A stretch of 64,000 nt of DNA from Alphaproteobacteria bacterium (GTDB lineage: Bacteria > Pseudomonadota > Alphaproteobacteria > Micropepsales > Micropepsaceae): contig WGNU01000006.1 in NCBI GenBank assembly GCA_016124385.1, positions 1 through 64,000 on the forward strand, given 5' to 3'. This document shows, piece after piece, positions 1 to 64,000 of the stretch. The position numbers and the translations under genes are program-made. The notes under the pieces are model-generated. The model did no database searches and was not told where the DNA came from. It saw nothing but the letters and a program-made list of their open reading frames with translations. Each line of letters starts with the position of its first letter. The first letter of the stretch is position 1.

Positions 1-181
1 GACGGACGTGACGGGGATCGTGACGCTTCCTGAGGGCACGGAGATGGTGATGCCGGGGGACAACGTGACAGTGGACGTCAAGCTGATCGTTCCGATCGCG
101 ATGGAAGAGAAGCTGCGTTTCGCGATCCGCGAGGGCGGACGCACCGTCGGCGCCGGCGTCGTCGCTAAGGTGATCAAGTAG
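1..181 (+). CDS. tuf: Elongation factor Tu, C-terminal fragment (5' truncated by window)
   Basis: Frame 2 reads [59 protein letters not shown], the EF-Tu C-terminus; directly upstream of rpsJ. Confidence 0.96.
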
Positions 182-221
182 ACAAGCGCAGGCGCGTCGG
201 CTTTCCGGCGATCAGGGAATA

Positions 222-536
222 ATGACAATGCAACCGCAAAATATCCGGATCCGGCTGAAGGCCTATGATCACCGCATTCTCGACGCGTCGACGCGCGAGA
301 TCGTCAACACGGCGAAGCGGACGGGCGCCAAGGTGCGCGGGCCGATCCCGCTGCCCAATCACATCGAAAAGTTCACGGTCAACCGGTCGGTGCATGTCGA
401 CAAGAAGAGCCGTGAACAGTTCGAGATCCGGACACACAAGCGGTTGCTCGACATCGTCGATTGGAACCCCCAGACGGTCGACGCGCTGATGAAGCTCGAC
501 CTCGCGGCGGGCGTCGACGTCGAGATTAAGCTCTAG
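222..536 (+). CDS. rpsJ: 30S ribosomal protein S10
   Basis: [14 protein letters not shown]...[35 protein letters not shown]; first gene of S10 operon. Confidence 0.98.
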
Positions 537-560
537 GGCTCGGGAGCGCGGGATCTAGCA

Positions 561-1271
561 ATGAGAACGGGATTGATCACCCAGAAGCTGGGAATGACCC
601 GGATTTTCTCCGACGACGGACGGCACATCCCTGTGACCGTTCTGAAGGTAGAGGGAGTTCAGGTCGTCGCACAGCGCACGGTGGAGAAAGATGGCTACAC
701 AGCCGTTCAGCTCGGTGCGGGCTTCCAAAAGCCGCAGCGGATGACGCAGGCTATGCGCGGCCATTTCGCGAAGTCGCAAGTGGAGCCTAAGCGCAAGCTG
801 GCGGAGTTTCGGGTGAGCCCGGAAAATCTGCTCCAGGTGGGCGATGAGATCACGGCGGACCATTTCATTCCCGGGCAGCTTGTCGACGTGTCGGGCCTGT
901 CGATCGGCAAAGGGTTCGCCGGTGCGATGAAGCGGCATAATTTCCGCGGCCTGGAGGCGAGCCACGGCGTTTCGATCAGCCATCGCAGCCACGGTTCGAC
1001 AGGCGGCCGGCAGGATCCAGGCAAGACGTTCAAGAACAAGAAGATGGCCGGCCATCTCGGTCAGGAGATCGTCACGACGCAGAATGTCGCGGTCGTGCGG
1101 ACCGATGTCGAGCGGGGCCTCATTCTCGTTCGCGGTTCGGTGCCTGGCGCCAAGGGAAGCTGGGTGATGGTGCGCGACGCGGTCAAGCGGACGCGCCCGA
1201 AGGAGGCGCCGATGCCGGGTGCCGTTCGCCGCCGCGAGGGTGGCGCGCAAGAGGAGGCGCCGGCGTCATGA
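561..1271 (+). CDS. rplC: 50S ribosomal protein L3
   Basis: [16 protein letters not shown]...; S10 operon position. Confidence 0.98.
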
Positions 1272-1888
1272 AGAGCAAGGTAATCACGCTTGACGGTGCC
1301 GAGGCCGGCGAGATCGATCTCGACGAGGCGATCTTTGGGCTTGAGCCGCGTACGGACATTCTCCACCGCGTCGTGACGTGGCAGCTCGCGAAACGGCGGG
1401 CTGGCACACGGCGTACGAAGACGCGCGGTGAAATCGATCGCACTAAGAAGCGGCTCTATCGGCAAAAGGGAACGGGCAACGCGCGGCACGGTCCGGCCTC
1501 GGCGCCGCAGTTCCGGGGCGGCGGTCGTGCGATGGGTCCGGTCGTGCATAGCCATGAGATCGACCTGCCCAAGAAGGTGCGGGCACTCGGCCTCAAGCAT
1601 GCGCTGTCTTCCAAGGCGAAGGAGCAAAAGCTGGTCATCGTCGATTCCGTCGATTTGTCGGTGGCGAAGACGAAGCTGGTTGCGAAGGCGATGAAGGATC
1701 GGGGCTGGTCGTCCGCGCTCATCATCGATGGTGCGGAAGTGAACGAGAATTTCGCGCGCGCGAGCCGCAATCTATGGCAGCTGCACGTGCTGCCGATTGC
1801 GGGTCTCAACGTCTACGACATTCTCAAACGCGACACGCTCGTGCTGACACGGGCGGGCGTTGCGGCGATCGCGGAGCGCCTGGCATGA
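1268..1888 (+). CDS. rplD: 50S ribosomal protein L4
   Basis: [34 protein letters not shown] motif; operon order; 4-bp overlap with rplC. Confidence 0.98.
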
Positions 1889-2178
1889 GCCCCGACACGC
1901 ATTACGACGTGATCCTGTCGCCGGTCGTGACGGAAAAGTCGACGGCGGCCTCAGAGCACTCGCAGGTCGTCTTCAAGGTCGCGTTAGAGGCCACCAAACC
2001 GCAGATCAAGGCGGCGGTCGAAGCGTTGTTCAAGGTGAAGGTGACGGCCGTCAATACGATCGTTCAGAAGGGTAAGCGCAAGCAGTTCCGCGGCGCTCCC
2101 TTCAAGAAGAGCGATTTCAAGAAGGCCATCGTAACGCTTGCCGAAGGGCAGACGATCGATGTGACGACGGGGCTCTGA
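1885..2178 (+). CDS. rplW: 50S ribosomal protein L23
   Basis: [20 protein letters not shown]...; ATG at 1885 overlaps the rplD stop; ORF track over-extends upstream. Confidence 0.96.
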
Positions 2179-2182
2179 GGCG

Positions 2183-3022
2183 ATGGCACTCAAGAACTAC
2201 AATCCGATTACCCCGGGCATGCGCGGTCTCGTGCTGATCGACCGCAGCGCGCTCTACAAGGGCAAGCCCGAGAAGAAGCTGACTGTCGGCAAGTCGGAAA
2301 AGGCGGGCCGCAACAATACTGGCCGCGTGACGCTGCGCTGGCGCGGCGGTGGGCACAAGCAGTCCTATCGCCTCGTCGATTTCAAGCGGCGCAAGTTCGA
2401 CATGCCCGCGAGCGTCGAGCGCATCGAGTATGATCCGAACCGCTCGGCCTTCATCGCGCTCATCAAGTACAGCGATGACGTGGTCTCTTACATTCTCGCG
2501 CCGCAGCGCCTGCAAGTGGGCGACACAGTGGTCGCCGGCGAACGCGTCGACGTGAAGCCAGGAAACGCGATGCCGCTGGGTTCGATGCCGGTCGGCACGA
2601 TCGTTCATAACGTGGAATTTAAGCCAGGGGCCGGCGGGAAGATCGCGCGGGCGGCGGGAACCTACGCGCAGCTCGTCGGCCGCGACCAAGGCTATGCGAC
2701 ATTGAAGCTGTCATCCGGCGAGACGCGGCGCGTGCACCTGACCTGCATGGCGACGGTCGGCGCGGTATCCAATCCGGATCATTTCAACGAAGTGATCGGC
2801 AAGGCGGGGCGCAACGTCTGGAAGGGGCGCCGCCCCTCCGTTCGCGGTACGGCGATGAATCCGGTTGATCACCCGCATGGCGGCGGTGAAGGCCGCACCA
2901 AGGGCGGCCGCAATCCGGTGACGCCGTGGGGCAAAGGCACGAAGGGTGTGCGGACCCGCAAGAACAAGCGCACGGATAAGTTCATTGTCCGCAGCCGGCA
3001 CCTGAAGAAGGCGAAGGGCTAG
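2183..3022 (+). CDS. rplB: 50S ribosomal protein L2
   Basis: [22 protein letters not shown]...[34 protein letters not shown]. Confidence 0.98.
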
Positions 3023-3033
3023 GGAAGAGCGAA

Positions 3034-3312
3034 ATGTCACGATCCGTTTGGAAAGGCCCGTTCGTCGACGGCTATCTGCTGAAGAAGGCGGAAGCCGCAC
3101 GTGGTTCCGGCCGCAAGGACGTCATCAAGATCTGGAGCCGTCGTTCGACGATCCTGCCGCAATTCGTCGGTCTCACATTCGGCGTCTACAACGGCAAGAA
3201 GCACATTCCGGTCCTCGTGACGGAGGACATGGTGGGTCACAAATTCGGCGAATTCTCGCCGACGCGCACCTTCTACGGCCACACGGCCGACAAGAAGGCG
3301 AAGAAGGGTTAG
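3034..3312 (+). CDS. rpsS: 30S ribosomal protein S19
   Basis: [20 protein letters not shown]... Confidence 0.98.
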
Positions 3313-3325
3313 GCGAGGAAGAGCG

Positions 3326-3712
3326 ATGAGCAAACCGTCACGCCCGCGCGAGAAGAGTTTGGCCGATACGGAGGCGCGCGCCATCGGGCGCATGCTGCGC
3401 GTGTCGCCGCGCAAGCTCAATCTCGTGGCCGAGACCATTCGCGGCAAGAAGGTGCAGTCGGCGCTGGCCGAGCTGACGTTCTCGAAGAAGCGGATCGCGC
3501 AGTCGGTGAAGAAGATCCTGCAATCGGCGATCGCGAATGCTGAGAACAACCACGACCTTGATGTCGATGCGCTGATCGTCAAGGAAGCCTATGTTGGTAA
3601 GAACATCACGCTGAAGCGTTTTCACGCGCGCGGCCGTGGTCGCGGCGCACGCATCTTGAAGCCGTTCGCCGAGATTACGATCGTCGTGCGGCAGGCTGAG
3701 GAGGCCGCGTAA
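3326..3712 (+). CDS. rplV: 50S ribosomal protein L22
   Basis: [19 protein letters not shown]...[22 protein letters not shown]. Confidence 0.97.
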
Positions 3713-4410
3713 TGGGGCAGAAGGTCAACCCGGTAGGATTTCGTCTCGGCATCAACCGGACGTGGGATTCGCGCTGGTTCGCCTCGCGCGGGGAATACGC
3801 AAAGCTGCTCCATGAAGACATGGCGATGCGCAAGCTCCTGCATGAGCGGCTGAAGCAGGCGGGAGTCGCGCGGATCGTCATCGAGCGGCCGCACAAGAAG
3901 TGCCGCGTGACGATCTATTCCGCTCGGCCGGGTGTCGTCATTGGGCGCAAGGGTGCAGACATCGAGAAGATGCGGTCCGAGCTCGCGCGGATGACGGACA
4001 GCGAGGTCATTCTCAACATCGTTGAAATCCGCAAGCCCGAGGTCGATGCGCGGCTGGTGGCGGAATCGATCGCGCAGCAGCTTGAGCGCCGCGTCTCGTT
4101 CAGGCGCGCGATGAAGCGCGCGGTGCAATCGGCGATGCGCCTTGGCGCGAAGGGCATCCGGATCAATTGCGGCGGGCGTCTGGGCGGTGCGGAAATCGCG
4201 CGGGTCGAGTGGTACCGCGAGGGGCGGGTGCCTCTTCACACGCTGCGTGCCGATATCGATTTCGGCCGTGCAACAGCGCACACGGCCATGGGCACGTGCG
4301 GCGTGAAGGTTTGGATATACAAAGGCGACGTGATGGAGCACGACCCGATGGCGCAGGATAAGCGCCTCAATGAGGGTCAGGACGCGCCGCGCGCGCGGCC
4401 GGCGGCTTAG
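3712..4410 (+). CDS. rpsC: 30S ribosomal protein S3
   Basis: [24 protein letters not shown]...[10 protein letters not shown]. Confidence 0.98.
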
Positions 4411-4424
4411 AGGTCTAGCGAGCG

Positions 4425-4838
4425 ATGCTGCAACCGAAGAAGACAAAGTTTCGCAAGGCGTTCAAGGGCCGCATTCACGGTAAGGCCAAGGGCGGCACCA
4501 TGCTCAATTTCGGCGAGTATGGGCTGAAGGCGATTGAACCTGAGCGGATTACGGCGCGGCAGATCGAAGCCGCGCGGCGCGCGATCGTGCGCCATATGAA
4601 ACGAGCCGGGCGGATCTGGATCCGGGTGTTCCCGGATGTGCCGGTGTCCAAGAAGCCTGCCGAAGTCCGCATGGGTTCGGGCAAGGGTGCGCCTGAGTTC
4701 TGGGCCGCCCGCGTGAAGCCAGGGCGGATCATCTTTGAGATCGACGGTGTCGATGCCGCGACGGCGAAAGAGGCGATGCGGCTCGGTGCTCGCAAGCTTC
4801 CGATCGCGTGCCGCTTCATCGCGCGCGTCGGGCACTGA
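4425..4838 (+). CDS. rplP: 50S ribosomal protein L16
   Basis: [24 protein letters not shown]... Confidence 0.98.
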
Positions 4839-4848
4839 GGACTAGGCC

Positions 4849-5073
4849 ATGGCCAAGACAGAGAAGCGATCGATTACCGATCTCCGCGCGCTGACCGAAG
4901 ACCAGCTTAGCGACGAGATCGGCAAGCTGAAGAAAGAGCAGTTCAATCTGCGCTTTCAGCGCGCGACGGGGCAGCTGGAGAACACCGCGCGCGTGCGTGT
5001 CGTGCGGCGCGAGATCGCGCGGCTGAAGACGGTCATGAGCCAGAAATTGAAATCCGCGCAGGGCGCGGCCTAA
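4849..5073 (+). CDS. rpmC: 50S ribosomal protein L29
   Basis: [50 protein letters not shown]. Confidence 0.97.
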
Positions 5074-5096
5074 ACGAGCAAGGACGAACGAGAAAG

Positions 5097-5327
5097 ATGC
5101 CGAAGCGGATTCTCCAGGGCGTCGTCGTGAGCGACAAGAACGAAAAGACGGTCGTCGTGTCCGTCGAGCGGCGGTTCGTGCATCCGCTGCTCGGCAAGAT
5201 CGTGCGGCGGTCGAAGAAGTATCACGCGCATGACGATGCCGGAAAATTCAAGGTCGGCGACACGGTGCGCATTCAGGAATGCCGCCCGATGTCGAAGTTG
5301 AAGCGCTGGGAGGTCGTCGCGGAGTAA
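5097..5327 (+). CDS. rpsQ: 30S ribosomal protein S17
   Basis: [34 protein letters not shown]... Confidence 0.97.
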
Positions 5328-5372
5328 GGCGTCTTCGCCTTGGTTCCGCGTATGCAGGAAAGTGTTTGAGAG

Positions 5373-5741
5373 ATGATCCAGCAGACAACCAACCTCGACG
5401 TTGCCGACAATTCGGGCGCGCGACGCGTGATGTGTATCAAGGTGCTTGGCGGCGCGAAGCGGAAATACGCCTCGATCGGCGACATCATTGTCGTTTCAAT
5501 CAAAGAAGCTATCCCGCGAGGCCGCGTGAAGAAGGGTGATGTGATGAAGGCGGTTGTCGTGCGGACGGCGGCGAGCATTCGCCGGCCGGACGGGTCGATC
5601 ATCCGGTTCGACCGGAATGCGGCCGTTCTCATCAACAACCAAGGCGAGCCGGTGGGAACGCGCATTTTCGGGCCCGTCACGCGCGAATTGCGCGGGAAGA
5701 ACCACATGAAGATCGTCAGCCTCGCGCCGGAGGTGCTCTAG
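5373..5741 (+). CDS. rplN: 50S ribosomal protein L14
   Basis: [27 protein letters not shown]... Confidence 0.98.
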
Positions 5742-5743
5742 GC

Positions 5744-6061
5744 ATGGCCGCCAAAATTCGCAAAGGCGATCGGGTGATCGTCATTACTGGCCGTGACAAG
5801 GGCAAGACCGGTCAGGTGCTCAAAGTTATGCCGGACGAAGGGCGCGCCATCGTGCAGGGCGTCAATATCGTCAAGCGACACAAGCGCCAGACTCAGCGGG
5901 AGCAAGGAGGGATCGTCTCCAAGGAGGGTCCGATCCACCTGTCCAATATTTCGCTGGTTGATCCGAAATCCAGCGCCGCGACGCGGGTCGGGTTCAAGAT
6001 TCTAGCAGACGGACGCAAGGTCCGCTTCGCGAAGGCTTCCGGAGAGACGATCGATGGCTAA
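5744..6061 (+). CDS. rplX: 50S ribosomal protein L24
   Basis: [25 protein letters not shown]... Confidence 0.97.
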
Positions 6062-6773
6062 GAAGGAAGATCCGAAAGGCGGGAAGGCTAAGGCGCCGCG
6101 CGGCGCTGGAGGTCCCCCTCCGACGAAGAAGGAAGCGAAGATCCAGGCGCGCGGAGGCCAGCAGGAGCTGGTCGCGGCGGGGCCGAGCGATTCCAGCCGT
6201 GCGCGCGAGACGCCGCCCGACGCGAAGACCTATGTCCCGCGGCTGAAGACGCGGTACCTCGATGTCGTTCGTCCGAAAATGGTCGAGAAGTTCGGTTACA
6301 AGAACATCATGCAGGCGCCGAAGCTCGACAAAATCGTCATCAACATTGGTGTCGGCGAAGCGACGGCGGATACAAAGAAGGTTCAGTCGGCCGCTCGCGA
6401 TCTCACCCTTCTCTCAGGCCAGAAGGCGGTCATCACGCGGGCACGCAAATCAATTGCGACCTTCAAGGTGCGCGAGAACATGCCGCTCGGTTGCAAGGTC
6501 ACGCTTCGCAAGGCGCGGATGTACGAGTTCCTTGACCGGCTGGTGACGATTGCGCTGCCGCGCGTCCGGGACTTCCGCGGCATCTCGCCGAAGAGTTTCG
6601 ATGGCCGTGGCAACTACGCGCTGGGCCTGAAGGAACACATCGTCTTTCCCGAAATCGACTACGACCGCGTCGAGCAGGTTTGGGGCATGGACATCATCAT
6701 TTGTACGACGGCGGAAAGCGATGCGGAGGCCAAAGAGCTTCTGAGCGGCTTCCAGATGCCGTTCACGTCGTAA
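6054..6773 (+). CDS. rplE: 50S ribosomal protein L5 with N-terminal extension
   Basis: Core [42 protein letters not shown] is L5; about 60 extra N-terminal residues. Confidence 0.95.
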
Positions 6774-6787
6774 GAGGACACGCGAAC

Positions 6788-7093
6788 ATGGCCAAGACCT
6801 CGGCAGTGGAACGCAACAAGCGGCGCGAGCGGCTGGTGAAGAAGTATGGGCCGAAGCGCGAGGCGCTGAAGGCGATCGCCGACGATCTGTCGCGGCCGGC
6901 GGAGGAACGGTTCGCCGCGCGCCTCAAGCTTGCCAAGCTCCCACGCAACTCATCGAAGGTGCGTCTGCGCAATCGGTGCGAGCTCACCGGTCGTCCGCGC
7001 GCCTTTTATCGCAAGCTCAAACTCTCGCGGATCATGCTTCGCGATCTGTCCCTCATGGGTCAGATCCCAGGCATGGTGAAGTCGAGCTGGTAA
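6788..7093 (+). CDS. rpsN: 30S ribosomal protein S14
   Basis: [28 protein letters not shown]...[19 protein letters not shown]; start corrected to ATG 6788. Confidence 0.97.
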
Positions 7094-7106
7094 GGTAAGC
7101 CATCCC

Positions 7107-7499
7107 ATGATGACAGATCCGCTGGGCGATATGTTGACCCGCATCCGCAATGCGCAGCTTCGTGGCCTGCAGACCACGACGTGCCCGGCCTCGCGGTTGC
7201 GCGCCAACGTGCTCGAAGTCCTGCAGACCGAAGGCTATATCCGCGGCTACGCGGAGATCGAAAAGGCAGGCAAGCGCGACCTTGAGATCGAGCTCAAATA
7301 TTTCGAAGGCACGCCGGTCATTCGCGAAATCCAGCGCGTCTCGAAGCCGGGTCGCCGGGTCTATACGGGCGCGAAAGATCTGAAGCCCGTTCGGAATGGG
7401 CTTGGCATTTCGATCGTGTCGACGCCGAAGGGCGTCATGTCCGATGCCGCCGCGCGCGATGCGAATGTGGGCGGCGAAGTGCTGTGCCAGGTGTTCTAA
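7107..7499 (+). CDS. rpsH: 30S ribosomal protein S8
   Basis: [19 protein letters not shown]...[33 protein letters not shown]. Confidence 0.97.
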
Positions 7500-7541
7500 G
7501 AAGGGAGGGCGGCCTCCGGGCTGCCTTCAAGGGATAAGACG

Positions 7542-8084
7542 ATGTCTCGGATTGGCAAGAAGCCGGTTGCACTGCCCAAGGGCGTCAGTGCCACGATCGC
7601 CGGCCAGGATGTGAAAGTGAAAGGGCCGAAGGGCGAATTGTCCTTTCGGCTCGTGGAAGACCTCATTGCCAAGATGGACAAAGACGAGGTGCAGGTCGAA
7701 ATCCGCGAGGGTGTCGATGATATGCTGCGCGCTCGCGCGATGTGGGGCATGAGCCGTACGCAGATCAACAACATGGTGGTCGGCGTGAGCCAGGGTTTCT
7801 CGCAGGCGCTCGAGATCAACGGCGTCGGCTACAAGGCGGCGGTCCAGGGCAAGACGCTGAACCTTCAGCTCGGATATAGCCACGACATCAATTTCCCGAT
7901 CCCGAGTGGCATCGAGATCAAGTGCGAGAGGCCGACCGCGATCCTGGTCTCGGGGATCAACAAGCAGCAGGTCGGGCAAATCTCGGCGCAGATCCGCATG
8001 TTCCGGCAACCGGAACCCTATGGCGGCAAGGGCATTAAATATGCGGAGGAGACGATCCGCCGCAAAGAAGGCAAGAAGAAGTAG
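7542..8084 (+). CDS. rplF: 50S ribosomal protein L6
   Basis: MSRIGKKPVALPKGVSATI...EPYGGKGIKYAEETIRRKEGKKK. Confidence 0.98.
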   Translation: MSRIGKKPVALPKGVSATIAGQDVKVKGPKGELSFRLVEDLIAKMDKDEVQVEIREGVDDMLRARAMWGMSRTQINNMVVGVSQGFSQALEINGVGYKAAVQGKTLNLQLGYSHDINFPIPSGIEIKCERPTAILVSGINKQQVGQISAQIRMFRQPEPYGGKGIKYAEETIRRKEGKKK

Positions 8085-8096
8085 AGGCGCACGGCG

Positions 8097-8459
8097 ATGG
8101 ACAAGACGAAGATGCTCTTTGAGCGACGGAAGGTCCGCACGCGGTATCGGCTGCGTCTCCGCGCCGGCGGGCGACCGCGCCTGTCGGTCTTCCGGTCGGG
8201 TAAGCATATCTATGCCCAGGTGATCGACGATCAGAAGGGCGAGACCGTGGTGGCTGCTTCGTCGCTGGAAAAGGCCTCCCGCGAAACATTGTCAAAGGGC
8301 AGCGATGTCGCGGCGGCCGCCTTCGTTGGAAAGCTGGTCGCCGAACGGGCCGTGACGAAGGGTATCAAGGATGTCGTCTTCGATCGCGGCGCCTACATCT
8401 ATCATGGCCGCGTGAAAGCGCTGGCCGACGCCGCCCGTGAGGGCGGCCTCAATTTCTAA
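8097..8459 (+). CDS. rplR: 50S ribosomal protein L18
   Basis: [32 protein letters not shown]... Confidence 0.97.
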
Positions 8460-8470
8460 GGATCTGACGA

Positions 8471-9022
8471 ATGGCGCGTGAAGGTCGGGATCGTGAGCAG
8501 CGGGACGGTGGCGAGTTCACCGACAAGCTCGTGCACATCAACCGCGTGGCGAAGGTCGTCAAGGGCGGCAAGCGGTTCGGGTTTGCCGCGCTGGTCGTGC
8601 TGGGAGACCAAAAAGGCCGGGTCGGTTTTGGTCATGGCAAGGCGCGCGAAGTGCCGGAGGCCATCCGCAAGGCGACGGATCAGGCCAAACGCGGTCTCGT
8701 GCGCGTTCCTCTGCGCGAAGGTCGGACGCTCCATCACGAGGTCGAGGGCCATTGGGGCGCGGGTCGCGTGATCCTGCGGCCGGCACCGGCGGGAACGGGG
8801 ATCATCGCGGGCGGACCGCTGCGCGCGATCTTTGAATCGCTCGGCGTGCAGGATGTCGTCGCGAAGTCGGTTGGTACGTCCAATCCCTACAACATGGTGC
8901 GCGCGACATTCGACGGACTTACGCGATCGACGTCGCCGAAGGCGATCGCGGCTAAGCGGGGCAAGTCTGTCAGCGAGATTCTGTCGCGGCGCCGCGAGTC
9001 CGCGGTCGAATACAGCGAGTAA
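8471..9022 (+). CDS. rpsE: 30S ribosomal protein S5
   Basis: [39 protein letters not shown]... Confidence 0.98.
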
Positions 9023-9031
9023 GCGAGCCCG

Positions 9032-9223
9032 ATGACCCAGAAGAAGACACTGACCGTCGTCCAAGTGAAGTCGGCAAACCGGCGTCCTAAGGATCAGGGC
9101 GCGACGTTACGCGGGCTTGGTCTCACGGGGCCGCATAGCCGCAAGACGCTCGAGGACACGCCGTCCGTCCGAGGCATGATCTCGAAGGTTCACCATCTCG
9201 TTCGCGTCGAAGGCGAGAACTGA
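9032..9223 (+). CDS. rpmD: 50S ribosomal protein L30
   Basis: [53 protein letters not shown]. Confidence 0.96.
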
Positions 9224-9263
9224 TTGAGGCGGGGAGGCAATGGCCTCCGCCAGGGAGTTGGAC

Positions 9264-9833
9264 ATGCGACTGAACGAATTGCGGGACAACCCAGGCGCGA
9301 GGAAGAAATCCAAGCGCGTCGGTCGTGGGCCGGGCTCTGGCAAAGGCAAGACGTCCGGCCGCGGCGTCAAGGGCGACAAGGCGCGTACCGGTTCGACGGT
9401 GAACGGCTTTGAGGGCGGCCAGATGCCGCTGCACATGCGGCTTCCCAAGCGCGGCTTCAACAACGTGTTCGCCCGTGATTTTGCCGTCGTCAATCTAGGG
9501 CGCATCGAGGAGGCGGTGAAAGCCGGCCGCCTCGACGTCAACCAGCCGCTGACCGAGGAAGTTTTGGTAAAGGCTGGCGTCTCGCGACGCGGCAAGGACG
9601 GGATCCGCCTGTTGGCGAAGGGGACCCTGAGCCTTAAACTGTTTCTGGAGGTGACCGGCGCCTCACAGGCCGCGATCGATGCGGTCGAGAAGCAAGGCGG
9701 ATCGGTCACGGTCATCGGACTCAAGCCGAAACCGGTGAACAAAGGACGTCCCAACGCCACAGGCAAACGCACAGAGCGTCGGGAAAAAGCGGCAGAGAAG
9801 CGCGCACAGCGAGGCGCGGCTGCGGAGGCCTGA
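9264..9833 (+). CDS. rplO: 50S ribosomal protein L15
   Basis: [37 protein letters not shown]; likely start ATG 9264 rather than 9240. Confidence 0.96.
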
Positions 9834-9876
9834 TCCAGGCAATTCGCTGCCGGCCGCCTAGGGGCTCGGAGAGAAC

Positions 9877-11211
9877 ATGGCGTCGGCCGCTGAACAACTA
9901 GCAGCCAATCTAAATTTCAGCGCGTTCGCCAAGGCGACGGAGCTGCAGCAACGCATCTGGTTCACGCTGGGCGCGCTCATCATCTATCGCCTCGGGACTT
10001 ACATCCCGATGCCGGGGATCGACCCGGAAGCACTGGTGCAGATGATGAACCAGACGCGCGGCGGCATCCTAGACATGTTCAACATGTTGGCCGGCGGCGC
10101 CGTGGAGCGAATGGCAATCTTTGCGCTCAACATCATGCCGTATATCTCGGCCTCGATCATCGTTCAGCTGCTGACCACCGTCTCTCCCACGCTCGAGCAG
10201 CTGAAGAAGGAGGGCGAGCAGGGCCGGAAGCAGATTAATCAGTACACGCGCTACGGCACCGTGTTGCTCGCGGCCGTACAGGCCTTTGGAATCGCGATCG
10301 GCCTTGAGAATCAGGGAAGCGTTGTCGTCGAGCCCGGCTTTTTCTTTCGAGTGTCAACCGTCATCACTCTGACGGGCGGCACGATCTTCCTGATGTGGCT
10401 CGGGGAGCAGATCACGGCCCGAGGCATCGGTAACGGCATCTCATTGATCATCTTTGCCGGTATCGTGGCTGGCTTTCCTGCGGCGCTGCTGGGCGCCTTT
10501 GAGATGGCGCGGACCGGCGCGATGTCGGCCTTCGTGCTCGTCGCGCTCATTGCGATGCTATGTGTCGTTGTTGTTGTCATCGTTTTTATGGAGCGTTCGC
10601 AGCGCCGGTTGCTCGTGCAATACCCAAAGCGGCAGGTCGGCAACAAGATGTTTGGTGGCGAGTCCTCGCATCTTCCCCTGAAGATCAACTCTGCAGGCGT
10701 CATCCCGCCGATCTTCGCGTCTTCGCTGCTTCTCATGCCGACGACGATCGCAGGGTTCAACCGCGATGGCGCGCCTCAATGGCTCACTGATGTGACGACG
10801 TTGCTCGGTCACGGGCAGCCGCTTTACATGGCGCTCTATGGACTTCTCATCATATTTTTCTGTTTTTTCTATACGGCGATCATCATCAATCCGGCGGACA
10901 CGGCGGACAATCTGAAGAAGTATGGCGGCTTCATCCCTGGCATTCGACCTGGAAAGCGGACTGCGGAGTACATCGACTATGTGCTGACGCGGCTGACTGT
11001 CCTTGGGTCGATCTACCTCGCGTGTGTCTGCCTCATCCCTGAATTTTTGATCGCGCAGTACGGCATTTCGCTCTTCGCATTGGGCGGAACGTCGCTCCTC
11101 ATCATCGTTTCCGTCACGATGGACACTGTCGCCCAAGTTCAGGGCCATCTTCTCGCGCACCAATATGAGGGGCTAATCAAGAAGGCGCGTCTGCGGGGGC
11201 CTCGGAAATGA
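9877..11211 (+). CDS. secY: Protein translocase subunit SecY
   Basis: Multi-[26 protein letters not shown]...; spc operon position. Confidence 0.98.
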
Positions 11212-11813
11212 ACCTGATCTTGTTAGGCCCCCCTGGCGCCGGGAAGGGTACCCAAGCTAAGCGCCTGGAAGCGCGATTTGGTCTCAAGCAGCTCTCGACC
11301 GGCGACATGCTCCGCGCTGCTGTTGCAGCTGGTTCGCCGGTCGGCCAACGCGCCAAGGAGTACATGGATGCCGGCAAGCTGGTGCCAGACGACGTCGTGA
11401 TCGGCGCCGTTGACGAGCGGATCGAGCAGCCGGACTGCAAGGCCGGTGTTATCTTCGATGGGTTCCCCCGCACGGTCCCGCAAGCGGAGGCATTGGACTC
11501 GATGTTGGGCCGCAAGGGGCGGCGGCTCGATGCCGTCGTCGAGCTCAAGGTCGATTCGAGTGCCCTTGTGGACCGGGTCCGAAAGCGGGCGGAAGAGACG
11601 CGCGCCTCGGGCGGGCAAGTGCGGGCCGATGACACGCCCGAGACCATGGAGACGCGGCTCCGCGTCTACCATGAGCAGACTTCGCCGCTGATCGCCTACT
11701 ACGCGAAGCGGGGCATTCTCAAAGCGGTGGACGGTATGGCCACGATCGACAAGGTCAGCGAAGCCATTGAAGCCGCGCTCCCGCTTCCCAAGCAGGGCAG
11801 AAATCCGGCATGA
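11208..11813 (+). CDS. adk: Adenylate kinase
   Basis: [42 protein letters not shown]. Confidence 0.97.
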
Positions 11814-11819
11814 CGCCAG

Positions 11820-11847
11820 TTGACGCAGTTCGCATCATGCCTATACT
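11820..11847 (+). promoter_or_regulatory. Putative sigma70-type promoter for rpsM-rpsK-rpoA-rplQ
   Basis: TTGACG (11820-11825), 16-bp spacer, TATACT (11842-11847), upstream of rpsM. Confidence 0.6.
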
Positions 11848-11941
11848 CCGCGCCTTCTCGCGGACCAGTAGGCCCCGCGAGCCCGAGGCGTTTGCCTCCA
11901 ACCCAGACGTTTCAACCCTCTGAGCAGCCTGGAGATCGACT

Positions 11942-12310
11942 GTGGCGCGCATCGCTGGCGTGAACATTCCGACGAACAAGCGCGTACACGTTGCGCTGAG
12001 GTACATCCATGGTATCGGGCCGAAACACGCTCACGACATCTGCACGAAGATCGGGATCGAGGAGAGCCGGCGCGTCAACCAGCTTTCGGAATCCGAGGTC
12101 ATCCAGATCCGCGAGACGATCGACCGGGAATATCTGGTGGAAGGCGATCTTCGACGCGAAGTGGCCATGAACATCAAGCGGTTGATGGACCTCGGCAGCT
12201 ATCGCGGTCTGCGGCACCGGAAGAGCCTGCCGGTTCGCGGACAGCGCACGCACACGAATGCCCGCACCCGCAAGGGTCCGGCCAAACCGATCGCCGGCAA
12301 GAAGAAGTAA
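11942..12310 (+). CDS. rpsM: 30S ribosomal protein S13
   Basis: [25 protein letters not shown]...; GTG start. Confidence 0.98.
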
Positions 12311-12349
12311 TCGCGCCACACGACGCACGCCAACACGAGACGACATTCC

Positions 12350-12742
12350 ATGGCTGACAAGAAATCCGCTCGCCCCCGCAAGAAGGAGCGAAAGAACATC
12401 ACGGCCGCCGTGGCTCATGTCAGCGCTTCGTTCAACAATACGATGGTGACGATCACCGACGCGCAGGGCAACGCCATATCATGGTCGTCGTCCGGCGCCA
12501 TGGGTTTCAAGGGGTCGCGTAAATCGACGCCTTATGCCGCGCAGGTGGCGGCTGAGGATGCAGGCCGCAAAGCGGCCGAGCATGGCGTGAAGACTCTCGA
12601 AGTCGAAGTCTCGGGGCCAGGGTCCGGGCGCGAATCGGCGCTTCGCGCGCTTCAGTCCGTTGGCTTCACTATTACGGCGATCCGCGACGTCACCCCGATC
12701 CCCCACAATGGCTGCCGCCCCCCGAAGCGGCGGCGAGTTTAA
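12350..12742 (+). CDS. rpsK: 30S ribosomal protein S11
   Basis: [51 protein letters not shown]. Confidence 0.98.
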
Positions 12743-12799
12743 ATCGACGTTCGCGGCGCTTTGCCGCGCTCGCGAATGTTTGCAGAAGAGGGAAGCTTC

Positions 12800-13816
12800 G
12801 TGATCCAGAAGAACTGGCAAGAGCTTATCAAACCGACGAAGCTTCAGGTCGAGCAAGGGCATGATCTGCGTCGCGTGGCGACGATCGTGGCCGAGCCGCT
12901 TGAGCGCGGGTTTGGCATAACGCTCGGCAATGCTTTGCGGCGCATTCTGCTATCCTCGCTGCAGGGTGCGGCCGTGACGTCGATCCAGATCGACGGCGTG
13001 CTGCATGAGTTCTCGTCCATTCCGGGCGTGCGCGAGGATGTGACGGACATCGTCCTCAATATTAAAAGCCTTGCGCTCAAGGGCGTTGTCGAAGGCACGA
13101 AGCGGCTGACACTGCGGGCTGATGGACCAGGCGAAGTGACAGCCGGACAGATCTCAGCCGTTGGCGATCTTGAGGTTCTCAATCCAGAACTCGTGATCTG
13201 CACGCTTGATCAGGGCGCTTCGATCCGCATGGAATTGTCCGTTGCGATGGGCAAGGGCTATGTCGCGGCCGACCGTAACCGGCCGGACGACGCGCCGATC
13301 GGGCTCATTCCGGTCGACTCCCTCTTCTCGCCGGTAAAAAAGGTCTCCTACAAGGTAGAGAACACGCGCGAAGGCCAAATCCTTGACTATGACAAGCTGA
13401 CGATGGCCGTGGAGACGAACGGCGCCATTTCGCCCGAGAACGCGATCGCCTACGCGGCGCGTATTCTCCAGGACCAGCTCCAGATCTTCATCAATTTCGA
13501 CGAGCCGCGTGTCGAGAAGCGCGAGGAAATCAAGGCGGACCTCCCGTTCAATCCAGCGCTCTTAAAGAAAGTCGACGAGCTCGAGCTTTCTGTGCGTTCG
13601 GCGAACTGCCTCAAGAACGACAACATCGTCTACATCGGCGATCTCATTCAGAAGACCGAGCAAGAGATGCTGCGGACGCCGAATTTCGGCCGTAAATCGC
13701 TGAACGAGATCAAGGAAGTGCTGGCCAATATGGGGCTGCATCTGGGCATGGAAGTGCCCGGCTGGCCGCCGGAGAACATTGAGGATCTCGCTAAGCGTTA
13801 CGAGGATCAGCTCTAA
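12800..13816 (+). CDS. rpoA: DNA-directed RNA polymerase subunit alpha
   Basis: [20 protein letters not shown]... (GTG start at 12800); RpoA NTD and CTD recognisable. Confidence 0.97.
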
Positions 13817-13849
13817 CGCTGTGCGGCGTGCATCGATCGAGGACGACCC

Positions 13850-14272
13850 ATGCGACATATCAATCGTGGCCGGAAGCTTTCGCGGACTTCTGCGCATCGC
13901 CAGGCGATGTTCGCAAACCTTGCGAACGCCCTCATTAAGCACGAACAGATCTCGACGACGCTTCCCAAGGCCAAGGAATTGCGCCCGTACGTCGAGCGGC
14001 TCGTGACGCTCGCCAAGCGGGGAGCGGGGAGCCTTCATGCGCGCCGCATGGCGATCGCTACGCTCAAGGACGAGGCAATGGTCGGTAAGCTCTTTGAGAC
14101 GCTTGCGCCCCGCTTCCAGGACCGGGCGGGCGGCTATACCCGCGTTTTGAAGGCCGGTTTCCGCTACGGCGACATGGCGCCAGTTGCCGTCATTGAGTTC
14201 GTCGACCGGGATCCCGAGGCCAAGGGCAAGGATTCTGGCCCGGTTCAGAAGGCCGACGAGGAAGCCGCTTAA
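13850..14272 (+). CDS. rplQ: 50S ribosomal protein L17
   Basis: [45 protein letters not shown]. Confidence 0.98.
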
Positions 14273-14393
14273 GGTTTCTTCCGGTCTGGGGCCAATTCTT
14301 CCCCGATCATCGCAATTTCGCCACGTGGTTATCCTCAACTCCGCTCTATAATCCAGCCTGGGGCGGATGAGGGCGCGCGGGGGACGAGCACGC

Positions 14394-15875
14394 ATGGAAT
14401 TCGACATGCTAACGCGTGAACCGTGGACAATCATCATTTGGCTGGCGGTCGGCGTCGGCCTGCTCGGCACGTTCTTGTGGTCGATCGGGACTTTCTCGAG
14501 CGCTAGAAGTGATCGCGCAAGCTTGGTTGTGGATTCCGCGCCGCCGCAGCGCGTGGTGCCCGAAAACCGCGATCAGGTGATGTGGTCCTACGCGCCTGTG
14601 GTGCGGCAGGCGGCGCCTGCGGTCGTCAACGTCTATGCACGAAAGGTCGTGGAGCGGTCGCGCTCTCCCTTTTTCGACGATCCCTTCTTTCGGCATTTCT
14701 TCGGATTGGGCGAGCCGCCGTCGATGCCGAAGGAGCGCGTGCAAAGCTCACTCGGCTCCGGCGTGATCGTCCGCGGCGACGGGATAATCGTCACCAACAA
14801 TCACGTCGTCGCTGGGGGCGATGAGCTCTTGGTTTCGCTGTCGGACCGCCGCGAATTCGAAGCGGAAGTCATACTCGCCGACGAGCGTACCGACCTAGCG
14901 ATCTTGCGCATCGACACCAAAGGCCAAACGGTCCCTTCGCTGACGTTTCGTGATTCGGACACGGTTCAGGTGGGCGACATCGTGCTTGCGATCGGCAACC
15001 CTTTCGGCGTCGGGCAAACCACGACGACGGGGATCGTTTCCGCGTTGGCGCGAACCCAGGTCGGCATCTCGGACTACCAGTTCTTCATTCAGACCGATGC
15101 CGCGGTCAATCCGGGCAATTCGGGTGGTGCCCTGGTGACGCTCGATGGGAAACTCATCGGCATCAATACCGCGATCTTCACCCGGACCGGCGGGTCGATC
15201 GGCATTGGCTTTGCCATCCCGTCGAACATGGTGCGGACGGTTGTCGAAACGGCCGTTGACGGTGGTAAGCTCTCGCGCCCTTGGATGGGCGTATCCGCGC
15301 AGACCGTGACGCCCGACATCGCTCAATCACTGGGCCTTGATCGACCGCGCGGTGTCCTCGTGCGCGAGGTCGTGCCGGATGGGCCCGGCGACAAAGGCGG
15401 GCTTCAGGTCGGTGACGTTATCCTCAGTGTGGATGGCTTTGAGATCAACGACCCGCAATCCCTGCGCTACCGCGTGGCGACGGCGGGTGCCGGCAAAGTC
15501 GTCAAGGTTGAGTACATCCGCAAGGGTCAGACGGCGACGGCCTCTGTCAAACTGGTCATGCCGCCCGAGGATCCGCCGCGCGACATCACGCGTCTCGATG
15601 GTCGAACACCGCTCTCAGGCGCCACAGTTGCAAATCTCTCGCCGGCTTTTGCCGAGGAGCTGCGCATTGACGAGACGCATGGCGTCGTGGTCCTGGGAAC
15701 CGAACGGGGCTCGCCGGCTGCCCGGATTCGGCTGCGGCCAGGGGACATTCTTCTTGAGGTGAACGGTTACAAAGTCCAGGGCGTCGAAACTCTCCGCAAC
15801 GCGCTAAGCGAACGGGCCAGCGAGTGGACGATCGTCATCCGTCGCGGGGCGGAAATCTTCACGCTGACGTTTTAG
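14394..15875 (+). CDS. Do/DegP-family serine endoprotease, N-terminal TM anchor and two PDZ domains
   Basis: SGVIVRGDGIIVTNNHVV, TDLAILRID, NPGNSGGALVTLDGKLIGINTAI catalytic blocks; PDZ repeats; ATG 14394 preferred over 14367 because TATAAT lies at 14347-14352. Confidence 0.92.
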   Translation: MEFDMLTREPWTIIIWLAVGVGLLGTFLWSIGTFSSARSDRASLVVDSAPPQRVVPENRDQVMWSYAPVVRQAAPAVVNVYARKVVERSRSPFFDDPFFRHFFGLGEPPSMPKERVQSSLGSGVIVRGDGIIVTNNHVVAGGDELLVSLSDRREFEAEVILADERTDLAILRIDTKGQTVPSLTFRDSDTVQVGDIVLAIGNPFGVGQTTTTGIVSALARTQVGISDYQFFIQTDAAVNPGNSGGALVTLDGKLIGINTAIFTRTGGSIGIGFAIPSNMVRTVVETAVDGGKLSRPWMGVSAQTVTPDIAQSLGLDRPRGVLVREVVPDGPGDKGGLQVGDVILSVDGFEINDPQSLRYRVATAGAGKVVKVEYIRKGQTATASVKLVMPPEDPPRDITRLDGRTPLSGATVANLSPAFAEELRIDETHGVVVLGTERGSPAARIRLRPGDILLEVNGYKVQGVETLRNALSERASEWTIVIRRGAEIFTLTF

Positions 15876-15927
15876 AGACTGAACCCAGAAGTCTCGCGCG
15901 CCGTGCCTCGGCGACGTATGCTGGGGT

Positions 15928-17232
15928 ATGACCAATCTCTTCGATGCGGCAGGCCTTAGCGAGGCGAGCCCTCGGCCGTTGGCGGATCGCTTGCGACCCC
16001 AATCTCTCGCCGATGTCGTCGGGCAGGAGCACCTTACCGGCACTGATGGCGCGATCGGACGCTTCGCCGCGACGGGGCGTGTGAATTCGATCATTCTCTG
16101 GGGGCCGCCTGGGACCGGAAAAACAACACTCGCTCGGCTACTCTCCGGCGTTGGTGGATTCGCATTTGATCAGCTCTCGGCGATTTTTTCCGGCGTCAAC
16201 GACCTGAAGCAGACCTTTGCCGTCGCTCGCGCCCGACGGGAAACCGGGCAAGGAACGCTTCTCTTCGTCGATGAAATTCATCGGTTCAATCGTGCTCAGC
16301 AAGATGCTTTTTTACCCGTGATGGAAGATGGGACGATCGTTCTTGTCGGCGCTACAACTGAAAATCCGTCCTTCGCGCTCAATGGCGCGCTTCTCTCGCG
16401 GGCGCAGGTCCTTGTCCTGCGGCGTTTGGATTCCGCCGCGCTCGATGCACTACTCGTACGAGCGGAAAAGGCGCTTGGCCGTGCGCTTCCCGTGACGCCA
16501 GAGGCACGCGAGCAGCTCCTCAATTTCGCGGACGGCGACGGACGGCAGCTCCTCACGCTTGCTGAAGACGTGTTCGCGTTACCGGAAGACGCAATGATCG
16601 ATAGCGCGGCACTCATGCGCCTCTTGCAGCGTCGAGCGCCGCTTTACGACAAATCGCGCGAGGAACATTTCAACCTTATCAGCGCGCTTCACAAATCGGT
16701 GCGCGGCTCAGATCCCGATGCCGCACTCTACTGGCTCGCGCGGATGTTGTCTGGGGGCGAGGATCCTCGATATCTTGCGCGGCGACTTGTTCGGATGGCG
16801 ATTGAAGACGTGGGACTGGCCGATCCGAACGCCCTGCAGCAGGCCCTCGCTGCACGCGATGCCTACGATTTTCTGGGGTCGCCTGAGGGCGAGCTGGCGC
16901 TGGCTCAAGCCACCGTCTATCTCGCCACGGCGCCAAAGTCGACGGCAGCCTATGCCGCATTTAATGCCGCAACGGCGGCAGCGCGCTCCAGCGGCTCCTT
17001 GATGCCGCCGCTTCACATCGTCAATGCGCCGACGCGCCTGATGAAGGATCTGGGATACGGAGCTGGATATGTCTATGATCCGGACACAGAGGAAGGGTTC
17101 TCCGGTCAATCCTATTTTCCTGACGCGATGGAGCGAAGAACGTTTTATCAACCGCGAGGTGAGGGCTTCGAAGAAACCATTCGTGAGCGCCTCGAGCACT
17201 GGGCTGACCTCCGCGCCAAGCTGAAGCGGTAG
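15928..17232 (+). CDS. rarA: Replication-associated recombination protein A (AAA+ MgsA/RarA)
   Basis: PLADRLRPQSLADVVGQEHLTG...LWGPPGTGKTTLARLLS. Confidence 0.95.
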   Translation: MTNLFDAAGLSEASPRPLADRLRPQSLADVVGQEHLTGTDGAIGRFAATGRVNSIILWGPPGTGKTTLARLLSGVGGFAFDQLSAIFSGVNDLKQTFAVARARRETGQGTLLFVDEIHRFNRAQQDAFLPVMEDGTIVLVGATTENPSFALNGALLSRAQVLVLRRLDSAALDALLVRAEKALGRALPVTPEAREQLLNFADGDGRQLLTLAEDVFALPEDAMIDSAALMRLLQRRAPLYDKSREEHFNLISALHKSVRGSDPDAALYWLARMLSGGEDPRYLARRLVRMAIEDVGLADPNALQQALAARDAYDFLGSPEGELALAQATVYLATAPKSTAAYAAFNAATAAARSSGSLMPPLHIVNAPTRLMKDLGYGAGYVYDPDTEEGFSGQSYFPDAMERRTFYQPRGEGFEETIRERLEHWADLRAKLKR

Positions 17233-17238
17233 GTCGAA

Positions 17239-17616
17239 GTGGTATCGGTCTTGGTGGTAGCGGCGGGAGGCGCGATAGGAGCCGTCGTACGTTTTCTGCT
17301 TTCAGGCTTCGTTATGCGCCAGGTAGGTGGCGACTTCCCATTCGGAACGTTGACGGTCAACATCGTTGGATCGCTTGTCATGGGGATCCTGGTCGAGACC
17401 TTCGCGACACGCTTTCAAGTGGGCCCGGAAGTGCGCAGCTTTCTGACGACCGGATTTCTCGGCGGATTCACGACATTTTCGGCGTTTTCGCTTGAAACGG
17501 TTCTTCTGCTGTCGCGTGACGATTATACGGGTGCGATGCTCTACGTTCTTGCTTCCGTCGCTTTATCCGTCGGCGGACTGCTCTTAGGTATGTCACTCGT
17601 ACGGGCGGTGACGTGA
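17239..17616 (+). CDS. crcB: Fluoride exporter CrcB/Fluc
   Basis: GGAIGAVVRFLLSG...FPFGTLTVNIVGSLVMGIL...GFLGGFTTFSAFSLE. Confidence 0.94.
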   Translation: MVSVLVVAAGGAIGAVVRFLLSGFVMRQVGGDFPFGTLTVNIVGSLVMGILVETFATRFQVGPEVRSFLTTGFLGGFTTFSAFSLETVLLLSRDDYTGAMLYVLASVALSVGGLLLGMSLVRAVT

Positions 17617-18659
17617 GGCTCCACGCGGAAAGACACGTCGACGCCGACGAAGCGGGACAGCGCTTGGATCGTTGGTTCCGTCGGCATTTCCCCCATCTCC
17701 CGCATGGGCAACTCGAGCGGCTCTTGAGAACGGGCCAAGTTCGGCTTGATGGCGCACGGGCGAAAGCGGGGGACAGGATCGCAGCGGGCCAGGCCATTCG
17801 CGTCCCGCCTCAGCTAGACTTCGAAGCGAAAGCCAATGCGCACAAAGAATTGCCGCGCACTCTGGCCGGCGGTGAGGGGGATTTTGCGCGCTCGCTCGTT
17901 ATCCATCGGGATCCCGATGTCCTCGTTCTCAACAAGCCTGCCGGTCTAGCCAGTCAAGGCGGTTCAGGAATTCGACAAAGTGTTGATAGCCTTCTGCCCG
18001 CTCTGACGTTCGAACGCAGGCAAGTTCCAAAGCTTGTTCATCGACTCGACCGCGACACGAGCGGCGTGCTGCTGCTTGCCCGCACGCACCCAGCCGCGAT
18101 CGCGCTCACAGCGTCTTTCCGGGAACGGGATACGCAGAAAATCTATCTTGGTGTCACGGTGGGCGTGCCGAAGCCGCTTAGCGGGGTCATCGATCACGCC
18201 TTGGAGAAGGTCTCGTCAACTGGAACGGCCCGGCAAGAGGAGCGGATGATCGCCGTTCCCAAACAGGTGCGAGCGGATTCTGGTAAGAGGAAGGCGCTTT
18301 CTGCCGTCACACGCTACCGCGTGCTCGACCGCGTCGGCAGCGAAGCCGCTCTCGTCGCGCTCATGCCCGTGACCGGCCGAACGCATCAGCTTCGCGTCCA
18401 TATGGCGGCGATCGGTCATCCGCTCGTCGGTGATACGAAGTATGGCGGGGGGGGCTCGGCTTTGGCGGGCCTTGCGTCTCGCCGGTTGCATTTGCACGCC
18501 TATGCCTTGTCGCTTCCGCATCCGGGAAGCGGAATGCTGCGCGTTGAAGCGGCGCTCCCCAGCGATTTCGCCCATACGCTCTCGACCCTTGGGCTGGACG
18601 CTTCGACGGCCCGCAAACCTTTCGACCTTTTTTCCGGCAAGTCGGGGTTGCGGCTATGA
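17613..18659 (+). CDS. rluC: RluA-family pseudouridine synthase (RluC-like, S4 domain)
   Basis: S4-like N-term; LVHRLDRDTSGVLLLART; GRTHQLRVHMAAIGHPLVGDTKYGG. Confidence 0.9.
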   Translation: MRLHAERHVDADEAGQRLDRWFRRHFPHLPHGQLERLLRTGQVRLDGARAKAGDRIAAGQAIRVPPQLDFEAKANAHKELPRTLAGGEGDFARSLVIHRDPDVLVLNKPAGLASQGGSGIRQSVDSLLPALTFERRQVPKLVHRLDRDTSGVLLLARTHPAAIALTASFRERDTQKIYLGVTVGVPKPLSGVIDHALEKVSSTGTARQEERMIAVPKQVRADSGKRKALSAVTRYRVLDRVGSEAALVALMPVTGRTHQLRVHMAAIGHPLVGDTKYGGGGSALAGLASRRLHLHAYALSLPHPGSGMLRVEAALPSDFAHTLSTLGLDASTARKPFDLFSGKSGLRL

Positions 18660-19768
18660 GTTCTGGAGCTGGAACTGAGGTTGTCGCCGTCGGGGGCCCA
18701 TATCTTCAGGGCACCGATCAACACCAGCAGCTGCGGACCTTTCGACTTGCCGTCTTGAGCTCGGCGATCATTGCCCTGGGCCTGGCGTTCGGCGTCGGGG
18801 CGGGATTGTGGTTCGTCAATTCGGACAGTGTTTCTGTGGCGATTGAACGCGAGATCGAGCAGTCCCTCGACCGGGACGTCGTGCTTGAGGGAGGGCTTCA
18901 GTTCCATATCGACCGGGCCCGCCCGAGCGTGATTTTGCGCGATGTGAACGTTCCGAATTTCAGTTTCGCCGCTGCGCCGTTCGCGGCTTACGCGGAACGC
19001 GTGACGCTGACCTTCGATTCATGGCGCACGGTCTTCCGCAATCCTGTCCTGCAGAAGATTCGCGTGAGCGATGCGAAGGTTTCGATCGAAACGACATCGC
19101 GTGGCGACGAGGCGAATTGGCGGATCAGGCCACTCTCGATCGAGGCCGGCCGCGGGCTTTTTCCGACGGTGGACGTGAGCAGCCTCGTGATTGATGTCCG
19201 CGACGGTCCCTCCGGAGCCGAGTGGACGTTTTCGGTGCCGCATGCGCGGATCGAACCGCGCGATCACGGCATTCTCGTGTCTCTCAATGCCCCCCACTCA
19301 TTGCCGACGAGGATGCGAATCCAGGCCATACTCGAGCCGCAAGGGTCGCAGCTGTCTTTCCGTTCGGTTTTTCTCAGGCTGGGCGATGTCGAGGCGAGCG
19401 GAGTCGGCCGCTACTGCACGGGATCGGAGGGCCGACGCCCCCGCGTCGAGGCACGTCTGACGAGCAACCGCGTGGATCTCGTCTCGCTTGCCGAGGTACT
19501 CGGCGCACCAGGCGCCGATGTTCTGAGTGAGCAGGTCTCGATCCCCGGTCTCGATGGGTTGGATGGCGTCGTCCGCATCCTCGTCCGCCAAATCGAGCGC
19601 GGCGAAGAGCGATGGCAGAACCGAGAGGTCATCTTGACGGTGCAGGCTGGCGTCGCACGCGTCGCCGTGGCGGCCCCCGCGGGGGACCAAGAACTTCTCG
19701 GCCTGTTTGGCGAGGCCGCCGCCTACTACGATGATCGCTTGCCTACGAAGCCGATTGTTGGCCCGTGA
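18656..19768 (+). CDS. AsmA-like N-terminal-domain protein
   Basis: N-terminal TM; SVILRDVNVPNFSFAAAPFAAYAERVTLTFDSWRTVFRNPVLQKIRVSDAKVSIETT resembles AsmA family; overlaps both neighbours by about 4 bp. Confidence 0.6.
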   Translation: MSSGAGTEVVAVGGPYLQGTDQHQQLRTFRLAVLSSAIIALGLAFGVGAGLWFVNSDSVSVAIEREIEQSLDRDVVLEGGLQFHIDRARPSVILRDVNVPNFSFAAAPFAAYAERVTLTFDSWRTVFRNPVLQKIRVSDAKVSIETTSRGDEANWRIRPLSIEAGRGLFPTVDVSSLVIDVRDGPSGAEWTFSVPHARIEPRDHGILVSLNAPHSLPTRMRIQAILEPQGSQLSFRSVFLRLGDVEASGVGRYCTGSEGRRPRVEARLTSNRVDLVSLAEVLGAPGADVLSEQVSIPGLDGLDGVVRILVRQIERGEERWQNREVILTVQAGVARVAVAAPAGDQELLGLFGEAAAYYDDRLPTKPIVGP

Positions 19769-20487
19769 TGTGGAAAGATTCCACGAAGCGGTTCCACTCA
19801 CGCGTCGATGTTGTCGCGCATGCCGGGCACTGGGCGATCTGCCTAGATGGAAAGACAATCCGGACGAGAGAGGGCGAGTTGCTGGTTCCGTTCGCGCCGT
19901 TGGCAGCCGCGATCGCCGAGGAATGGCGCGCCGTCGGGCCGGTGTTGCGTCGCGACGCGTTGCCGCTGACGGGGCTCGCAATACAAGCGACTGGAACCGT
20001 TGCCAATGAGCCGCAGAGAATTCACGACGAGCTCGTTCGCTATGGGGAGAGCGATCTCGTCTGCTATCGGGTGCCGGAGCCCCAGCAACTGGCGCTGGAA
20101 CAGGAGTGCGCCTATTCTCCTCTGCTAGACTGGCTGAAGGAAAAGCATGGCGTTTCCTTGGCCGTGACGAGCGGACTAACCCCCTTGCGGCAGGATCCTG
20201 CCGCGTTGGCCAACTTGCGGGCCGCCTTCGCACCTCTTGAGCCCTTTATTCTAACGGGACTAGTCGCTGCCACCCATGTCCTCGGCTCAGTCGTCCTTGG
20301 TTTTGCGATGATTCAAGGAAGAATTGACGCATCGTCAGCTTTTCAAATGTCGCGGCTCGACGAGGCCTTTCAGATTGCGCGCTGGGGGAGCGACGAGGAG
20401 GCTGCCGCCCGCACCGAGGACCGTCGGCGAGAGCTGCTAAGCGCCGCCCGATTCGTCCAGCTCTCGCTTCACGAACCGATCCTTTGA
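19765..20487 (+). CDS. ATP12-family F1-ATPase assembly chaperone
   Basis: ICLDGKTIRTREGELLVPFAPLAAAIAEEW...SDLVCYRVPEPQQLALEQECAYSPLLDWL. Confidence 0.9.
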   Translation: MMWKDSTKRFHSRVDVVAHAGHWAICLDGKTIRTREGELLVPFAPLAAAIAEEWRAVGPVLRRDALPLTGLAIQATGTVANEPQRIHDELVRYGESDLVCYRVPEPQQLALEQECAYSPLLDWLKEKHGVSLAVTSGLTPLRQDPAALANLRAAFAPLEPFILTGLVAATHVLGSVVLGFAMIQGRIDASSAFQMSRLDEAFQIARWGSDEEAAARTEDRRRELLSAARFVQLSLHEPIL

Positions 20488-20597
20488 GTGCTTGCTCCCT
20501 GCAGGCCAGCCATGCCATGTGACGGTCCCATGGCGGCATTTTGGCCGGGTGCGGACAAGCCGTTTTGCGCCGGGCGACGAGGGGGCTTACCAAGACG

Positions 20598-22130
20598 ATG
20601 AAGGACATTCTGCGGCAGCTGGAAGAGCGGCGCGAGCGCGCGCGGTTGGGCGGCGGCGAGGCGCGGATCGCAGCGCAACATGCGCGCGGCAAATTGACCG
20701 CCCGGGAGCGCATCGAGCTGCTTCTCGACGAAGGATCGTTCGAGGAGTTCGACATGTTCGTCGAACACCGGAATACCGATTTCGGCGCCGACAAGAACCG
20801 TATTCCGGGCGATGGCGTGGTCGTCGGTTGGGGCACGATCAACGGACGGCTGGTCTATGTGTTTGCCAAGGACTTTACCGTTTTCGGTGGGTCGCTCTCC
20901 GAAACGCATGCCCAAAAGATCGTCAAGGTTCAGGACATGGCGATCCGCAACGGGGCGCCGGTCATCGGGCTGTTCGATGCGGGTGGCGCCCGCATCCAGG
21001 AAGGGGTCGCTTCGCTGGCCGGCTATGGCGAAGTATTCAAGCGGAACGTGCTCGGTTCTGGCGTCATTCCGCAGATTTCTGTGATCATGGGGCCGTGCGC
21101 CGGTGGCGATGTCTATTCACCCGCCATGACCGATTTCATCTTCATGGTCCGTGACACGTCCTACATGTTCATTACGGGTCCCGACGTCGTCAAAACCGTG
21201 ACGCAAGAAGCGGTCAGCGCGGAAGATCTCGGCGGCGCGAAAGTTCACACGAGCAAGTCATCCATCGCCGACGGCGCCTTCGACAACGACATGATTTGCC
21301 TGTCGCAGATGCGGCGCTTCTTCGACTTCCTCCCTTTGAACAATCGCGAGCGTGCGCCTGAGCGGCCGACCTTCGATCGATGGGACCGCGAGGAGCCGTC
21401 GCTCGCAACGCTCGTCCCGGAGAACCCGAACAAGCCCTACGACATGAAGGAGCTCATCCTCAAAGTCTGCGACGAAGGTGATTTCTTCGAGCTGCAGGAA
21501 AGCTTCGCAAAGAATATCATTACCGGCTTTGGCCGCATCGAAGGGCACACGGTCGGGTTCGTCGCCAACCAGCCGATGGTTCTGGCAGGCGTTCTCGACA
21601 ACGACGCGAGCCGAAAGGGCGCGCGGTTTGTGCGGTTCTGCGACTGCTACGACATCCCGATCGTGACCTTCGTCGACGTGCCGGGTTTCCTTCCCGGCGT
21701 GGCGCAGGAACATGGCGGCATCATCAAACACGGCGCAAAGTTGCTCTTTGCCTTCACCGAGGCGACGTCGCCGAAGGTTACCGTCATCACGCGGAAAGCC
21801 TATGGCGGGGCCTATGACGTGATGGCGTCAAAACATATGCGGGCCGACATCAACTATGCCTGGCCGACCGCGCAAATCGCGGTAATGGGCGCAAAAGGCG
21901 CCGTCGAAATCATCTTCCGCCAGCAGATTGGCAACAAGGATGAGATCGAAACCCTCACCAAGGAGTACGAGGACCGCTTTCTCAATCCCTTCGTGGCGGC
22001 GCAGCGCGGCTACATCGACGAAGTGATTAACCCGCACCGGACGCGGCCGCGGATTGCGAGGGCGCTTCGTTCGCTTCGCAATAAGCGGGTCGAGATGCCC
22101 TGGAAGAAGCACGACAATATTCCGCTCTAG
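20598..22130 (+). CDS. pccB: Propionyl-CoA carboxylase beta subunit
   Basis: [39 protein letters not shown]...; 510 aa; paired with pccA. Confidence 0.95.
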
Positions 22131-22190
22131 GCGGACCGTCGCAGCCGTCCCTTCTTCCCATCGCTTCCATCACACCGGTGCCTCGCTCTC

Positions 22191-24203
22191 ATGTTCAAGA
22201 AAATCCTAATCGCCAATCGCGGTGAGATCGCCTGCCGCGTTATCAAGACGGCCCGCAAGATGGGAATCCAGAGCGTTGCGGTCTATTCCGACGCGGACAA
22301 GGACGCCCTTCACGTCGAGATGGCGGACGAAGCCGTGCATATCGGCCCGCCGCCTGCCGCGCAGTCTTATCTCCTCGCCGATCGTATCGTCGCTGCATGC
22401 CGGGAGACGGGCGCCGAGGCCGTTCACCCTGGCTATGGCTTTCTCTCCGAGCGGCAATCGTTCCCGGAGGCATTGGCAAAGGTCGGCGTCGTCTTCATCG
22501 GGCCCAATCCGGGCGCGATCTCCGCGATGGGTGACAAGATCGAGTCCAAGAAGCTGGCGGCGAAGGCCAAGGTCAACACCGTCCCTGGCTATATCGGTGA
22601 GATATCGGGTGTTGATCACGCTCTCCGGATCGCTACCGAGATTGGGTATCCGGTGATGGTCAAAGCCTCCGCCGGCGGCGGCGGCAAGGGCCTGCGCGTT
22701 GTTCAGAACGCGGACGAGATGGCGCAGGCCTTCCAATCGGCGATGAACGAAGCACGCGCCTCGTTCGGTGATGATCGGATTTTCGTCGAGAAGTTCGTGA
22801 CCCAGCCGCGCCACATCGAGATCCAGGTGCTCGGCGACAAGCACGGCAATACGATTCATCTTGGCGAGCGCGAATGTTCCATCCAGCGTCGGCACCAGAA
22901 GGTGATCGAGGAGGCCCCGTCGCCTTTCCTGGACATGGAAACGCGAATGGCGATGGGTGCGCAGGCTGTTGCGCTCGCCAAGGCGGTCAATTACGACAGT
23001 GCGGGAACGGTCGAGTTCATCGTCGATGGCGATCGGAACTTCTATTTCCTTGAAATGAACACGCGGCTTCAGGTCGAGCATCCCGTCACGGAGCTCGTGA
23101 CGGGTGTCGATCTCGTCGAGCAGATGATCCGCGTGGCGGCCGGCGAAAAGCTCTCGATCACGCAGAAGGACATTTCCTGGAAGGGATGGGCGGTCGAGTC
23201 GCGCATCTACGCCGAAGACCCCTATCGAAATTTCCTGCCCTCGATCGGCCGCCTCGTCCGCTATCGGCCGCCGGCAGAGGGAAAGACAGGCGAAGGCATC
23301 GTTCGGAACGATACTGGCGTCTTCGAGGGTGGCGAGATCTCAATGTTCTATGACCCGATGATCGCCAAACTCTGCACCCACGCGGCGTCGCGCAGCGAGG
23401 CGATCGCGCTCCAGGCGCAGGCGCTGGATGCCTTCTATATAGACGGCATCCAGCACAACGTGCCCTTTCTGCAGGCCGTGATGCACAATCAACGCTTCCA
23501 GTCCGGCCGACTGACGACAGGATTTATCGCCGAGGAATTCCCTGAAGGCTTCCACGGGATTGCGCTTGGTGATCAGACCGAGCGGACGCTCGCCGCTGTC
23601 GCCGCTTTCGTGCGGGCGCGCGATCTCGTTCGCAGTCGGCAGATTTCGGGTCAGATCTCGGCGCCAGCCGCCTTGGCGCGCGACTGGGTCGTGCACATCG
23701 AAGACCGCGATCATCGCGTCGCCATCAGCGCGGGGAGTGTGGATCAGATCCAAATCGCGCTGGTGGGTAAAGATGGGGCGGAGCGCTCCGTTGCAATCGC
23801 GACCGATTGGGAGCCGAGCCAACCCGTCTTTCGAGCATTGGTCGATGGTAAGCCGATGGCCGTTCAAATTGAGCAGCGCGTCGATGGCATCGTCCTCACT
23901 CATGGCGGGGCAAAGGTAGTGGCGCGGGTGTTCCGCCCGCGCGATGCCGAACTCGCGAAACTGATGCCGATCAAGGTCGCGCCGGATACGTCGAAGCTAC
24001 TGCTCTGCCCGATGCCCGGACTTGTTGTCTCGATCAATGTCGAAGTGGGGCAAGAGGTCAAAGGGGGTGAGACCCTCGCCGTGGTCGAAGCGATGAAGAT
24101 GGAAAACGTACTCCGGGCGGAGCGCGACGGTATCATCGCCAAGATCAACGCGAAGAAGGGCGACAGCCTCGCGGTGGACGCGGTCATTCTCGAATTCGAG
24201 TAG
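22191..24203 (+). CDS. pccA: Propionyl-CoA carboxylase alpha subunit (biotin carboxylase/BCCP)
   Basis: KILIANRGEIACRVIKTARKMGI...; C-terminal VVEAMKMENVL biotinylation motif. Confidence 0.95.
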   Translation: MFKKILIANRGEIACRVIKTARKMGIQSVAVYSDADKDALHVEMADEAVHIGPPPAAQSYLLADRIVAACRETGAEAVHPGYGFLSERQSFPEALAKVGVVFIGPNPGAISAMGDKIESKKLAAKAKVNTVPGYIGEISGVDHALRIATEIGYPVMVKASAGGGGKGLRVVQNADEMAQAFQSAMNEARASFGDDRIFVEKFVTQPRHIEIQVLGDKHGNTIHLGERECSIQRRHQKVIEEAPSPFLDMETRMAMGAQAVALAKAVNYDSAGTVEFIVDGDRNFYFLEMNTRLQVEHPVTELVTGVDLVEQMIRVAAGEKLSITQKDISWKGWAVESRIYAEDPYRNFLPSIGRLVRYRPPAEGKTGEGIVRNDTGVFEGGEISMFYDPMIAKLCTHAASRSEAIALQAQALDAFYIDGIQHNVPFLQAVMHNQRFQSGRLTTGFIAEEFPEGFHGIALGDQTERTLAAVAAFVRARDLVRSRQISGQISAPAALARDWVVHIEDRDHRVAISAGSVDQIQIALVGKDGAERSVAIATDWEPSQPVFRALVDGKPMAVQIEQRVDGIVLTHGGAKVVARVFRPRDAELAKLMPIKVAPDTSKLLLCPMPGLVVSINVEVGQEVKGGETLAVVEAMKMENVLRAERDGIIAKINAKKGDSLAVDAVILEFE

Positions 24204-24216
24204 TTGTTCTTGGTGC

Positions 24217-24870
24217 TCAGCGGCGTCCGGCGACCGTCCCGAAGACCTCCTCGAAGGCATTGCGTAGGGCGACGTCGAGGTCGGCCATCGTCACGGGATA
24301 GCCAAGGGCAACGAGGCTGGTCACGCCGTGATCCGCGATGCCGCACGGCACAATGCCTGAGAAATGGCTGAGATCCGGGTCAAGGTTGATGCTCACGCCG
24401 TGGAAGCTGATCCCCTTGCGGACCCGCACGCCGATTGCAGCGATCTTGTCATCGACCCTATCGTTCCGCGCTACCCAAAGGCCAACGCGTCCTTCGCGGC
24501 GCACTGTCGTCAAGTTGAATGAGGCGAGCGCCCGGATCACCCATTCCTCGAGGCCATGGACATAGGCGCGGACGTCGCCGCCGCGCTTTTTCAGGTTCAT
24601 GAGGACATAGCCCACGCGCTGGCCGGGGCCGTGATAGGTGTACTGGCCGCCGCGGCCGGACTTGAAGACCGGAAAGCGCGGGTCCAGCAGATCGGCCTGT
24701 TTTGCGCTTGTTCCGGCCGTGTAGATCGGGGGGTGCTCCAGAAGCCACACGAGTTCGGGAGCATGGCCGGCGGCGATTTCCTCGACCCTGGCCTCCATGA
24801 AGACAACGGCGGTCGGGTAGGGGACCTCCCGGTCCGAAATGCGCCATTCAATGGGGTCGCGAGGGATCAT
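24217..24870 (-). CDS. lipB: Lipoyl(octanoyl) transferase
   Basis: [23 protein letters not shown]...[22 protein letters not shown]. Confidence 0.95.
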
Positions 24871-24936
24871 GTTTACCGCGAGGTAAAGGCTTTCCGCCTA
24901 GTGTCAAGCGGCCAAGCCAGGAGCGCAGAAGAGCCC

Positions 24937-25170
24937 ATGAGCGCCGTAGAAGCCGTCAAAGTCGAAATCGCGGTCGTCCTGGGGCGATCCGTGATCCCCA
25001 TGCAACAGCTTCTGCGGATGGGCCGCGGCGCCGTGATCGAGCTCGACGCGCACCAGAACGATGAGGTGTGGATCCTCGCCAATAACCGGCCGGTGGCGCG
25101 GGGCGAGATTATGATCCAGGGCGACCGGATCGCGGTTTCGGTCACGAATACCTTGACTGTCGTCGGATAG
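24937..25170 (+). CDS. FliN/SpoA-domain protein (orphan flagellar switch-like)
   Basis: VEIAVVLGRSVIPMQQLLRMGRGAVIELDAHQNDEVWILANNRPVARGEIMIQGDRIAVSVTNTL matches FliN C-terminal domain; start corrected to 24937. Confidence 0.8.
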   Translation: MSAVEAVKVEIAVVLGRSVIPMQQLLRMGRGAVIELDAHQNDEVWILANNRPVARGEIMIQGDRIAVSVTNTLTVVG

Positions 25171-25308
25171 GGTGCCCAATAACACGCGTCTCATGTGTTG
25201 TATATAATATTTCCCGACGAATGATTGCATAAATAACCTCGTCGCCCTAGCTTTGTGGGGAATAGCGGGCCGTGATTTGTCGCGGACGCCATTGAGGTGA
25301 TTTTGAGC

Positions 25309-25869
25309 ATGTTTCCGATGCTCGCCGATCTGACGCGGCTTCCCGTCCTCCTCATCGGTGGGGGTGGGCAGGCGGAGCGCCGTTGCCAGCTCCTCAAGGA
25401 GGCGGGCGCAGCGCGCTTGCGGGTGCTCACACCTTCCCCAAGTGATGCGCTGATCGCGCTTGCCGGCGAGGCGCTCGAGCGCCGGGAGCCGGTCCCTGAG
25501 GATTTCGCCGCCGCGCGAATCGTTTTCGTTGCCGATTGCGAGCGGGGGAAAGCCGAGGCGTTGGCCAAGGAGGCCCGGGCGGCGGGGTGTTTCGTCAATG
25601 TCGAGGACATGACCGCGCTGTGCGATTTCCACGTGCCGGCCATGGTGCGCAGGGGTGATCTGGTCATCACCGTCTCGACAGGGGGGCGGTCGCCCGCTCT
25701 CGCGCGCGCGATCCGCGATGATCTGGCCGCGCGATACGAGCCGGAGTGGGCTGCGCGCGTCGCGGCGATCGGCACAGCGCGCGACGCCTGGCGCGCCGAG
25801 GGTCTTTCGCTGCCCGAGATCTCGGCGCGCAGCGCGGCGTTGATCGCCGAGAAAGGATGGATGCCATGA
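25309..25869 (+). CDS. Siroheme synthase N-terminal-type protein (precorrin-2 dehydrogenase/sirohydrochlorin ferrochelatase)
   Basis: MFPMLADLTRLPVLLIGGGGQAERRCQLLKEAGA...DFHVPAMVRRGDLVITVSTGGRSPALARAIRDDL; upstream TTG at 25303 or 25297 also possible. Confidence 0.88.
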   Translation: MFPMLADLTRLPVLLIGGGGQAERRCQLLKEAGAARLRVLTPSPSDALIALAGEALERREPVPEDFAAARIVFVADCERGKAEALAKEARAAGCFVNVEDMTALCDFHVPAMVRRGDLVITVSTGGRSPALARAIRDDLAARYEPEWAARVAAIGTARDAWRAEGLSLPEISARSAALIAEKGWMP

Positions 25870-26663
25870 GCGGCTCCGATGAGGCGCCCGTGACAACGCT
25901 GAAGTTGAAGCGGCCAGCGCCGCCGGCGGCGCCCCGCGTCTTCGATGTGGGTGAGGCGCCCGCGCCCAGCGGCCCGCTCGCGGCGCGGCTTGCCGAGATG
26001 CGCGCGCGCTATGACGGGCTCACCGGCGGCCGCCTGCTCGAGGTGATGATCCGCAACGAATTTCCCGAACGGATCGCGGTCGTCTCCTCGTTCGGCTCTG
26101 AATCGGTCGTCGTGTTGCACATGATGGCGCAGATCGATCCCACGGTGCCGGTCATCTTCCTTAATACGGGCAAGCTGTTCGGCGAGACGCTGCGCTATCG
26201 CGACCGGCTGCAGGATCAGTTGCGGCTGACGGATATCCGCGCGATCGGGCCGCATCCGGACGACGAGCAGCGCGACGATCCGGACGGGATCCTGTGGAGC
26301 CAGAATCCGGATGCTTGCTGCAATTTCCGCAAAGTGCTGCCGCTGAAGCGCGCGCTCAAGCATTTCGACGCGCAAGTGACGGGCCGCAAGCGCTTTCAGA
26401 CCAGCGCGCGCCTCGCAATGCCGACCATTGAAGTCGCCGATGGGCGATTCAAGATCAACCCGTTGGCCGACATGACGCTGTACGATCTCACCCGCTACAT
26501 CGAGGAACACAAGCTGCCCAAGCATCCGCTGGTCGATGACGGCTATCTCTCGATCGGATGCATGCCGTGCACCCAGCGCGTCCAGGCGGGGGGCGATTAT
26601 CGCTCCGGCCGCTGGGCGGGCTCGGACAAGGAAGAGTGCGGCATTCACGGCGATGGGATCTAG
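25866..26663 (+). CDS. cysH: Phosphoadenylyl/adenylyl-sulfate reductase ([4Fe-4S] type by CC...CxxC motif)
   Basis: VVSSFGSESVVVLHMMAQIDPTVPVIFLNTGKLF...DACCNFRKVLPL...GCMPCTQRV...EECGIHG. Confidence 0.93.
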   Translation: MSGSDEAPVTTLKLKRPAPPAAPRVFDVGEAPAPSGPLAARLAEMRARYDGLTGGRLLEVMIRNEFPERIAVVSSFGSESVVVLHMMAQIDPTVPVIFLNTGKLFGETLRYRDRLQDQLRLTDIRAIGPHPDDEQRDDPDGILWSQNPDACCNFRKVLPLKRALKHFDAQVTGRKRFQTSARLAMPTIEVADGRFKINPLADMTLYDLTRYIEEHKLPKHPLVDDGYLSIGCMPCTQRVQAGGDYRSGRWAGSDKEECGIHGDGI

Positions 26664-27610
26664 CGTGCGAGCCTTGCGCGCTCGCCGCGTGCGGCTCGCC
26701 ATTCCGCCACGGTGAGCATGGTATCGCCGTCATAGACGTGCGTGATGACCTTCGCGTCGGCCAATTCCTCGAGCGTGGGGTACCAGATCGTCGTCGCGGG
26801 GACGCGTGCGGCACGATCGGCGAAGGCGGGGTCGATTCCGTTCGCGATGAGGAAATCACGCTGGATGGTGTCGACCGGCATGTCGTGCTCAACATCACCG
26901 ATGACCGTCGATTGATGAAAGCCCAGCCGCGCCCCAGTGTGAGCGATCCGCTCTTTTGCCGCGACGAAGGCCAGCGTGCAGGCGCTGGAACATTCGACCT
27001 CGACATAGGCTTTGAGCTGGCGCTCGTGCATCGCCTTGCCGAGCGCTTGCGCTGGGCCGATGCGCCCACCCGCGCTTTCGAGATAAATGAGCGTGATCCC
27101 GGGATTGTACTTGAGATAATTCAGCATCTCGCGCGCGGAGATGAAATTAATGTAGCCGACGAGCTGCAACTCGTCCTCGACGACATCGATATGATACTCC
27201 GCGACCTCGTCGAGGCCGGCCGAGATGAGCGCCAGATCGTAGGCCTGGCGCGCGATCGGCCAAAGGAACGGAAGGGTGGCGATCGCGCCCAGGATGATCG
27301 CGCCCTGGGCGAAGCGGGGGCCAAGCGAGAGCCGCCCCGTGCCGACGCGGGCCCGAATGACGCGCGCGGCCGAGCGCCAGCAGCCGACGATCTGCCAAAC
27401 GGCGATGACGATCGTCGTGCCGACGGTTACCACGAAGACCGTGATCAGGGGGGCCAGGTCGGTGATCTGATTGGCGCCGTCAAAGGCGCCCAACCGGGTG
27501 GCAACGGTCAGTGCCACGCCGATCGCCAGATTCACGGTAAAGATGTTGATCCAGAAGCTCTGGGCCAGATCGATGTCGCCGCGCCAATGGCGGAGTAGAT
27601 ACTGTCCCAT
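26660..27610 (-). CDS. Membrane protein with ClpP/crotonase-like Ser-peptidase-type domain
   Basis: N-terminal TM segments; ITLIYLESAGGRIGPAQALGKAMHERQLKAYVEVECSSACTLAFVAAKERIAHTGARLGFHQS; likely start MGQYLL at 27610. Confidence 0.6.
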   Translation of the reverse strand: MGQYLLRHWRGDIDLAQSFWINIFTVNLAIGVALTVATRLGAFDGANQITDLAPLITVFVVTVGTTIVIAVWQIVGCWRSAARVIRARVGTGRLSLGPRFAQGAIILGAIATLPFLWPIARQAYDLALISAGLDEVAEYHIDVVEDELQLVGYINFISAREMLNYLKYNPGITLIYLESAGGRIGPAQALGKAMHERQLKAYVEVECSSACTLAFVAAKERIAHTGARLGFHQSTVIGDVEHDMPVDTIQRDFLIANGIDPAFADRAARVPATTIWYPTLEELADAKVITHVYDGDTMLTVAEWRAARGERARLAR

Positions 27611-27789
27611 GGTCCGCTTACGCCGGATGTCCCGTCCCCATCCTGGGGAGGATACAAGCGACGGCGCCCGAGGGCCAGTCGCGAGGCACGTCCGAGCGAC
27701 TTTTGCGGACGGCGCCACGCGGCGCCAACGAGCAGCCTTCACAAGGCTCAGGCGATTTGTTAAACGCTCACCCCTTCATGCCCTGACGT

Positions 27790-27873
27790 GCGGTCGTGGC
27801 GGAATGGTAGACGCGCTAGCTTGAGGTGCTAGTAGGGCAACCTGTGGAAGTTCGACTCTTCTCGACCGCACCA
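27790..27873 (+). tRNA. tRNA-Leu (anticodon GAG, 27823-27825), CCA encoded
   Basis: GCGGTCG/CGACCGC acceptor stem, CTAGC-TTGAGGT-GCTAG anticodon arm, GTTCGAC-like T arm, long variable arm, ACCA end. Confidence 0.95.
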
Positions 27874-28040
27874 TTCCTTGTTTCCCGTCCGGGGCGTTAT
27901 CCATGGTCATTGATGCCGTGAACGGGGCCGCGAGGCGCCGCGCCGCAATCGCGCCCAATCGACGACTTCGTGACGTCCCCTGCTTGAATGCGAGCGCCAT
28001 TCGCGCAGAATCCGGCATCCACCGCGGAAAGGGCCGACCC

Positions 28041-28979
28041 ATGCGTTTCGTGTTGTCCGTTCTCGCGGCCACCTTTCTGGGAGTCTTTGGCGCCGCGCCG
28101 GCTTCGGCGGAGCGCTGGGCGCAGGCCCGCGAGCTCGACGGTGCGGTCTCCAATCTGGCCGCGACCGCGATCGGCGAGACGATCTATTTCGGCGGCGGGG
28201 CGGGGGTTGCGGGCCCCCGCAGCGATTTCGATGCCTTCGACGCGCGGCGCGAGACCGTGCAGCCGCTTCCGCCCCTGCCCGAGGGCCTCGAGCAGTTGGC
28301 GATGGCGGCGGTCGGCGGCAGCGTCCTTGTCTTCGGGGGCCTCAAGGGCGCCGACGGCGAGCCCAGCGCCAAGACCTGGGCCTTCGACATCAAGGCGCGC
28401 GAATGGCAGGCGCGCCGCGCGATGCCCAAGCCGCGCTACGGGCACAGCGCGGTGACGGCCGGTAGCCTCGTCTATATCGTGGGCGGTGGGGGCGCCGATG
28501 CGGGGCCTGTCTTTGTCTACGACACGATCACCGACAAATGGCGCGAGGTGACCGCGCTGCCGGTCTCGCGCGCGTTCGTCGCGGCGGCGAGCGACGGCGA
28601 GCGGCTCTTCGTCGCTGGCGGTCAGGGGCGCGACGGGAATCCCAGTTCGCGCCTCGACATCCTCGACCTTTCCACCGAGACCTGGAGCAATGGCCCCGCG
28701 CTTCCGGTCGCGCTGTCGGGCGCGACGGCGGGGTTCCTCAACGGGCGGCTCCATGTCGCCGGTGGCGTTTCGCTCGACACGATGCGCACCTATGCCGATC
28801 ATCACATCTTCGATCCCGCGAGCGGGGGCTGGTCGCGCGGCGCGCCGATGCCGACCGCGCGGCACAGCCTTGCCTCTGCTGTCGCCGGGGGAAGATGGTT
28901 CGTTTTCGGCGGCGGGGTCGGCGCTGGCTTCTTTACGGTCTTCACCGCTTCTGACGCGGTTGAGATCTTCACGCCCTAG
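28041..28979 (+). CDS. Secreted Kelch-repeat beta-propeller protein
   Basis: Signal peptide MRFVLSVLAATFLGVFGAAPASA; repeated GG...W...P.PR motifs. Confidence 0.82.
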   Translation: MRFVLSVLAATFLGVFGAAPASAERWAQARELDGAVSNLAATAIGETIYFGGGAGVAGPRSDFDAFDARRETVQPLPPLPEGLEQLAMAAVGGSVLVFGGLKGADGEPSAKTWAFDIKAREWQARRAMPKPRYGHSAVTAGSLVYIVGGGGADAGPVFVYDTITDKWREVTALPVSRAFVAAASDGERLFVAGGQGRDGNPSSRLDILDLSTETWSNGPALPVALSGATAGFLNGRLHVAGGVSLDTMRTYADHHIFDPASGGWSRGAPMPTARHSLASAVAGGRWFVFGGGVGAGFFTVFTASDAVEIFTP

Positions 28980-28988
28980 GGACGCACC

Positions 28989-30161
28989 ATGATCCCCAAC
29001 GCCGTTCGCCCCTTCGATTTCGGTCTCGATGAAACGATCGAGGCCTTGCGCGACGTCACGCAGCGCTTCTCGGCCGATGAGATCGCGCCCCGGGCCGACG
29101 AGATCGACCGGAGCAACGAGTTCCCGCGCAATCTGTGGCCAAAGCTCGGCGCGCTCGGGCTTCTCGGCATCACGGTCGAGGAGGAAGACGGCGGGGCGGG
29201 GCTCGGCTATCTCGCGCATTGCATCGCGATGGAGGAGATCTCGCGCGGTTCCGCCAGCGTCGGTCTTTCCTATGGCGCGCATTCCAATCTCTGCGTCAAC
29301 CAGATCCGCCGGCACGCGAGCCCCGAGCAAAAGCGCCGCTATCTGCCCAAGCTCCTCTCGGGTGAGCATGTGGGCGCGCTCGCCATGAGCGAGCCGGGCG
29401 CGGGGTCCGACGTCGTCTCGATGCGGCTGAAAGCCGAGAAACGCGGCGACCGCTACGTCCTCAACGGCAACAAGATGTGGATCACGAACGGGCCGCTCGC
29501 CGACGTGCTCGTTGTCTACGCGAAGACTGACCCCAGCGCGGGCCCGCGCGGCATCACCGCCTTCCTCATCGAGAAGGGGATGAAGGGTTTTTCCACCGCG
29601 CAGAAGCTCGACAAGCTGGGTATGCGCGGCTCGGATACCGGCGAGCTCGTCTTTGAGGACTGCGAGGTGCCGGAGGAAAACGTGCTCGGCGCGGTCGGCA
29701 AGGGCGTCAACGTCCTCATGAGCGGGCTCGACTACGAGCGCGCGGTGCTGGCGGCCGGGCCCATCGGCATCATGCAGGCCGCGATGGACATCGTGCTGCC
29801 GTATGTCCACGAGCGGCGGCAATTCGGCCAGCCGATCGGTTCCTTCCAGCTCATGCAGGGCAAGATCGCCGACATGTATGTGCGGATGAACGCGACGCGC
29901 GCCTATGTCTACGCCGTCGCCGCCGCCATCGACCGGGGCCAGCCCACCCGCAAGGACGCGGCGGGCGCGATCCTCTATGCGGCCGAGAGCGCGACCTGGA
30001 TCGCGCTCGAGGCGATCCAGGCGCTCGGCGGGAACGGCTACATCAACGATTATCCCACCGGCCGGCTGCTGCGCGACGCCAAGCTCTACGAGATCGGGGC
30101 CGGCACCTCCGAGATCCGCCGCTGGCTGATCGGCCGCGAGCTCTTCGAAGAATCGGCTTAG
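28989..30161 (+). CDS. ivd: Isovaleryl-CoA dehydrogenase
   Basis: Acyl-CoA dehydrogenase fold; [39 protein letters not shown]; genomic context with mccA/mccB. Confidence 0.92.
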
Positions 30162-30416
30162 GCGCGGCGTCATCTCGCAGCCGGCCTCGTAGTCGGCCCA
30201 GTCGTCCTTCAATTGGAGGATCTTCTTGATCTCGCGGCGGAGCGGGCGCATGCGCCGCTGATAGGCGCGCTCGGCGGCGGTGAAGCGGCCGTGCTTCAAG
30301 GCGTTCCGATTGCCCTTTGGGGCGCCCGGGCGGCGGGCCGGGGCCTCCATTGAATTTTGTTTTTTGTTTTCGTTTTGCGATTTTCTCGCAGCGGGGTTTT
30401 GGGTCGTCTCACTCAT
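30162..30416 (-). CDS. Small protein with GAPKGNRNALKHG motif (3' end uncertain, runs antisense into ivd)
   Basis: MSETTQNPAARKSQNENKKQNSMEAPARRPGAPKGNRNALKHGRFTAAERAYQRRMRPLRREIKKIL; no stop before the ivd gene. Confidence 0.45.
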
Positions 30417-30664
30417 GGGGCCGAGTCTAAGGCCGCCACGACACCCGGGGATAAGATCGCTCAGCTCCCTTCGAATTCCCTGCCGCCGGGCGGCCCCAGC
30501 TGTTGCACAAGTTCAGCTGACACGGGCTGAGTCTTGGCATAGCAAATTCGTCAAGCACTGGTCACGTCGCTGGATGAGGGGCCCGAAGCGTCTTCACCGG
30601 CCGCATTTTCTTGAATATCGTCATTCGTACCGCCATGTTTGTTGGGTGAATGAGGGTCATCGAA

Positions 30665-30880
30665 ATGAAGAGCCCGAGTGTGCGTGAAGCTGAGGGAAAG
30701 TTGGCACCGTCTCTGCGCCAACGCCAAAAGGACGCCGGCCGACGCGCTCTAGCGGTGTCGAGTCCGGATGGGTTGACGGCCGCACGCATCGACGAGGCGA
30801 TTCGAACCGCTGCAAGCACCGGAAAGTCCAAAGCGAGCGATGCCCCGAAAAAGCCCACCTCGGCCGCGAAAAAGGGCTAA
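30665..30880 (+). CDS. Small hypothetical protein, basic Lys/Ala-rich C-terminus, overlapping next gene
   Basis: MKSPSVREAEGKLAPSLRQRQKDAGRRALAVSSPDGLTAARIDEAIRTAASTGKSKASDAPKKPTSAAKKG; GAGGG upstream; overlaps 30840 start. Confidence 0.5.
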   Translation: MKSPSVREAEGKLAPSLRQRQKDAGRRALAVSSPDGLTAARIDEAIRTAASTGKSKASDAPKKPTSAAKKG

Positions 30881-31487
30881 AGCTCCTTCGGTCTTCATCA
30901 ATTGCCCGTTCGACGCCTCCTATCGACCTGTTTTGGACGCATTGGCGTTTACGATTCAGGTCTGCGGGTTTTATCCGCGCGCAGCATTGGATGAAGAGGA
31001 TGGCACTGAGCCGCGCATCGACAAGATTGTTCGCTTGATCCGCGAATGTGACTTCTCGGTGCATGACATCTCACGAACTGATCTCGATAAGGGTACGAAG
31101 CTTCCGCGGTTCAACATGCCGTTCGAACTTGGATTGGCGATTGGCGCGAAGCGATTCGGCTCATCGACCGCCAAACGGAAGACGTGCCTCATTCTCGACA
31201 CGGAGAAGTATCGGTATCAAAAATTTCTTTCGGACATCGCTGGTCAAGACATCAGGTCGCATTCGGATGAGCCTCACGAGGCAATTAAAGCAGTGCGCGA
31301 CTGGCTGGAGACCAAATCCAGATTCACCGATTTGCCAGGCGCGAATGCAATCATTCGCAAGTATCGGTATTTTGAGAAAGCTAAGCCAACCCTCCTCAAG
31401 TCTGCGGAAGTCGATGCGGATGAATTGACCTTTGTCCTTTTGAGGAAGTTGATTGCAAGGTGGATAGTATCAAGAGCCAAAACGTAG
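30840..31487 (+). CDS. TIR/nucleoside 2-deoxyribosyltransferase-like (Rossmannoid) putative effector
   Basis: SVFINCPFDASYRPVLDALAFTIQVCGFYPRAALDEEDGTEPRIDKIVRLIRECDFSVHDISRT...LPRFNMPFELGLAIGAKRFG; FELG.AIG resembles the catalytic-Glu motif of this fold. Confidence 0.6.
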   Translation: MPRKSPPRPRKRAKAPSVFINCPFDASYRPVLDALAFTIQVCGFYPRAALDEEDGTEPRIDKIVRLIRECDFSVHDISRTDLDKGTKLPRFNMPFELGLAIGAKRFGSSTAKRKTCLILDTEKYRYQKFLSDIAGQDIRSHSDEPHEAIKAVRDWLETKSRFTDLPGANAIIRKYRYFEKAKPTLLKSAEVDADELTFVLLRKLIARWIVSRAKT

Positions 31488-31538
31488 CGATCCTGAAAAG
31501 AGGCGTTCAGGCTGCGTCATTCTGAAGAAGGACCCCCC

Positions 31539-32711
31539 ATGACCACTGTCATCACCGCCGCGGCGCGCACGCCCATGGGCGGGTTCCAGGGGGAGCTGTC
31601 GGGGCTGACCGCGCCGCAGCTCGGCTCTGCCGCCATCGCCGAAGCGATCGCGCGCGCCAAGGTGGAGGCGGGCGAGGTCGGTGAGGTCTTCATGGGCAAC
31701 GTGCTGCCGGCGGGGCTTGGCCAGGCGCCGGCGCGCCAGGCGGCGCTGGGCGCGGGCGTGCCGGTCGGCGTTCCCTGCACGACCATCTCCAAGGTCTGCG
31801 GCTCGGGCATGCGCGCGGTGATGCTGGGCTCGGACATGATCGCGGCCGGGCATTCGGAGATCGTCGTTGCGGGCGGCATGGAATCGATGACCAACGCGCC
31901 CTATCTGCTGCCCAAGGCGCGGGGTGGGCTGCGCCTCGGCCATGGCGAGGTCAAGGATCACATGTTCCTCGACGGGCTGGAGGACGCGCGCGAGGGCCGT
32001 CTCATGGGCACCTATGCGGAAGAAGCCGCGCAGCATTATCAGCTGACGCGCGAGGCGCAGGACGCCTACGCGATCGAATCGCTGAGCCGGGCCCAGCGCG
32101 CGCAGGCGAGCGGCGCCTTTGCGGCCGAGATCGTTCCGGTGAGCGTGCCCGGCAAGGGCGAGGCGGTGTCGGTCGCGAGCGATGAACAGCCGCGCAAGGC
32201 GGACGCGACCAAGATCCCCAAGCTCAAGCCCGCTTTCGCCAAAGACGGCACGGTGACGGCGGCGAATTCCTCCTCCATCTCGGACGGGGCGGCCGCGCTC
32301 GTCCTCATGAGCGAGGGCGAAGCCACGCGCCGGGGCGCCAAGCCGCTCGCGCGGATCGTGGGGCAAGCCTCCTTTGCGGGCGTGCCGGGGCAATTCGTCT
32401 CGGCGCCCGTTCATGCGCTCGCCAAGCTTTTCGAGAAGACCGGCTGGGCGCCCAAGGACGTCGACCTCTTCGAGATCAACGAGGCCTTCGCCAATGTCGC
32501 GATGATCGCGATGCGGGCGCACGATCTGCCGCATGAGAAGGTGAACGTGAATGGCGGGGCGTGCGCGCTCGGCCATCCGATCGGGGCCTCGGGCGCGCGG
32601 ATCATCGTGACGCTCCTCGGCGCGCTCGAAGCCCGGGGGCTCACGCGCGGCATCGCAACGCTGTGCATCGGCGGCGGCGAGGCGACGGCCGTCGCGATCG
32701 AGCGGGCCTGA
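31539..32711 (+). CDS. Acetyl-CoA C-acetyltransferase (thiolase)
   Basis: TTISKVCGSGMRAVMLG; NVNGGACALGHPIGASGARI; CIGGGEA. Confidence 0.94.
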   Translation: MTTVITAAARTPMGGFQGELSGLTAPQLGSAAIAEAIARAKVEAGEVGEVFMGNVLPAGLGQAPARQAALGAGVPVGVPCTTISKVCGSGMRAVMLGSDMIAAGHSEIVVAGGMESMTNAPYLLPKARGGLRLGHGEVKDHMFLDGLEDAREGRLMGTYAEEAAQHYQLTREAQDAYAIESLSRAQRAQASGAFAAEIVPVSVPGKGEAVSVASDEQPRKADATKIPKLKPAFAKDGTVTAANSSSISDGAAALVLMSEGEATRRGAKPLARIVGQASFAGVPGQFVSAPVHALAKLFEKTGWAPKDVDLFEINEAFANVAMIAMRAHDLPHEKVNVNGGACALGHPIGASGARIIVTLLGALEARGLTRGIATLCIGGGEATAVAIERA

Positions 32712-32780
32712 CGCAGAAAACTTGCCGCCCCGGGCGGTTTAGCCTTCAATCGGCGCCCCACCGCAACGCGATCCAGACAA

Positions 32781-34388
<1,608 letters not shown>

Positions 34389-34419
34389 GCGTCTCCGGGG
34401 GGAGACAAAGGGGGCTAGG

Positions 34420-34752
34420 ATGGAAGCGGTACAGGATGCACTGAACAACGCGCTGGCGTTTCTGCAATCGGGCTTTCGCGAGGTCAACGCGCTTCAGGGA
34501 TTGCTGATCGCCATCGGCGCGGCGTTCCTTTTGAAATCCTACGGCCGGATCTGGATGGTCTCGCTGGGCGCCGTGCTCGTCCATGTCATGCTCGACGTGA
34601 TGGTGCCAGTGCTGGCGAACAAGGCCTCGTTCCATTTGCCGCCGCTCGTCGAGCCCGCCTATTGGCGCTATCTGGGCGCGCTGTTCGTGGGCTATCTGAT
34701 CGTCATCTCGCTGTTCTGGCTCATCAAGCGCAACGTGCTGCAGACGAACTAG
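34420..34752 (+). CDS. Small membrane protein of unknown function
   Basis: 110 aa, hydrophobic segments LQGLLIAIGAAFLLKSYG, YLGALFVGYLIVISLFWLI; embedded in leucine-catabolism operon. Confidence 0.65.
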   Translation: MEAVQDALNNALAFLQSGFREVNALQGLLIAIGAAFLLKSYGRIWMVSLGAVLVHVMLDVMVPVLANKASFHLPPLVEPAYWRYLGALFVGYLIVISLFWLIKRNVLQTN

Positions 34753-34763
34753 GGAGGCCTTTC

Positions 34764-35555
34764 ATGAGCGATGAACTCGTCCGCCTCGACCTCACGCGCG
34801 AAGGCGTTGCCGTCGTCACGCTCAACCGGCCGGAGATGCACAACGCGTTCAACCCTGACCTGATCGAGCGGCTGGGCGAAATCTTCGGAGACATCGAGAC
34901 GAGCGACGGCGTGCGCGTGGTCCTCATCGAGGGGGCGGGGAAAAGTTTCTCCGCCGGCGCCGATCTCGCCTGGATGCGCGCGGCGGCGGACTATACCGAG
35001 GCCGACAATCGCGAGGACGCGGGCGGGCTCGCGGAGGTCTTCTTCCGCATGCGGGAAATGCCGCAGCCGACGATCGCGGTCGTCCACGGCCCCGCGATCG
35101 CGGGCGGCATGGGGCTGGTCGCGGCCGCCGACATCGCGATCGCGAGCGAGAACGCGGTCTTCGGGCTCTCGGAGGTCAGGCTCGGGATCATTCCCTCCGT
35201 CATCTCGCCCTATGTGGTGGAGGCGATCGGCGCGCGCGCAGCGCGGCGCTATTTCCTCACCGGCGAGCGGTTCGGCGCGGAGGAAGCGTTCCGGCTGGGG
35301 CTGCTCCACGCGGTGGTGAAAGACCGCGCCGCGCTCGCCAGTCTCTCCGAAAGCCTCGTCGATGCCGTTCTTCAGGGCGCCAAGGGCGCGATCGGCGAAG
35401 CCAAGGCGCTGATCGATCTCGTCGCGCATCGCGACGTCGCGGACGTCGTCGATGAGACCGCAAGGCGGATCGCGGCCCGCCGCGCGACGGCGGAGGCCAA
35501 GGAGGGGCTCTCCTCCTTCCTTGAAAAACGCAAACCCTCCTGGGCGCCGCAATAG
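34764..35555 (+). CDS. Enoyl-CoA hydratase/methylglutaconyl-CoA hydratase-like
   Basis: VVTLNRPEMHNAFNPDLIERLGEIF...SAGADLAWM; between mccB and mccA. Confidence 0.88.
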   Translation: MSDELVRLDLTREGVAVVTLNRPEMHNAFNPDLIERLGEIFGDIETSDGVRVVLIEGAGKSFSAGADLAWMRAAADYTEADNREDAGGLAEVFFRMREMPQPTIAVVHGPAIAGGMGLVAAADIAIASENAVFGLSEVRLGIIPSVISPYVVEAIGARAARRYFLTGERFGAEEAFRLGLLHAVVKDRAALASLSESLVDAVLQGAKGAIGEAKALIDLVAHRDVADVVDETARRIAARRATAEAKEGLSSFLEKRKPSWAPQ

Positions 35556-35569
35556 AGTCACGCTCGTCG

Positions 35570-37693
35570 ATGTTCCGCTCCCTCCTCATCGCCAATCGCG
35601 GCGAGATCGCCTGCCGCGTCGCCGAGACGGCGAAATTGCTCGGCATAAGGACGATCGCCGTCTATTCGGACGCCGACCGGACGGCCAAGCACGTGGCCGC
35701 GTGCGATGAGGCGGTGCGGATCGGCCCCGCGCCCGCGCGCGAGAGCTACCTCAAGATCGAGGCGATCCTTGCCGCCGCGAAAGCGAGCGGCGCCGAGGCC
35801 ATCCACCCGGGCTATGGGTTTCTTTCCGAGAACGCGGATTTCGCGGAGGCGTGCGCCAAGGCCGGGATCGTCTTTGTCGGCCCGCCGGCGGACGCGATCC
35901 GCGCGATGGGCCTCAAGGACGCCGCCAAGGCGATCGCTGAAAAAGCGGGCGTGCCGATCGTGCCGGGTTATCACGGGCACCTTCAGGACGCCGAGTTCCT
36001 GGCGGGCGAGGCGGCGCGCATCGGCTTTCCCGTGCTCATCAAGGCGGTCGCGGGCGGCGGCGGCAAGGGCATGCGGCGCGTCGACAAGGCCGGCGATTTC
36101 GCCGCCGCGCTCGCGGGCGCGCAGCGCGAGGCGGAGGCCGCGTTCGGCAATCCCGCCGTGCTCGTCGAGAAATACGTCGCCGCGCCCCGGCATATCGAGA
36201 TCCAGATCTTCGGCGACACGCATGGCAATGTCGTTCATCTCTTTGAACGCGATTGCTCGCTGCAGCGGCGCCACCAGAAAGTGATCGAGGAGGCGCCCGC
36301 GCCCGGCATGTCGGAGGGCCTGCGCGCCGCGATGGGCGAGGCGGCGGTGACGGTCGCCAAGGCCGTCGGCTATGTGGGCGCGGGAACGGTCGAGTTCATC
36401 GTCGATGGCTCGGAGGGGCTCGAGGATGCCGCCTTCTACTTCATGGAGATGAACACGCGCCTCCAGGTCGAGCACCGCGTGACGGAGGAGATCACCTATA
36501 CCGATCTCGTTGCTTGGCAGCTTTGTGTCGCGGCCGGCGAGCGCCTGCCAATGGCGCACGGCGTGTTCGACCGTCGGCCGATCGCCGCTCCGGCCCAGTC
36601 CATGATGAGCCCGAGCGGCCACGCAATCGAAGTGCGCCTTTGCGCGGAGGATACCGAGAACGGATTTCTGCCTTCGACTGGCCGGTTCGATCGCTTGCTG
36701 ATCCCGTCCACTGGCCGTCTGCGCGAGGATTTCGGCGCGCTCGAAGGCCATACGATAACGCCCTATTACGATCCCTTGTTCGGCAAGGTGATCGCCCACG
36801 GCGATACCCGTGAAGTCGCACTCCAGCAATTGCGAACCTGGCTTTCGCGCTTCGAGGCGATCGGCGTGAAGACGAACGCGGCCTTCCTGCTGCGGTGCCT
36901 GGAGCATCCCGCGTTCATCGCGGGCAAGTTCGACACGCATTTCATCGAGCGGCATCTGGACGCGCTGATCGCGCCGGATGACGCCGCCGCGCGGACCGCC
37001 GAGGCGCTGGCGGTGCTCGCCGTTCTCATCGACCGGCGGAAAGAGAGCGGCGGCGATCCGTGGGATCTGCGCGATGGTTTCCGCATCGGCGGCGTTCCGG
37101 GGGCGGAGGATGTGGCGTTCGTCGGGCTCGGCGCTCAGGCGCGGCCGATCGAGAACGGGTTCGCGGTGACGCTTCGGTCGGGGTCGTCCCTCGCGGCGCC
37201 TCATCCTGAGGTGCCCGGCCCTCGTCTTTCGAGGGCTGCTGCGCAGCCGCCTCAGGATGAGGGCCGGGCCTCGAAGGATGCGGGGGAGGAACGCCGCGTC
37301 GCGATCCTGGGCGGGCGGCTCGCGGGCGGCACGATCACCGCCGAGATCGACGGGCGTAAGGTCACGGGCGGCGCCATCGTCGGGCCGGAGGATGTGCGCG
37401 TCGCGGTCGGCCCGAGGAGTTTCCGCTTCGCGCTCGCGGCCTCCCACGTGCTTGACGAAGCGGGCGTCGGCGGCGGGCGCGCGATCACCGCGCCGATGCC
37501 CGGCCGCGTCGTTCAGATCCTCGTCAAGCCTGGCGATGCCGTCACGCGCGGCCAGCCGCTCGGCGTGCTCGAAGCGATGAAGATGGAGCATACGCTCCGC
37601 GCGCCGGGCGATGCGGTCGTCGCCTCGGTCGCGGCGCAGGCCGGCGATCAGGTCGGCGAGGGCGCGGTGCTGATCGCCTTCGAGGAGGAGTAG
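35570..37693 (+). CDS. mccA: Methylcrotonyl-CoA carboxylase alpha subunit (with in-frame palindromic-repeat peptide)
   Basis: FRSLLIANRGEIACRVAETAKLLGI...; VLEAMKMEHTLRAPG biotinyl motif; context. Confidence 0.93.
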   Translation: MFRSLLIANRGEIACRVAETAKLLGIRTIAVYSDADRTAKHVAACDEAVRIGPAPARESYLKIEAILAAAKASGAEAIHPGYGFLSENADFAEACAKAGIVFVGPPADAIRAMGLKDAAKAIAEKAGVPIVPGYHGHLQDAEFLAGEAARIGFPVLIKAVAGGGGKGMRRVDKAGDFAAALAGAQREAEAAFGNPAVLVEKYVAAPRHIEIQIFGDTHGNVVHLFERDCSLQRRHQKVIEEAPAPGMSEGLRAAMGEAAVTVAKAVGYVGAGTVEFIVDGSEGLEDAAFYFMEMNTRLQVEHRVTEEITYTDLVAWQLCVAAGERLPMAHGVFDRRPIAAPAQSMMSPSGHAIEVRLCAEDTENGFLPSTGRFDRLLIPSTGRLREDFGALEGHTITPYYDPLFGKVIAHGDTREVALQQLRTWLSRFEAIGVKTNAAFLLRCLEHPAFIAGKFDTHFIERHLDALIAPDDAAARTAEALAVLAVLIDRRKESGGDPWDLRDGFRIGGVPGAEDVAFVGLGAQARPIENGFAVTLRSGSSLAAPHPEVPGPRLSRAAAQPPQDEGRASKDAGEERRVAILGGRLAGGTITAEIDGRKVTGGAIVGPEDVRVAVGPRSFRFALAASHVLDEAGVGGGRAITAPMPGRVVQILVKPGDAVTRGQPLGVLEAMKMEHTLRAPGDAVVASVAAQAGDQVGEGAVLIAFEEE
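37199..37281 (+). repeat. Palindromic repeat family 1, copy C (inside mccA, in frame)
   Basis: CCTCATCCTGAGG...; 11-bp perfect inverted repeat GCCCGGCCCTC (37213-37223)/GAGGGCCGGGC (37259-37269); CTCGAAGGATG end. Confidence 0.85.
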
Positions 37694-37710
37694 GGCGCTG
37701 TTCCTCGGGC

Positions 37711-37791
37711 GTCACCACCCGCGCATGCGGGTGGTCCATGGTTCGTGGATGATCCGGAAAGCATGGATCGCCCGAACAGGTCGGGCGATGA
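37711..37791 (-). repeat. Two-hairpin repeat family 2, copy 1
   Basis: ACCACCCGC-GCAT-GCGGGTGGT (37714-37735) and ATCGCCCGA-ACAGG-TCGGGCGAT (37767-37789); reverse complement aligns with 62187-62268. Confidence 0.8.
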
Positions 37792-37850
37792 CATTGATAA
37801 ATTGGCGGCCGCCAGTTGGCCGCCACGGACCATGCCAGGAGAAGGTCGGA

Positions 37851-38279
37851 ATGCCCCTTCACCTCATCAAGCTCAGCGTCGGCACGGAGAGCCTGGAAGG
37901 GTTCGCGGCCTGGCAGACGGAGCGGCTGAAGCGGCTGCGCGCGAAGGACAAGAGGGCGCAGCTCTTTCACCTGACGCGGCAGACGCCGAAGCGGCGCGAG
38001 GAGATCCTTGCCGGCGGGTCGATCTTCTGGGTCATCAAGGGGTTCATTCTCGCGCGGCAGAGCATTCTCGATCTGCGCGCGCAGCCCGATTCGAACGGCG
38101 TGCCGCATTGCGCGATCGTCTATTCCTCGAAGTTGCAGCCGGTTGTGCCGCGGGCGCGGGGGCCGTTCCAAGGCTGGCGGTATCTGAAAGCCGAGGATGC
38201 GCCCGAAGACCTCGCCGGCGGCACGCGCGCGATGCCGGCGGATCTGCGCCGCACGCTCGCGGATCTGGGTCTGCTCTAG
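37851..38279 (+). CDS. DUF1489-like protein
   Basis: MPLHLIKLSVGTESLEGFAAWQTERL...SIFWVIKGFILARQSILDL. Confidence 0.75.
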   Translation: MPLHLIKLSVGTESLEGFAAWQTERLKRLRAKDKRAQLFHLTRQTPKRREEILAGGSIFWVIKGFILARQSILDLRAQPDSNGVPHCAIVYSSKLQPVVPRARGPFQGWRYLKAEDAPEDLAGGTRAMPADLRRTLADLGLL

Positions 38280-39154
38280 TCGGCCTTGGGCAGGACCGGC
38301 GCGTTGTCGATGAGCCGCGTGCCGCCGAGCCGCACCGCCGCGAGCACGCGCGCGGGCTCGTTCAGCATCTCGATGGGATCGAGACTGTCTGCGTCGCGGA
38401 CTTCCAGGTAATCGACCGCGGCGAAGCCAAGCTTCAAGAGGCGCGCGCGGCCGGTGTTGCAGGCCTCGCTTGGGCTCTTGCCGCCTGCGACGGCGGCCGC
38501 GACCTCGCCCAAGACCGTGTTGAGGAAGCCCGCGATCTTGCGCTCGGGGGCCGTCAAATAGGCGTTGCGCGAAGACATCGCGAGACCGTCATGTTCGCGC
38601 AGTGTCGGCGCGGCGACGATCTCGACCGGGATGTCGAGGTCGCGCACCAGGCGGCGGATGACGAGGAGCTGCTGATAATCCTTCTCGCCGAAAATGGCGA
38701 CGTCGGGCTGGGCCTGCATGAAGAGCTTGGCGACGACGGTCGCGACGCCGCCGAAGAAATGCGGGCGGGCCGCGCTCTCGAGCCCTTCGGAGACACCGGC
38801 GACGCGAATCGCGGTCGAGAAGCCGTTCGGGTACATCTCGGCCGCCGTCGGCGCGTAAACGAGCCCCACGAAACCCTGGCGCGCGAGCTTTTCGATGTCG
38901 GAACCCAAATTGCGCGGATAGCGCTCGAAATCTTCGTTCGGCGCAAATTGCGTGGGATTGACGAAAATCGAGACGACGACGCGGTTCGCCTGCGCCCGTG
39001 CGGCCTCGCTCAGCGAAAGGTGGCCGGCGTGCAGCGCGCCCATGGTCGGCACGAGCGCGACCCGCTCGCCCGCCCGGCGCCAGCCGAACACGATCTTGCG
39101 CAGATCCGCAACGCTGCGCGCCACGGGAATCGGAAACGAGGTATCAAGCGGCAT
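38276..39154 (-). CDS. panC: Pantothenate synthetase
   Basis: ALVPTMGALHAGHLSLSEAARAQANRVVVSIFVNPTQFAPNEDFERYPR. Confidence 0.96.
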   Translation of the reverse strand: MPLDTSFPIPVARSVADLRKIVFGWRRAGERVALVPTMGALHAGHLSLSEAARAQANRVVVSIFVNPTQFAPNEDFERYPRNLGSDIEKLARQGFVGLVYAPTAAEMYPNGFSTAIRVAGVSEGLESAARPHFFGGVATVVAKLFMQAQPDVAIFGEKDYQQLLVIRRLVRDLDIPVEIVAAPTLREHDGLAMSSRNAYLTAPERKIAGFLNTVLGEVAAAVAGGKSPSEACNTGRARLLKLGFAAVDYLEVRDADSLDPIEMLNEPARVLAAVRLGGTRLIDNAPVLPKAD

Positions 39155-39302
39155 TAACGAATCAACGATCGCTCGGGGGGATTACGGTTCGCCCGACCTT
39201 AGCGAAGGGTTTCGATCTGGGCTAGGCTTAGGCGCGCTTGGCAAATGGCCGCCCAGGGGCCATTTCGAGGAGGACCCCCTGGGCGTTGCGGGTGTGGACA
39301 GC

Positions 39303-40010
39303 ATGGGACGATCGATCACGCCGAAAGGACCCGGATCGAGCGCGGACGAAGTGGCCGCGTTCGTCGAGGCGATCAAGCACGTGCCGGTGCCGCACCGCGG
39401 CGGGCGGCGGGGGCGCCTCGTCTTCGCGCTCGATGCGACGATGAGCCGCCAGCCGACCTGGGACCTCGCGACACGCATCCAGGCGGAAATGTTCGAGGAA
39501 GTGAGCGCGGTCGGCGGGCTCTCGGTGCAGCTCGTCTATTTTCGCGGGTTCCGGGAATTCAGCGCCTCGCCCTGGGTCGCGGACGCGGCGGGGCTGGGCG
39601 CGGCGATGACGGGCGTCGATTGCCGGGGCGGCAAGACGCAGCTCGGCCGCGTGCTCGCCCATGTCCGCGAGGAGGCGGCGCGCGAGACGATCGCGGCGCT
39701 CGTCTATGTGGGCGATTGCTTCGAGGAGCAGCCCGATCCGGTGCTGGATCTCGCGGGCGAGCTCGGCATGCGGGGCGTGCGCGCGTTCCTTTTCCAGGAA
39801 GGGCGCGATGCCCGCGCGGCGCGGGTCTTTCGCGGCATCGCGCAGATGACGCACGGCGCCTATGCGCCGTTCGATGCCGGCTCGGCGGCGCAATTGCGCG
39901 CGCTGCTGCGCGCGGTCGCTGCCTATGCCGCCGGCGGCATGGCGGCGCTCAGCGATCACGCCAGCCGGGCCGGCGGCGCGGCGATGCGCCTGCTCAAGGA
40001 CATGCGGTAG
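39303..40010 (+). CDS. VWA-domain-like protein
   Basis: RLVFALDATMSRQPTWDLATRIQAEMF...AALVYVGDCFEE. Confidence 0.7.
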   Translation: MGRSITPKGPGSSADEVAAFVEAIKHVPVPHRGGRRGRLVFALDATMSRQPTWDLATRIQAEMFEEVSAVGGLSVQLVYFRGFREFSASPWVADAAGLGAAMTGVDCRGGKTQLGRVLAHVREEAARETIAALVYVGDCFEEQPDPVLDLAGELGMRGVRAFLFQEGRDARAARVFRGIAQMTHGAYAPFDAGSAAQLRALLRAVAAYAAGGMAALSDHASRAGGAAMRLLKDMR

Positions 40011-40045
40011 GGGCGTGACATAGGGACGTGAGTTAGGGTCGGGTG

Positions 40046-40774
40046 ATGCTGCTTTGGATCTCGATCGCGGGCGCGGCGCTGCTCCTCTTCTGGCTGGCGG
40101 GGCGCAGCTATCTGCGCAGCTCGCCGGCCGCCCTCGCCAAGGGGTTCCGCTGGACGGGGGCGGGGATCGCGGGGCTGCTCGCGCTCTTGGCGCTGGTCGG
40201 CGGGCGGGTGCTCGTTGCGCTCGGGCTCGCGCTCTTTGCCTACGCGCTCGCGACGCGGCAGATCGAGACCGTGATGCGGGGCATCGCCCAGGCGTTCGGC
40301 CTGTCGCTGGGACCGGACACGCGCCCATCGGGGCGGCCGGGCCCGCGCGTGCGGACCGAATGGCTCGACCTCGAACTCGACCGGACGAACGGCGAAATGC
40401 GGGGGCAGGTGATCGGCGGCCCCTATGCCGGGCGGGGCTTTCGCTCACTCGCCGTCGATGAATTGGCGAAACTCCAGCGCGCGGCGATCACGGGCGATCC
40501 GCAGGGCGCGCAGATCCTCGAGGCGTTTCTCGACCGCACGACGAACGGCACCTGGCGGACGGCGACCGGAGAGTCCGGCTTTTCGGGCGGCAGCGCGCCG
40601 CTGACGCGGGCCGAGGCGCTGCGCGTGCTCGGCCTCGCCGAAGGGGCGAGCGCGCTCGACATCACGGAGGCGCATCGCCGGCTGATGAAGGCGGTCCACC
40701 CGGATGCGGGCGGATCGAGCGTCCTCGCCGCGCAGATCAACGCGGCGCGCGCGGTGCTCCTCGGAGAGGCGTAG
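40046..40774 (+). CDS. Membrane-anchored DnaJ-domain protein
   Basis: N-terminal TM; C-term EALRVLGLAEGASALDITEAHRRLMKAVHPDAGGSSVLAAQINAARAVL (HPD motif). Confidence 0.82.
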   Translation: MLLWISIAGAALLLFWLAGRSYLRSSPAALAKGFRWTGAGIAGLLALLALVGGRVLVALGLALFAYALATRQIETVMRGIAQAFGLSLGPDTRPSGRPGPRVRTEWLDLELDRTNGEMRGQVIGGPYAGRGFRSLAVDELAKLQRAAITGDPQGAQILEAFLDRTTNGTWRTATGESGFSGGSAPLTRAEALRVLGLAEGASALDITEAHRRLMKAVHPDAGGSSVLAAQINAARAVLLGEA

Positions 40775-40780
40775 CGCCGC

Positions 40781-42346
40781 CTATTGGCCGGCCGCGAGCG
40801 ACCAGTCGCTGTCGGCGACGGCGAGGCAGGCAAGGCCGCGCGCTTCGAGCTTGGTGCAGGCATCGCGCGCCTCGGCCGGCGAGAAGGGGCCGAAACGGGC
40901 GCGGTAGATGGGGCCGTCCTTCGTCGAGAAGGGCGTCACCACCGCCTCGGTGTCGCCGAGGATCGCTTCGGCGGCATCGGCGATCACTTCCACCTGCATC
41001 TGGGCAACATCGCGGTCGCGATAGGCGCCAACCTGGATTCCCCAGGTACGCGGATCGGAACTGGCGGTGCGGCGCGTCGAAGTCGGCGTGTCGCCCTCGC
41101 CGATCTCGCCCAGCAGGGCCGAGGCGAGGCTCGCGGTGCGCACTTCAGAGACATCGCCGCCCCAGATCAGCCGGCCCGGGGCCTCAGCGACATAAGAGGG
41201 CATGGCGCCGGCGTCGATATTGGTGCGGAGCGCGACGCGCGTGGTGCGGGGCTGGGGCACGACCGCGGCCAGTTGATCGGCACCGCGCGGCTCGGCCCGG
41301 CGCGGCTCGGCGACGGTTTCCGCGATCAGCTCGGCCAGCGGATCGGCGCTCGCGAGCGAGACGACTTCGCGCGGCGCCTGCGGTTCGTCGGGGATCGGCG
41401 CCATCGCGACGACGCCCGGATCGCCCGGGGCGCGGACATTGGGGTTGCGCACGGGCTTGGGCGGCGCCGTGACGGCGGAGGCGACCTGCGTGTAGCGGCC
41501 GCGCGGATCCTCATAGGCCGCGACCATCGTCGGGTTCGCCTCGATCTTGTCGAACATCGAGCCCAGGATCGCGCGCATTTCGTTGTCGCGCTCGCGGGCC
41601 GTGCGGCCGCCCATGACGACGCCGATGATGCGGCGCCCGTCGCGCTCGGCCGAGGAGACGAGGTTGAAGCCGCTCGCGCGCGTGTAGCCCGTCTTGATGC
41701 CGTTCGCGCCAACGAAATCGACCAGCAGATCGTTGTGCGTCTCGTAGGTCTTGCCGCGGAACGTGTAGGTGCGCGCGGCGAAGCGATCGTAATATTGGGG
41801 GAAATTCTTCATCAGCGCGCGGCCGAGCGTCGCCATATCGCGCGCGGTCGAGCGTTGCAGCGGATGGGGAAGGCCGGAGGCGTTATAGAAATACGTATTG
41901 CGCATCGAGAGCGCGCGGGCCTTTTGCGTCATCAGGCGGGCGAATTTCGCCTCGCTGCCGCCGATCGCCTCGGCGACGACGACCGCCACGTCATTGGCCG
42001 AGCGGATGATGAGGGCGCCGATCGCTTCCTCGACCGTGATGGTCGTGCCGGGCTTGAGGCCGAGCTTCGAAGGTTCCTGGCCGGCCGCGAAGGACGAGAC
42101 GTTCAGCTTCGTCGAGAGCGCGAGCTTGCCTTCCTGGAGACGCTCGAACAGCAGATAGAGCGTCATCATCTTGGTGAGCGAGGCGGGGAAACGCGCTTCG
42201 TCGGCCGAGCGCGAGAATAGAATCTTGCCCGTCTGGGCGTCCATGATGAGGCTCGCGTCCTTGCTGGCCGCGGAAGCCGGCGTGCCGGCGCCACCCGCTA
42301 CCACCAGGCCGACGACCAGCCCCAACACTGCAACCCAACGCGTCAC
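40781..42346 (-). CDS. D-alanyl-D-alanine carboxypeptidase (peptidase S11) with C-terminal SPOR domain
   Basis: ASLTKMMTLYLLF (SxxK), RSANDVAVVVAE, KTGYT motifs; SPOR-like TWGIQVGAYRDRDVAQ...; start GTG about 42346. Confidence 0.9.
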   Translation of the reverse strand: MTRWVAVLGLVVGLVVAGGAGTPASAASKDASLIMDAQTGKILFSRSADEARFPASLTKMMTLYLLFERLQEGKLALSTKLNVSSFAAGQEPSKLGLKPGTTITVEEAIGALIIRSANDVAVVVAEAIGGSEAKFARLMTQKARALSMRNTYFYNASGLPHPLQRSTARDMATLGRALMKNFPQYYDRFAARTYTFRGKTYETHNDLLVDFVGANGIKTGYTRASGFNLVSSAERDGRRIIGVVMGGRTARERDNEMRAILGSMFDKIEANPTMVAAYEDPRGRYTQVASAVTAPPKPVRNPNVRAPGDPGVVAMAPIPDEPQAPREVVSLASADPLAELIAETVAEPRRAEPRGADQLAAVVPQPRTTRVALRTNIDAGAMPSYVAEAPGRLIWGGDVSEVRTASLASALLGEIGEGDTPTSTRRTASSDPRTWGIQVGAYRDRDVAQMQVEVIADAAEAILGDTEAVVTPFSTKDGPIYRARFGPFSPAEARDACTKLEARGLACLAVADSDWSLAAGQ

Positions 42347-42603
42347 GCGGTGACCCCCCGCTGTCAAAACGCCCGATACGAACCGAACCTTCCGCAGCCC
42401 CGCGGACCCGTTCAGTCCCTTTAGCACACCGTGCGTCGTCTTCCGACGGCACGTGCTCCACACCATGCGTATCTTGTGCCAGAGCCCGCTTGTCTTAAAG
42501 CGCTCCGGCCGGCCCCACCGATCTCGCCCGGGCGTTTCTCGCTCCGCGCGGCACCGGCACAACACCAGGATACACGTTTGGCGCCTAGCCTCCGTGAGAG
42601 GCC

Positions 42604-42619
42604 TTACCAAGTGGTTAAC
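42604..42619 (+). promoter_or_regulatory. Candidate CtrA-like binding site
   Basis: TTAC-CAAGTGG-TTAAC, one mismatch to TTAA-N7-TTAAC, in divergent intergenic region. Confidence 0.4.
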
Positions 42620-42676
42620 GCCCCGTTCACTGTGGCCTTCAGCGTTAACAGATTCTCGCTGCGGCGCACCTGGGCG

Positions 42677-42705
42677 TTGACAAGTCCCCCGACGCTCCAC
42701 ATATT
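42677..42705 (+). promoter_or_regulatory. Putative promoter of phasin gene
   Basis: TTGACA (42677-42682)-N17-CATATT (42700-42705). Confidence 0.5.
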
Positions 42706-42785
42706 CCGGAATGTTGCGGTGCAGCATGAATCGGGCGGCGGCCGCGACCACACTCCCCAGAATGCAATCGAGGGCAAAAACAGCA

Positions 42786-43241
42786 ATGGCAACGAAGGCG
42801 AAGGCGAGCGAGATGGGCGAAGAGGCCATCGGTCAGGCGTTCAAGAATGGCGCAGAGGCGGTGAAAGAGAATTTCGAGAAGGCCGCGCGCAGTTTCGGCG
42901 ACATGGCGACCTACAATCGCCAAGCTATGGAAGCCTTGGTGAAATCGGCGAATGTCGCCACCAAGGGCATCGAGCAGATCAACACCGAGCTCATGACCTA
43001 TTCGCGCCAGGCGATGGAAGACCACGCCGCGGCGCTCAAGACCGTGATGACCTCCAAGTCCCTGCAGGACGCGCTCGAGGTTCAGTCGGATTATTCGAAG
43101 GCGGCGTTCGACGCCTATCTCGGCCAGATGACGAAGGTCAGCGAAATCGTGGTCGGCCTCGCGCGCGAAATCTCCGCGCCGCTCACCGAGCAGGCCAAGC
43201 AATTCGCGGATCTGGTGCACGCGTCGCGTCCGGCGGCTTAA
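42786..43241 (+). CDS. Phasin family protein
   Basis: MATKAKASEMGEEAIGQAFKNGAEAVKENFEKAARSFGDMATYNRQAMEALVKSANVATKGIEQINTELM. Confidence 0.85.
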   Translation: MATKAKASEMGEEAIGQAFKNGAEAVKENFEKAARSFGDMATYNRQAMEALVKSANVATKGIEQINTELMTYSRQAMEDHAAALKTVMTSKSLQDALEVQSDYSKAAFDAYLGQMTKVSEIVVGLAREISAPLTEQAKQFADLVHASRPAA

Positions 43242-43259
43242 CCGCGTTTCGTCGGATGA

Positions 43260-43281
43260 GGGGCCGGCCGTTGCCGGCCCC
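43260..43281 (+). terminator. Intrinsic-terminator-like hairpin after phasin gene
   Basis: GGGGCCGGC-CGTT-GCCGGCCCC followed by TTTCGTTT. Confidence 0.75.
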
Positions 43282-43317
43282 TTTCGTTTGCGCGAAAGCG
43301 AGGGCAAGCTCTCGTCC

Positions 43318-43731
43318 ATGAGCGAGCCACCCTTTCTTTCCTTCGAGTCGCTGCGCCTGACGCCCAAGCCCAATCAGTGCCTGGCGGCACCCGAGGGGCT
43401 TTGCGCGCACGCAAAGCCGCACCTGATCGCGCCGCTGCTGACGGCCGATGCGGGCGCGACATACACGGCCGCGCTCGCGGCGCTGACGGCGCAGCCGCGC
43501 ATGACAATTCTGGCCGCCGACAGCGGCGCGCGCGCGATCGAGGCGGTGCAACGCTCCGCGCTCTTTCAGTTTCCCGATTACGTGAGCGTTCGAATCGTCC
43601 CGGCCGAGGGCGGGGGCGCCAGCCTTGCGATCTATTCGCGGTCAAAATACGGTTATAGCGATCTGGGCGTGAACAAGGCCCGTGTCGAGCGCCTTCTTGC
43701 CGCGATCACGACGCGCCTCGCCACCCGATGA
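43318..43731 (+). CDS. DUF1499-like protein
   Basis: ...[43 protein letters not shown]. Confidence 0.75.
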
Positions 43732-43825
43732 TCCCGGGTTCTTTGAAGTCCCGAAAAACTTCATATTTAATTGCAACGCTAGCGCCTATCGAAGGGCGCG
43801 CAGATACGTCATCCTCGAAAGGCGC

Positions 43826-44149
43826 ATGGCTAAGAACGGACAAGGCTCGAACGGCACCACCACCGGCATCGTGACGAAGACACGGCCGAAGACGAAGAAG
43901 CCGTCGCTCTACAAGGTGCTGCTGCTCAACGACGACTACACGCCGATGGAATTCGTCGTGCATGTGCTCGAACGGTTTTTCGCCAAGGGCCGCGAGGACG
44001 CGGTGGCGATCATGTTGCACGTTCACCAAAAGGGCGTCGGGCTGTGCGGCGTCTATACCTATGAGGTCGCGGAAACGAAGGTGACGCAAGTCATCGACTT
44101 TGCGCGTCGTCACCAGCATCCGCTGCAGTGCACGATGGAAAAGGAGTAA
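43826..44149 (+). CDS. clpS: ATP-dependent Clp protease adaptor ClpS
   Basis: [60 protein letters not shown]. Confidence 0.97.
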
Positions 44150-44155
44150 CGCCAC

Positions 44156-46492
<2,337 letters not shown>

Positions 46493-46494
46493 CG

Positions 46495-47319
46495 ATGGGC
46501 CCGGTGGAGACGCTGCCGGGCGGCGAGGGGCGCACCATCGCTTTCTCGCGCGGCGGCACAGGGCGGACGGTCGTTCTCCTTCACGGCATCGGGGAATCGC
46601 ACGCCTCGTTCGCACCGATTTCGGCCGACCTCCAACGCGACCACGATGTGATCGCGGTGGATCTGGCGGGCCATGGCGCCGCCAGCGCGCCCAAGGCGGC
46701 CGACCTCGCCGCGATGGTCGGCGATGTCGGCGCGCTCATCGCCGCGCTCAAGCTCGACAAGCCGTTGCTCGTTGGCCATTCGCTGGGCGGGGCGGTCGCG
46801 AGCCTTGCCGCCGCGTCGGTGCCGATCCGCGGCGCCATCGTCATCGATCAGCCGCTCGCGCTCGCGGGCTTCCGCGAGGCGCTGGCGCCGATGAAGGACG
46901 CGCTCTTCACCGGCGACTACAAAACCGCCGTCGAGGGCATGATGGGCGCGATGGGCTTTGGCCAATTGCCCGAGGCGCTGCAGGGGCCGATCCTCGCCTC
47001 GCGCGACCGCACGCCGCGCGAGACGTACCTCGCCATCTGGGCCGGCCTGTTCGACGATGAAGGGTTCGCGGCGACCGAAGCGCTGGTCGACAGCGTTCTC
47101 AAGGGTATCACCGTTCCCTATCTCGCGCTTGTCGCGGAAGGCGCGGCGCCCGGCTATGGCGACTGGCTGAAGGCGCGGATGCCGCACGCCATCACGGAAG
47201 AATGGCCGGGCGGGCACTGGCTCCACCTCGCCGATCAGGCGCGCTTCACGGCGCGCGTGCGCGCGTTCGACGCGCTGCCGCCCAAGCGCGGCATCCTCAG
47301 CCTCTTCAAGAAGGGGTAG
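46495..47319 (+). CDS. Alpha/beta hydrolase
   Basis: VVLLHGIGESHASFAPI; LVGHSLGGAVASLAAASVP. Confidence 0.88.
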   Translation: MGPVETLPGGEGRTIAFSRGGTGRTVVLLHGIGESHASFAPISADLQRDHDVIAVDLAGHGAASAPKAADLAAMVGDVGALIAALKLDKPLLVGHSLGGAVASLAAASVPIRGAIVIDQPLALAGFREALAPMKDALFTGDYKTAVEGMMGAMGFGQLPEALQGPILASRDRTPRETYLAIWAGLFDDEGFAATEALVDSVLKGITVPYLALVAEGAAPGYGDWLKARMPHAITEEWPGGHWLHLADQARFTARVRAFDALPPKRGILSLFKKG

Positions 47320-47330
47320 GGCTCTTTCGA

Positions 47331-47414
47331 TCGCATCCTTCGAGACGCCCTTTCGCCTCACCCTGAGGAGCGAGCGTCACGAAGGGCGAGGCGAAAGGGC
47401 TCCTCAGGATGAGG
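47331..47414. repeat. Palindromic repeat family 1, copy A
   Basis: CATCCTTCGAGAC-GCCCTTTCGCCTC (47347-47359) ... GAGGCGAAAGGGC (47388-47400)-TCCTCAGGATGAGG. Confidence 0.85.
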
Positions 47415-47439
47415 CCGGGGAAGCCTCCCCCAAACGACG

Positions 47440-47471
47440 AAAGGCCGCCGGGGCGTCCCCAGGCGGCCTTT
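47440..47471 (-). terminator. Terminator-like hairpin at 3' end of the mini-gene transcript
   Basis: AAAGGCCGCC (47440-47449)/GGCGGCCTTT (47462-47471). Confidence 0.7.
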
Positions 47472-47514
47472 CCATTGCCGATCCGCGTCAGCGGGTCAGC
47501 CGGCTTTCACCGGC

Positions 47515-47580
47515 TCAGACGCGGGACTTTCCGAAGAAGGTCCTGGTCCGGCGCTCACGCGAAAAGTGACAATGAGACAC
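47515..47580 (-). CDS. Putative 21-aa mini-gene (M/V)SHCHFSRERRTRTFFGKSRV with maximal Shine-Dalgarno
   Basis: GTG start 7 nt after AGGAGG within AGAAAGGAGGTGATCCA (complement of 47581-47597); promoter upstream, terminator downstream. Confidence 0.55.
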   Translation of the reverse strand: MSHCHFSRERRTRTFFGKSRV

Positions 47581-47616
47581 TGGATCACCTCCTTTCTGCT
47601 GTTGAAACCCGACTCA

Positions 47617-47645
47617 AGTGTAATGCTGCGGCGCACACAGTGCAA
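47617..47645 (-). promoter_or_regulatory. Putative promoter of mini-gene
   Basis: Minus strand TTGCAC (47645-47640)-N17-TACACT (47622-47617). Confidence 0.5.
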
Positions 47646-47665
47646 TGGGGGCGCGCGGGGCCGCC

Positions 47666-48301
47666 TCAGGCGATCACTTCGGGGGTCTGGCGCACGAAGC
47701 TGGCGTTCTCCGCGCAATCGAGGAGAAACGCCGCGACGTCCGCCCGGCGGATCGCGCCGCCGCGATAGGTTTCGGGCGTCGTGAAGGTGCGCACCCGGCC
47801 TGTCGGCCGGCCGTTCAGAAGGAGGCCCGGGCGCACGATCGTCCAGTCAAGATCGCTCGCCTGGAGCATTTCCTCCGCGCGGGTCTTGTCGAGATACATC
47901 TGGCGGAGCACCAGCGGCCAGAACACGTAGTCGTAGAGCGGGTTCGAGCGGCCGTAGGAATCGCCCGCGCCCAGGCCGGTGACGAAAATCAGCCGGCGGA
48001 TCGCCGCGCGCTGCATGACGGGCAGGAGCGCTCCCATGTGTTCGGAGAAGATCGTCACCTTCGAGAGGCTTGGGGGCGTACCGATGACGCTGATGACGGC
48101 GTCCGCGCCCATCACGCCTTCGCCGAGCAGCGTCTCGTTACGGCAATCGCCCGCGATCACGAGAAGGCGGGGATGCGGATCGCCGCCATTGACGGGGCCG
48201 CGCGCCATCGCGTGGACCGTCCAGCCGCGATCGAGCGCCTGCTCGACGCACAGCCCGCCGATCCCCCGGCTCGCGCCAATGACGAAAATCCGCTTCGTCA
48301 T
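47666..48301 (-). CDS. NAD(P)-binding SDR/NmrA-like oxidoreductase
   Basis: MTKRIFVIGASRGIGGLCVEQALDRGWTVHAMAR. Confidence 0.85.
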   Translation of the reverse strand: MTKRIFVIGASRGIGGLCVEQALDRGWTVHAMARGPVNGGDPHPRLLVIAGDCRNETLLGEGVMGADAVISVIGTPPSLSKVTIFSEHMGALLPVMQRAAIRRLIFVTGLGAGDSYGRSNPLYDYVFWPLVLRQMYLDKTRAEEMLQASDLDWTIVRPGLLLNGRPTGRVRTFTTPETYRGGAIRRADVAAFLLDCAENASFVRQTPEVIA

Positions 48302-48717
48302 GCGATCGCGGCGCGGATTTTCTCGGCCATCGCGGCGAGTTTCTCCGGCGCTTCCATGCCGCGCGCGTGGAGCCGCAGATCGATGCCCGACCAGCGCGGG
48401 ATGATGTGGAAGTGGATGTGGAAGACGGTCTGGCCCGCGTCCGCGCCGTTCAGTTGCGCGATCATGATGCCGGGGGCTTCCGTCGCCTTCTTCACGGCGC
48501 GCGCGATCTTCTGGGTGGTCGCGATGGTGGCGGCGAGCGCGTCGGGCGTCAGGTCGAAGAGGTCCTCCGCCTTCGCCTTGGGCACGACGAGCGTGTGGCC
48601 CTCGGCTTGCGGCATGATGTCCATGAAGGCGAGGGTCGATTCATCCTCGAACACTTTGTGGCAGGGCATCTCGCCCCGCAGGATCTTCGCAAAGACGTTG
48701 CCGGTGTCATAGGCCAT
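48298..48717 (-). CDS. HIT family protein
   Basis: NVFAKILRGEMPCHKVFEDE...HIHFHIIPRW. Confidence 0.93.
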   Translation of the reverse strand: MAYDTGNVFAKILRGEMPCHKVFEDESTLAFMDIMPQAEGHTLVVPKAKAEDLFDLTPDALAATIATTQKIARAVKKATEAPGIMIAQLNGADAGQTVFHIHFHIIPRWSGIDLRLHARGMEAPEKLAAMAEKIRAAIA

Positions 48718-48790
48718 GCGCGTCTCCCCTTATTCGCGTGACGCATCGAACAGGGCACGCGCGCGCGCGTCAATTCATGGATGGACACGT

Positions 48791-48822
48791 CATGGATGGT
48801 CCGCCTGCGCGGACCATGACGC
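48791..48822. repeat. Short hairpin related to repeat family 2
   Basis: CATGG ATGGTCCGC (48796-48804)-CTGC-GCGGACCAT (48809-48817) GACG. Confidence 0.5.
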
Positions 48823-48840
48823 GGGACGAAGTTTCCCGCG

Positions 48841-50007
48841 TCATATGTCGCTCTCCTCGCGCCGGAAGGGCGAGTGCTCGGACAATTCCTCGATCCCTTC
48901 GGCGACGGCTTCGCGTTCGCGTTCGAGATAATTGGCGACGGCCGCGCGGAAACGCGGATCGGGAATCCAATGCGCGGAATAGGTCGTCACGGGCAGATAG
49001 CCGCGCGCGAGCTTGTGGGCGCCCTGCGCGCCCGCCTCCACGCGCTTCAGGCCGCGTTCGATCGCGAAATCGATCGCCTGGTAGTAGCAGGTCTCGAAAT
49101 GGAGGAACGGGTGATGCTCGATCGCGCCCCAATTGCGCCCGTAGAGCGCCTCGCCGCCGATGATGTTGAAGGCGCCCGCGATCGGCCGGCCCGCGCGCTC
49201 GGCGATGACGAGGAGGATGTCGTCCGCCATCCATTCGCCGATCAGCGAGAAGAATTTGCGCGTGAGGTAGGGCGTGCCCCATTTGCGGCTGCCGGTATCC
49301 ATGTAGAACGTGAAGAACGCGTCCCAGTGCCGCTCTGTGATCGCCTTGCCGGTGAGGCGATGGAAGGTGATGCCGGGCTCGCGCGCCCGTTCGCGCTCGC
49401 GGCGCAGCGTCTTGCGCTTTTGAGAGGAGAGGCGCGAGAGGAAATCCGCGAAGTCGCGATAGCCCTCGTTCATCCAGTGGAATTGTTGATCCGTCCGCTG
49501 AAGATAGCCGAGATCGGCGGCCGCCTCCCACTCCGCGCGGGTTGGGAAATTGATGTGGGCGGAGGAGACCTTCGTCTGCTCGGTGAGGGCGCGCAGACCC
49601 TCCAGCAGCAAGGCGGTGAGTTCGCCCGCACGGGATTGATCGGCGATGAGAAGGCGCGGGCCCGTCACCGGCGTGAAGGGAACGGCGGAGAGGAGCTTGG
49701 GGTAATAGCGCCCGCCCGCGCGCTCCCAGGCATCCGCCCAGGCATAGTCGAAGACGTATTCGCCGTAGGAATGCCCCTTCACGTAGAGCGGCAGGGCGGC
49801 GAGGAGCGTTTCTCCCTCGCGGGCGAGGAGATGCATGGGCTGCCAGCCATTGCGGGCGGTGGCGGCGCCGGAATCCTCGCAGGCGCGCAAAAAAGCGTGG
49901 CTGAGGAAGGGATTGCGGGTCGCGGCGTCAGGCATCGCGCAGGCGTTCCAGGCGCCTTCCTCGATCTCGGCCATCCGCTTTGCCGTTTCGAGCGTGACCG
50001 CCGTCAT
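48841..50007 (-). CDS. GNAT-family N-acetyltransferase (COG3146-like)
   Basis: NPFLSHAFLRACEDSGAATARNGWQPMHLLAREG...FETCYYQAIDFAIERGLKRVEAGAQGAHKLARGYLP. Confidence 0.8.
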   Translation of the reverse strand: MTAVTLETAKRMAEIEEGAWNACAMPDAATRNPFLSHAFLRACEDSGAATARNGWQPMHLLAREGETLLAALPLYVKGHSYGEYVFDYAWADAWERAGGRYYPKLLSAVPFTPVTGPRLLIADQSRAGELTALLLEGLRALTEQTKVSSAHINFPTRAEWEAAADLGYLQRTDQQFHWMNEGYRDFADFLSRLSSQKRKTLRRERERAREPGITFHRLTGKAITERHWDAFFTFYMDTGSRKWGTPYLTRKFFSLIGEWMADDILLVIAERAGRPIAGAFNIIGGEALYGRNWGAIEHHPFLHFETCYYQAIDFAIERGLKRVEAGAQGAHKLARGYLPVTTYSAHWIPDPRFRAAVANYLEREREAVAEGIEELSEHSPFRREESDI

Positions 50008-50226
50008 GCCGGGCGCGCGGCCCCCCGCCCGAGGCCATTGCCGCCGGTCACCCAAGCGACATAGGTTGCCGTTGGGGCGGTCGGCCCCAGGCGCTGTGGG
50101 CACGCGTAACGGCGTTCGGCCATCGGACCAACATTCCCGTTTGCTTGGCGAGGCCGCTCAGAGTAGCGAGGCGGCGGCGCAAAGAAAACGCGGACGTGGC
50201 GACATTCTCGCGGGGGGTAGACCAGC

Positions 50227-51273
50227 ATGCACCGGCTCGACGCGGATGATCCTTGTCCCGCGCGCGACGGCTTCGCGATGCCGGCCGAGTGGGCGCCGCA
50301 TGAGCGCACGCTCATGTGCTGGCCGACGCGCGTCGCGCCCTGGGGCGGCCCGGAAGGGCTGCTCGCGGCGAAGGTTGCCTATGGCGAGGTCGCGCGCACG
50401 ATCGCGCGGTTCGAGCCGGTGACGATGTGCATGCGGCCCGAGGATCGCAGCGAGGCGCAGCTCGCGCTCGGCCCCAGCATCGATCTCAACCCGATCGGGA
50501 TCGATGATTCCTGGGCGCGCGATTCCGGCCCCAGCATCCTGATCGGCCCCGGCGGGCGCCGCGCGGGCGTCGCGTGGCAGTTCAACGCGTGGGGCAACAA
50601 ATACATCCCCTACCGGGCGGACGCAGCGTTCGCGGGCGCGCTGGTGGAACAGATGGGCCTGCCGCTCTACCGCGCGCCGCTCGTCTGCGAGGGCGGGGCG
50701 ATCCATGTGGACGGCGAGGGTACGCTCATGACGACCGAGCAATGCCTCCTCAACGAGAACCGCAACCCCGAACTCACGCGCCAGCAGGTGGAGGAGCGGC
50801 TCGCGCTCTATTGCGGTGTCTTGCGCGTGATCTGGCTGGGCGAGGGGTTTGCCGACACCGAAACCGATGGCCACGTGGACGAGATCGCAGCCTTCGTCGC
50901 GCCGGGCCGTGTGATCGTTGGCGTGCATGACGACAAGTCCCATCCAAACTACGCGCCGTGCCTGGAGGCGGTGCGGCGCTTGTCTGAGGCGCGGGACGGC
51001 CGGGGGCGGTCAATCGAGGTGTTCGAGGTGAAGCAGCCGCGGGCGCGGAAGCGTCATGACGGGAGCCTGCTCGAGGCGTCCTACGTCAATTTCTATCTCT
51101 GCAACGGGGCGGTGATCGCGCCGGCGTTCGGCGATCCCCAGGACGACGCGGCGGGCGATCTTCTGGCCGCGCTCTTTCCCGAGCGCGACATCGTGCAGAT
51201 CGATGTGCGCGCGATCGCCGAAGGCGGTGGCGGGCTTCACTGCATCACGCAGCAAGTGCCCAAGGGCACGTGA
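50227..51273 (+). CDS. aguA: Agmatine deiminase
   Basis: MPAEWAPHERTLMCWPTR...DDSWARDSGP...CEGGAIHVDGEGTLMTTEQCLLNENRNP. Confidence 0.95.
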   Translation: MHRLDADDPCPARDGFAMPAEWAPHERTLMCWPTRVAPWGGPEGLLAAKVAYGEVARTIARFEPVTMCMRPEDRSEAQLALGPSIDLNPIGIDDSWARDSGPSILIGPGGRRAGVAWQFNAWGNKYIPYRADAAFAGALVEQMGLPLYRAPLVCEGGAIHVDGEGTLMTTEQCLLNENRNPELTRQQVEERLALYCGVLRVIWLGEGFADTETDGHVDEIAAFVAPGRVIVGVHDDKSHPNYAPCLEAVRRLSEARDGRGRSIEVFEVKQPRARKRHDGSLLEASYVNFYLCNGAVIAPAFGDPQDDAAGDLLAALFPERDIVQIDVRAIAEGGGGLHCITQQVPKGT

Positions 51274-51276
51274 GGC

Positions 51277-51990
51277 TTACGCGGTCTGGCGGGCGATCGC
51301 CTCTTCGAGTTCCTGCTGGCGGGCCTTCTTCTCGCGGTACATCGCGCGGTCGGCGCGCATCATGAGATCGCTCGCCTCCGCGCCCGGGCCGTAGGAGACG
51401 ACGCCGACGCTCGCGCGCATCGGCAAGCGGACGCCATTGAAGAGCACGCTCGCCGTGTTGAGCGCCGTGCGCAGGCGCCCCATCGAGTGGCGGAGGGCGT
51501 GCGTGTCGGCGCGCACGAAGAGGACGGCGAACTCATCGCCGCCGAGGCGCGCGGCGAAATCGGTCGAGCGGATCTTGTCCTTCAGGAGCGCCGCGACGTT
51601 CTTCAGGAGATGGTCGCCCGCGGCGTGGCCGTAGGTGTCGTTGACGTATTTGAACTCGTCGAGATCGATATAGGCGAGAAGCCCGTGCTCGCGGTGGCGC
51701 TTGGCGTTGGCGAGCGTGCGCACGAGCGCGTCGTTGAAGCCGCGCCGGTTAAGGAGGGTCGTCAATTCATCGGTGACGCTCAAGGCTTCGAGCATCGCGA
51801 GGCGCTCGGCCTGTTCGGCGAGGCGCTGCTCGGTTGCGCCGGCGTAGCTGAGGATCTTCGACATGATGGCGAAGCTGCGCGGGGCATCGATGCCCTCGGC
51901 GCGCAGCTCGCCCCAGAAATCCTGGGCAAGGCGGTTGAGCTCGGCGAGGCCCGGCGTGCGCTCGGCAGCGGGGCGGCGGTCACGGCTCAT
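51277..51990 (-). CDS. GGDEF-domain diguanylate cyclase-like protein
   Basis: LSVTDELTTLLNRRGFNDALVR...KSTDFAARLGGDEFAVLF-like (RLGGDEF); start MSRDRRP at 51990. Confidence 0.88.
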   Translation of the reverse strand: MSRDRRPAAERTPGLAELNRLAQDFWGELRAEGIDAPRSFAIMSKILSYAGATEQRLAEQAERLAMLEALSVTDELTTLLNRRGFNDALVRTLANAKRHREHGLLAYIDLDEFKYVNDTYGHAAGDHLLKNVAALLKDKIRSTDFAARLGGDEFAVLFVRADTHALRHSMGRLRTALNTASVLFNGVRLPMRASVGVVSYGPGAEASDLMMRADRAMYREKKARQQELEEAIARQTA

Positions 51991-52253
51991 GCGAGATCCC
52001 TTTCGACGGACTGGCTCGCAAGAGATCAGCAACCCCTGTGCCAGCGTGCCGCAGGGCGGGCGGTCGGATTTCCGCCGCATCGCGGGCCCGGCGGGGCAGG
52101 AATTGCCGGGCCGGAGTTGCCGCTCGGGCATTCGCGGCGGGGCGGGCAACGGGGCTTGGCGCCGCCTTCAAACCGCCGTTTTGCTCGTGCTTCGTTAGGA
52201 ATGGGCCCCTAGAGTAGCGGCCGCTTTTCGTTCCTTCGCCCAAGAGGTGTCAG

Positions 52254-53066
52254 ATGGCGTTCGCGAAATCCGTGGGGCCCGTCCTTCTCGCCGCGATCCT
52301 CGTGGCTCCCCCGGCCTTCGCGGGCGCGATGGTGCCGCATCGCGCCTCCTACGATATCCGCCTGAAGGAGGCGAAATGGGGCGCGGGCGTGACGGGCGTG
52401 ACCGGGCGGCTGGTCATCGAGTTCAATGACGCGTGCGACGGCTATACGCTCAATCAGCGGTTCGTGACGCAAATGCAGGATTCGGACGGGGCGGTCACAA
52501 CCAGCGATCTCTGGCTCACGAGCTGGGAGGCCGCGGACGGGCGCTCGTTCCGCTTCAACCTCAAGAACGAAGTCGACGGGACGGTGGTCGAGTCCTTCAA
52601 GGGCCGCGCGGTCATCGACGCCTCGGGCGGGCAGGTTGCCTATGAGGGTGTCGCGCTCGACGAGGTGACGCTGCCGAGCGGCACGGTTTTCCCGACCGAG
52701 CATGCGTTCGATCTCATCAAAGCCGCGGAGGCGGGCGAGAACGCCCTCTCGCGCACCGTCTTCGACGGCTCGGGCGAGGGCGATGTCTATGCCGCCCATG
52801 CCGTCATCGGCGCGCCGCGCACGGGGGCGGACGGCCTCAAGGGCCTGGAAGGCGTTCCGGGGGCGGAGCATTTGGCGGGCCTCACCGCCTGGCCGGTGAC
52901 GCTCTCCTATTTCAAGACGCAGAGCCAGGCGCCGCTGCCCGATTATGAAAGCTCGTTCGTCATGTATTCGAACGGCATGTCGAGCGGGCTCGTGCTCGAC
53001 TACGGCGATTTCTCGCTCTCGGGCACGCTCAAGGAGATCGAGGTCCTGCCGGACCCGAAATGCTGA
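52254..53066 (+). CDS. EipB/DUF1849-family periplasmic cell-envelope protein
   Basis: Signal peptide; MVPHRASYDIRLKEAKWGAGVTGVTGRLVIEFNDACDGYTLNQRFVTQM. Confidence 0.82.
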   Translation: MAFAKSVGPVLLAAILVAPPAFAGAMVPHRASYDIRLKEAKWGAGVTGVTGRLVIEFNDACDGYTLNQRFVTQMQDSDGAVTTSDLWLTSWEAADGRSFRFNLKNEVDGTVVESFKGRAVIDASGGQVAYEGVALDEVTLPSGTVFPTEHAFDLIKAAEAGENALSRTVFDGSGEGDVYAAHAVIGAPRTGADGLKGLEGVPGAEHLAGLTAWPVTLSYFKTQSQAPLPDYESSFVMYSNGMSSGLVLDYGDFSLSGTLKEIEVLPDPKC

Positions 53067-53073
53067 AGGGCCC

Positions 53074-54330
53074 TTAGCCCTTCATTCCCCGCCCCTTGCC
53101 AATGACCGCTTCGCCGAAGCGCGCGCGGATGCGATCGATCGCGCGTTCGGCGCTGGCGCGGCGCGCGGCGCCGGGATCAAGGAGGCTCGGCTGATCGCAT
53201 TCGGCGGCGGGCGCGAGCGTGGATAATCCGATCCCCAGCAGGCGGTAACGCGGGCCTTCGGGCTTGGCGCGCAGGAGCTCGCGGCCTTCGGCGAAGATCA
53301 CCTCGGCGAGCTGGGTGGGCGCGCCGAGTGACCGGCGGCGCGTCTCGCTGCGGAAATCGGCGCCCTTCAGCTTCAGCGTGATCGTCCGCCCGCCCAGGCC
53401 CGCCGCCTTCGCGCGCCGCGAGAGGCTTTCGCAGAGCGACCAGAGAATGCGCTCCAGCACGTCGTGGCGGCGCTCGTCGGTTTCGAAGGTCGTCTCGGTT
53501 GAAAGGCTCTTGGCCTCGCTCGCCGGATCGACGGTGCGGCTGTCCTCGCCTTTCGAGAGCCGCGCCAGATGCAGCCCCATCTCGCCGTAGCGCTTGGCGA
53601 GCGTGCGCGCGTCCATCGCCTGGATCTGGCCGAGCCGCGTGATGCCGTCCGCCTCCAGGCGCCTGGCGAAGGATTTGCCGACGCCATAGACGATCGTCAC
53701 CTTCTGCTCCTTGAGGAACGAGACGGCTTCCGCGCGGCCGATGACGGCAAAGCCGCGCGGCTTCCTCAATTCCGAGGCGACCTTGGCGAGGAATTTGTTG
53801 AACGAGAGGCCGATCGAAACCGTGATGCCGCAGTCGCGCTCGATCTCGCGCGCGAGTTTCGCCAGCACCTTGGCGGGCGGCAGGCCGTGCAGGCGCTCGG
53901 TGCCCGAGAGATCGAGGAACGCCTCATCGAGCGAGAGCGGCTGGACGAGCGGCGTCAGCGCGCGCATCCGCTCGCGCAATTGAAGCGCGACGTCGCGGTA
54001 TTTGCGCATGTCGGGGCGGATGACGATCGCGTCCGGGCAGGCGGCGAGCGCCTTGAACATCGGCATCGCGGACCGCACGCCATAGGTGCGCGCGACGTAG
54101 CAGCAGGTGGAGACGACGCCGCGCTTGCCGCCGCCGACGATCACCGGCTTGTCGATGAGGGCTGGGTTGTCGCGCTTCTCGACGCTCGCGTAGAAGGCAT
54201 CGCAATCGAGATGGGCGATCGCGAGCGCAAAAAGCTCGTCATGCGCGAGGAGGCGCGGCGAGCGGCATTTGGGGCAGCGCACCGCGCCCGCGTTGGTCTC
54301 GCTCAGGCAATCGCGGCAGAAGGCGGGCAT
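53074..54330 (-). CDS. dinB: DNA polymerase IV with N-terminal Cys4 zinc-ribbon-like segment
   Basis: IAHLDCDAFYASVEKRDNPAL...; N-term FCRDCLSETNAGAVRCPKC. Confidence 0.94.
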   Translation of the reverse strand: MPAFCRDCLSETNAGAVRCPKCRSPRLLAHDELFALAIAHLDCDAFYASVEKRDNPALIDKPVIVGGGKRGVVSTCCYVARTYGVRSAMPMFKALAACPDAIVIRPDMRKYRDVALQLRERMRALTPLVQPLSLDEAFLDLSGTERLHGLPPAKVLAKLAREIERDCGITVSIGLSFNKFLAKVASELRKPRGFAVIGRAEAVSFLKEQKVTIVYGVGKSFARRLEADGITRLGQIQAMDARTLAKRYGEMGLHLARLSKGEDSRTVDPASEAKSLSTETTFETDERRHDVLERILWSLCESLSRRAKAAGLGGRTITLKLKGADFRSETRRRSLGAPTQLAEVIFAEGRELLRAKPEGPRYRLLGIGLSTLAPAAECDQPSLLDPGAARRASAERAIDRIRARFGEAVIGKGRGMKG

Positions 54331-54333
54331 CCC

Positions 54334-55230
54334 TCATGCCTCCCACAGCCAGGCGGCGCCGCGCACGCCGCTCGAATCGCCGTGGACGTTCACGCGGACC
54401 CGCGTCTCGACGCCATCGGAAAAGACGAGCGGGGGCAGCGCCCTTTCGAGCGCGGGGGCGAGGGCGGCGATGTTCGACAGGCCGCCGCCCAGCACGATGA
54501 TGTCCGGATCGATGATGTTGACGAGCACCGCGCAGGCGCGCGCGAGGCGCTCGGAATAGCGCGCAAGGCTCGCGCGGCAGGCGGGATCGCCCTCACTGGC
54601 GCGCGCGGCGATGGCGGCGGCGGCGAGCGCCTCGCCCGTTCGCGCACGGTGATCGGCCTCGAAGGCCGGTCCGCTCAGCCATTGCTCGAGGCAGCTCTCC
54701 TTGCCGCACCAGCAAAGGGGGCCGGGGCGTTCGTCATCGCGCGGGGCAGGCAGCGGGTTGTGGCCCCATTCGCCCGCGATCGCGTTCGCGCCCTGAAGGA
54801 TCTTTCCCTCAAGCACGATGCCGCTGCCGACGCCCGTGCCGAGGATGAGGCCGATCACGCTTTTCGCGCCCGCGCCCGCGCCGTCGCGGGCTTCTGAGAG
54901 CGCAAAGCAATTGGCATCGTTCGCAAGCCGCAGCGGGCGGGCGAGATGGGCCTCCAGATCCTCCTTCAGGCGGCGGTCGTTGAGCCAGGTCGAGTTCGCG
55001 TTCTTCACGAGGCCCGTCCGTGGGCTGATCGTTCCGGGCATCGCAATGCCGACGCTGCCGCGTTCGGCCGTTTCGGCTTCCAAGGCGTTAACGAGATCCC
55101 CGATGGAATCGAGCGTTTGGAGATAGTCGCCGCGCGGCGTCGCCACGCGCCGGCGCGCGAGCACGCGGTTCGCCCGATCGAGCGCCACGCCCTCGATCTT
55201 GGTGCCGCCCAAATCGATGCCGATGCGCAT
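54334..55230 (-). CDS. ROK-family sugar kinase
   Basis: MRIGIDLGGTKIEGVALD; GTGVGSGIVLEGKILQGANAIAGEWGHNPL; CWCGKESCLEQWLSG. Confidence 0.92.
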   Translation of the reverse strand: MRIGIDLGGTKIEGVALDRANRVLARRRVATPRGDYLQTLDSIGDLVNALEAETAERGSVGIAMPGTISPRTGLVKNANSTWLNDRRLKEDLEAHLARPLRLANDANCFALSEARDGAGAGAKSVIGLILGTGVGSGIVLEGKILQGANAIAGEWGHNPLPAPRDDERPGPLCWCGKESCLEQWLSGPAFEADHRARTGEALAAAAIAARASEGDPACRASLARYSERLARACAVLVNIIDPDIIVLGGGLSNIAALAPALERALPPLVFSDGVETRVRVNVHGDSSGVRGAAWLWEA

Positions 55231-55235
55231 GGGGC

Positions 55236-55916
55236 TCAGCTCTTCGCGATCTCGGCGCGGATATAGGCCTCGATCTCGCCCCAGTCGCGGGCGCGCAAGC
55301 GGCTGGCGGGCGCGGGCGGGACCAGCCGGGCGAGTTGCGGGTTCGCGACGTAGTGGATCGCGTGGACGTCCGGTGCGGCTTCGGCGACCGAGCGGATCTG
55401 CGGCGGCAGATCATCGATGAAGAAGACGGGCGCCTTCGTTGCCTCGGCGAGCCGGGCGACCGCCGCGCCCTTCGGCCCGTCGTTCCGGACGAGGGGTGCG
55501 GTGATGCCGGTCCGCGCGAGGTTCCTTGCCCGGGCCGCGCCCGCGCTTTCGGGCACGTTCGAGAGGACGAGCACCACCGCCTCGTCCGCCAGGCGCTGGA
55601 GCGAATCGGCCGCGCCCTCAACCGGCGCGAGCGAATCGCTCATCTCGAAGAAGCGGCGCAGATGGCTGGTCACGGCCTCGGCCTCCAGCGGCTCGCCGGT
55701 CGCGGCGTCGCGCACGTTGCCGTGAATGGCATAGGAATCGAGGGCGAAAATTAACGCTTGGCGCTCGAAATAGGTCATCAGCCCCGCCATGAAGTGGAGC
55801 ACCACCTCATCGGCGTCCGTCACGATCAGCGGGCGGGCGGGATCAACCAAACGCGCCGCCTCGTTCAGGTCCAGCATGGCGACGGAAGGGGGCGCGGGCG
55901 CGCGGGGCGGCATCAT
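55236..55916 (-). CDS. HAD-superfamily-like hydrolase
   Basis: LIVTDADEVVLHFMAGLMTYF (DxD), VVLVLSNVPESAGAARARNLARTGI, VFFIDDLPPQIRSV. Confidence 0.75.
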   Translation of the reverse strand: MMPPRAPAPPSVAMLDLNEAARLVDPARPLIVTDADEVVLHFMAGLMTYFERQALIFALDSYAIHGNVRDAATGEPLEAEAVTSHLRRFFEMSDSLAPVEGAADSLQRLADEAVVLVLSNVPESAGAARARNLARTGITAPLVRNDGPKGAAVARLAEATKAPVFFIDDLPPQIRSVAEAAPDVHAIHYVANPQLARLVPPAPASRLRARDWGEIEAYIRAEIAKS

Positions 55917-56095
55917 CGGCCTCGTAATCGTCTCTTAAGTGCCTGTCGGTAAAGATGTTCAGGCGATGCCCCCAGGCGGCGGTCCCGCCGCCTAAGGGCA
56001 AGGAATGATTAAGGAACTTCCTGTCCAATTCCGGGCAAGGGTGAATCGGCGGTCTCGGTTCTTCATGACCGTCCCGCGCGCGCGCTGGAGCCTCC

Positions 56096-56461
56096 ATGAG
56101 TAAGACCGTTCTGATCGTCGAGGACAACGAGCTTAATCTCAAGCTCTTCCACGACCTGCTGGACGCCAACGGCTACCAGACGCTGCAGACCCGCGACGGT
56201 CTGGAGGCGCTGGAGCTGGCGCGCACGCACCACCCCGATCTCATCTTGATGGACATCCAATTGCCGGAAGTCTCGGGCCTTGAAGTCACCAAGTGGCTGA
56301 AAGAGGACGAGCAGCTCAAGGCCATTCCTGTCATCGCCGTCACCGCGTTCGCGATGAAAGGCGATGAGGAGAAGATCCGCGAGGGGGGCTGCGAGGCCTA
56401 TCTCTCCAAACCGATTTCCGTCGCCCGGTTCCTGGACACGGTGCGGCGCTTCCTGAGCTAA
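56096..56461 (+). CDS. divK: Single-domain response regulator DivK
   Basis: [39 protein letters not shown]; immediately upstream of pleD. Confidence 0.93.
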
Positions 56462-56471
56462 CGGAGGCCCC

Positions 56472-57848
56472 GTGACCGCCCGTATCCTCGTCGTCGACGA
56501 TATCGCCGCCAACGTGAAGCTGCTCGAGGCGAAGCTGTCGGCCGAGTATTTCGACGTCATGACCGCGATGAACGGGCTGGACGCGCTCAAATCCCTCGAA
56601 GACCAATTGCCGGACATCATCCTCCTCGATGTCATGATGCCGGGCATGGACGGGTTCGAAGTGTGCCGGCGCGTCAAGGCCGATCCGCGCACGGCGCATG
56701 TGCCGGTCGTGATGGTGACCGCGCTCGATCAGCCGAGCGACCGGGTGACGGGCCTCGAAGCGGGCGCCGATGATTTCCTCACCAAGCCCGTCAACGACAT
56801 CGCGCTCTTCGCGCGCGTGAAGAGCCTCATTCGCCTGAAGATGATGACGGATGAATTGCGCATGCGCGAGGCAACGGGGCAGAGCCTCGGCGTGCTCGAC
56901 GCGGCCGACATCCTCTCGCCCGACATCGCGGCCGGGCCCGGGCGCATCCTCGTCGTCGAGGACCGGCCGGCGCAGATCGAGCGGATCAGCAACGCGCTCT
57001 CGCCGCCCAACGAGCTCACCGTCACCAGCGAGGCGCAGGAAGTGCTCGTGCGCGCGCGGGGCGGGGATTTCGATCTCGTGATCGTGAGCCTCGGCGCTGA
57101 AAGCTTCGATGGCCTGCGCATTTGTTCGCAGATGCGCTCGATGGATACGACGCGGTTGGTGCCGATCCTGGTGCTCGTCGAGGAGGGCGACACCAAGCGG
57201 CTGGTGCGCGGCCTCGAACTCGGCGTCAACGACTATCTCGTGCGCCCGATCGATCGCAACGAGCTGATCGCGCGCGTGCGCACGCAGCTGCGCCGCAAGC
57301 GCTACGCCGACAAGCTGCGGCACAATTTCCAGCTCAGCCTGGAAATGGCGATCACCGATCAGCTGACCGGGCTCTACAATCGGCGCTACATGGCGCGGCA
57401 TCTCGCGACGCTGCTTGAGGAATGCCAGCGCCAGAGCAAGCCCGTCTCGTTCCTCATCCTCGACATCGACTATTTCAAGGCGATCAACGACACGCACGGG
57501 CACGACGCGGGCGATGAGGTGCTGAAGCAATTCGCGCAGCGCGTGGCGGCCAATGTGCGCGGCATCGATCTCGCCTGCCGCTATGGCGGGGAAGAATTCG
57601 TGGTCGTGATGCCCGATACCGACGTCTCGTTCGCCTATATGGTCGCCGAGCGGCTGCGCCAGCAGGTGGCGGACGTGCCGTTCGACATTCCCGGCGTCGA
57701 GAAGCCGCTCGCGGTCACGGTTTCGATCGGCGTCACCTCGACCGAGGGGGCGGCGGACACGGCCGACACGCTCCTCAAGCGGGCCGACCAGGCGCTCTAC
57801 AAGGCCAAGCGCGACGGGCGCAACCGCGTGATCGCGGACGCGGCCTAA
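56472..57848 (+). CDS. pleD: PleD (REC-REC-GGDEF diguanylate cyclase response regulator)
   Basis: Two receiver domains plus DLACRYGGEEFVVVMPDTD. Confidence 0.94.
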   Translation: MTARILVVDDIAANVKLLEAKLSAEYFDVMTAMNGLDALKSLEDQLPDIILLDVMMPGMDGFEVCRRVKADPRTAHVPVVMVTALDQPSDRVTGLEAGADDFLTKPVNDIALFARVKSLIRLKMMTDELRMREATGQSLGVLDAADILSPDIAAGPGRILVVEDRPAQIERISNALSPPNELTVTSEAQEVLVRARGGDFDLVIVSLGAESFDGLRICSQMRSMDTTRLVPILVLVEEGDTKRLVRGLELGVNDYLVRPIDRNELIARVRTQLRRKRYADKLRHNFQLSLEMAITDQLTGLYNRRYMARHLATLLEECQRQSKPVSFLILDIDYFKAINDTHGHDAGDEVLKQFAQRVAANVRGIDLACRYGGEEFVVVMPDTDVSFAYMVAERLRQQVADVPFDIPGVEKPLAVTVSIGVTSTEGAADTADTLLKRADQALYKAKRDGRNRVIADAA

Positions 57849-58004
57849 AGCCGGCGCGCTTTCCTCCTTCATTGCAGGCGTTGATGGACTCCTCATCCTG
57901 AGGAGCCCTTGTCGCCTCGCCCTTCGAGGCGATGCGCACCTCAGGGTGAGGCGACAAGGGCGTCTCGAAGGATGGGCCACGGGGCACGCGGACGCGGCCT
58001 AAAG
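57834..58004. repeat. 17-bp direct repeat pair (57834-57850, 57988-58004) flanking a palindromic-repeat insertion
   Basis: GCGGACGCGGCCTAAAG perfect in both copies. Confidence 0.85.
57891..57975. repeat. Palindromic repeat family 1, copy B
   Basis: CCTCATCCTGAGGA-GCCCTTGTCGCCTC (57905-57918) ... GAGGCGACAAGGGC (57948-57961)-GTCTCGAAGGATGG; reverse complement aligns with copy A. Confidence 0.85.
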
Positions 58005-58007
58005 GAA

Positions 58008-58031
58008 AAGGGCCGGCTTAGGCCGGCCCTT
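58008..58031 (-). terminator. Intrinsic terminator of rpmG
   Basis: AAGGGCCGGC-TTAG-GCCGGCCCTT; minus strand followed by TTCCTTT. Confidence 0.75.
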
Positions 58032-58057
58032 CGACACCCCACCCGGCATCGTTGTTC

Positions 58058-58225
58058 TTACTTGATCTTGCCTTCGGTGAAGGTCACGTGCTTGCGCGCG
58101 ACGGGATCGTATTTCCGCACCTTGAATTTCTCCGTCATCGTGCGGGAGTTCTTCTTCGTCACGTAGAAGAAGCCGGTGCCCGCGTCGGAGTTCAGGCGGA
58201 TCTTGATCGTGGTTGGTTTCGCCAT
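58058..58225 (-). CDS. rpmG: 50S ribosomal protein L33
   Basis: Manual translation [55 protein letters not shown]; 55 aa, absent from ORF track. Confidence 0.97.
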
Positions 58226-58317
58226 GGGTTTTGGCCCGTTCGCTCAAAATGAGCGCGGGAGACTAGCGATCGCGGCCCCCGTGTCAAGCCGGGCGGGAGG
58301 GGTGCGCGTGGGCCGGC

Positions 58318-59469
58318 TCAGGCCATGCGGCCGGAGCGCAGGAGCGCGAGGATCATGTAGGCAAAGGCGATGCCGCCGAGCACGAGGAGCAGCCCGTGCG
58401 GGTCCCAGAGATCCATCGCGGTGCCCGAGAGGAACGGCCCGATCAGCGATCCGCCCGCATACATGAGCGCGAAGGCGGCGTTCGCGGCGGACAGCTCGCC
58501 GCCCGTGAAGCGGCCGCCCAGTACCGTCAAGCCTACGGAATAAAGCCCCAGAATGACGCCGCCCCAGAAGAAGAGGAGCGTCAGCGCGGCGGCGAAGCTT
58601 TCCATCGTGAAGGGAAGGAGCGCGGCGCCGATCACGCCCGCGGCCGCGCAGCCCGCCAGCACGCGATAGGGGTTCATGCGGTCCGCGAGCCAGCCCACGG
58701 CTGGCACGAGCATGATGTTGCCGATGCCCCAGGCGGTGAGGAGAAGGATCGCGGTCGGCTCCGCCCAGCCGTTGCGGATCGCGTAGAGAGGCAGGAAGGC
58801 CGCCATGCCCGTCTCCAGCGCGCCGAAGGTGAGGCCGGCGAAGACGGCGACGGGGGCGACGAAGAGATAGCGCCCGACATCGCGCGCGGGGGCGGACGTG
58901 ACGGGCGGCACGACGCGCCAGGCGAGCAGCAGCGGCGCCGCGCCCAGAAGGATGACGACCGCGCCGCCCGCGAAGGGCGCCCAGCCGGTCGTCCCGGTCG
59001 TCTGAAGGATCACCGGTCCCATCGCGTAGCCGCCCGCGACGATCGCGGAATAGAGCGCGAGCAGGCGCCCGCGCCTGTCGGCCTCAGCGATTTGCGTGAT
59101 CCAAAGCTCGCTCATCAGGTAGATGCCCTGGAGCGCCGCGCCCAGCACGATGCGCAGGAGGAACCACAGCACGAGCGCATCGGTCGCGCGGATCGCGACG
59201 AGCGCGCAGGCGGCCGCGACGTGACAGGCAAGGAGGAACGCGGCGGCCCCCGTGCGCGCGGCGAGCTTGGGGATCACGAGGGTTGCCGCCATCATCGCCA
59301 GCGACTGCGCGGCAGCGGAGAGCCCGATCACGGTGTCGGAGTGGCCCGCGCGATCCATCATCAGCGAGAGCAGCGGCAGCGAGAGGCCGATGGCGACGCC
59401 CGTCGCGAAGACGCAGCCGAGCGCTGCGGCGAGGCTCAAGCGCCGGTCGCCCGCCGCCGCGTCGCTCAT
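58318..59469 (-). CDS. MFS transporter
   Basis: About 383 aa, 12-TM-like; start MSDAAAGDRRLSLAAALGC at 59469. Confidence 0.88.
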   Translation of the reverse strand: MSDAAAGDRRLSLAAALGCVFATGVAIGLSLPLLSLMMDRAGHSDTVIGLSAAAQSLAMMAATLVIPKLAARTGAAAFLLACHVAAACALVAIRATDALVLWFLLRIVLGAALQGIYLMSELWITQIAEADRRGRLLALYSAIVAGGYAMGPVILQTTGTTGWAPFAGGAVVILLGAAPLLLAWRVVPPVTSAPARDVGRYLFVAPVAVFAGLTFGALETGMAAFLPLYAIRNGWAEPTAILLLTAWGIGNIMLVPAVGWLADRMNPYRVLAGCAAAGVIGAALLPFTMESFAAALTLLFFWGGVILGLYSVGLTVLGGRFTGGELSAANAAFALMYAGGSLIGPFLSGTAMDLWDPHGLLLVLGGIAFAYMILALLRSGRMA

Positions 59470-60158
59470 CGCGGCACGCGGCGGATCGCGGGCTTGCCGC
59501 CCCGATAGGTGAAGATCGCGCGCGGCGTTTCGGGATCGGCGAGGCGGTTCTTCGCCTCGCCCAGCATGAATTCCGTAACGTCGATGATCGGCAGGCCCAG
59601 CGCCTCGTGGAGCGGGAACCAGGCGAGGTCGAGCAATTCGCCCGAGCCCGAAAGCGGCGCGTCGCCGTTTTCCGTCCGCATCAGGAAGAAGCGCGCGTGA
59701 AAGCGGATGGGGCTGTCGGTCGGCGTGATCGCGCGGCCGAGAAATTCGAGCGCGTGGTGATCGGGCGCCTGATGCTTTTCGCGTAGCCCGCGCCAATCGC
59801 CGGTCGCGCCCGCGCCCGGATCGCCGTCGCGCGTGATGAGGAGGCCCGTTTCCTCCCACGTCTCGCGCACGACGGCATTGGCGAGAGCGCGCGCCTCCGC
59901 CGCGCTCGCGGCCGCGCGGGTGCGCAGGAGATCGTGCTCGGTCTCGGGGGTCAGCGGGCGCGCGGGGTGGACGCGGCGATCCTCAGGATCGAGCCGGCCG
60001 CCCGGAAAGACGAAGGCATCTGGAATGAACGAGGCTTTCGGGCGGCGGCGGCCCATCAGCACTTCTGCGCCCTCCGGGCCCTTTTCCGCGTGGCGGATGA
60101 GGACGAGGCTCGCCGCGTCGCGCGGGCGGACGATGCGCGTGGGGCCGGGCGCGTTCAT
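59466..60158 (-). CDS. NUDIX hydrolase (NUDT19-like, split Nudix box)
   Basis: FVFPGGRLD...(insert)...AVVRETWEETGLLI. Confidence 0.85.
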   Translation of the reverse strand: MNAPGPTRIVRPRDAASLVLIRHAEKGPEGAEVLMGRRRPKASFIPDAFVFPGGRLDPEDRRVHPARPLTPETEHDLLRTRAAASAAEARALANAVVRETWEETGLLITRDGDPGAGATGDWRGLREKHQAPDHHALEFLGRAITPTDSPIRFHARFFLMRTENGDAPLSGSGELLDLAWFPLHEALGLPIIDVTEFMLGEAKNRLADPETPRAIFTYRGGKPAIRRVPR

Positions 60159-60850
60159 AGTTCGAGGAAGGTCGGCTTGCCGTGGATCACCTTAAAAAAG
60201 GGGATCGGGTGGGGGCCGTGCGGGCGCGCGAGGCGGCGCTCCACCTCGTCGAGCACGCGGCGGGTGATCGTCGGCAGGTCGAGCGTCCGCGCCTTCTCGA
60301 GCGGCACCCAGTGGATGTCGAGCAGTTCCTCGGGCGAGGGGGAGGCGACCTGCTTCACGATCGCGCTCGCATCGACCATGAAGAAGCGCGCGTCGAACCG
60401 CTTGTGGCGATAGGGCGGGGTGATCGCGCGGGCGATGAAGTCGAGCCGGTCGAGGCGCGGGGCGACGCCCGCCTCATAGAAGGCCCGCCAGGCGGGGCTG
60501 CGCGTCGGCACGCTGCCCGCCCATTCCTCGCCGATGAGGAAGCCCGTCTCCTCGAAGGTTTCGCGCAAGGCGGCGAGCGCGAAACGCTCGGGCGCGGTGG
60601 TCTCGCCCTCGCGCGCGAGCTTTTCCGCGACCTCGGCGCGCAGGCCCTTCGAGGGCTTGATGCGGTAGTCGCAGGCATCGACGCGCCCGCCCGGGAAGAC
60701 GACCTTGTTCGGCATGAAGGTCGTCGAGCCGTGGCGCTGGCCCATCAGGATCAGCGGCTCGCCCTTGGTGCGATCGACGACGACGAGCGTCGCGGCGTCT
60801 TTGGGGCGCGGCGCGCGGCGCGGCGCGTCCTCGCCCTTCTTGTCGAACAT
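60155..60850 (-). CDS. NUDIX hydrolase (NUDT19-like, split Nudix box)
   Basis: VVFPGGRVD...(insert)...AALRETFEETGFLI; 4-bp overlap with next gene. Confidence 0.85.
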   Translation of the reverse strand: MFDKKGEDAPRRAPRPKDAATLVVVDRTKGEPLILMGQRHGSTTFMPNKVVFPGGRVDACDYRIKPSKGLRAEVAEKLAREGETTAPERFALAALRETFEETGFLIGEEWAGSVPTRSPAWRAFYEAGVAPRLDRLDFIARAITPPYRHKRFDARFFMVDASAIVKQVASPSPEELLDIHWVPLEKARTLDLPTITRRVLDEVERRLARPHGPHPIPFFKVIHGKPTFLEL

Positions 60851-60966
60851 GTTGAATCCGGCGCGCCGGAACGGCCCGCCCCGCGAGAGTGAAGATCGAT
60901 ACGCGCTATCTTAACCGAGGCGTCCCGAGAGAGGAAAGGACGCCCTCGCGGGGCGGGGGCAACCCA

Positions 60967-62094
60967 TCAATGGTGGTGTTCTTCGCCGAAATGGAGGTGA
61001 TAGGAGAGGCGGACGCCGAATACTTCCGTGTCCTCCGTCACGCCCGCGACCTCTTCGGATTCCCAGAGATAGCCGACATCGGCGCCAAGGCCGAAATCGA
61101 AAGTGTAACCCAGCGAAACCTTATAGAGGTCGATATCGACGTCGCCGCCGACGGGATCGTCCTGGCTGATCTGGGCGGCGCCGACCGCCGCCATCCAGCC
61201 GCCGTGATAGAGGCCGAGATCGAAGGAGGCGGAGGTTTCGCTGAGGCCCGCGTTCGGCGATGAGGCCTCGCCGAAGCCGAGGGCGCCGTCCGAATGGGCG
61301 ACCTGGATGATCGGGTAGAGCGACCATTCTTCTGCGATCTGCGCGTCCCAATAGGCGCCGACCATGAACGCGTCCTGGTCCTCCACATCGCCGATGCCGG
61401 CATCCTGATGCATGAAGGCGAGGCGCAGCCCCGCGCCCTTCACCTCGAAGATGTCGTAGACATCGAGGGAGAGATTGTAGTTCGCGAGATCCTCGGTGTT
61501 GCCGTTGCCGCCGGCGTTCACATCTGTGCGGCCGCGATTGGTGATCCAGGAATTAGAGAGATCGGTCGTGTCGAGCGCAAAGAGGCTGGCGCCAATCTCG
61601 ATCGCGCCGAGCGGGCCGCCGTCGATGGCGAGGCTGGCACCGACGCCGACGCGTTCAGTCACTTCCACCTCCTCCGCCGGTTCCTCGCCGAACGTGCCGG
61701 GGAAGATGTGCGGATCGAAGCCGAAATTGACCGTGAACTTGCCCGCGTAGAGCTCGACCGGATCGAGATCGATGATGATCTTGGCGGTCTCAAGGAAGAG
61801 GCCGTGATCCTCGAAGGCGCGGTCCTCATCGGGATCGAGGTCTTCGACCGGTTCGAAGTTCACGCCGAACTCGGTGCGCAGCCAGGGCGCCCAATCGATT
61901 TCGAACGCGGCCGAGGTTTCCGTGAAGAGGTCCGACGTGTCGTTGCCCACAACGTCGGTATCGACGACGTCGTGGTAGCGCACCTCGACCTCGAGTTCCC
62001 CGTGAATGGCGGGTTCTTCCGCCTGGGCGGCGCCCGCCGCCATTGCCAATGCCGCGGCGGCCAACAGGGCCGCGTTCCGTGCCGTCATCGTCAT
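60967..62094 (-). CDS. LbtU-like outer-membrane porin, His-rich C-terminus
   Basis: Signal peptide MTMTARNAALLAAAALAMAAGAAQA; beta-barrel-like acidic sequence; ends SYHLHFGEEHHH. Confidence 0.7.
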   Translation of the reverse strand: MTMTARNAALLAAAALAMAAGAAQAEEPAIHGELEVEVRYHDVVDTDVVGNDTSDLFTETSAAFEIDWAPWLRTEFGVNFEPVEDLDPDEDRAFEDHGLFLETAKIIIDLDPVELYAGKFTVNFGFDPHIFPGTFGEEPAEEVEVTERVGVGASLAIDGGPLGAIEIGASLFALDTTDLSNSWITNRGRTDVNAGGNGNTEDLANYNLSLDVYDIFEVKGAGLRLAFMHQDAGIGDVEDQDAFMVGAYWDAQIAEEWSLYPIIQVAHSDGALGFGEASSPNAGLSETSASFDLGLYHGGWMAAVGAAQISQDDPVGGDVDIDLYKVSLGYTFDFGLGADVGYLWESEEVAGVTEDTEVFGVRLSYHLHFGEEHHH

Positions 62095-62130
62095 TCCCCC
62101 AAACGCATTGTCCGTGTCAGAAGGGATTGG

Positions 62131-62149
62131 TATGTTATAATGTAACATA
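62131..62149 (-). promoter_or_regulatory. Zur-box-like operator upstream of porin
   Basis: TATGTTATAATGTAACATA, 8 of 9 palindromic pairs; near match to ATGTTATA-N-TATAACAT core. Confidence 0.55.
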
Positions 62150-62186
62150 TGACAAGGGGCGTGATGCGGTAGGTCCGGTCCGTCTC

Positions 62187-62268
62187 GTCATCGCCCGCCG
62201 CTGTGCGGGCGATCCATGGTTTCCGGCCGATGTGAGGCCCTGGACCACCCGCATGCGCGGGTGGTGAC
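62187..62268 (+). repeat. Two-hairpin repeat family 2, copy 2
   Basis: ATCGCCCGC-CGCTGT-GCGGGCGAT (62190-62213) and ACCACCCGC-ATGC-GCGGGTGGT (62244-62265). Confidence 0.8.
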
Positions 62269-62294
62269 AGATGGATTGGCGGGAGACCGTGTGG

Positions 62295-64000
62295 CTAGCG
62301 CCGTCGCTTGCGCTTGGAGTGCGGCGGGCGCTGTCCCCGGCGTTTTCCCGTCGGGCGTTCGGATTTTTCCGCGTTGAGGTTCTCGAGCAATTCGAGCCTC
62401 AAGCCCCCCGTCACCGGGGCCGCCTCGCGGACGATGACGCGCACAGGATCGCCGAGGCGATGCCGCGTGCCGGTCTCATCGCCGATGAGCGCGTGCAGGC
62501 GCTCGTCGTGGCGGAAGAATTCGCGGCCGAGCGCGCGGATCGGCACCATGCCGTCGGCGCCGGTCTCATCCAGCCGCACGAAGAGGCCGAAGCGCGTGAC
62601 GCCGGTGATGCGGCCGGTGAGTTCGGCGCCGAGGCGATCCTGGAGATAGGCGGCCAGATAGCGCGCGATGGAATCGCGCTCGGCCGCCATCGAGCGGCGC
62701 TCGGTTAAGGAGATCTGCTCGGCGATCGAGGCAAGGCCCGCGATCTCGCGGTCGGTGAGGCCGTCATCGCCCATCTTCAGCGCACGGATCAACGCGCGGT
62801 GGACGATGAGGTCGGCGTAGCGGCGGATGGGCGAGGTGAAATGCGCGTAGCGGCGCAGATTGAGGCCGAAATGGCCGCCGTTCTCGGGCGCGTATTCGGC
62901 CTGGGCCTGCGTCCTCAGCGTCACTTCGTTGATCATATGGATGTGCGGCGTGCCGGCCGCGCGCGCGATCAGGCGGTTGAACGTGTCGGGCTTGATTACC
63001 TGGCCGAGCGTGAAGGAGAGGCCGATCGATTTCATGACCTCGGCGAAGGCCGACAGCTTCTCGCGCGTGGGCTCGGCATGGACGCGGTAGATAAGGGGCG
63101 TGCGGTGCTTCTCCAGCTCCTCGGCGGCGGCGACATTCGCCTGGATCATGAATTCCTCGATGAGCTTCATGGAATCCAAGGACTGGCGCGGCTCGATGGC
63201 GCGGACATTGCCGGCGTCATCCAAATGCACGCGGTGCTCGGGCAGATCGAGGTCCAAGGGTCCCCGTGCATCGCGGGCGCGTTTGAGGATCGCGTAGGCC
63301 GCCCAGAGGGGTTTCAGGATCGGCTCGAGGAGCGGCTGGGTCTTCTCGTCCGGGTGGCCGTCGATCGCCTGCTGCACCTGCTGATAGGACAGCTTGGCGG
63401 CGGAGCGCATGATGCCGCGCGTGAAGCTGTGGCGTTTCTTGGCGCCGGATTTGTCGAACACCATGCGGACGGCAAGGCACGGGCGATCGACCGCCTCCTT
63501 CAGCGAGCAGAGCTCGTTCGAGAGATGCTCGGGCAGCATCGGCACGACGCGGTCCGGAAAATACGTCGAGTTGCCGCGCTTCAGCGCCTCGCGGTCGAGG
63601 GGCGAGCCGGGCGTCACGTACCCCGCGACATCGGCGATGGCGACGATGACGATGGCGCCGCCCTCGTTGTTCTTGTCATCGTCGGGCGCGGCCCAGACCG
63701 CGTCGTCGTGATCGCGCGCATCGACCGGGTCGATCGTGATGAGCGGGATCGGGCGCAAATCTTCCCGGCCCTTCGCGCGGATGGGCTTGGCCTTTTCGGC
63801 GTCGGCCACCACCTCGGGCGGGAACTGATCGGGAAGGCCGTGCGCGTGGATCGCGATGAGGCTGATCGCGCCCGGCCGCTCGAAGGTGCCGAGGTTCTCG
63901 ATCACCTTGCCGCGCGGCAGGCCGTGGAGGCGCCCGGCCATTGGCGCGACGAGCACGAGGTCGTTGGCCTTGGCGCCCAGATCGTCGCCCTTGCCGATCG
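62295..64000 (-). CDS. rnr: Ribonuclease R (5' end beyond window)
   Basis: PLITIDPVDARDHDDAVWAAPDD; RNB and S1 domains; Arg/Lys-rich C-terminus; frame stays open to 64000. Confidence 0.94.
   Translation of the reverse strand, partial: IGKGDDLGAKANDLVLVAPMAGRLHGLPRGKVIENLGTFERPGAISLIAIHAHGLPDQFPPEVVADAEKAKPIRAKGREDLRPIPLITIDPVDARDHDDAVWAAPDDDKNNEGGAIVIVAIADVAGYVTPGSPLDREALKRGNSTYFPDRVVPMLPEHLSNELCSLKEAVDRPCLAVRMVFDKSGAKKRHSFTRGIMRSAAKLSYQQVQQAIDGHPDEKTQPLLEPILKPLWAAYAILKRARDARGPLDLDLPEHRVHLDDAGNVRAIEPRQSLDSMKLIEEFMIQANVAAAEELEKHRTPLIYRVHAEPTREKLSAFAEVMKSIGLSFTLGQVIKPDTFNRLIARAAGTPHIHMINEVTLRTQAQAEYAPENGGHFGLNLRRYAHFTSPIRRYADLIVHRALIRALKMGDDGLTDREIAGLASIAEQISLTERRSMAAERDSIARYLAAYLQDRLGAELTGRITGVTRFGLFVRLDETGADGMVPIRALGREFFRHDERLHALIGDETGTRHRLGDPVRVIVREAAPVTGGLRLELLENLNAEKSERPTGKRRGQRPPHSKRKRRR

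What the first reader, a model, noticed from the sequence alone, without database searches (positions are those of the whole stretch)
47440..47645. Self-contained mini-gene with a 17-nt maximal Shine-Dalgarno and a 21-codon ORF
Seen in sequence (minus strand): TTGCAC-N17-TACACT promoter (47645-47617), then AGAAAGGAGGTGATCCA (47597-47581), the exact complement of a canonical 16S rRNA 3' end (TGGATCACCTCCTTTCT). A GTG start follows 7 nt after AGGAGG and opens VSHCHFSRERRTRTFFGKSRV*. A strong hairpin AAAGGCCGCC/GGCGGCCTTT lies downstream. The full set suggests an independent transcript of about 170-200 nt. It could be a highly translated micropeptide, or an RNA that titrates the anti-SD of 30S subunits.
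Basis: partly seen in the sequence, partly recalled or inferred. Interest (0 to 1): 0.7.

Follow-up and report, generated by a model that had tools for sequence, protein, structure and literature searches.

The report
Translated CC2171-family small RNA
This is a member of a bacterial small-RNA family (Rfam CC2171) found across Alphaproteobacteria that carries an unusually perfect ribosome-landing site and a short reading frame whose ends, but not whose peptide sequence, have been kept by evolution, so being translated seems to matter more than the peptide made.

Summary
The minus-strand unit at 47440-47645 (promoter-like hexamers, 17-nt complement of the 16S 3' tail, GTG-led 21-codon ORF, terminator hairpin) is an Rfam RF01867 (CC2171 sRNA) match, 81.2 bits, over 47442-47604. 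Homologues span Alphaproteobacteria: a strict motif is in 49 of 88 class members and 0 of 161 other Pseudomonadota. The ORF is selected: the start codon's first base is A, G or T, never C (0 of 150); 99% of 180 homologues have a 14-36 codon ORF, against about 30% in other frames or shuffles, with all three stop codons used. The peptide is not: rough dN/dS is 1.1-1.9 in every clade. Codons 3-5 form a covarying helix (P1) with sequence just before the terminator. In many relatives the SD/start region pairs with a 16S-tail-like element inside the ORF (P2), covarying at the base before the start codon; in the window copy P2 is degenerate. Best reading: a translation-gated small RNA in which the act of translation, not the product, is selected. 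What it regulates is unknown. The micropeptide reading is disfavoured; 30S titration remains open.

The parts
47617..47645 (-). promoter-like hexamers TTGCAC (47645-47640), 17-nt spacer, TACACT (47622-47617)
   Evidence: sequence; promoter-like sequence at a similar place in many homologues by eye; no TSS data
47442..47604 (-). CC2171-family RNA, full-length match to RF01867
   Evidence: cmscan 81.2 bits, E 1.5e-15
47581..47597 (-). extended Shine-Dalgarno AGAAAGGAGGTGATCCA, complementary to the free 3' tail of 16S rRNA
   Evidence: predicted duplex with the 16S tail -35.4 kcal/mol; (G)AAAGGAGGTG[A/G]TCC conserved across the class
47515..47580 (-). 21-codon ORF, GTG start to TGA stop (stop included)
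   Evidence: conserved start, stop and frame in homologues; peptide not conserved
47568..47574 (-). P1 5' arm CATTGTC (codons 3-5)
   Evidence: covarying helix
47473..47479 (-). P1 3' arm GGCAATG, just before the terminator
47558..47562 (-). P1b 5' arm TCGCG
   Evidence: alignment A1, (77% of cells paired; 4 of 5 pairs with changes on both sides)
47483..47487 (-). P1b 3' arm CGCGG
47580..47586 (-). P2 5' arm GATCCAG (end of SD plus first base of the start codon)
   Evidence: covariation in relatives
47539..47545 (-). place of the P2 3' arm (16S-tail-like element inside the ORF); here CAGGACC, two mismatches of seven, so probably degenerate in this copy
   Evidence: alignment A1; SD partner in the window copy no better than shuffles
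47440..47471 (-). terminator-like hairpin AAAGGCCGCC/GGCGGCCTTT
   Evidence: sequence; stem 100% paired with covariation in relatives

Best explanation
The locus makes a stand-alone RNA of about 170 nt, a CC2171-family member. Its 5' end is a landing site complementary to the whole free 3' tail of 16S rRNA, followed at good spacing by a start codon and a 14-36 codon ORF (21 here). The rest of the ORF lies inside a domain closed by P1 (codons 3-5 with the sequence just before the terminator). In many relatives the start region is also masked by an ORF-internal 16S-tail mimic (P2); P1 and P2 interleave as a pseudoknot. SHOWN by comparison: independent unit with conserved terminator; conserved start, stop and frame; no peptide conservation; P1 and P2 covariation; no neighbour gene shared widely across orders. 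INFERRED: 30S subunits compete with P2 for the SD where P2 exists, and translation of the ORF melts P1 and P2, so the RNA changes between a folded and a translated, open state, and translation rather than the peptide is what is selected. GUESSED: the output, most likely regulation in trans by the exposed 3' half, or occupancy of 30S subunits.
For: Start codon first base A/G/T and never C in 150 homologues while the base before it takes all four letters, again in every match; ORF of 14-36 codons in 99% of 180 homologues against 29-33% in other frames and shuffles, order-specific fixed lengths with exchanged stop codons; rough dN/dS 1.08-1.85 in seven groups; P1, P1b, P2 and terminator pairs 92.1% formed, 36 double changes against 10.1 +/- 3.0 in shuffles; N:N' complementarity 46 of 81 against 25.0 +/- 3.2; SD motif in 49 of 88 class genomes and 0 of 161 others; the main flanking gene families are order-specific.
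Against: No expression, ribosome-profiling or mutant data for this locus. P2 is degenerate in the window copy and not detected in about half of the homologues. Rhodobacterales show a mild excess of synonymous change over all pairs (0.40 against 0.29), so weak peptide constraint is not excluded. Schrader et al. 2014 report that most C. crescentus ncRNAs are not translated (PMC4117421); whether CC2171 is one of the two translated exceptions could not be read. Relatedness inflates shuffle-based covariation tests.
Confidence: 0.55

Rival explanations
1. 30S decoy: the RNA is an antisense to the 16S 3' tail that sequesters 30S subunits or their anti-SD; the ORF merely lets trapped subunits run off and recycle.
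For: Complementarity covers the whole free tail, predicted -35.4 kcal/mol, and is nearly invariant over the class, with many changes keeping G-U pairing.
Against: Does not explain tight ORF-length control or self-masking by P2. Needs very high abundance, unknown here.
Confidence: 0.2
2. Micropeptide gene: a short, fast-evolving functional peptide with autoregulated translation.
For: The ORF is maintained; peptides look alike within orders.
Against: Rough dN/dS at or above 1 everywhere; no sequence beyond Met-Ser shared across orders; similarity at codons 3-5 and at the internal motif follows RNA pairing.
Confidence: 0.13
3. Cis-acting leader or attenuator of the next gene.
For: SD-led short ORF plus hairpin resembles leader-peptide attenuators; in 15 sphingomonad loci one same-strand downstream family is shared, looking like a branched-chain aminotransferase by eye.
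Against: In the window the downstream gene is convergent; orientation of the next ORF is mixed (rough ORF calls); the main neighbour families are confined to one order.
Confidence: 0.05
4. Purely non-coding sRNA; the SD and ORF are incidental and the 5' motif binds mRNAs or a protein.
For: Rfam files CC2171 as an sRNA gene; intergenic, structured and terminated.
Against: Start-codon exchange without C and the narrow ORF-length distribution in one frame only are not expected if untranslated.
Confidence: 0.05

Closest known systems
Rfam RF01867, CC2171 (Caulobacter sRNA; from my own knowledge described by Landt et al. 2008, paper not held)
   Same: Full-length match above the gathering score; same 5' conserved block, P1 and terminator
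   Different: The Rfam entry as shown (type sRNA, nested structure) includes neither an ORF nor the P2 pseudoknot, and its model reaches few members outside close relatives (11 of 290 class genomes over the cut-off)
Dual-function sRNAs such as SgrS/SgrT, RNAIII, rnTrpL/peTrpL (own knowledge; rnTrpL in PMC10117765)
   Same: A small RNA that also carries a translated short ORF
   Different: There the peptide is functional and conserved; here the peptide evolves neutrally and the SD is maximal
Leader-peptide attenuators and uORFs
   Same: Translation of a short ORF changes RNA pairing
   Different: No linked downstream gene across orders; own terminator
SD-sequestering pseudoknot riboswitches such as SAM-II (own knowledge)
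   Same: Start region held in a pseudoknot-type pairing in alphaproteobacteria
   Different: No downstream metabolic gene, no ligand known, no Rfam riboswitch match at the locus

Membership tests
Rfam RF01867 (CC2171) | Covariance-model score at or above the gathering threshold (75 bits), full length | tested here: met
   81.2 bits, model positions 1-159 of 159
Rfam RF01867 (CC2171) | Conserved helix CAUUGUC/GACAAUG before a terminator | tested here: met
   present in the window copy; covarying in relatives
Rfam RF01867 (CC2171) | Expressed as a small transcript | not testable with these tools
   no RNA data for this organism; a transcript was reported for the M. huakuii member (PMC5596092)
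Dual-function (coding) sRNA | ORF under selection for start, stop and frame | tested here: met
Dual-function (coding) sRNA | Peptide sequence under purifying selection | tested here: not met
   rough dN/dS 1.08-1.85; mild constraint at most in Rhodobacterales
Cis leader/attenuator | Same downstream gene, same strand, across members | tested here: not met
30S or anti-SD titrating RNA | Perfect complement of the full free 16S 3' tail | tested here: met
   the 16S of the window's own genome was not available
30S or anti-SD titrating RNA | Abundance high enough to titrate 30S subunits, with an effect on global initiation | not testable with these tools
   needs quantitative RNA and sucrose-gradient data

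The most novel reading that the evidence does not exclude
CC2171 RNAs are a class-wide ribosome-sensing riboregulator. The free 16S 3' tail and an intramolecular 16S mimic compete for one strand, and translation of a sequence-indifferent ORF of tuned length (stop usually 21-29 nt past the mimic) sets the state of the RNA, making it a gauge of free 30S subunits or of initiation capacity.
Probability: 0.22. Interest if true: 0.9.

Novelty: new variant of a known kind. Interest (0 to 1): 0.62.

Why it matters
A catalogued but, in the papers I could read, unexplained sRNA family turns out to carry a selected ORF with an unselected peptide and a complement of the entire free 16S tail. That separates 'translated' from 'protein-coding' in a clean, testable case. 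It would give a small, easily mutated system for asking whether pairing with the full 16S tail can serve as a regulatory signal in bacteria where most genes lack an SD (24.6% of coding sequences SD-led in C. crescentus, PMC4117421). It also warns that Ribo-seq hits on such RNAs are not evidence of a functional micropeptide.

Tried and rejected
A 16S gene end read backwards: rejected, Rfam finds no rRNA in 38000-58000, and the sequence departs from 16S after CCAG. Leader or attenuator: rejected on neighbours. Peptide conservation: rejected. Covariation between the 5' end of the SD and 16S tail variants: not testable, few genomes searched showed a 16S copy. P2-to-stop spacing as a hard rule: left as suggestive, since an unfiltered correlation gave none and a filtered one rho 0.52 with shared ancestry uncontrolled. 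Gap lengths in multiples of three: inconclusive. Phage origin: few IMG/VR matches, several of them host-like Bradyrhizobium-type RNAs. Landt 2008 was not held.

Full report
OBSERVATION. The minus strand of 47440-47645 reads as described: TTGCAC-N17-TACACT, AGAAAGGAGGTGATCCA, a GTG start and a 21-codon ORF ending at TGA (47580-47515), then a strong hairpin. Rfam finds no rRNA in 38000-58000 and ARAGORN no nearby tRNA, so this is not a 16S gene end read backwards. It is a full-length match to Rfam RF01867, CC2171 (47442-47604, 81.2 bits, gathering 75). The RNA folds better than all 200 shuffles (z -3.9). The exact 13-mer AAGGAGGTGATCC is unique in the 2.4-Mb assembly. That assembly is about 74% complete and showed no 16S copy; the 16S tail was read in related genomes as GGATCACCTCCTTTCT.

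DISTRIBUTION. The Rfam model finds homologues in 36 of 61 relatives and 66 of 290 class genomes. The pattern AAAGGAGGTGRTCC-NN-TGTC occurs in 49 of 88 sampled Alphaproteobacteria and in none of 161 other Pseudomonadota genomes (the 88/161 split is my count of the table rows). Named hits span Caulobacterales, Rhizobiales, Rhodobacterales, Sphingomonadales, Rhodospirillales and Acetobacterales. Two hits carry a Gemmatimonadota label and were not verified. The pattern fixes TG and TC but leaves the first base of the start codon and the base before it free.

THE ORF IS SELECTED. In 150 pattern-found loci (the 30 partly repeat genomes already held) the free base before TG is G 83, A 62, T 5, C 0, while the base before it takes all four letters. 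In 180 non-redundant homologues the frame from this codon closes after 14-36 codons in 99%, against 29% and 32% in the two other frames and 33% in shuffles. Within groups the length is nearly fixed (Rhodobacterales 18 in 26 of 27; MSHG sphingomonads 18 in 26 of 28; Bradyrhizobium type 14 in 8 of 8), while TAA, TAG and TGA replace each other. The groups were defined partly by peptide pattern, the Rhodobacterales one also by length, so the all-homologue figure is the unbiased one. This is what conserved initiation and termination look like.

THE PEPTIDE IS NOT. Rough dN/dS for close pairs, leaving out the codons in P1, is 1.08 (Rhodobacterales), 1.23 (sphingomonads), 1.31, 1.08, 1.16, 1.85 and 1.13 in seven groups. 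Only Met-Ser is widely shared across orders, and the pattern used for many loci requires it. One test was milder: over all Rhodobacterales pairs the synonymous fraction was 0.40 against 0.29 expected, a weak sign of constraint that RNA structure could also cause. Several groups have few close pairs, so single ratios are imprecise.

RNA STRUCTURE. Codons 3-5 pair with the sequence directly before the terminator (P1): CAUUGUC/GACAAUG, CAUGGUU/GACCAUG, GUGAGAU/GUCUCAC and GUGAUU/AAUCAC in different lineages. On alignment A1 of 31 relatives, P1, P1b, P2 and the terminator together give 92.1% paired cells against 88.3 +/- 0.4 in shuffles and 36 cells changed on both sides against 10.1 +/- 3.0; sliding the partners destroys the signal. 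P2 pairs GAUCCN(G) at the start codon with an ORF-internal (C)N'GGAUC. That element resembles the 16S tail CUGGAUCACCUCC, and in many relatives a following CCUC can also cover the SD core. N and N' are complementary in 46 of 81 cases against 25.0 +/- 3.2 after permutation, none of 20000 permutations reaching it, including A-U, G-C, U-A and C-G versions. The anchor for this test was the GGA motif, not N', so it is not circular, but relatedness inflates it. P1 and P2 interleave, so if both form they make a pseudoknot. RNAalifold predicts P1 and the terminator but cannot show P2. In the window copy P1, P1b and the terminator are intact while P2 has two mismatches of seven, and its SD finds no better partner downstream than in shuffles. 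The window RNA may therefore lack this masking. Rhodobacterales and the Bradyrhizobium type show other predicted SD or start pairings, not tested further.

CONTEXT. In the window the upstream genes on the same strand look like an NAD(P)-binding protein and a HIT protein (by eye), and the downstream gene is convergent. Across homologues the main neighbour families are shared within orders and not between them, as expected for a vertically inherited independent unit and not for a leader.

MECHANISM. Shown by comparison: the independent structured unit, the conserved full-tail SD, the selected start, stop and frame, the unselected peptide, P1 and P2. Inferred: 30S binding through the full 16S tail, competition with P2 where present, melting of P1 and P2 by the translating ribosome. 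The stop usually lies 21-29 nt after the P2 arm, which would let that arm emerge behind a terminating ribosome; this is suggestive only. The output is unknown. SD pairing extended towards the start codon is compatible with initiation in S. aureus (PMC13009471). From my own knowledge, over-extended SDs can slow the exit from initiation in E. coli. The reading I commit to is a translation-gated small RNA; 30S titration is the main rival.

LITERATURE. Nine held papers contain the string CC2171, of which two concern the RNA. RF01867 is listed among families improved with R-scape structures in Rfam 15 (PMC11701678). A transcript was seen by RNA-seq in M. huakuii (PMC5596092). Schrader et al. 2014 report that C. 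crescentus ncRNAs are mostly untranslated but that two earlier ones are translated (PMC4117421); whether CC2171 is one of them could not be read. I found no held paper describing the SD, the ORF or P2 of this family, but most subscription papers are not in the library.

VERDICT. Real, conserved and ORF-bearing; a member of a known sRNA family with an organisation that I did not find described.

Noticed in passing
window 47340-47415: REP-like palindrome (CCTCACCCTGAGGAGC ... GCTCCTCAGGATGAGG) just downstream of the RNA; the half-site with at most one mismatch occurs 22 times in the assembly, often as inverted pairs about 45 bp apart.
   Followed up: partly
L241, L246, L247 (IMG/VR contigs): Viral contigs with AAAGGAGGTGGTCCAGTGTC before a different, longer ORF (VSSCGSKRMRSGGKVKPGYHKMPNGEVMADS...), so near-maximal SDs also occur before unrelated small genes.
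   Followed up: no
L239, L240, L242, L245: IMG/VR contigs carrying Bradyrhizobium-type copies of the RNA (peptide ..KRCHLA..), possibly prophage-adjacent or host sequence in viral bins.
   Followed up: no
L111, L122, L129, L133, L156: In Bradyrhizobium-type members the ORF segment CACCUCGCUGG can pair either with the SD or with a downstream CCAGCGAG, which looks like a mutually exclusive switch.
   Followed up: no
G047, G273, G266: Some genomes give two or three matches to the family, for example one sphingomonad-like genome with both a CC2171-like and an MSHG-type copy.
   Followed up: no
L062, L088: Two motif hits in MAGs labelled Gemmatimonadota, the only named hits outside Alphaproteobacteria; could be mis-binned contigs.
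   Followed up: partly
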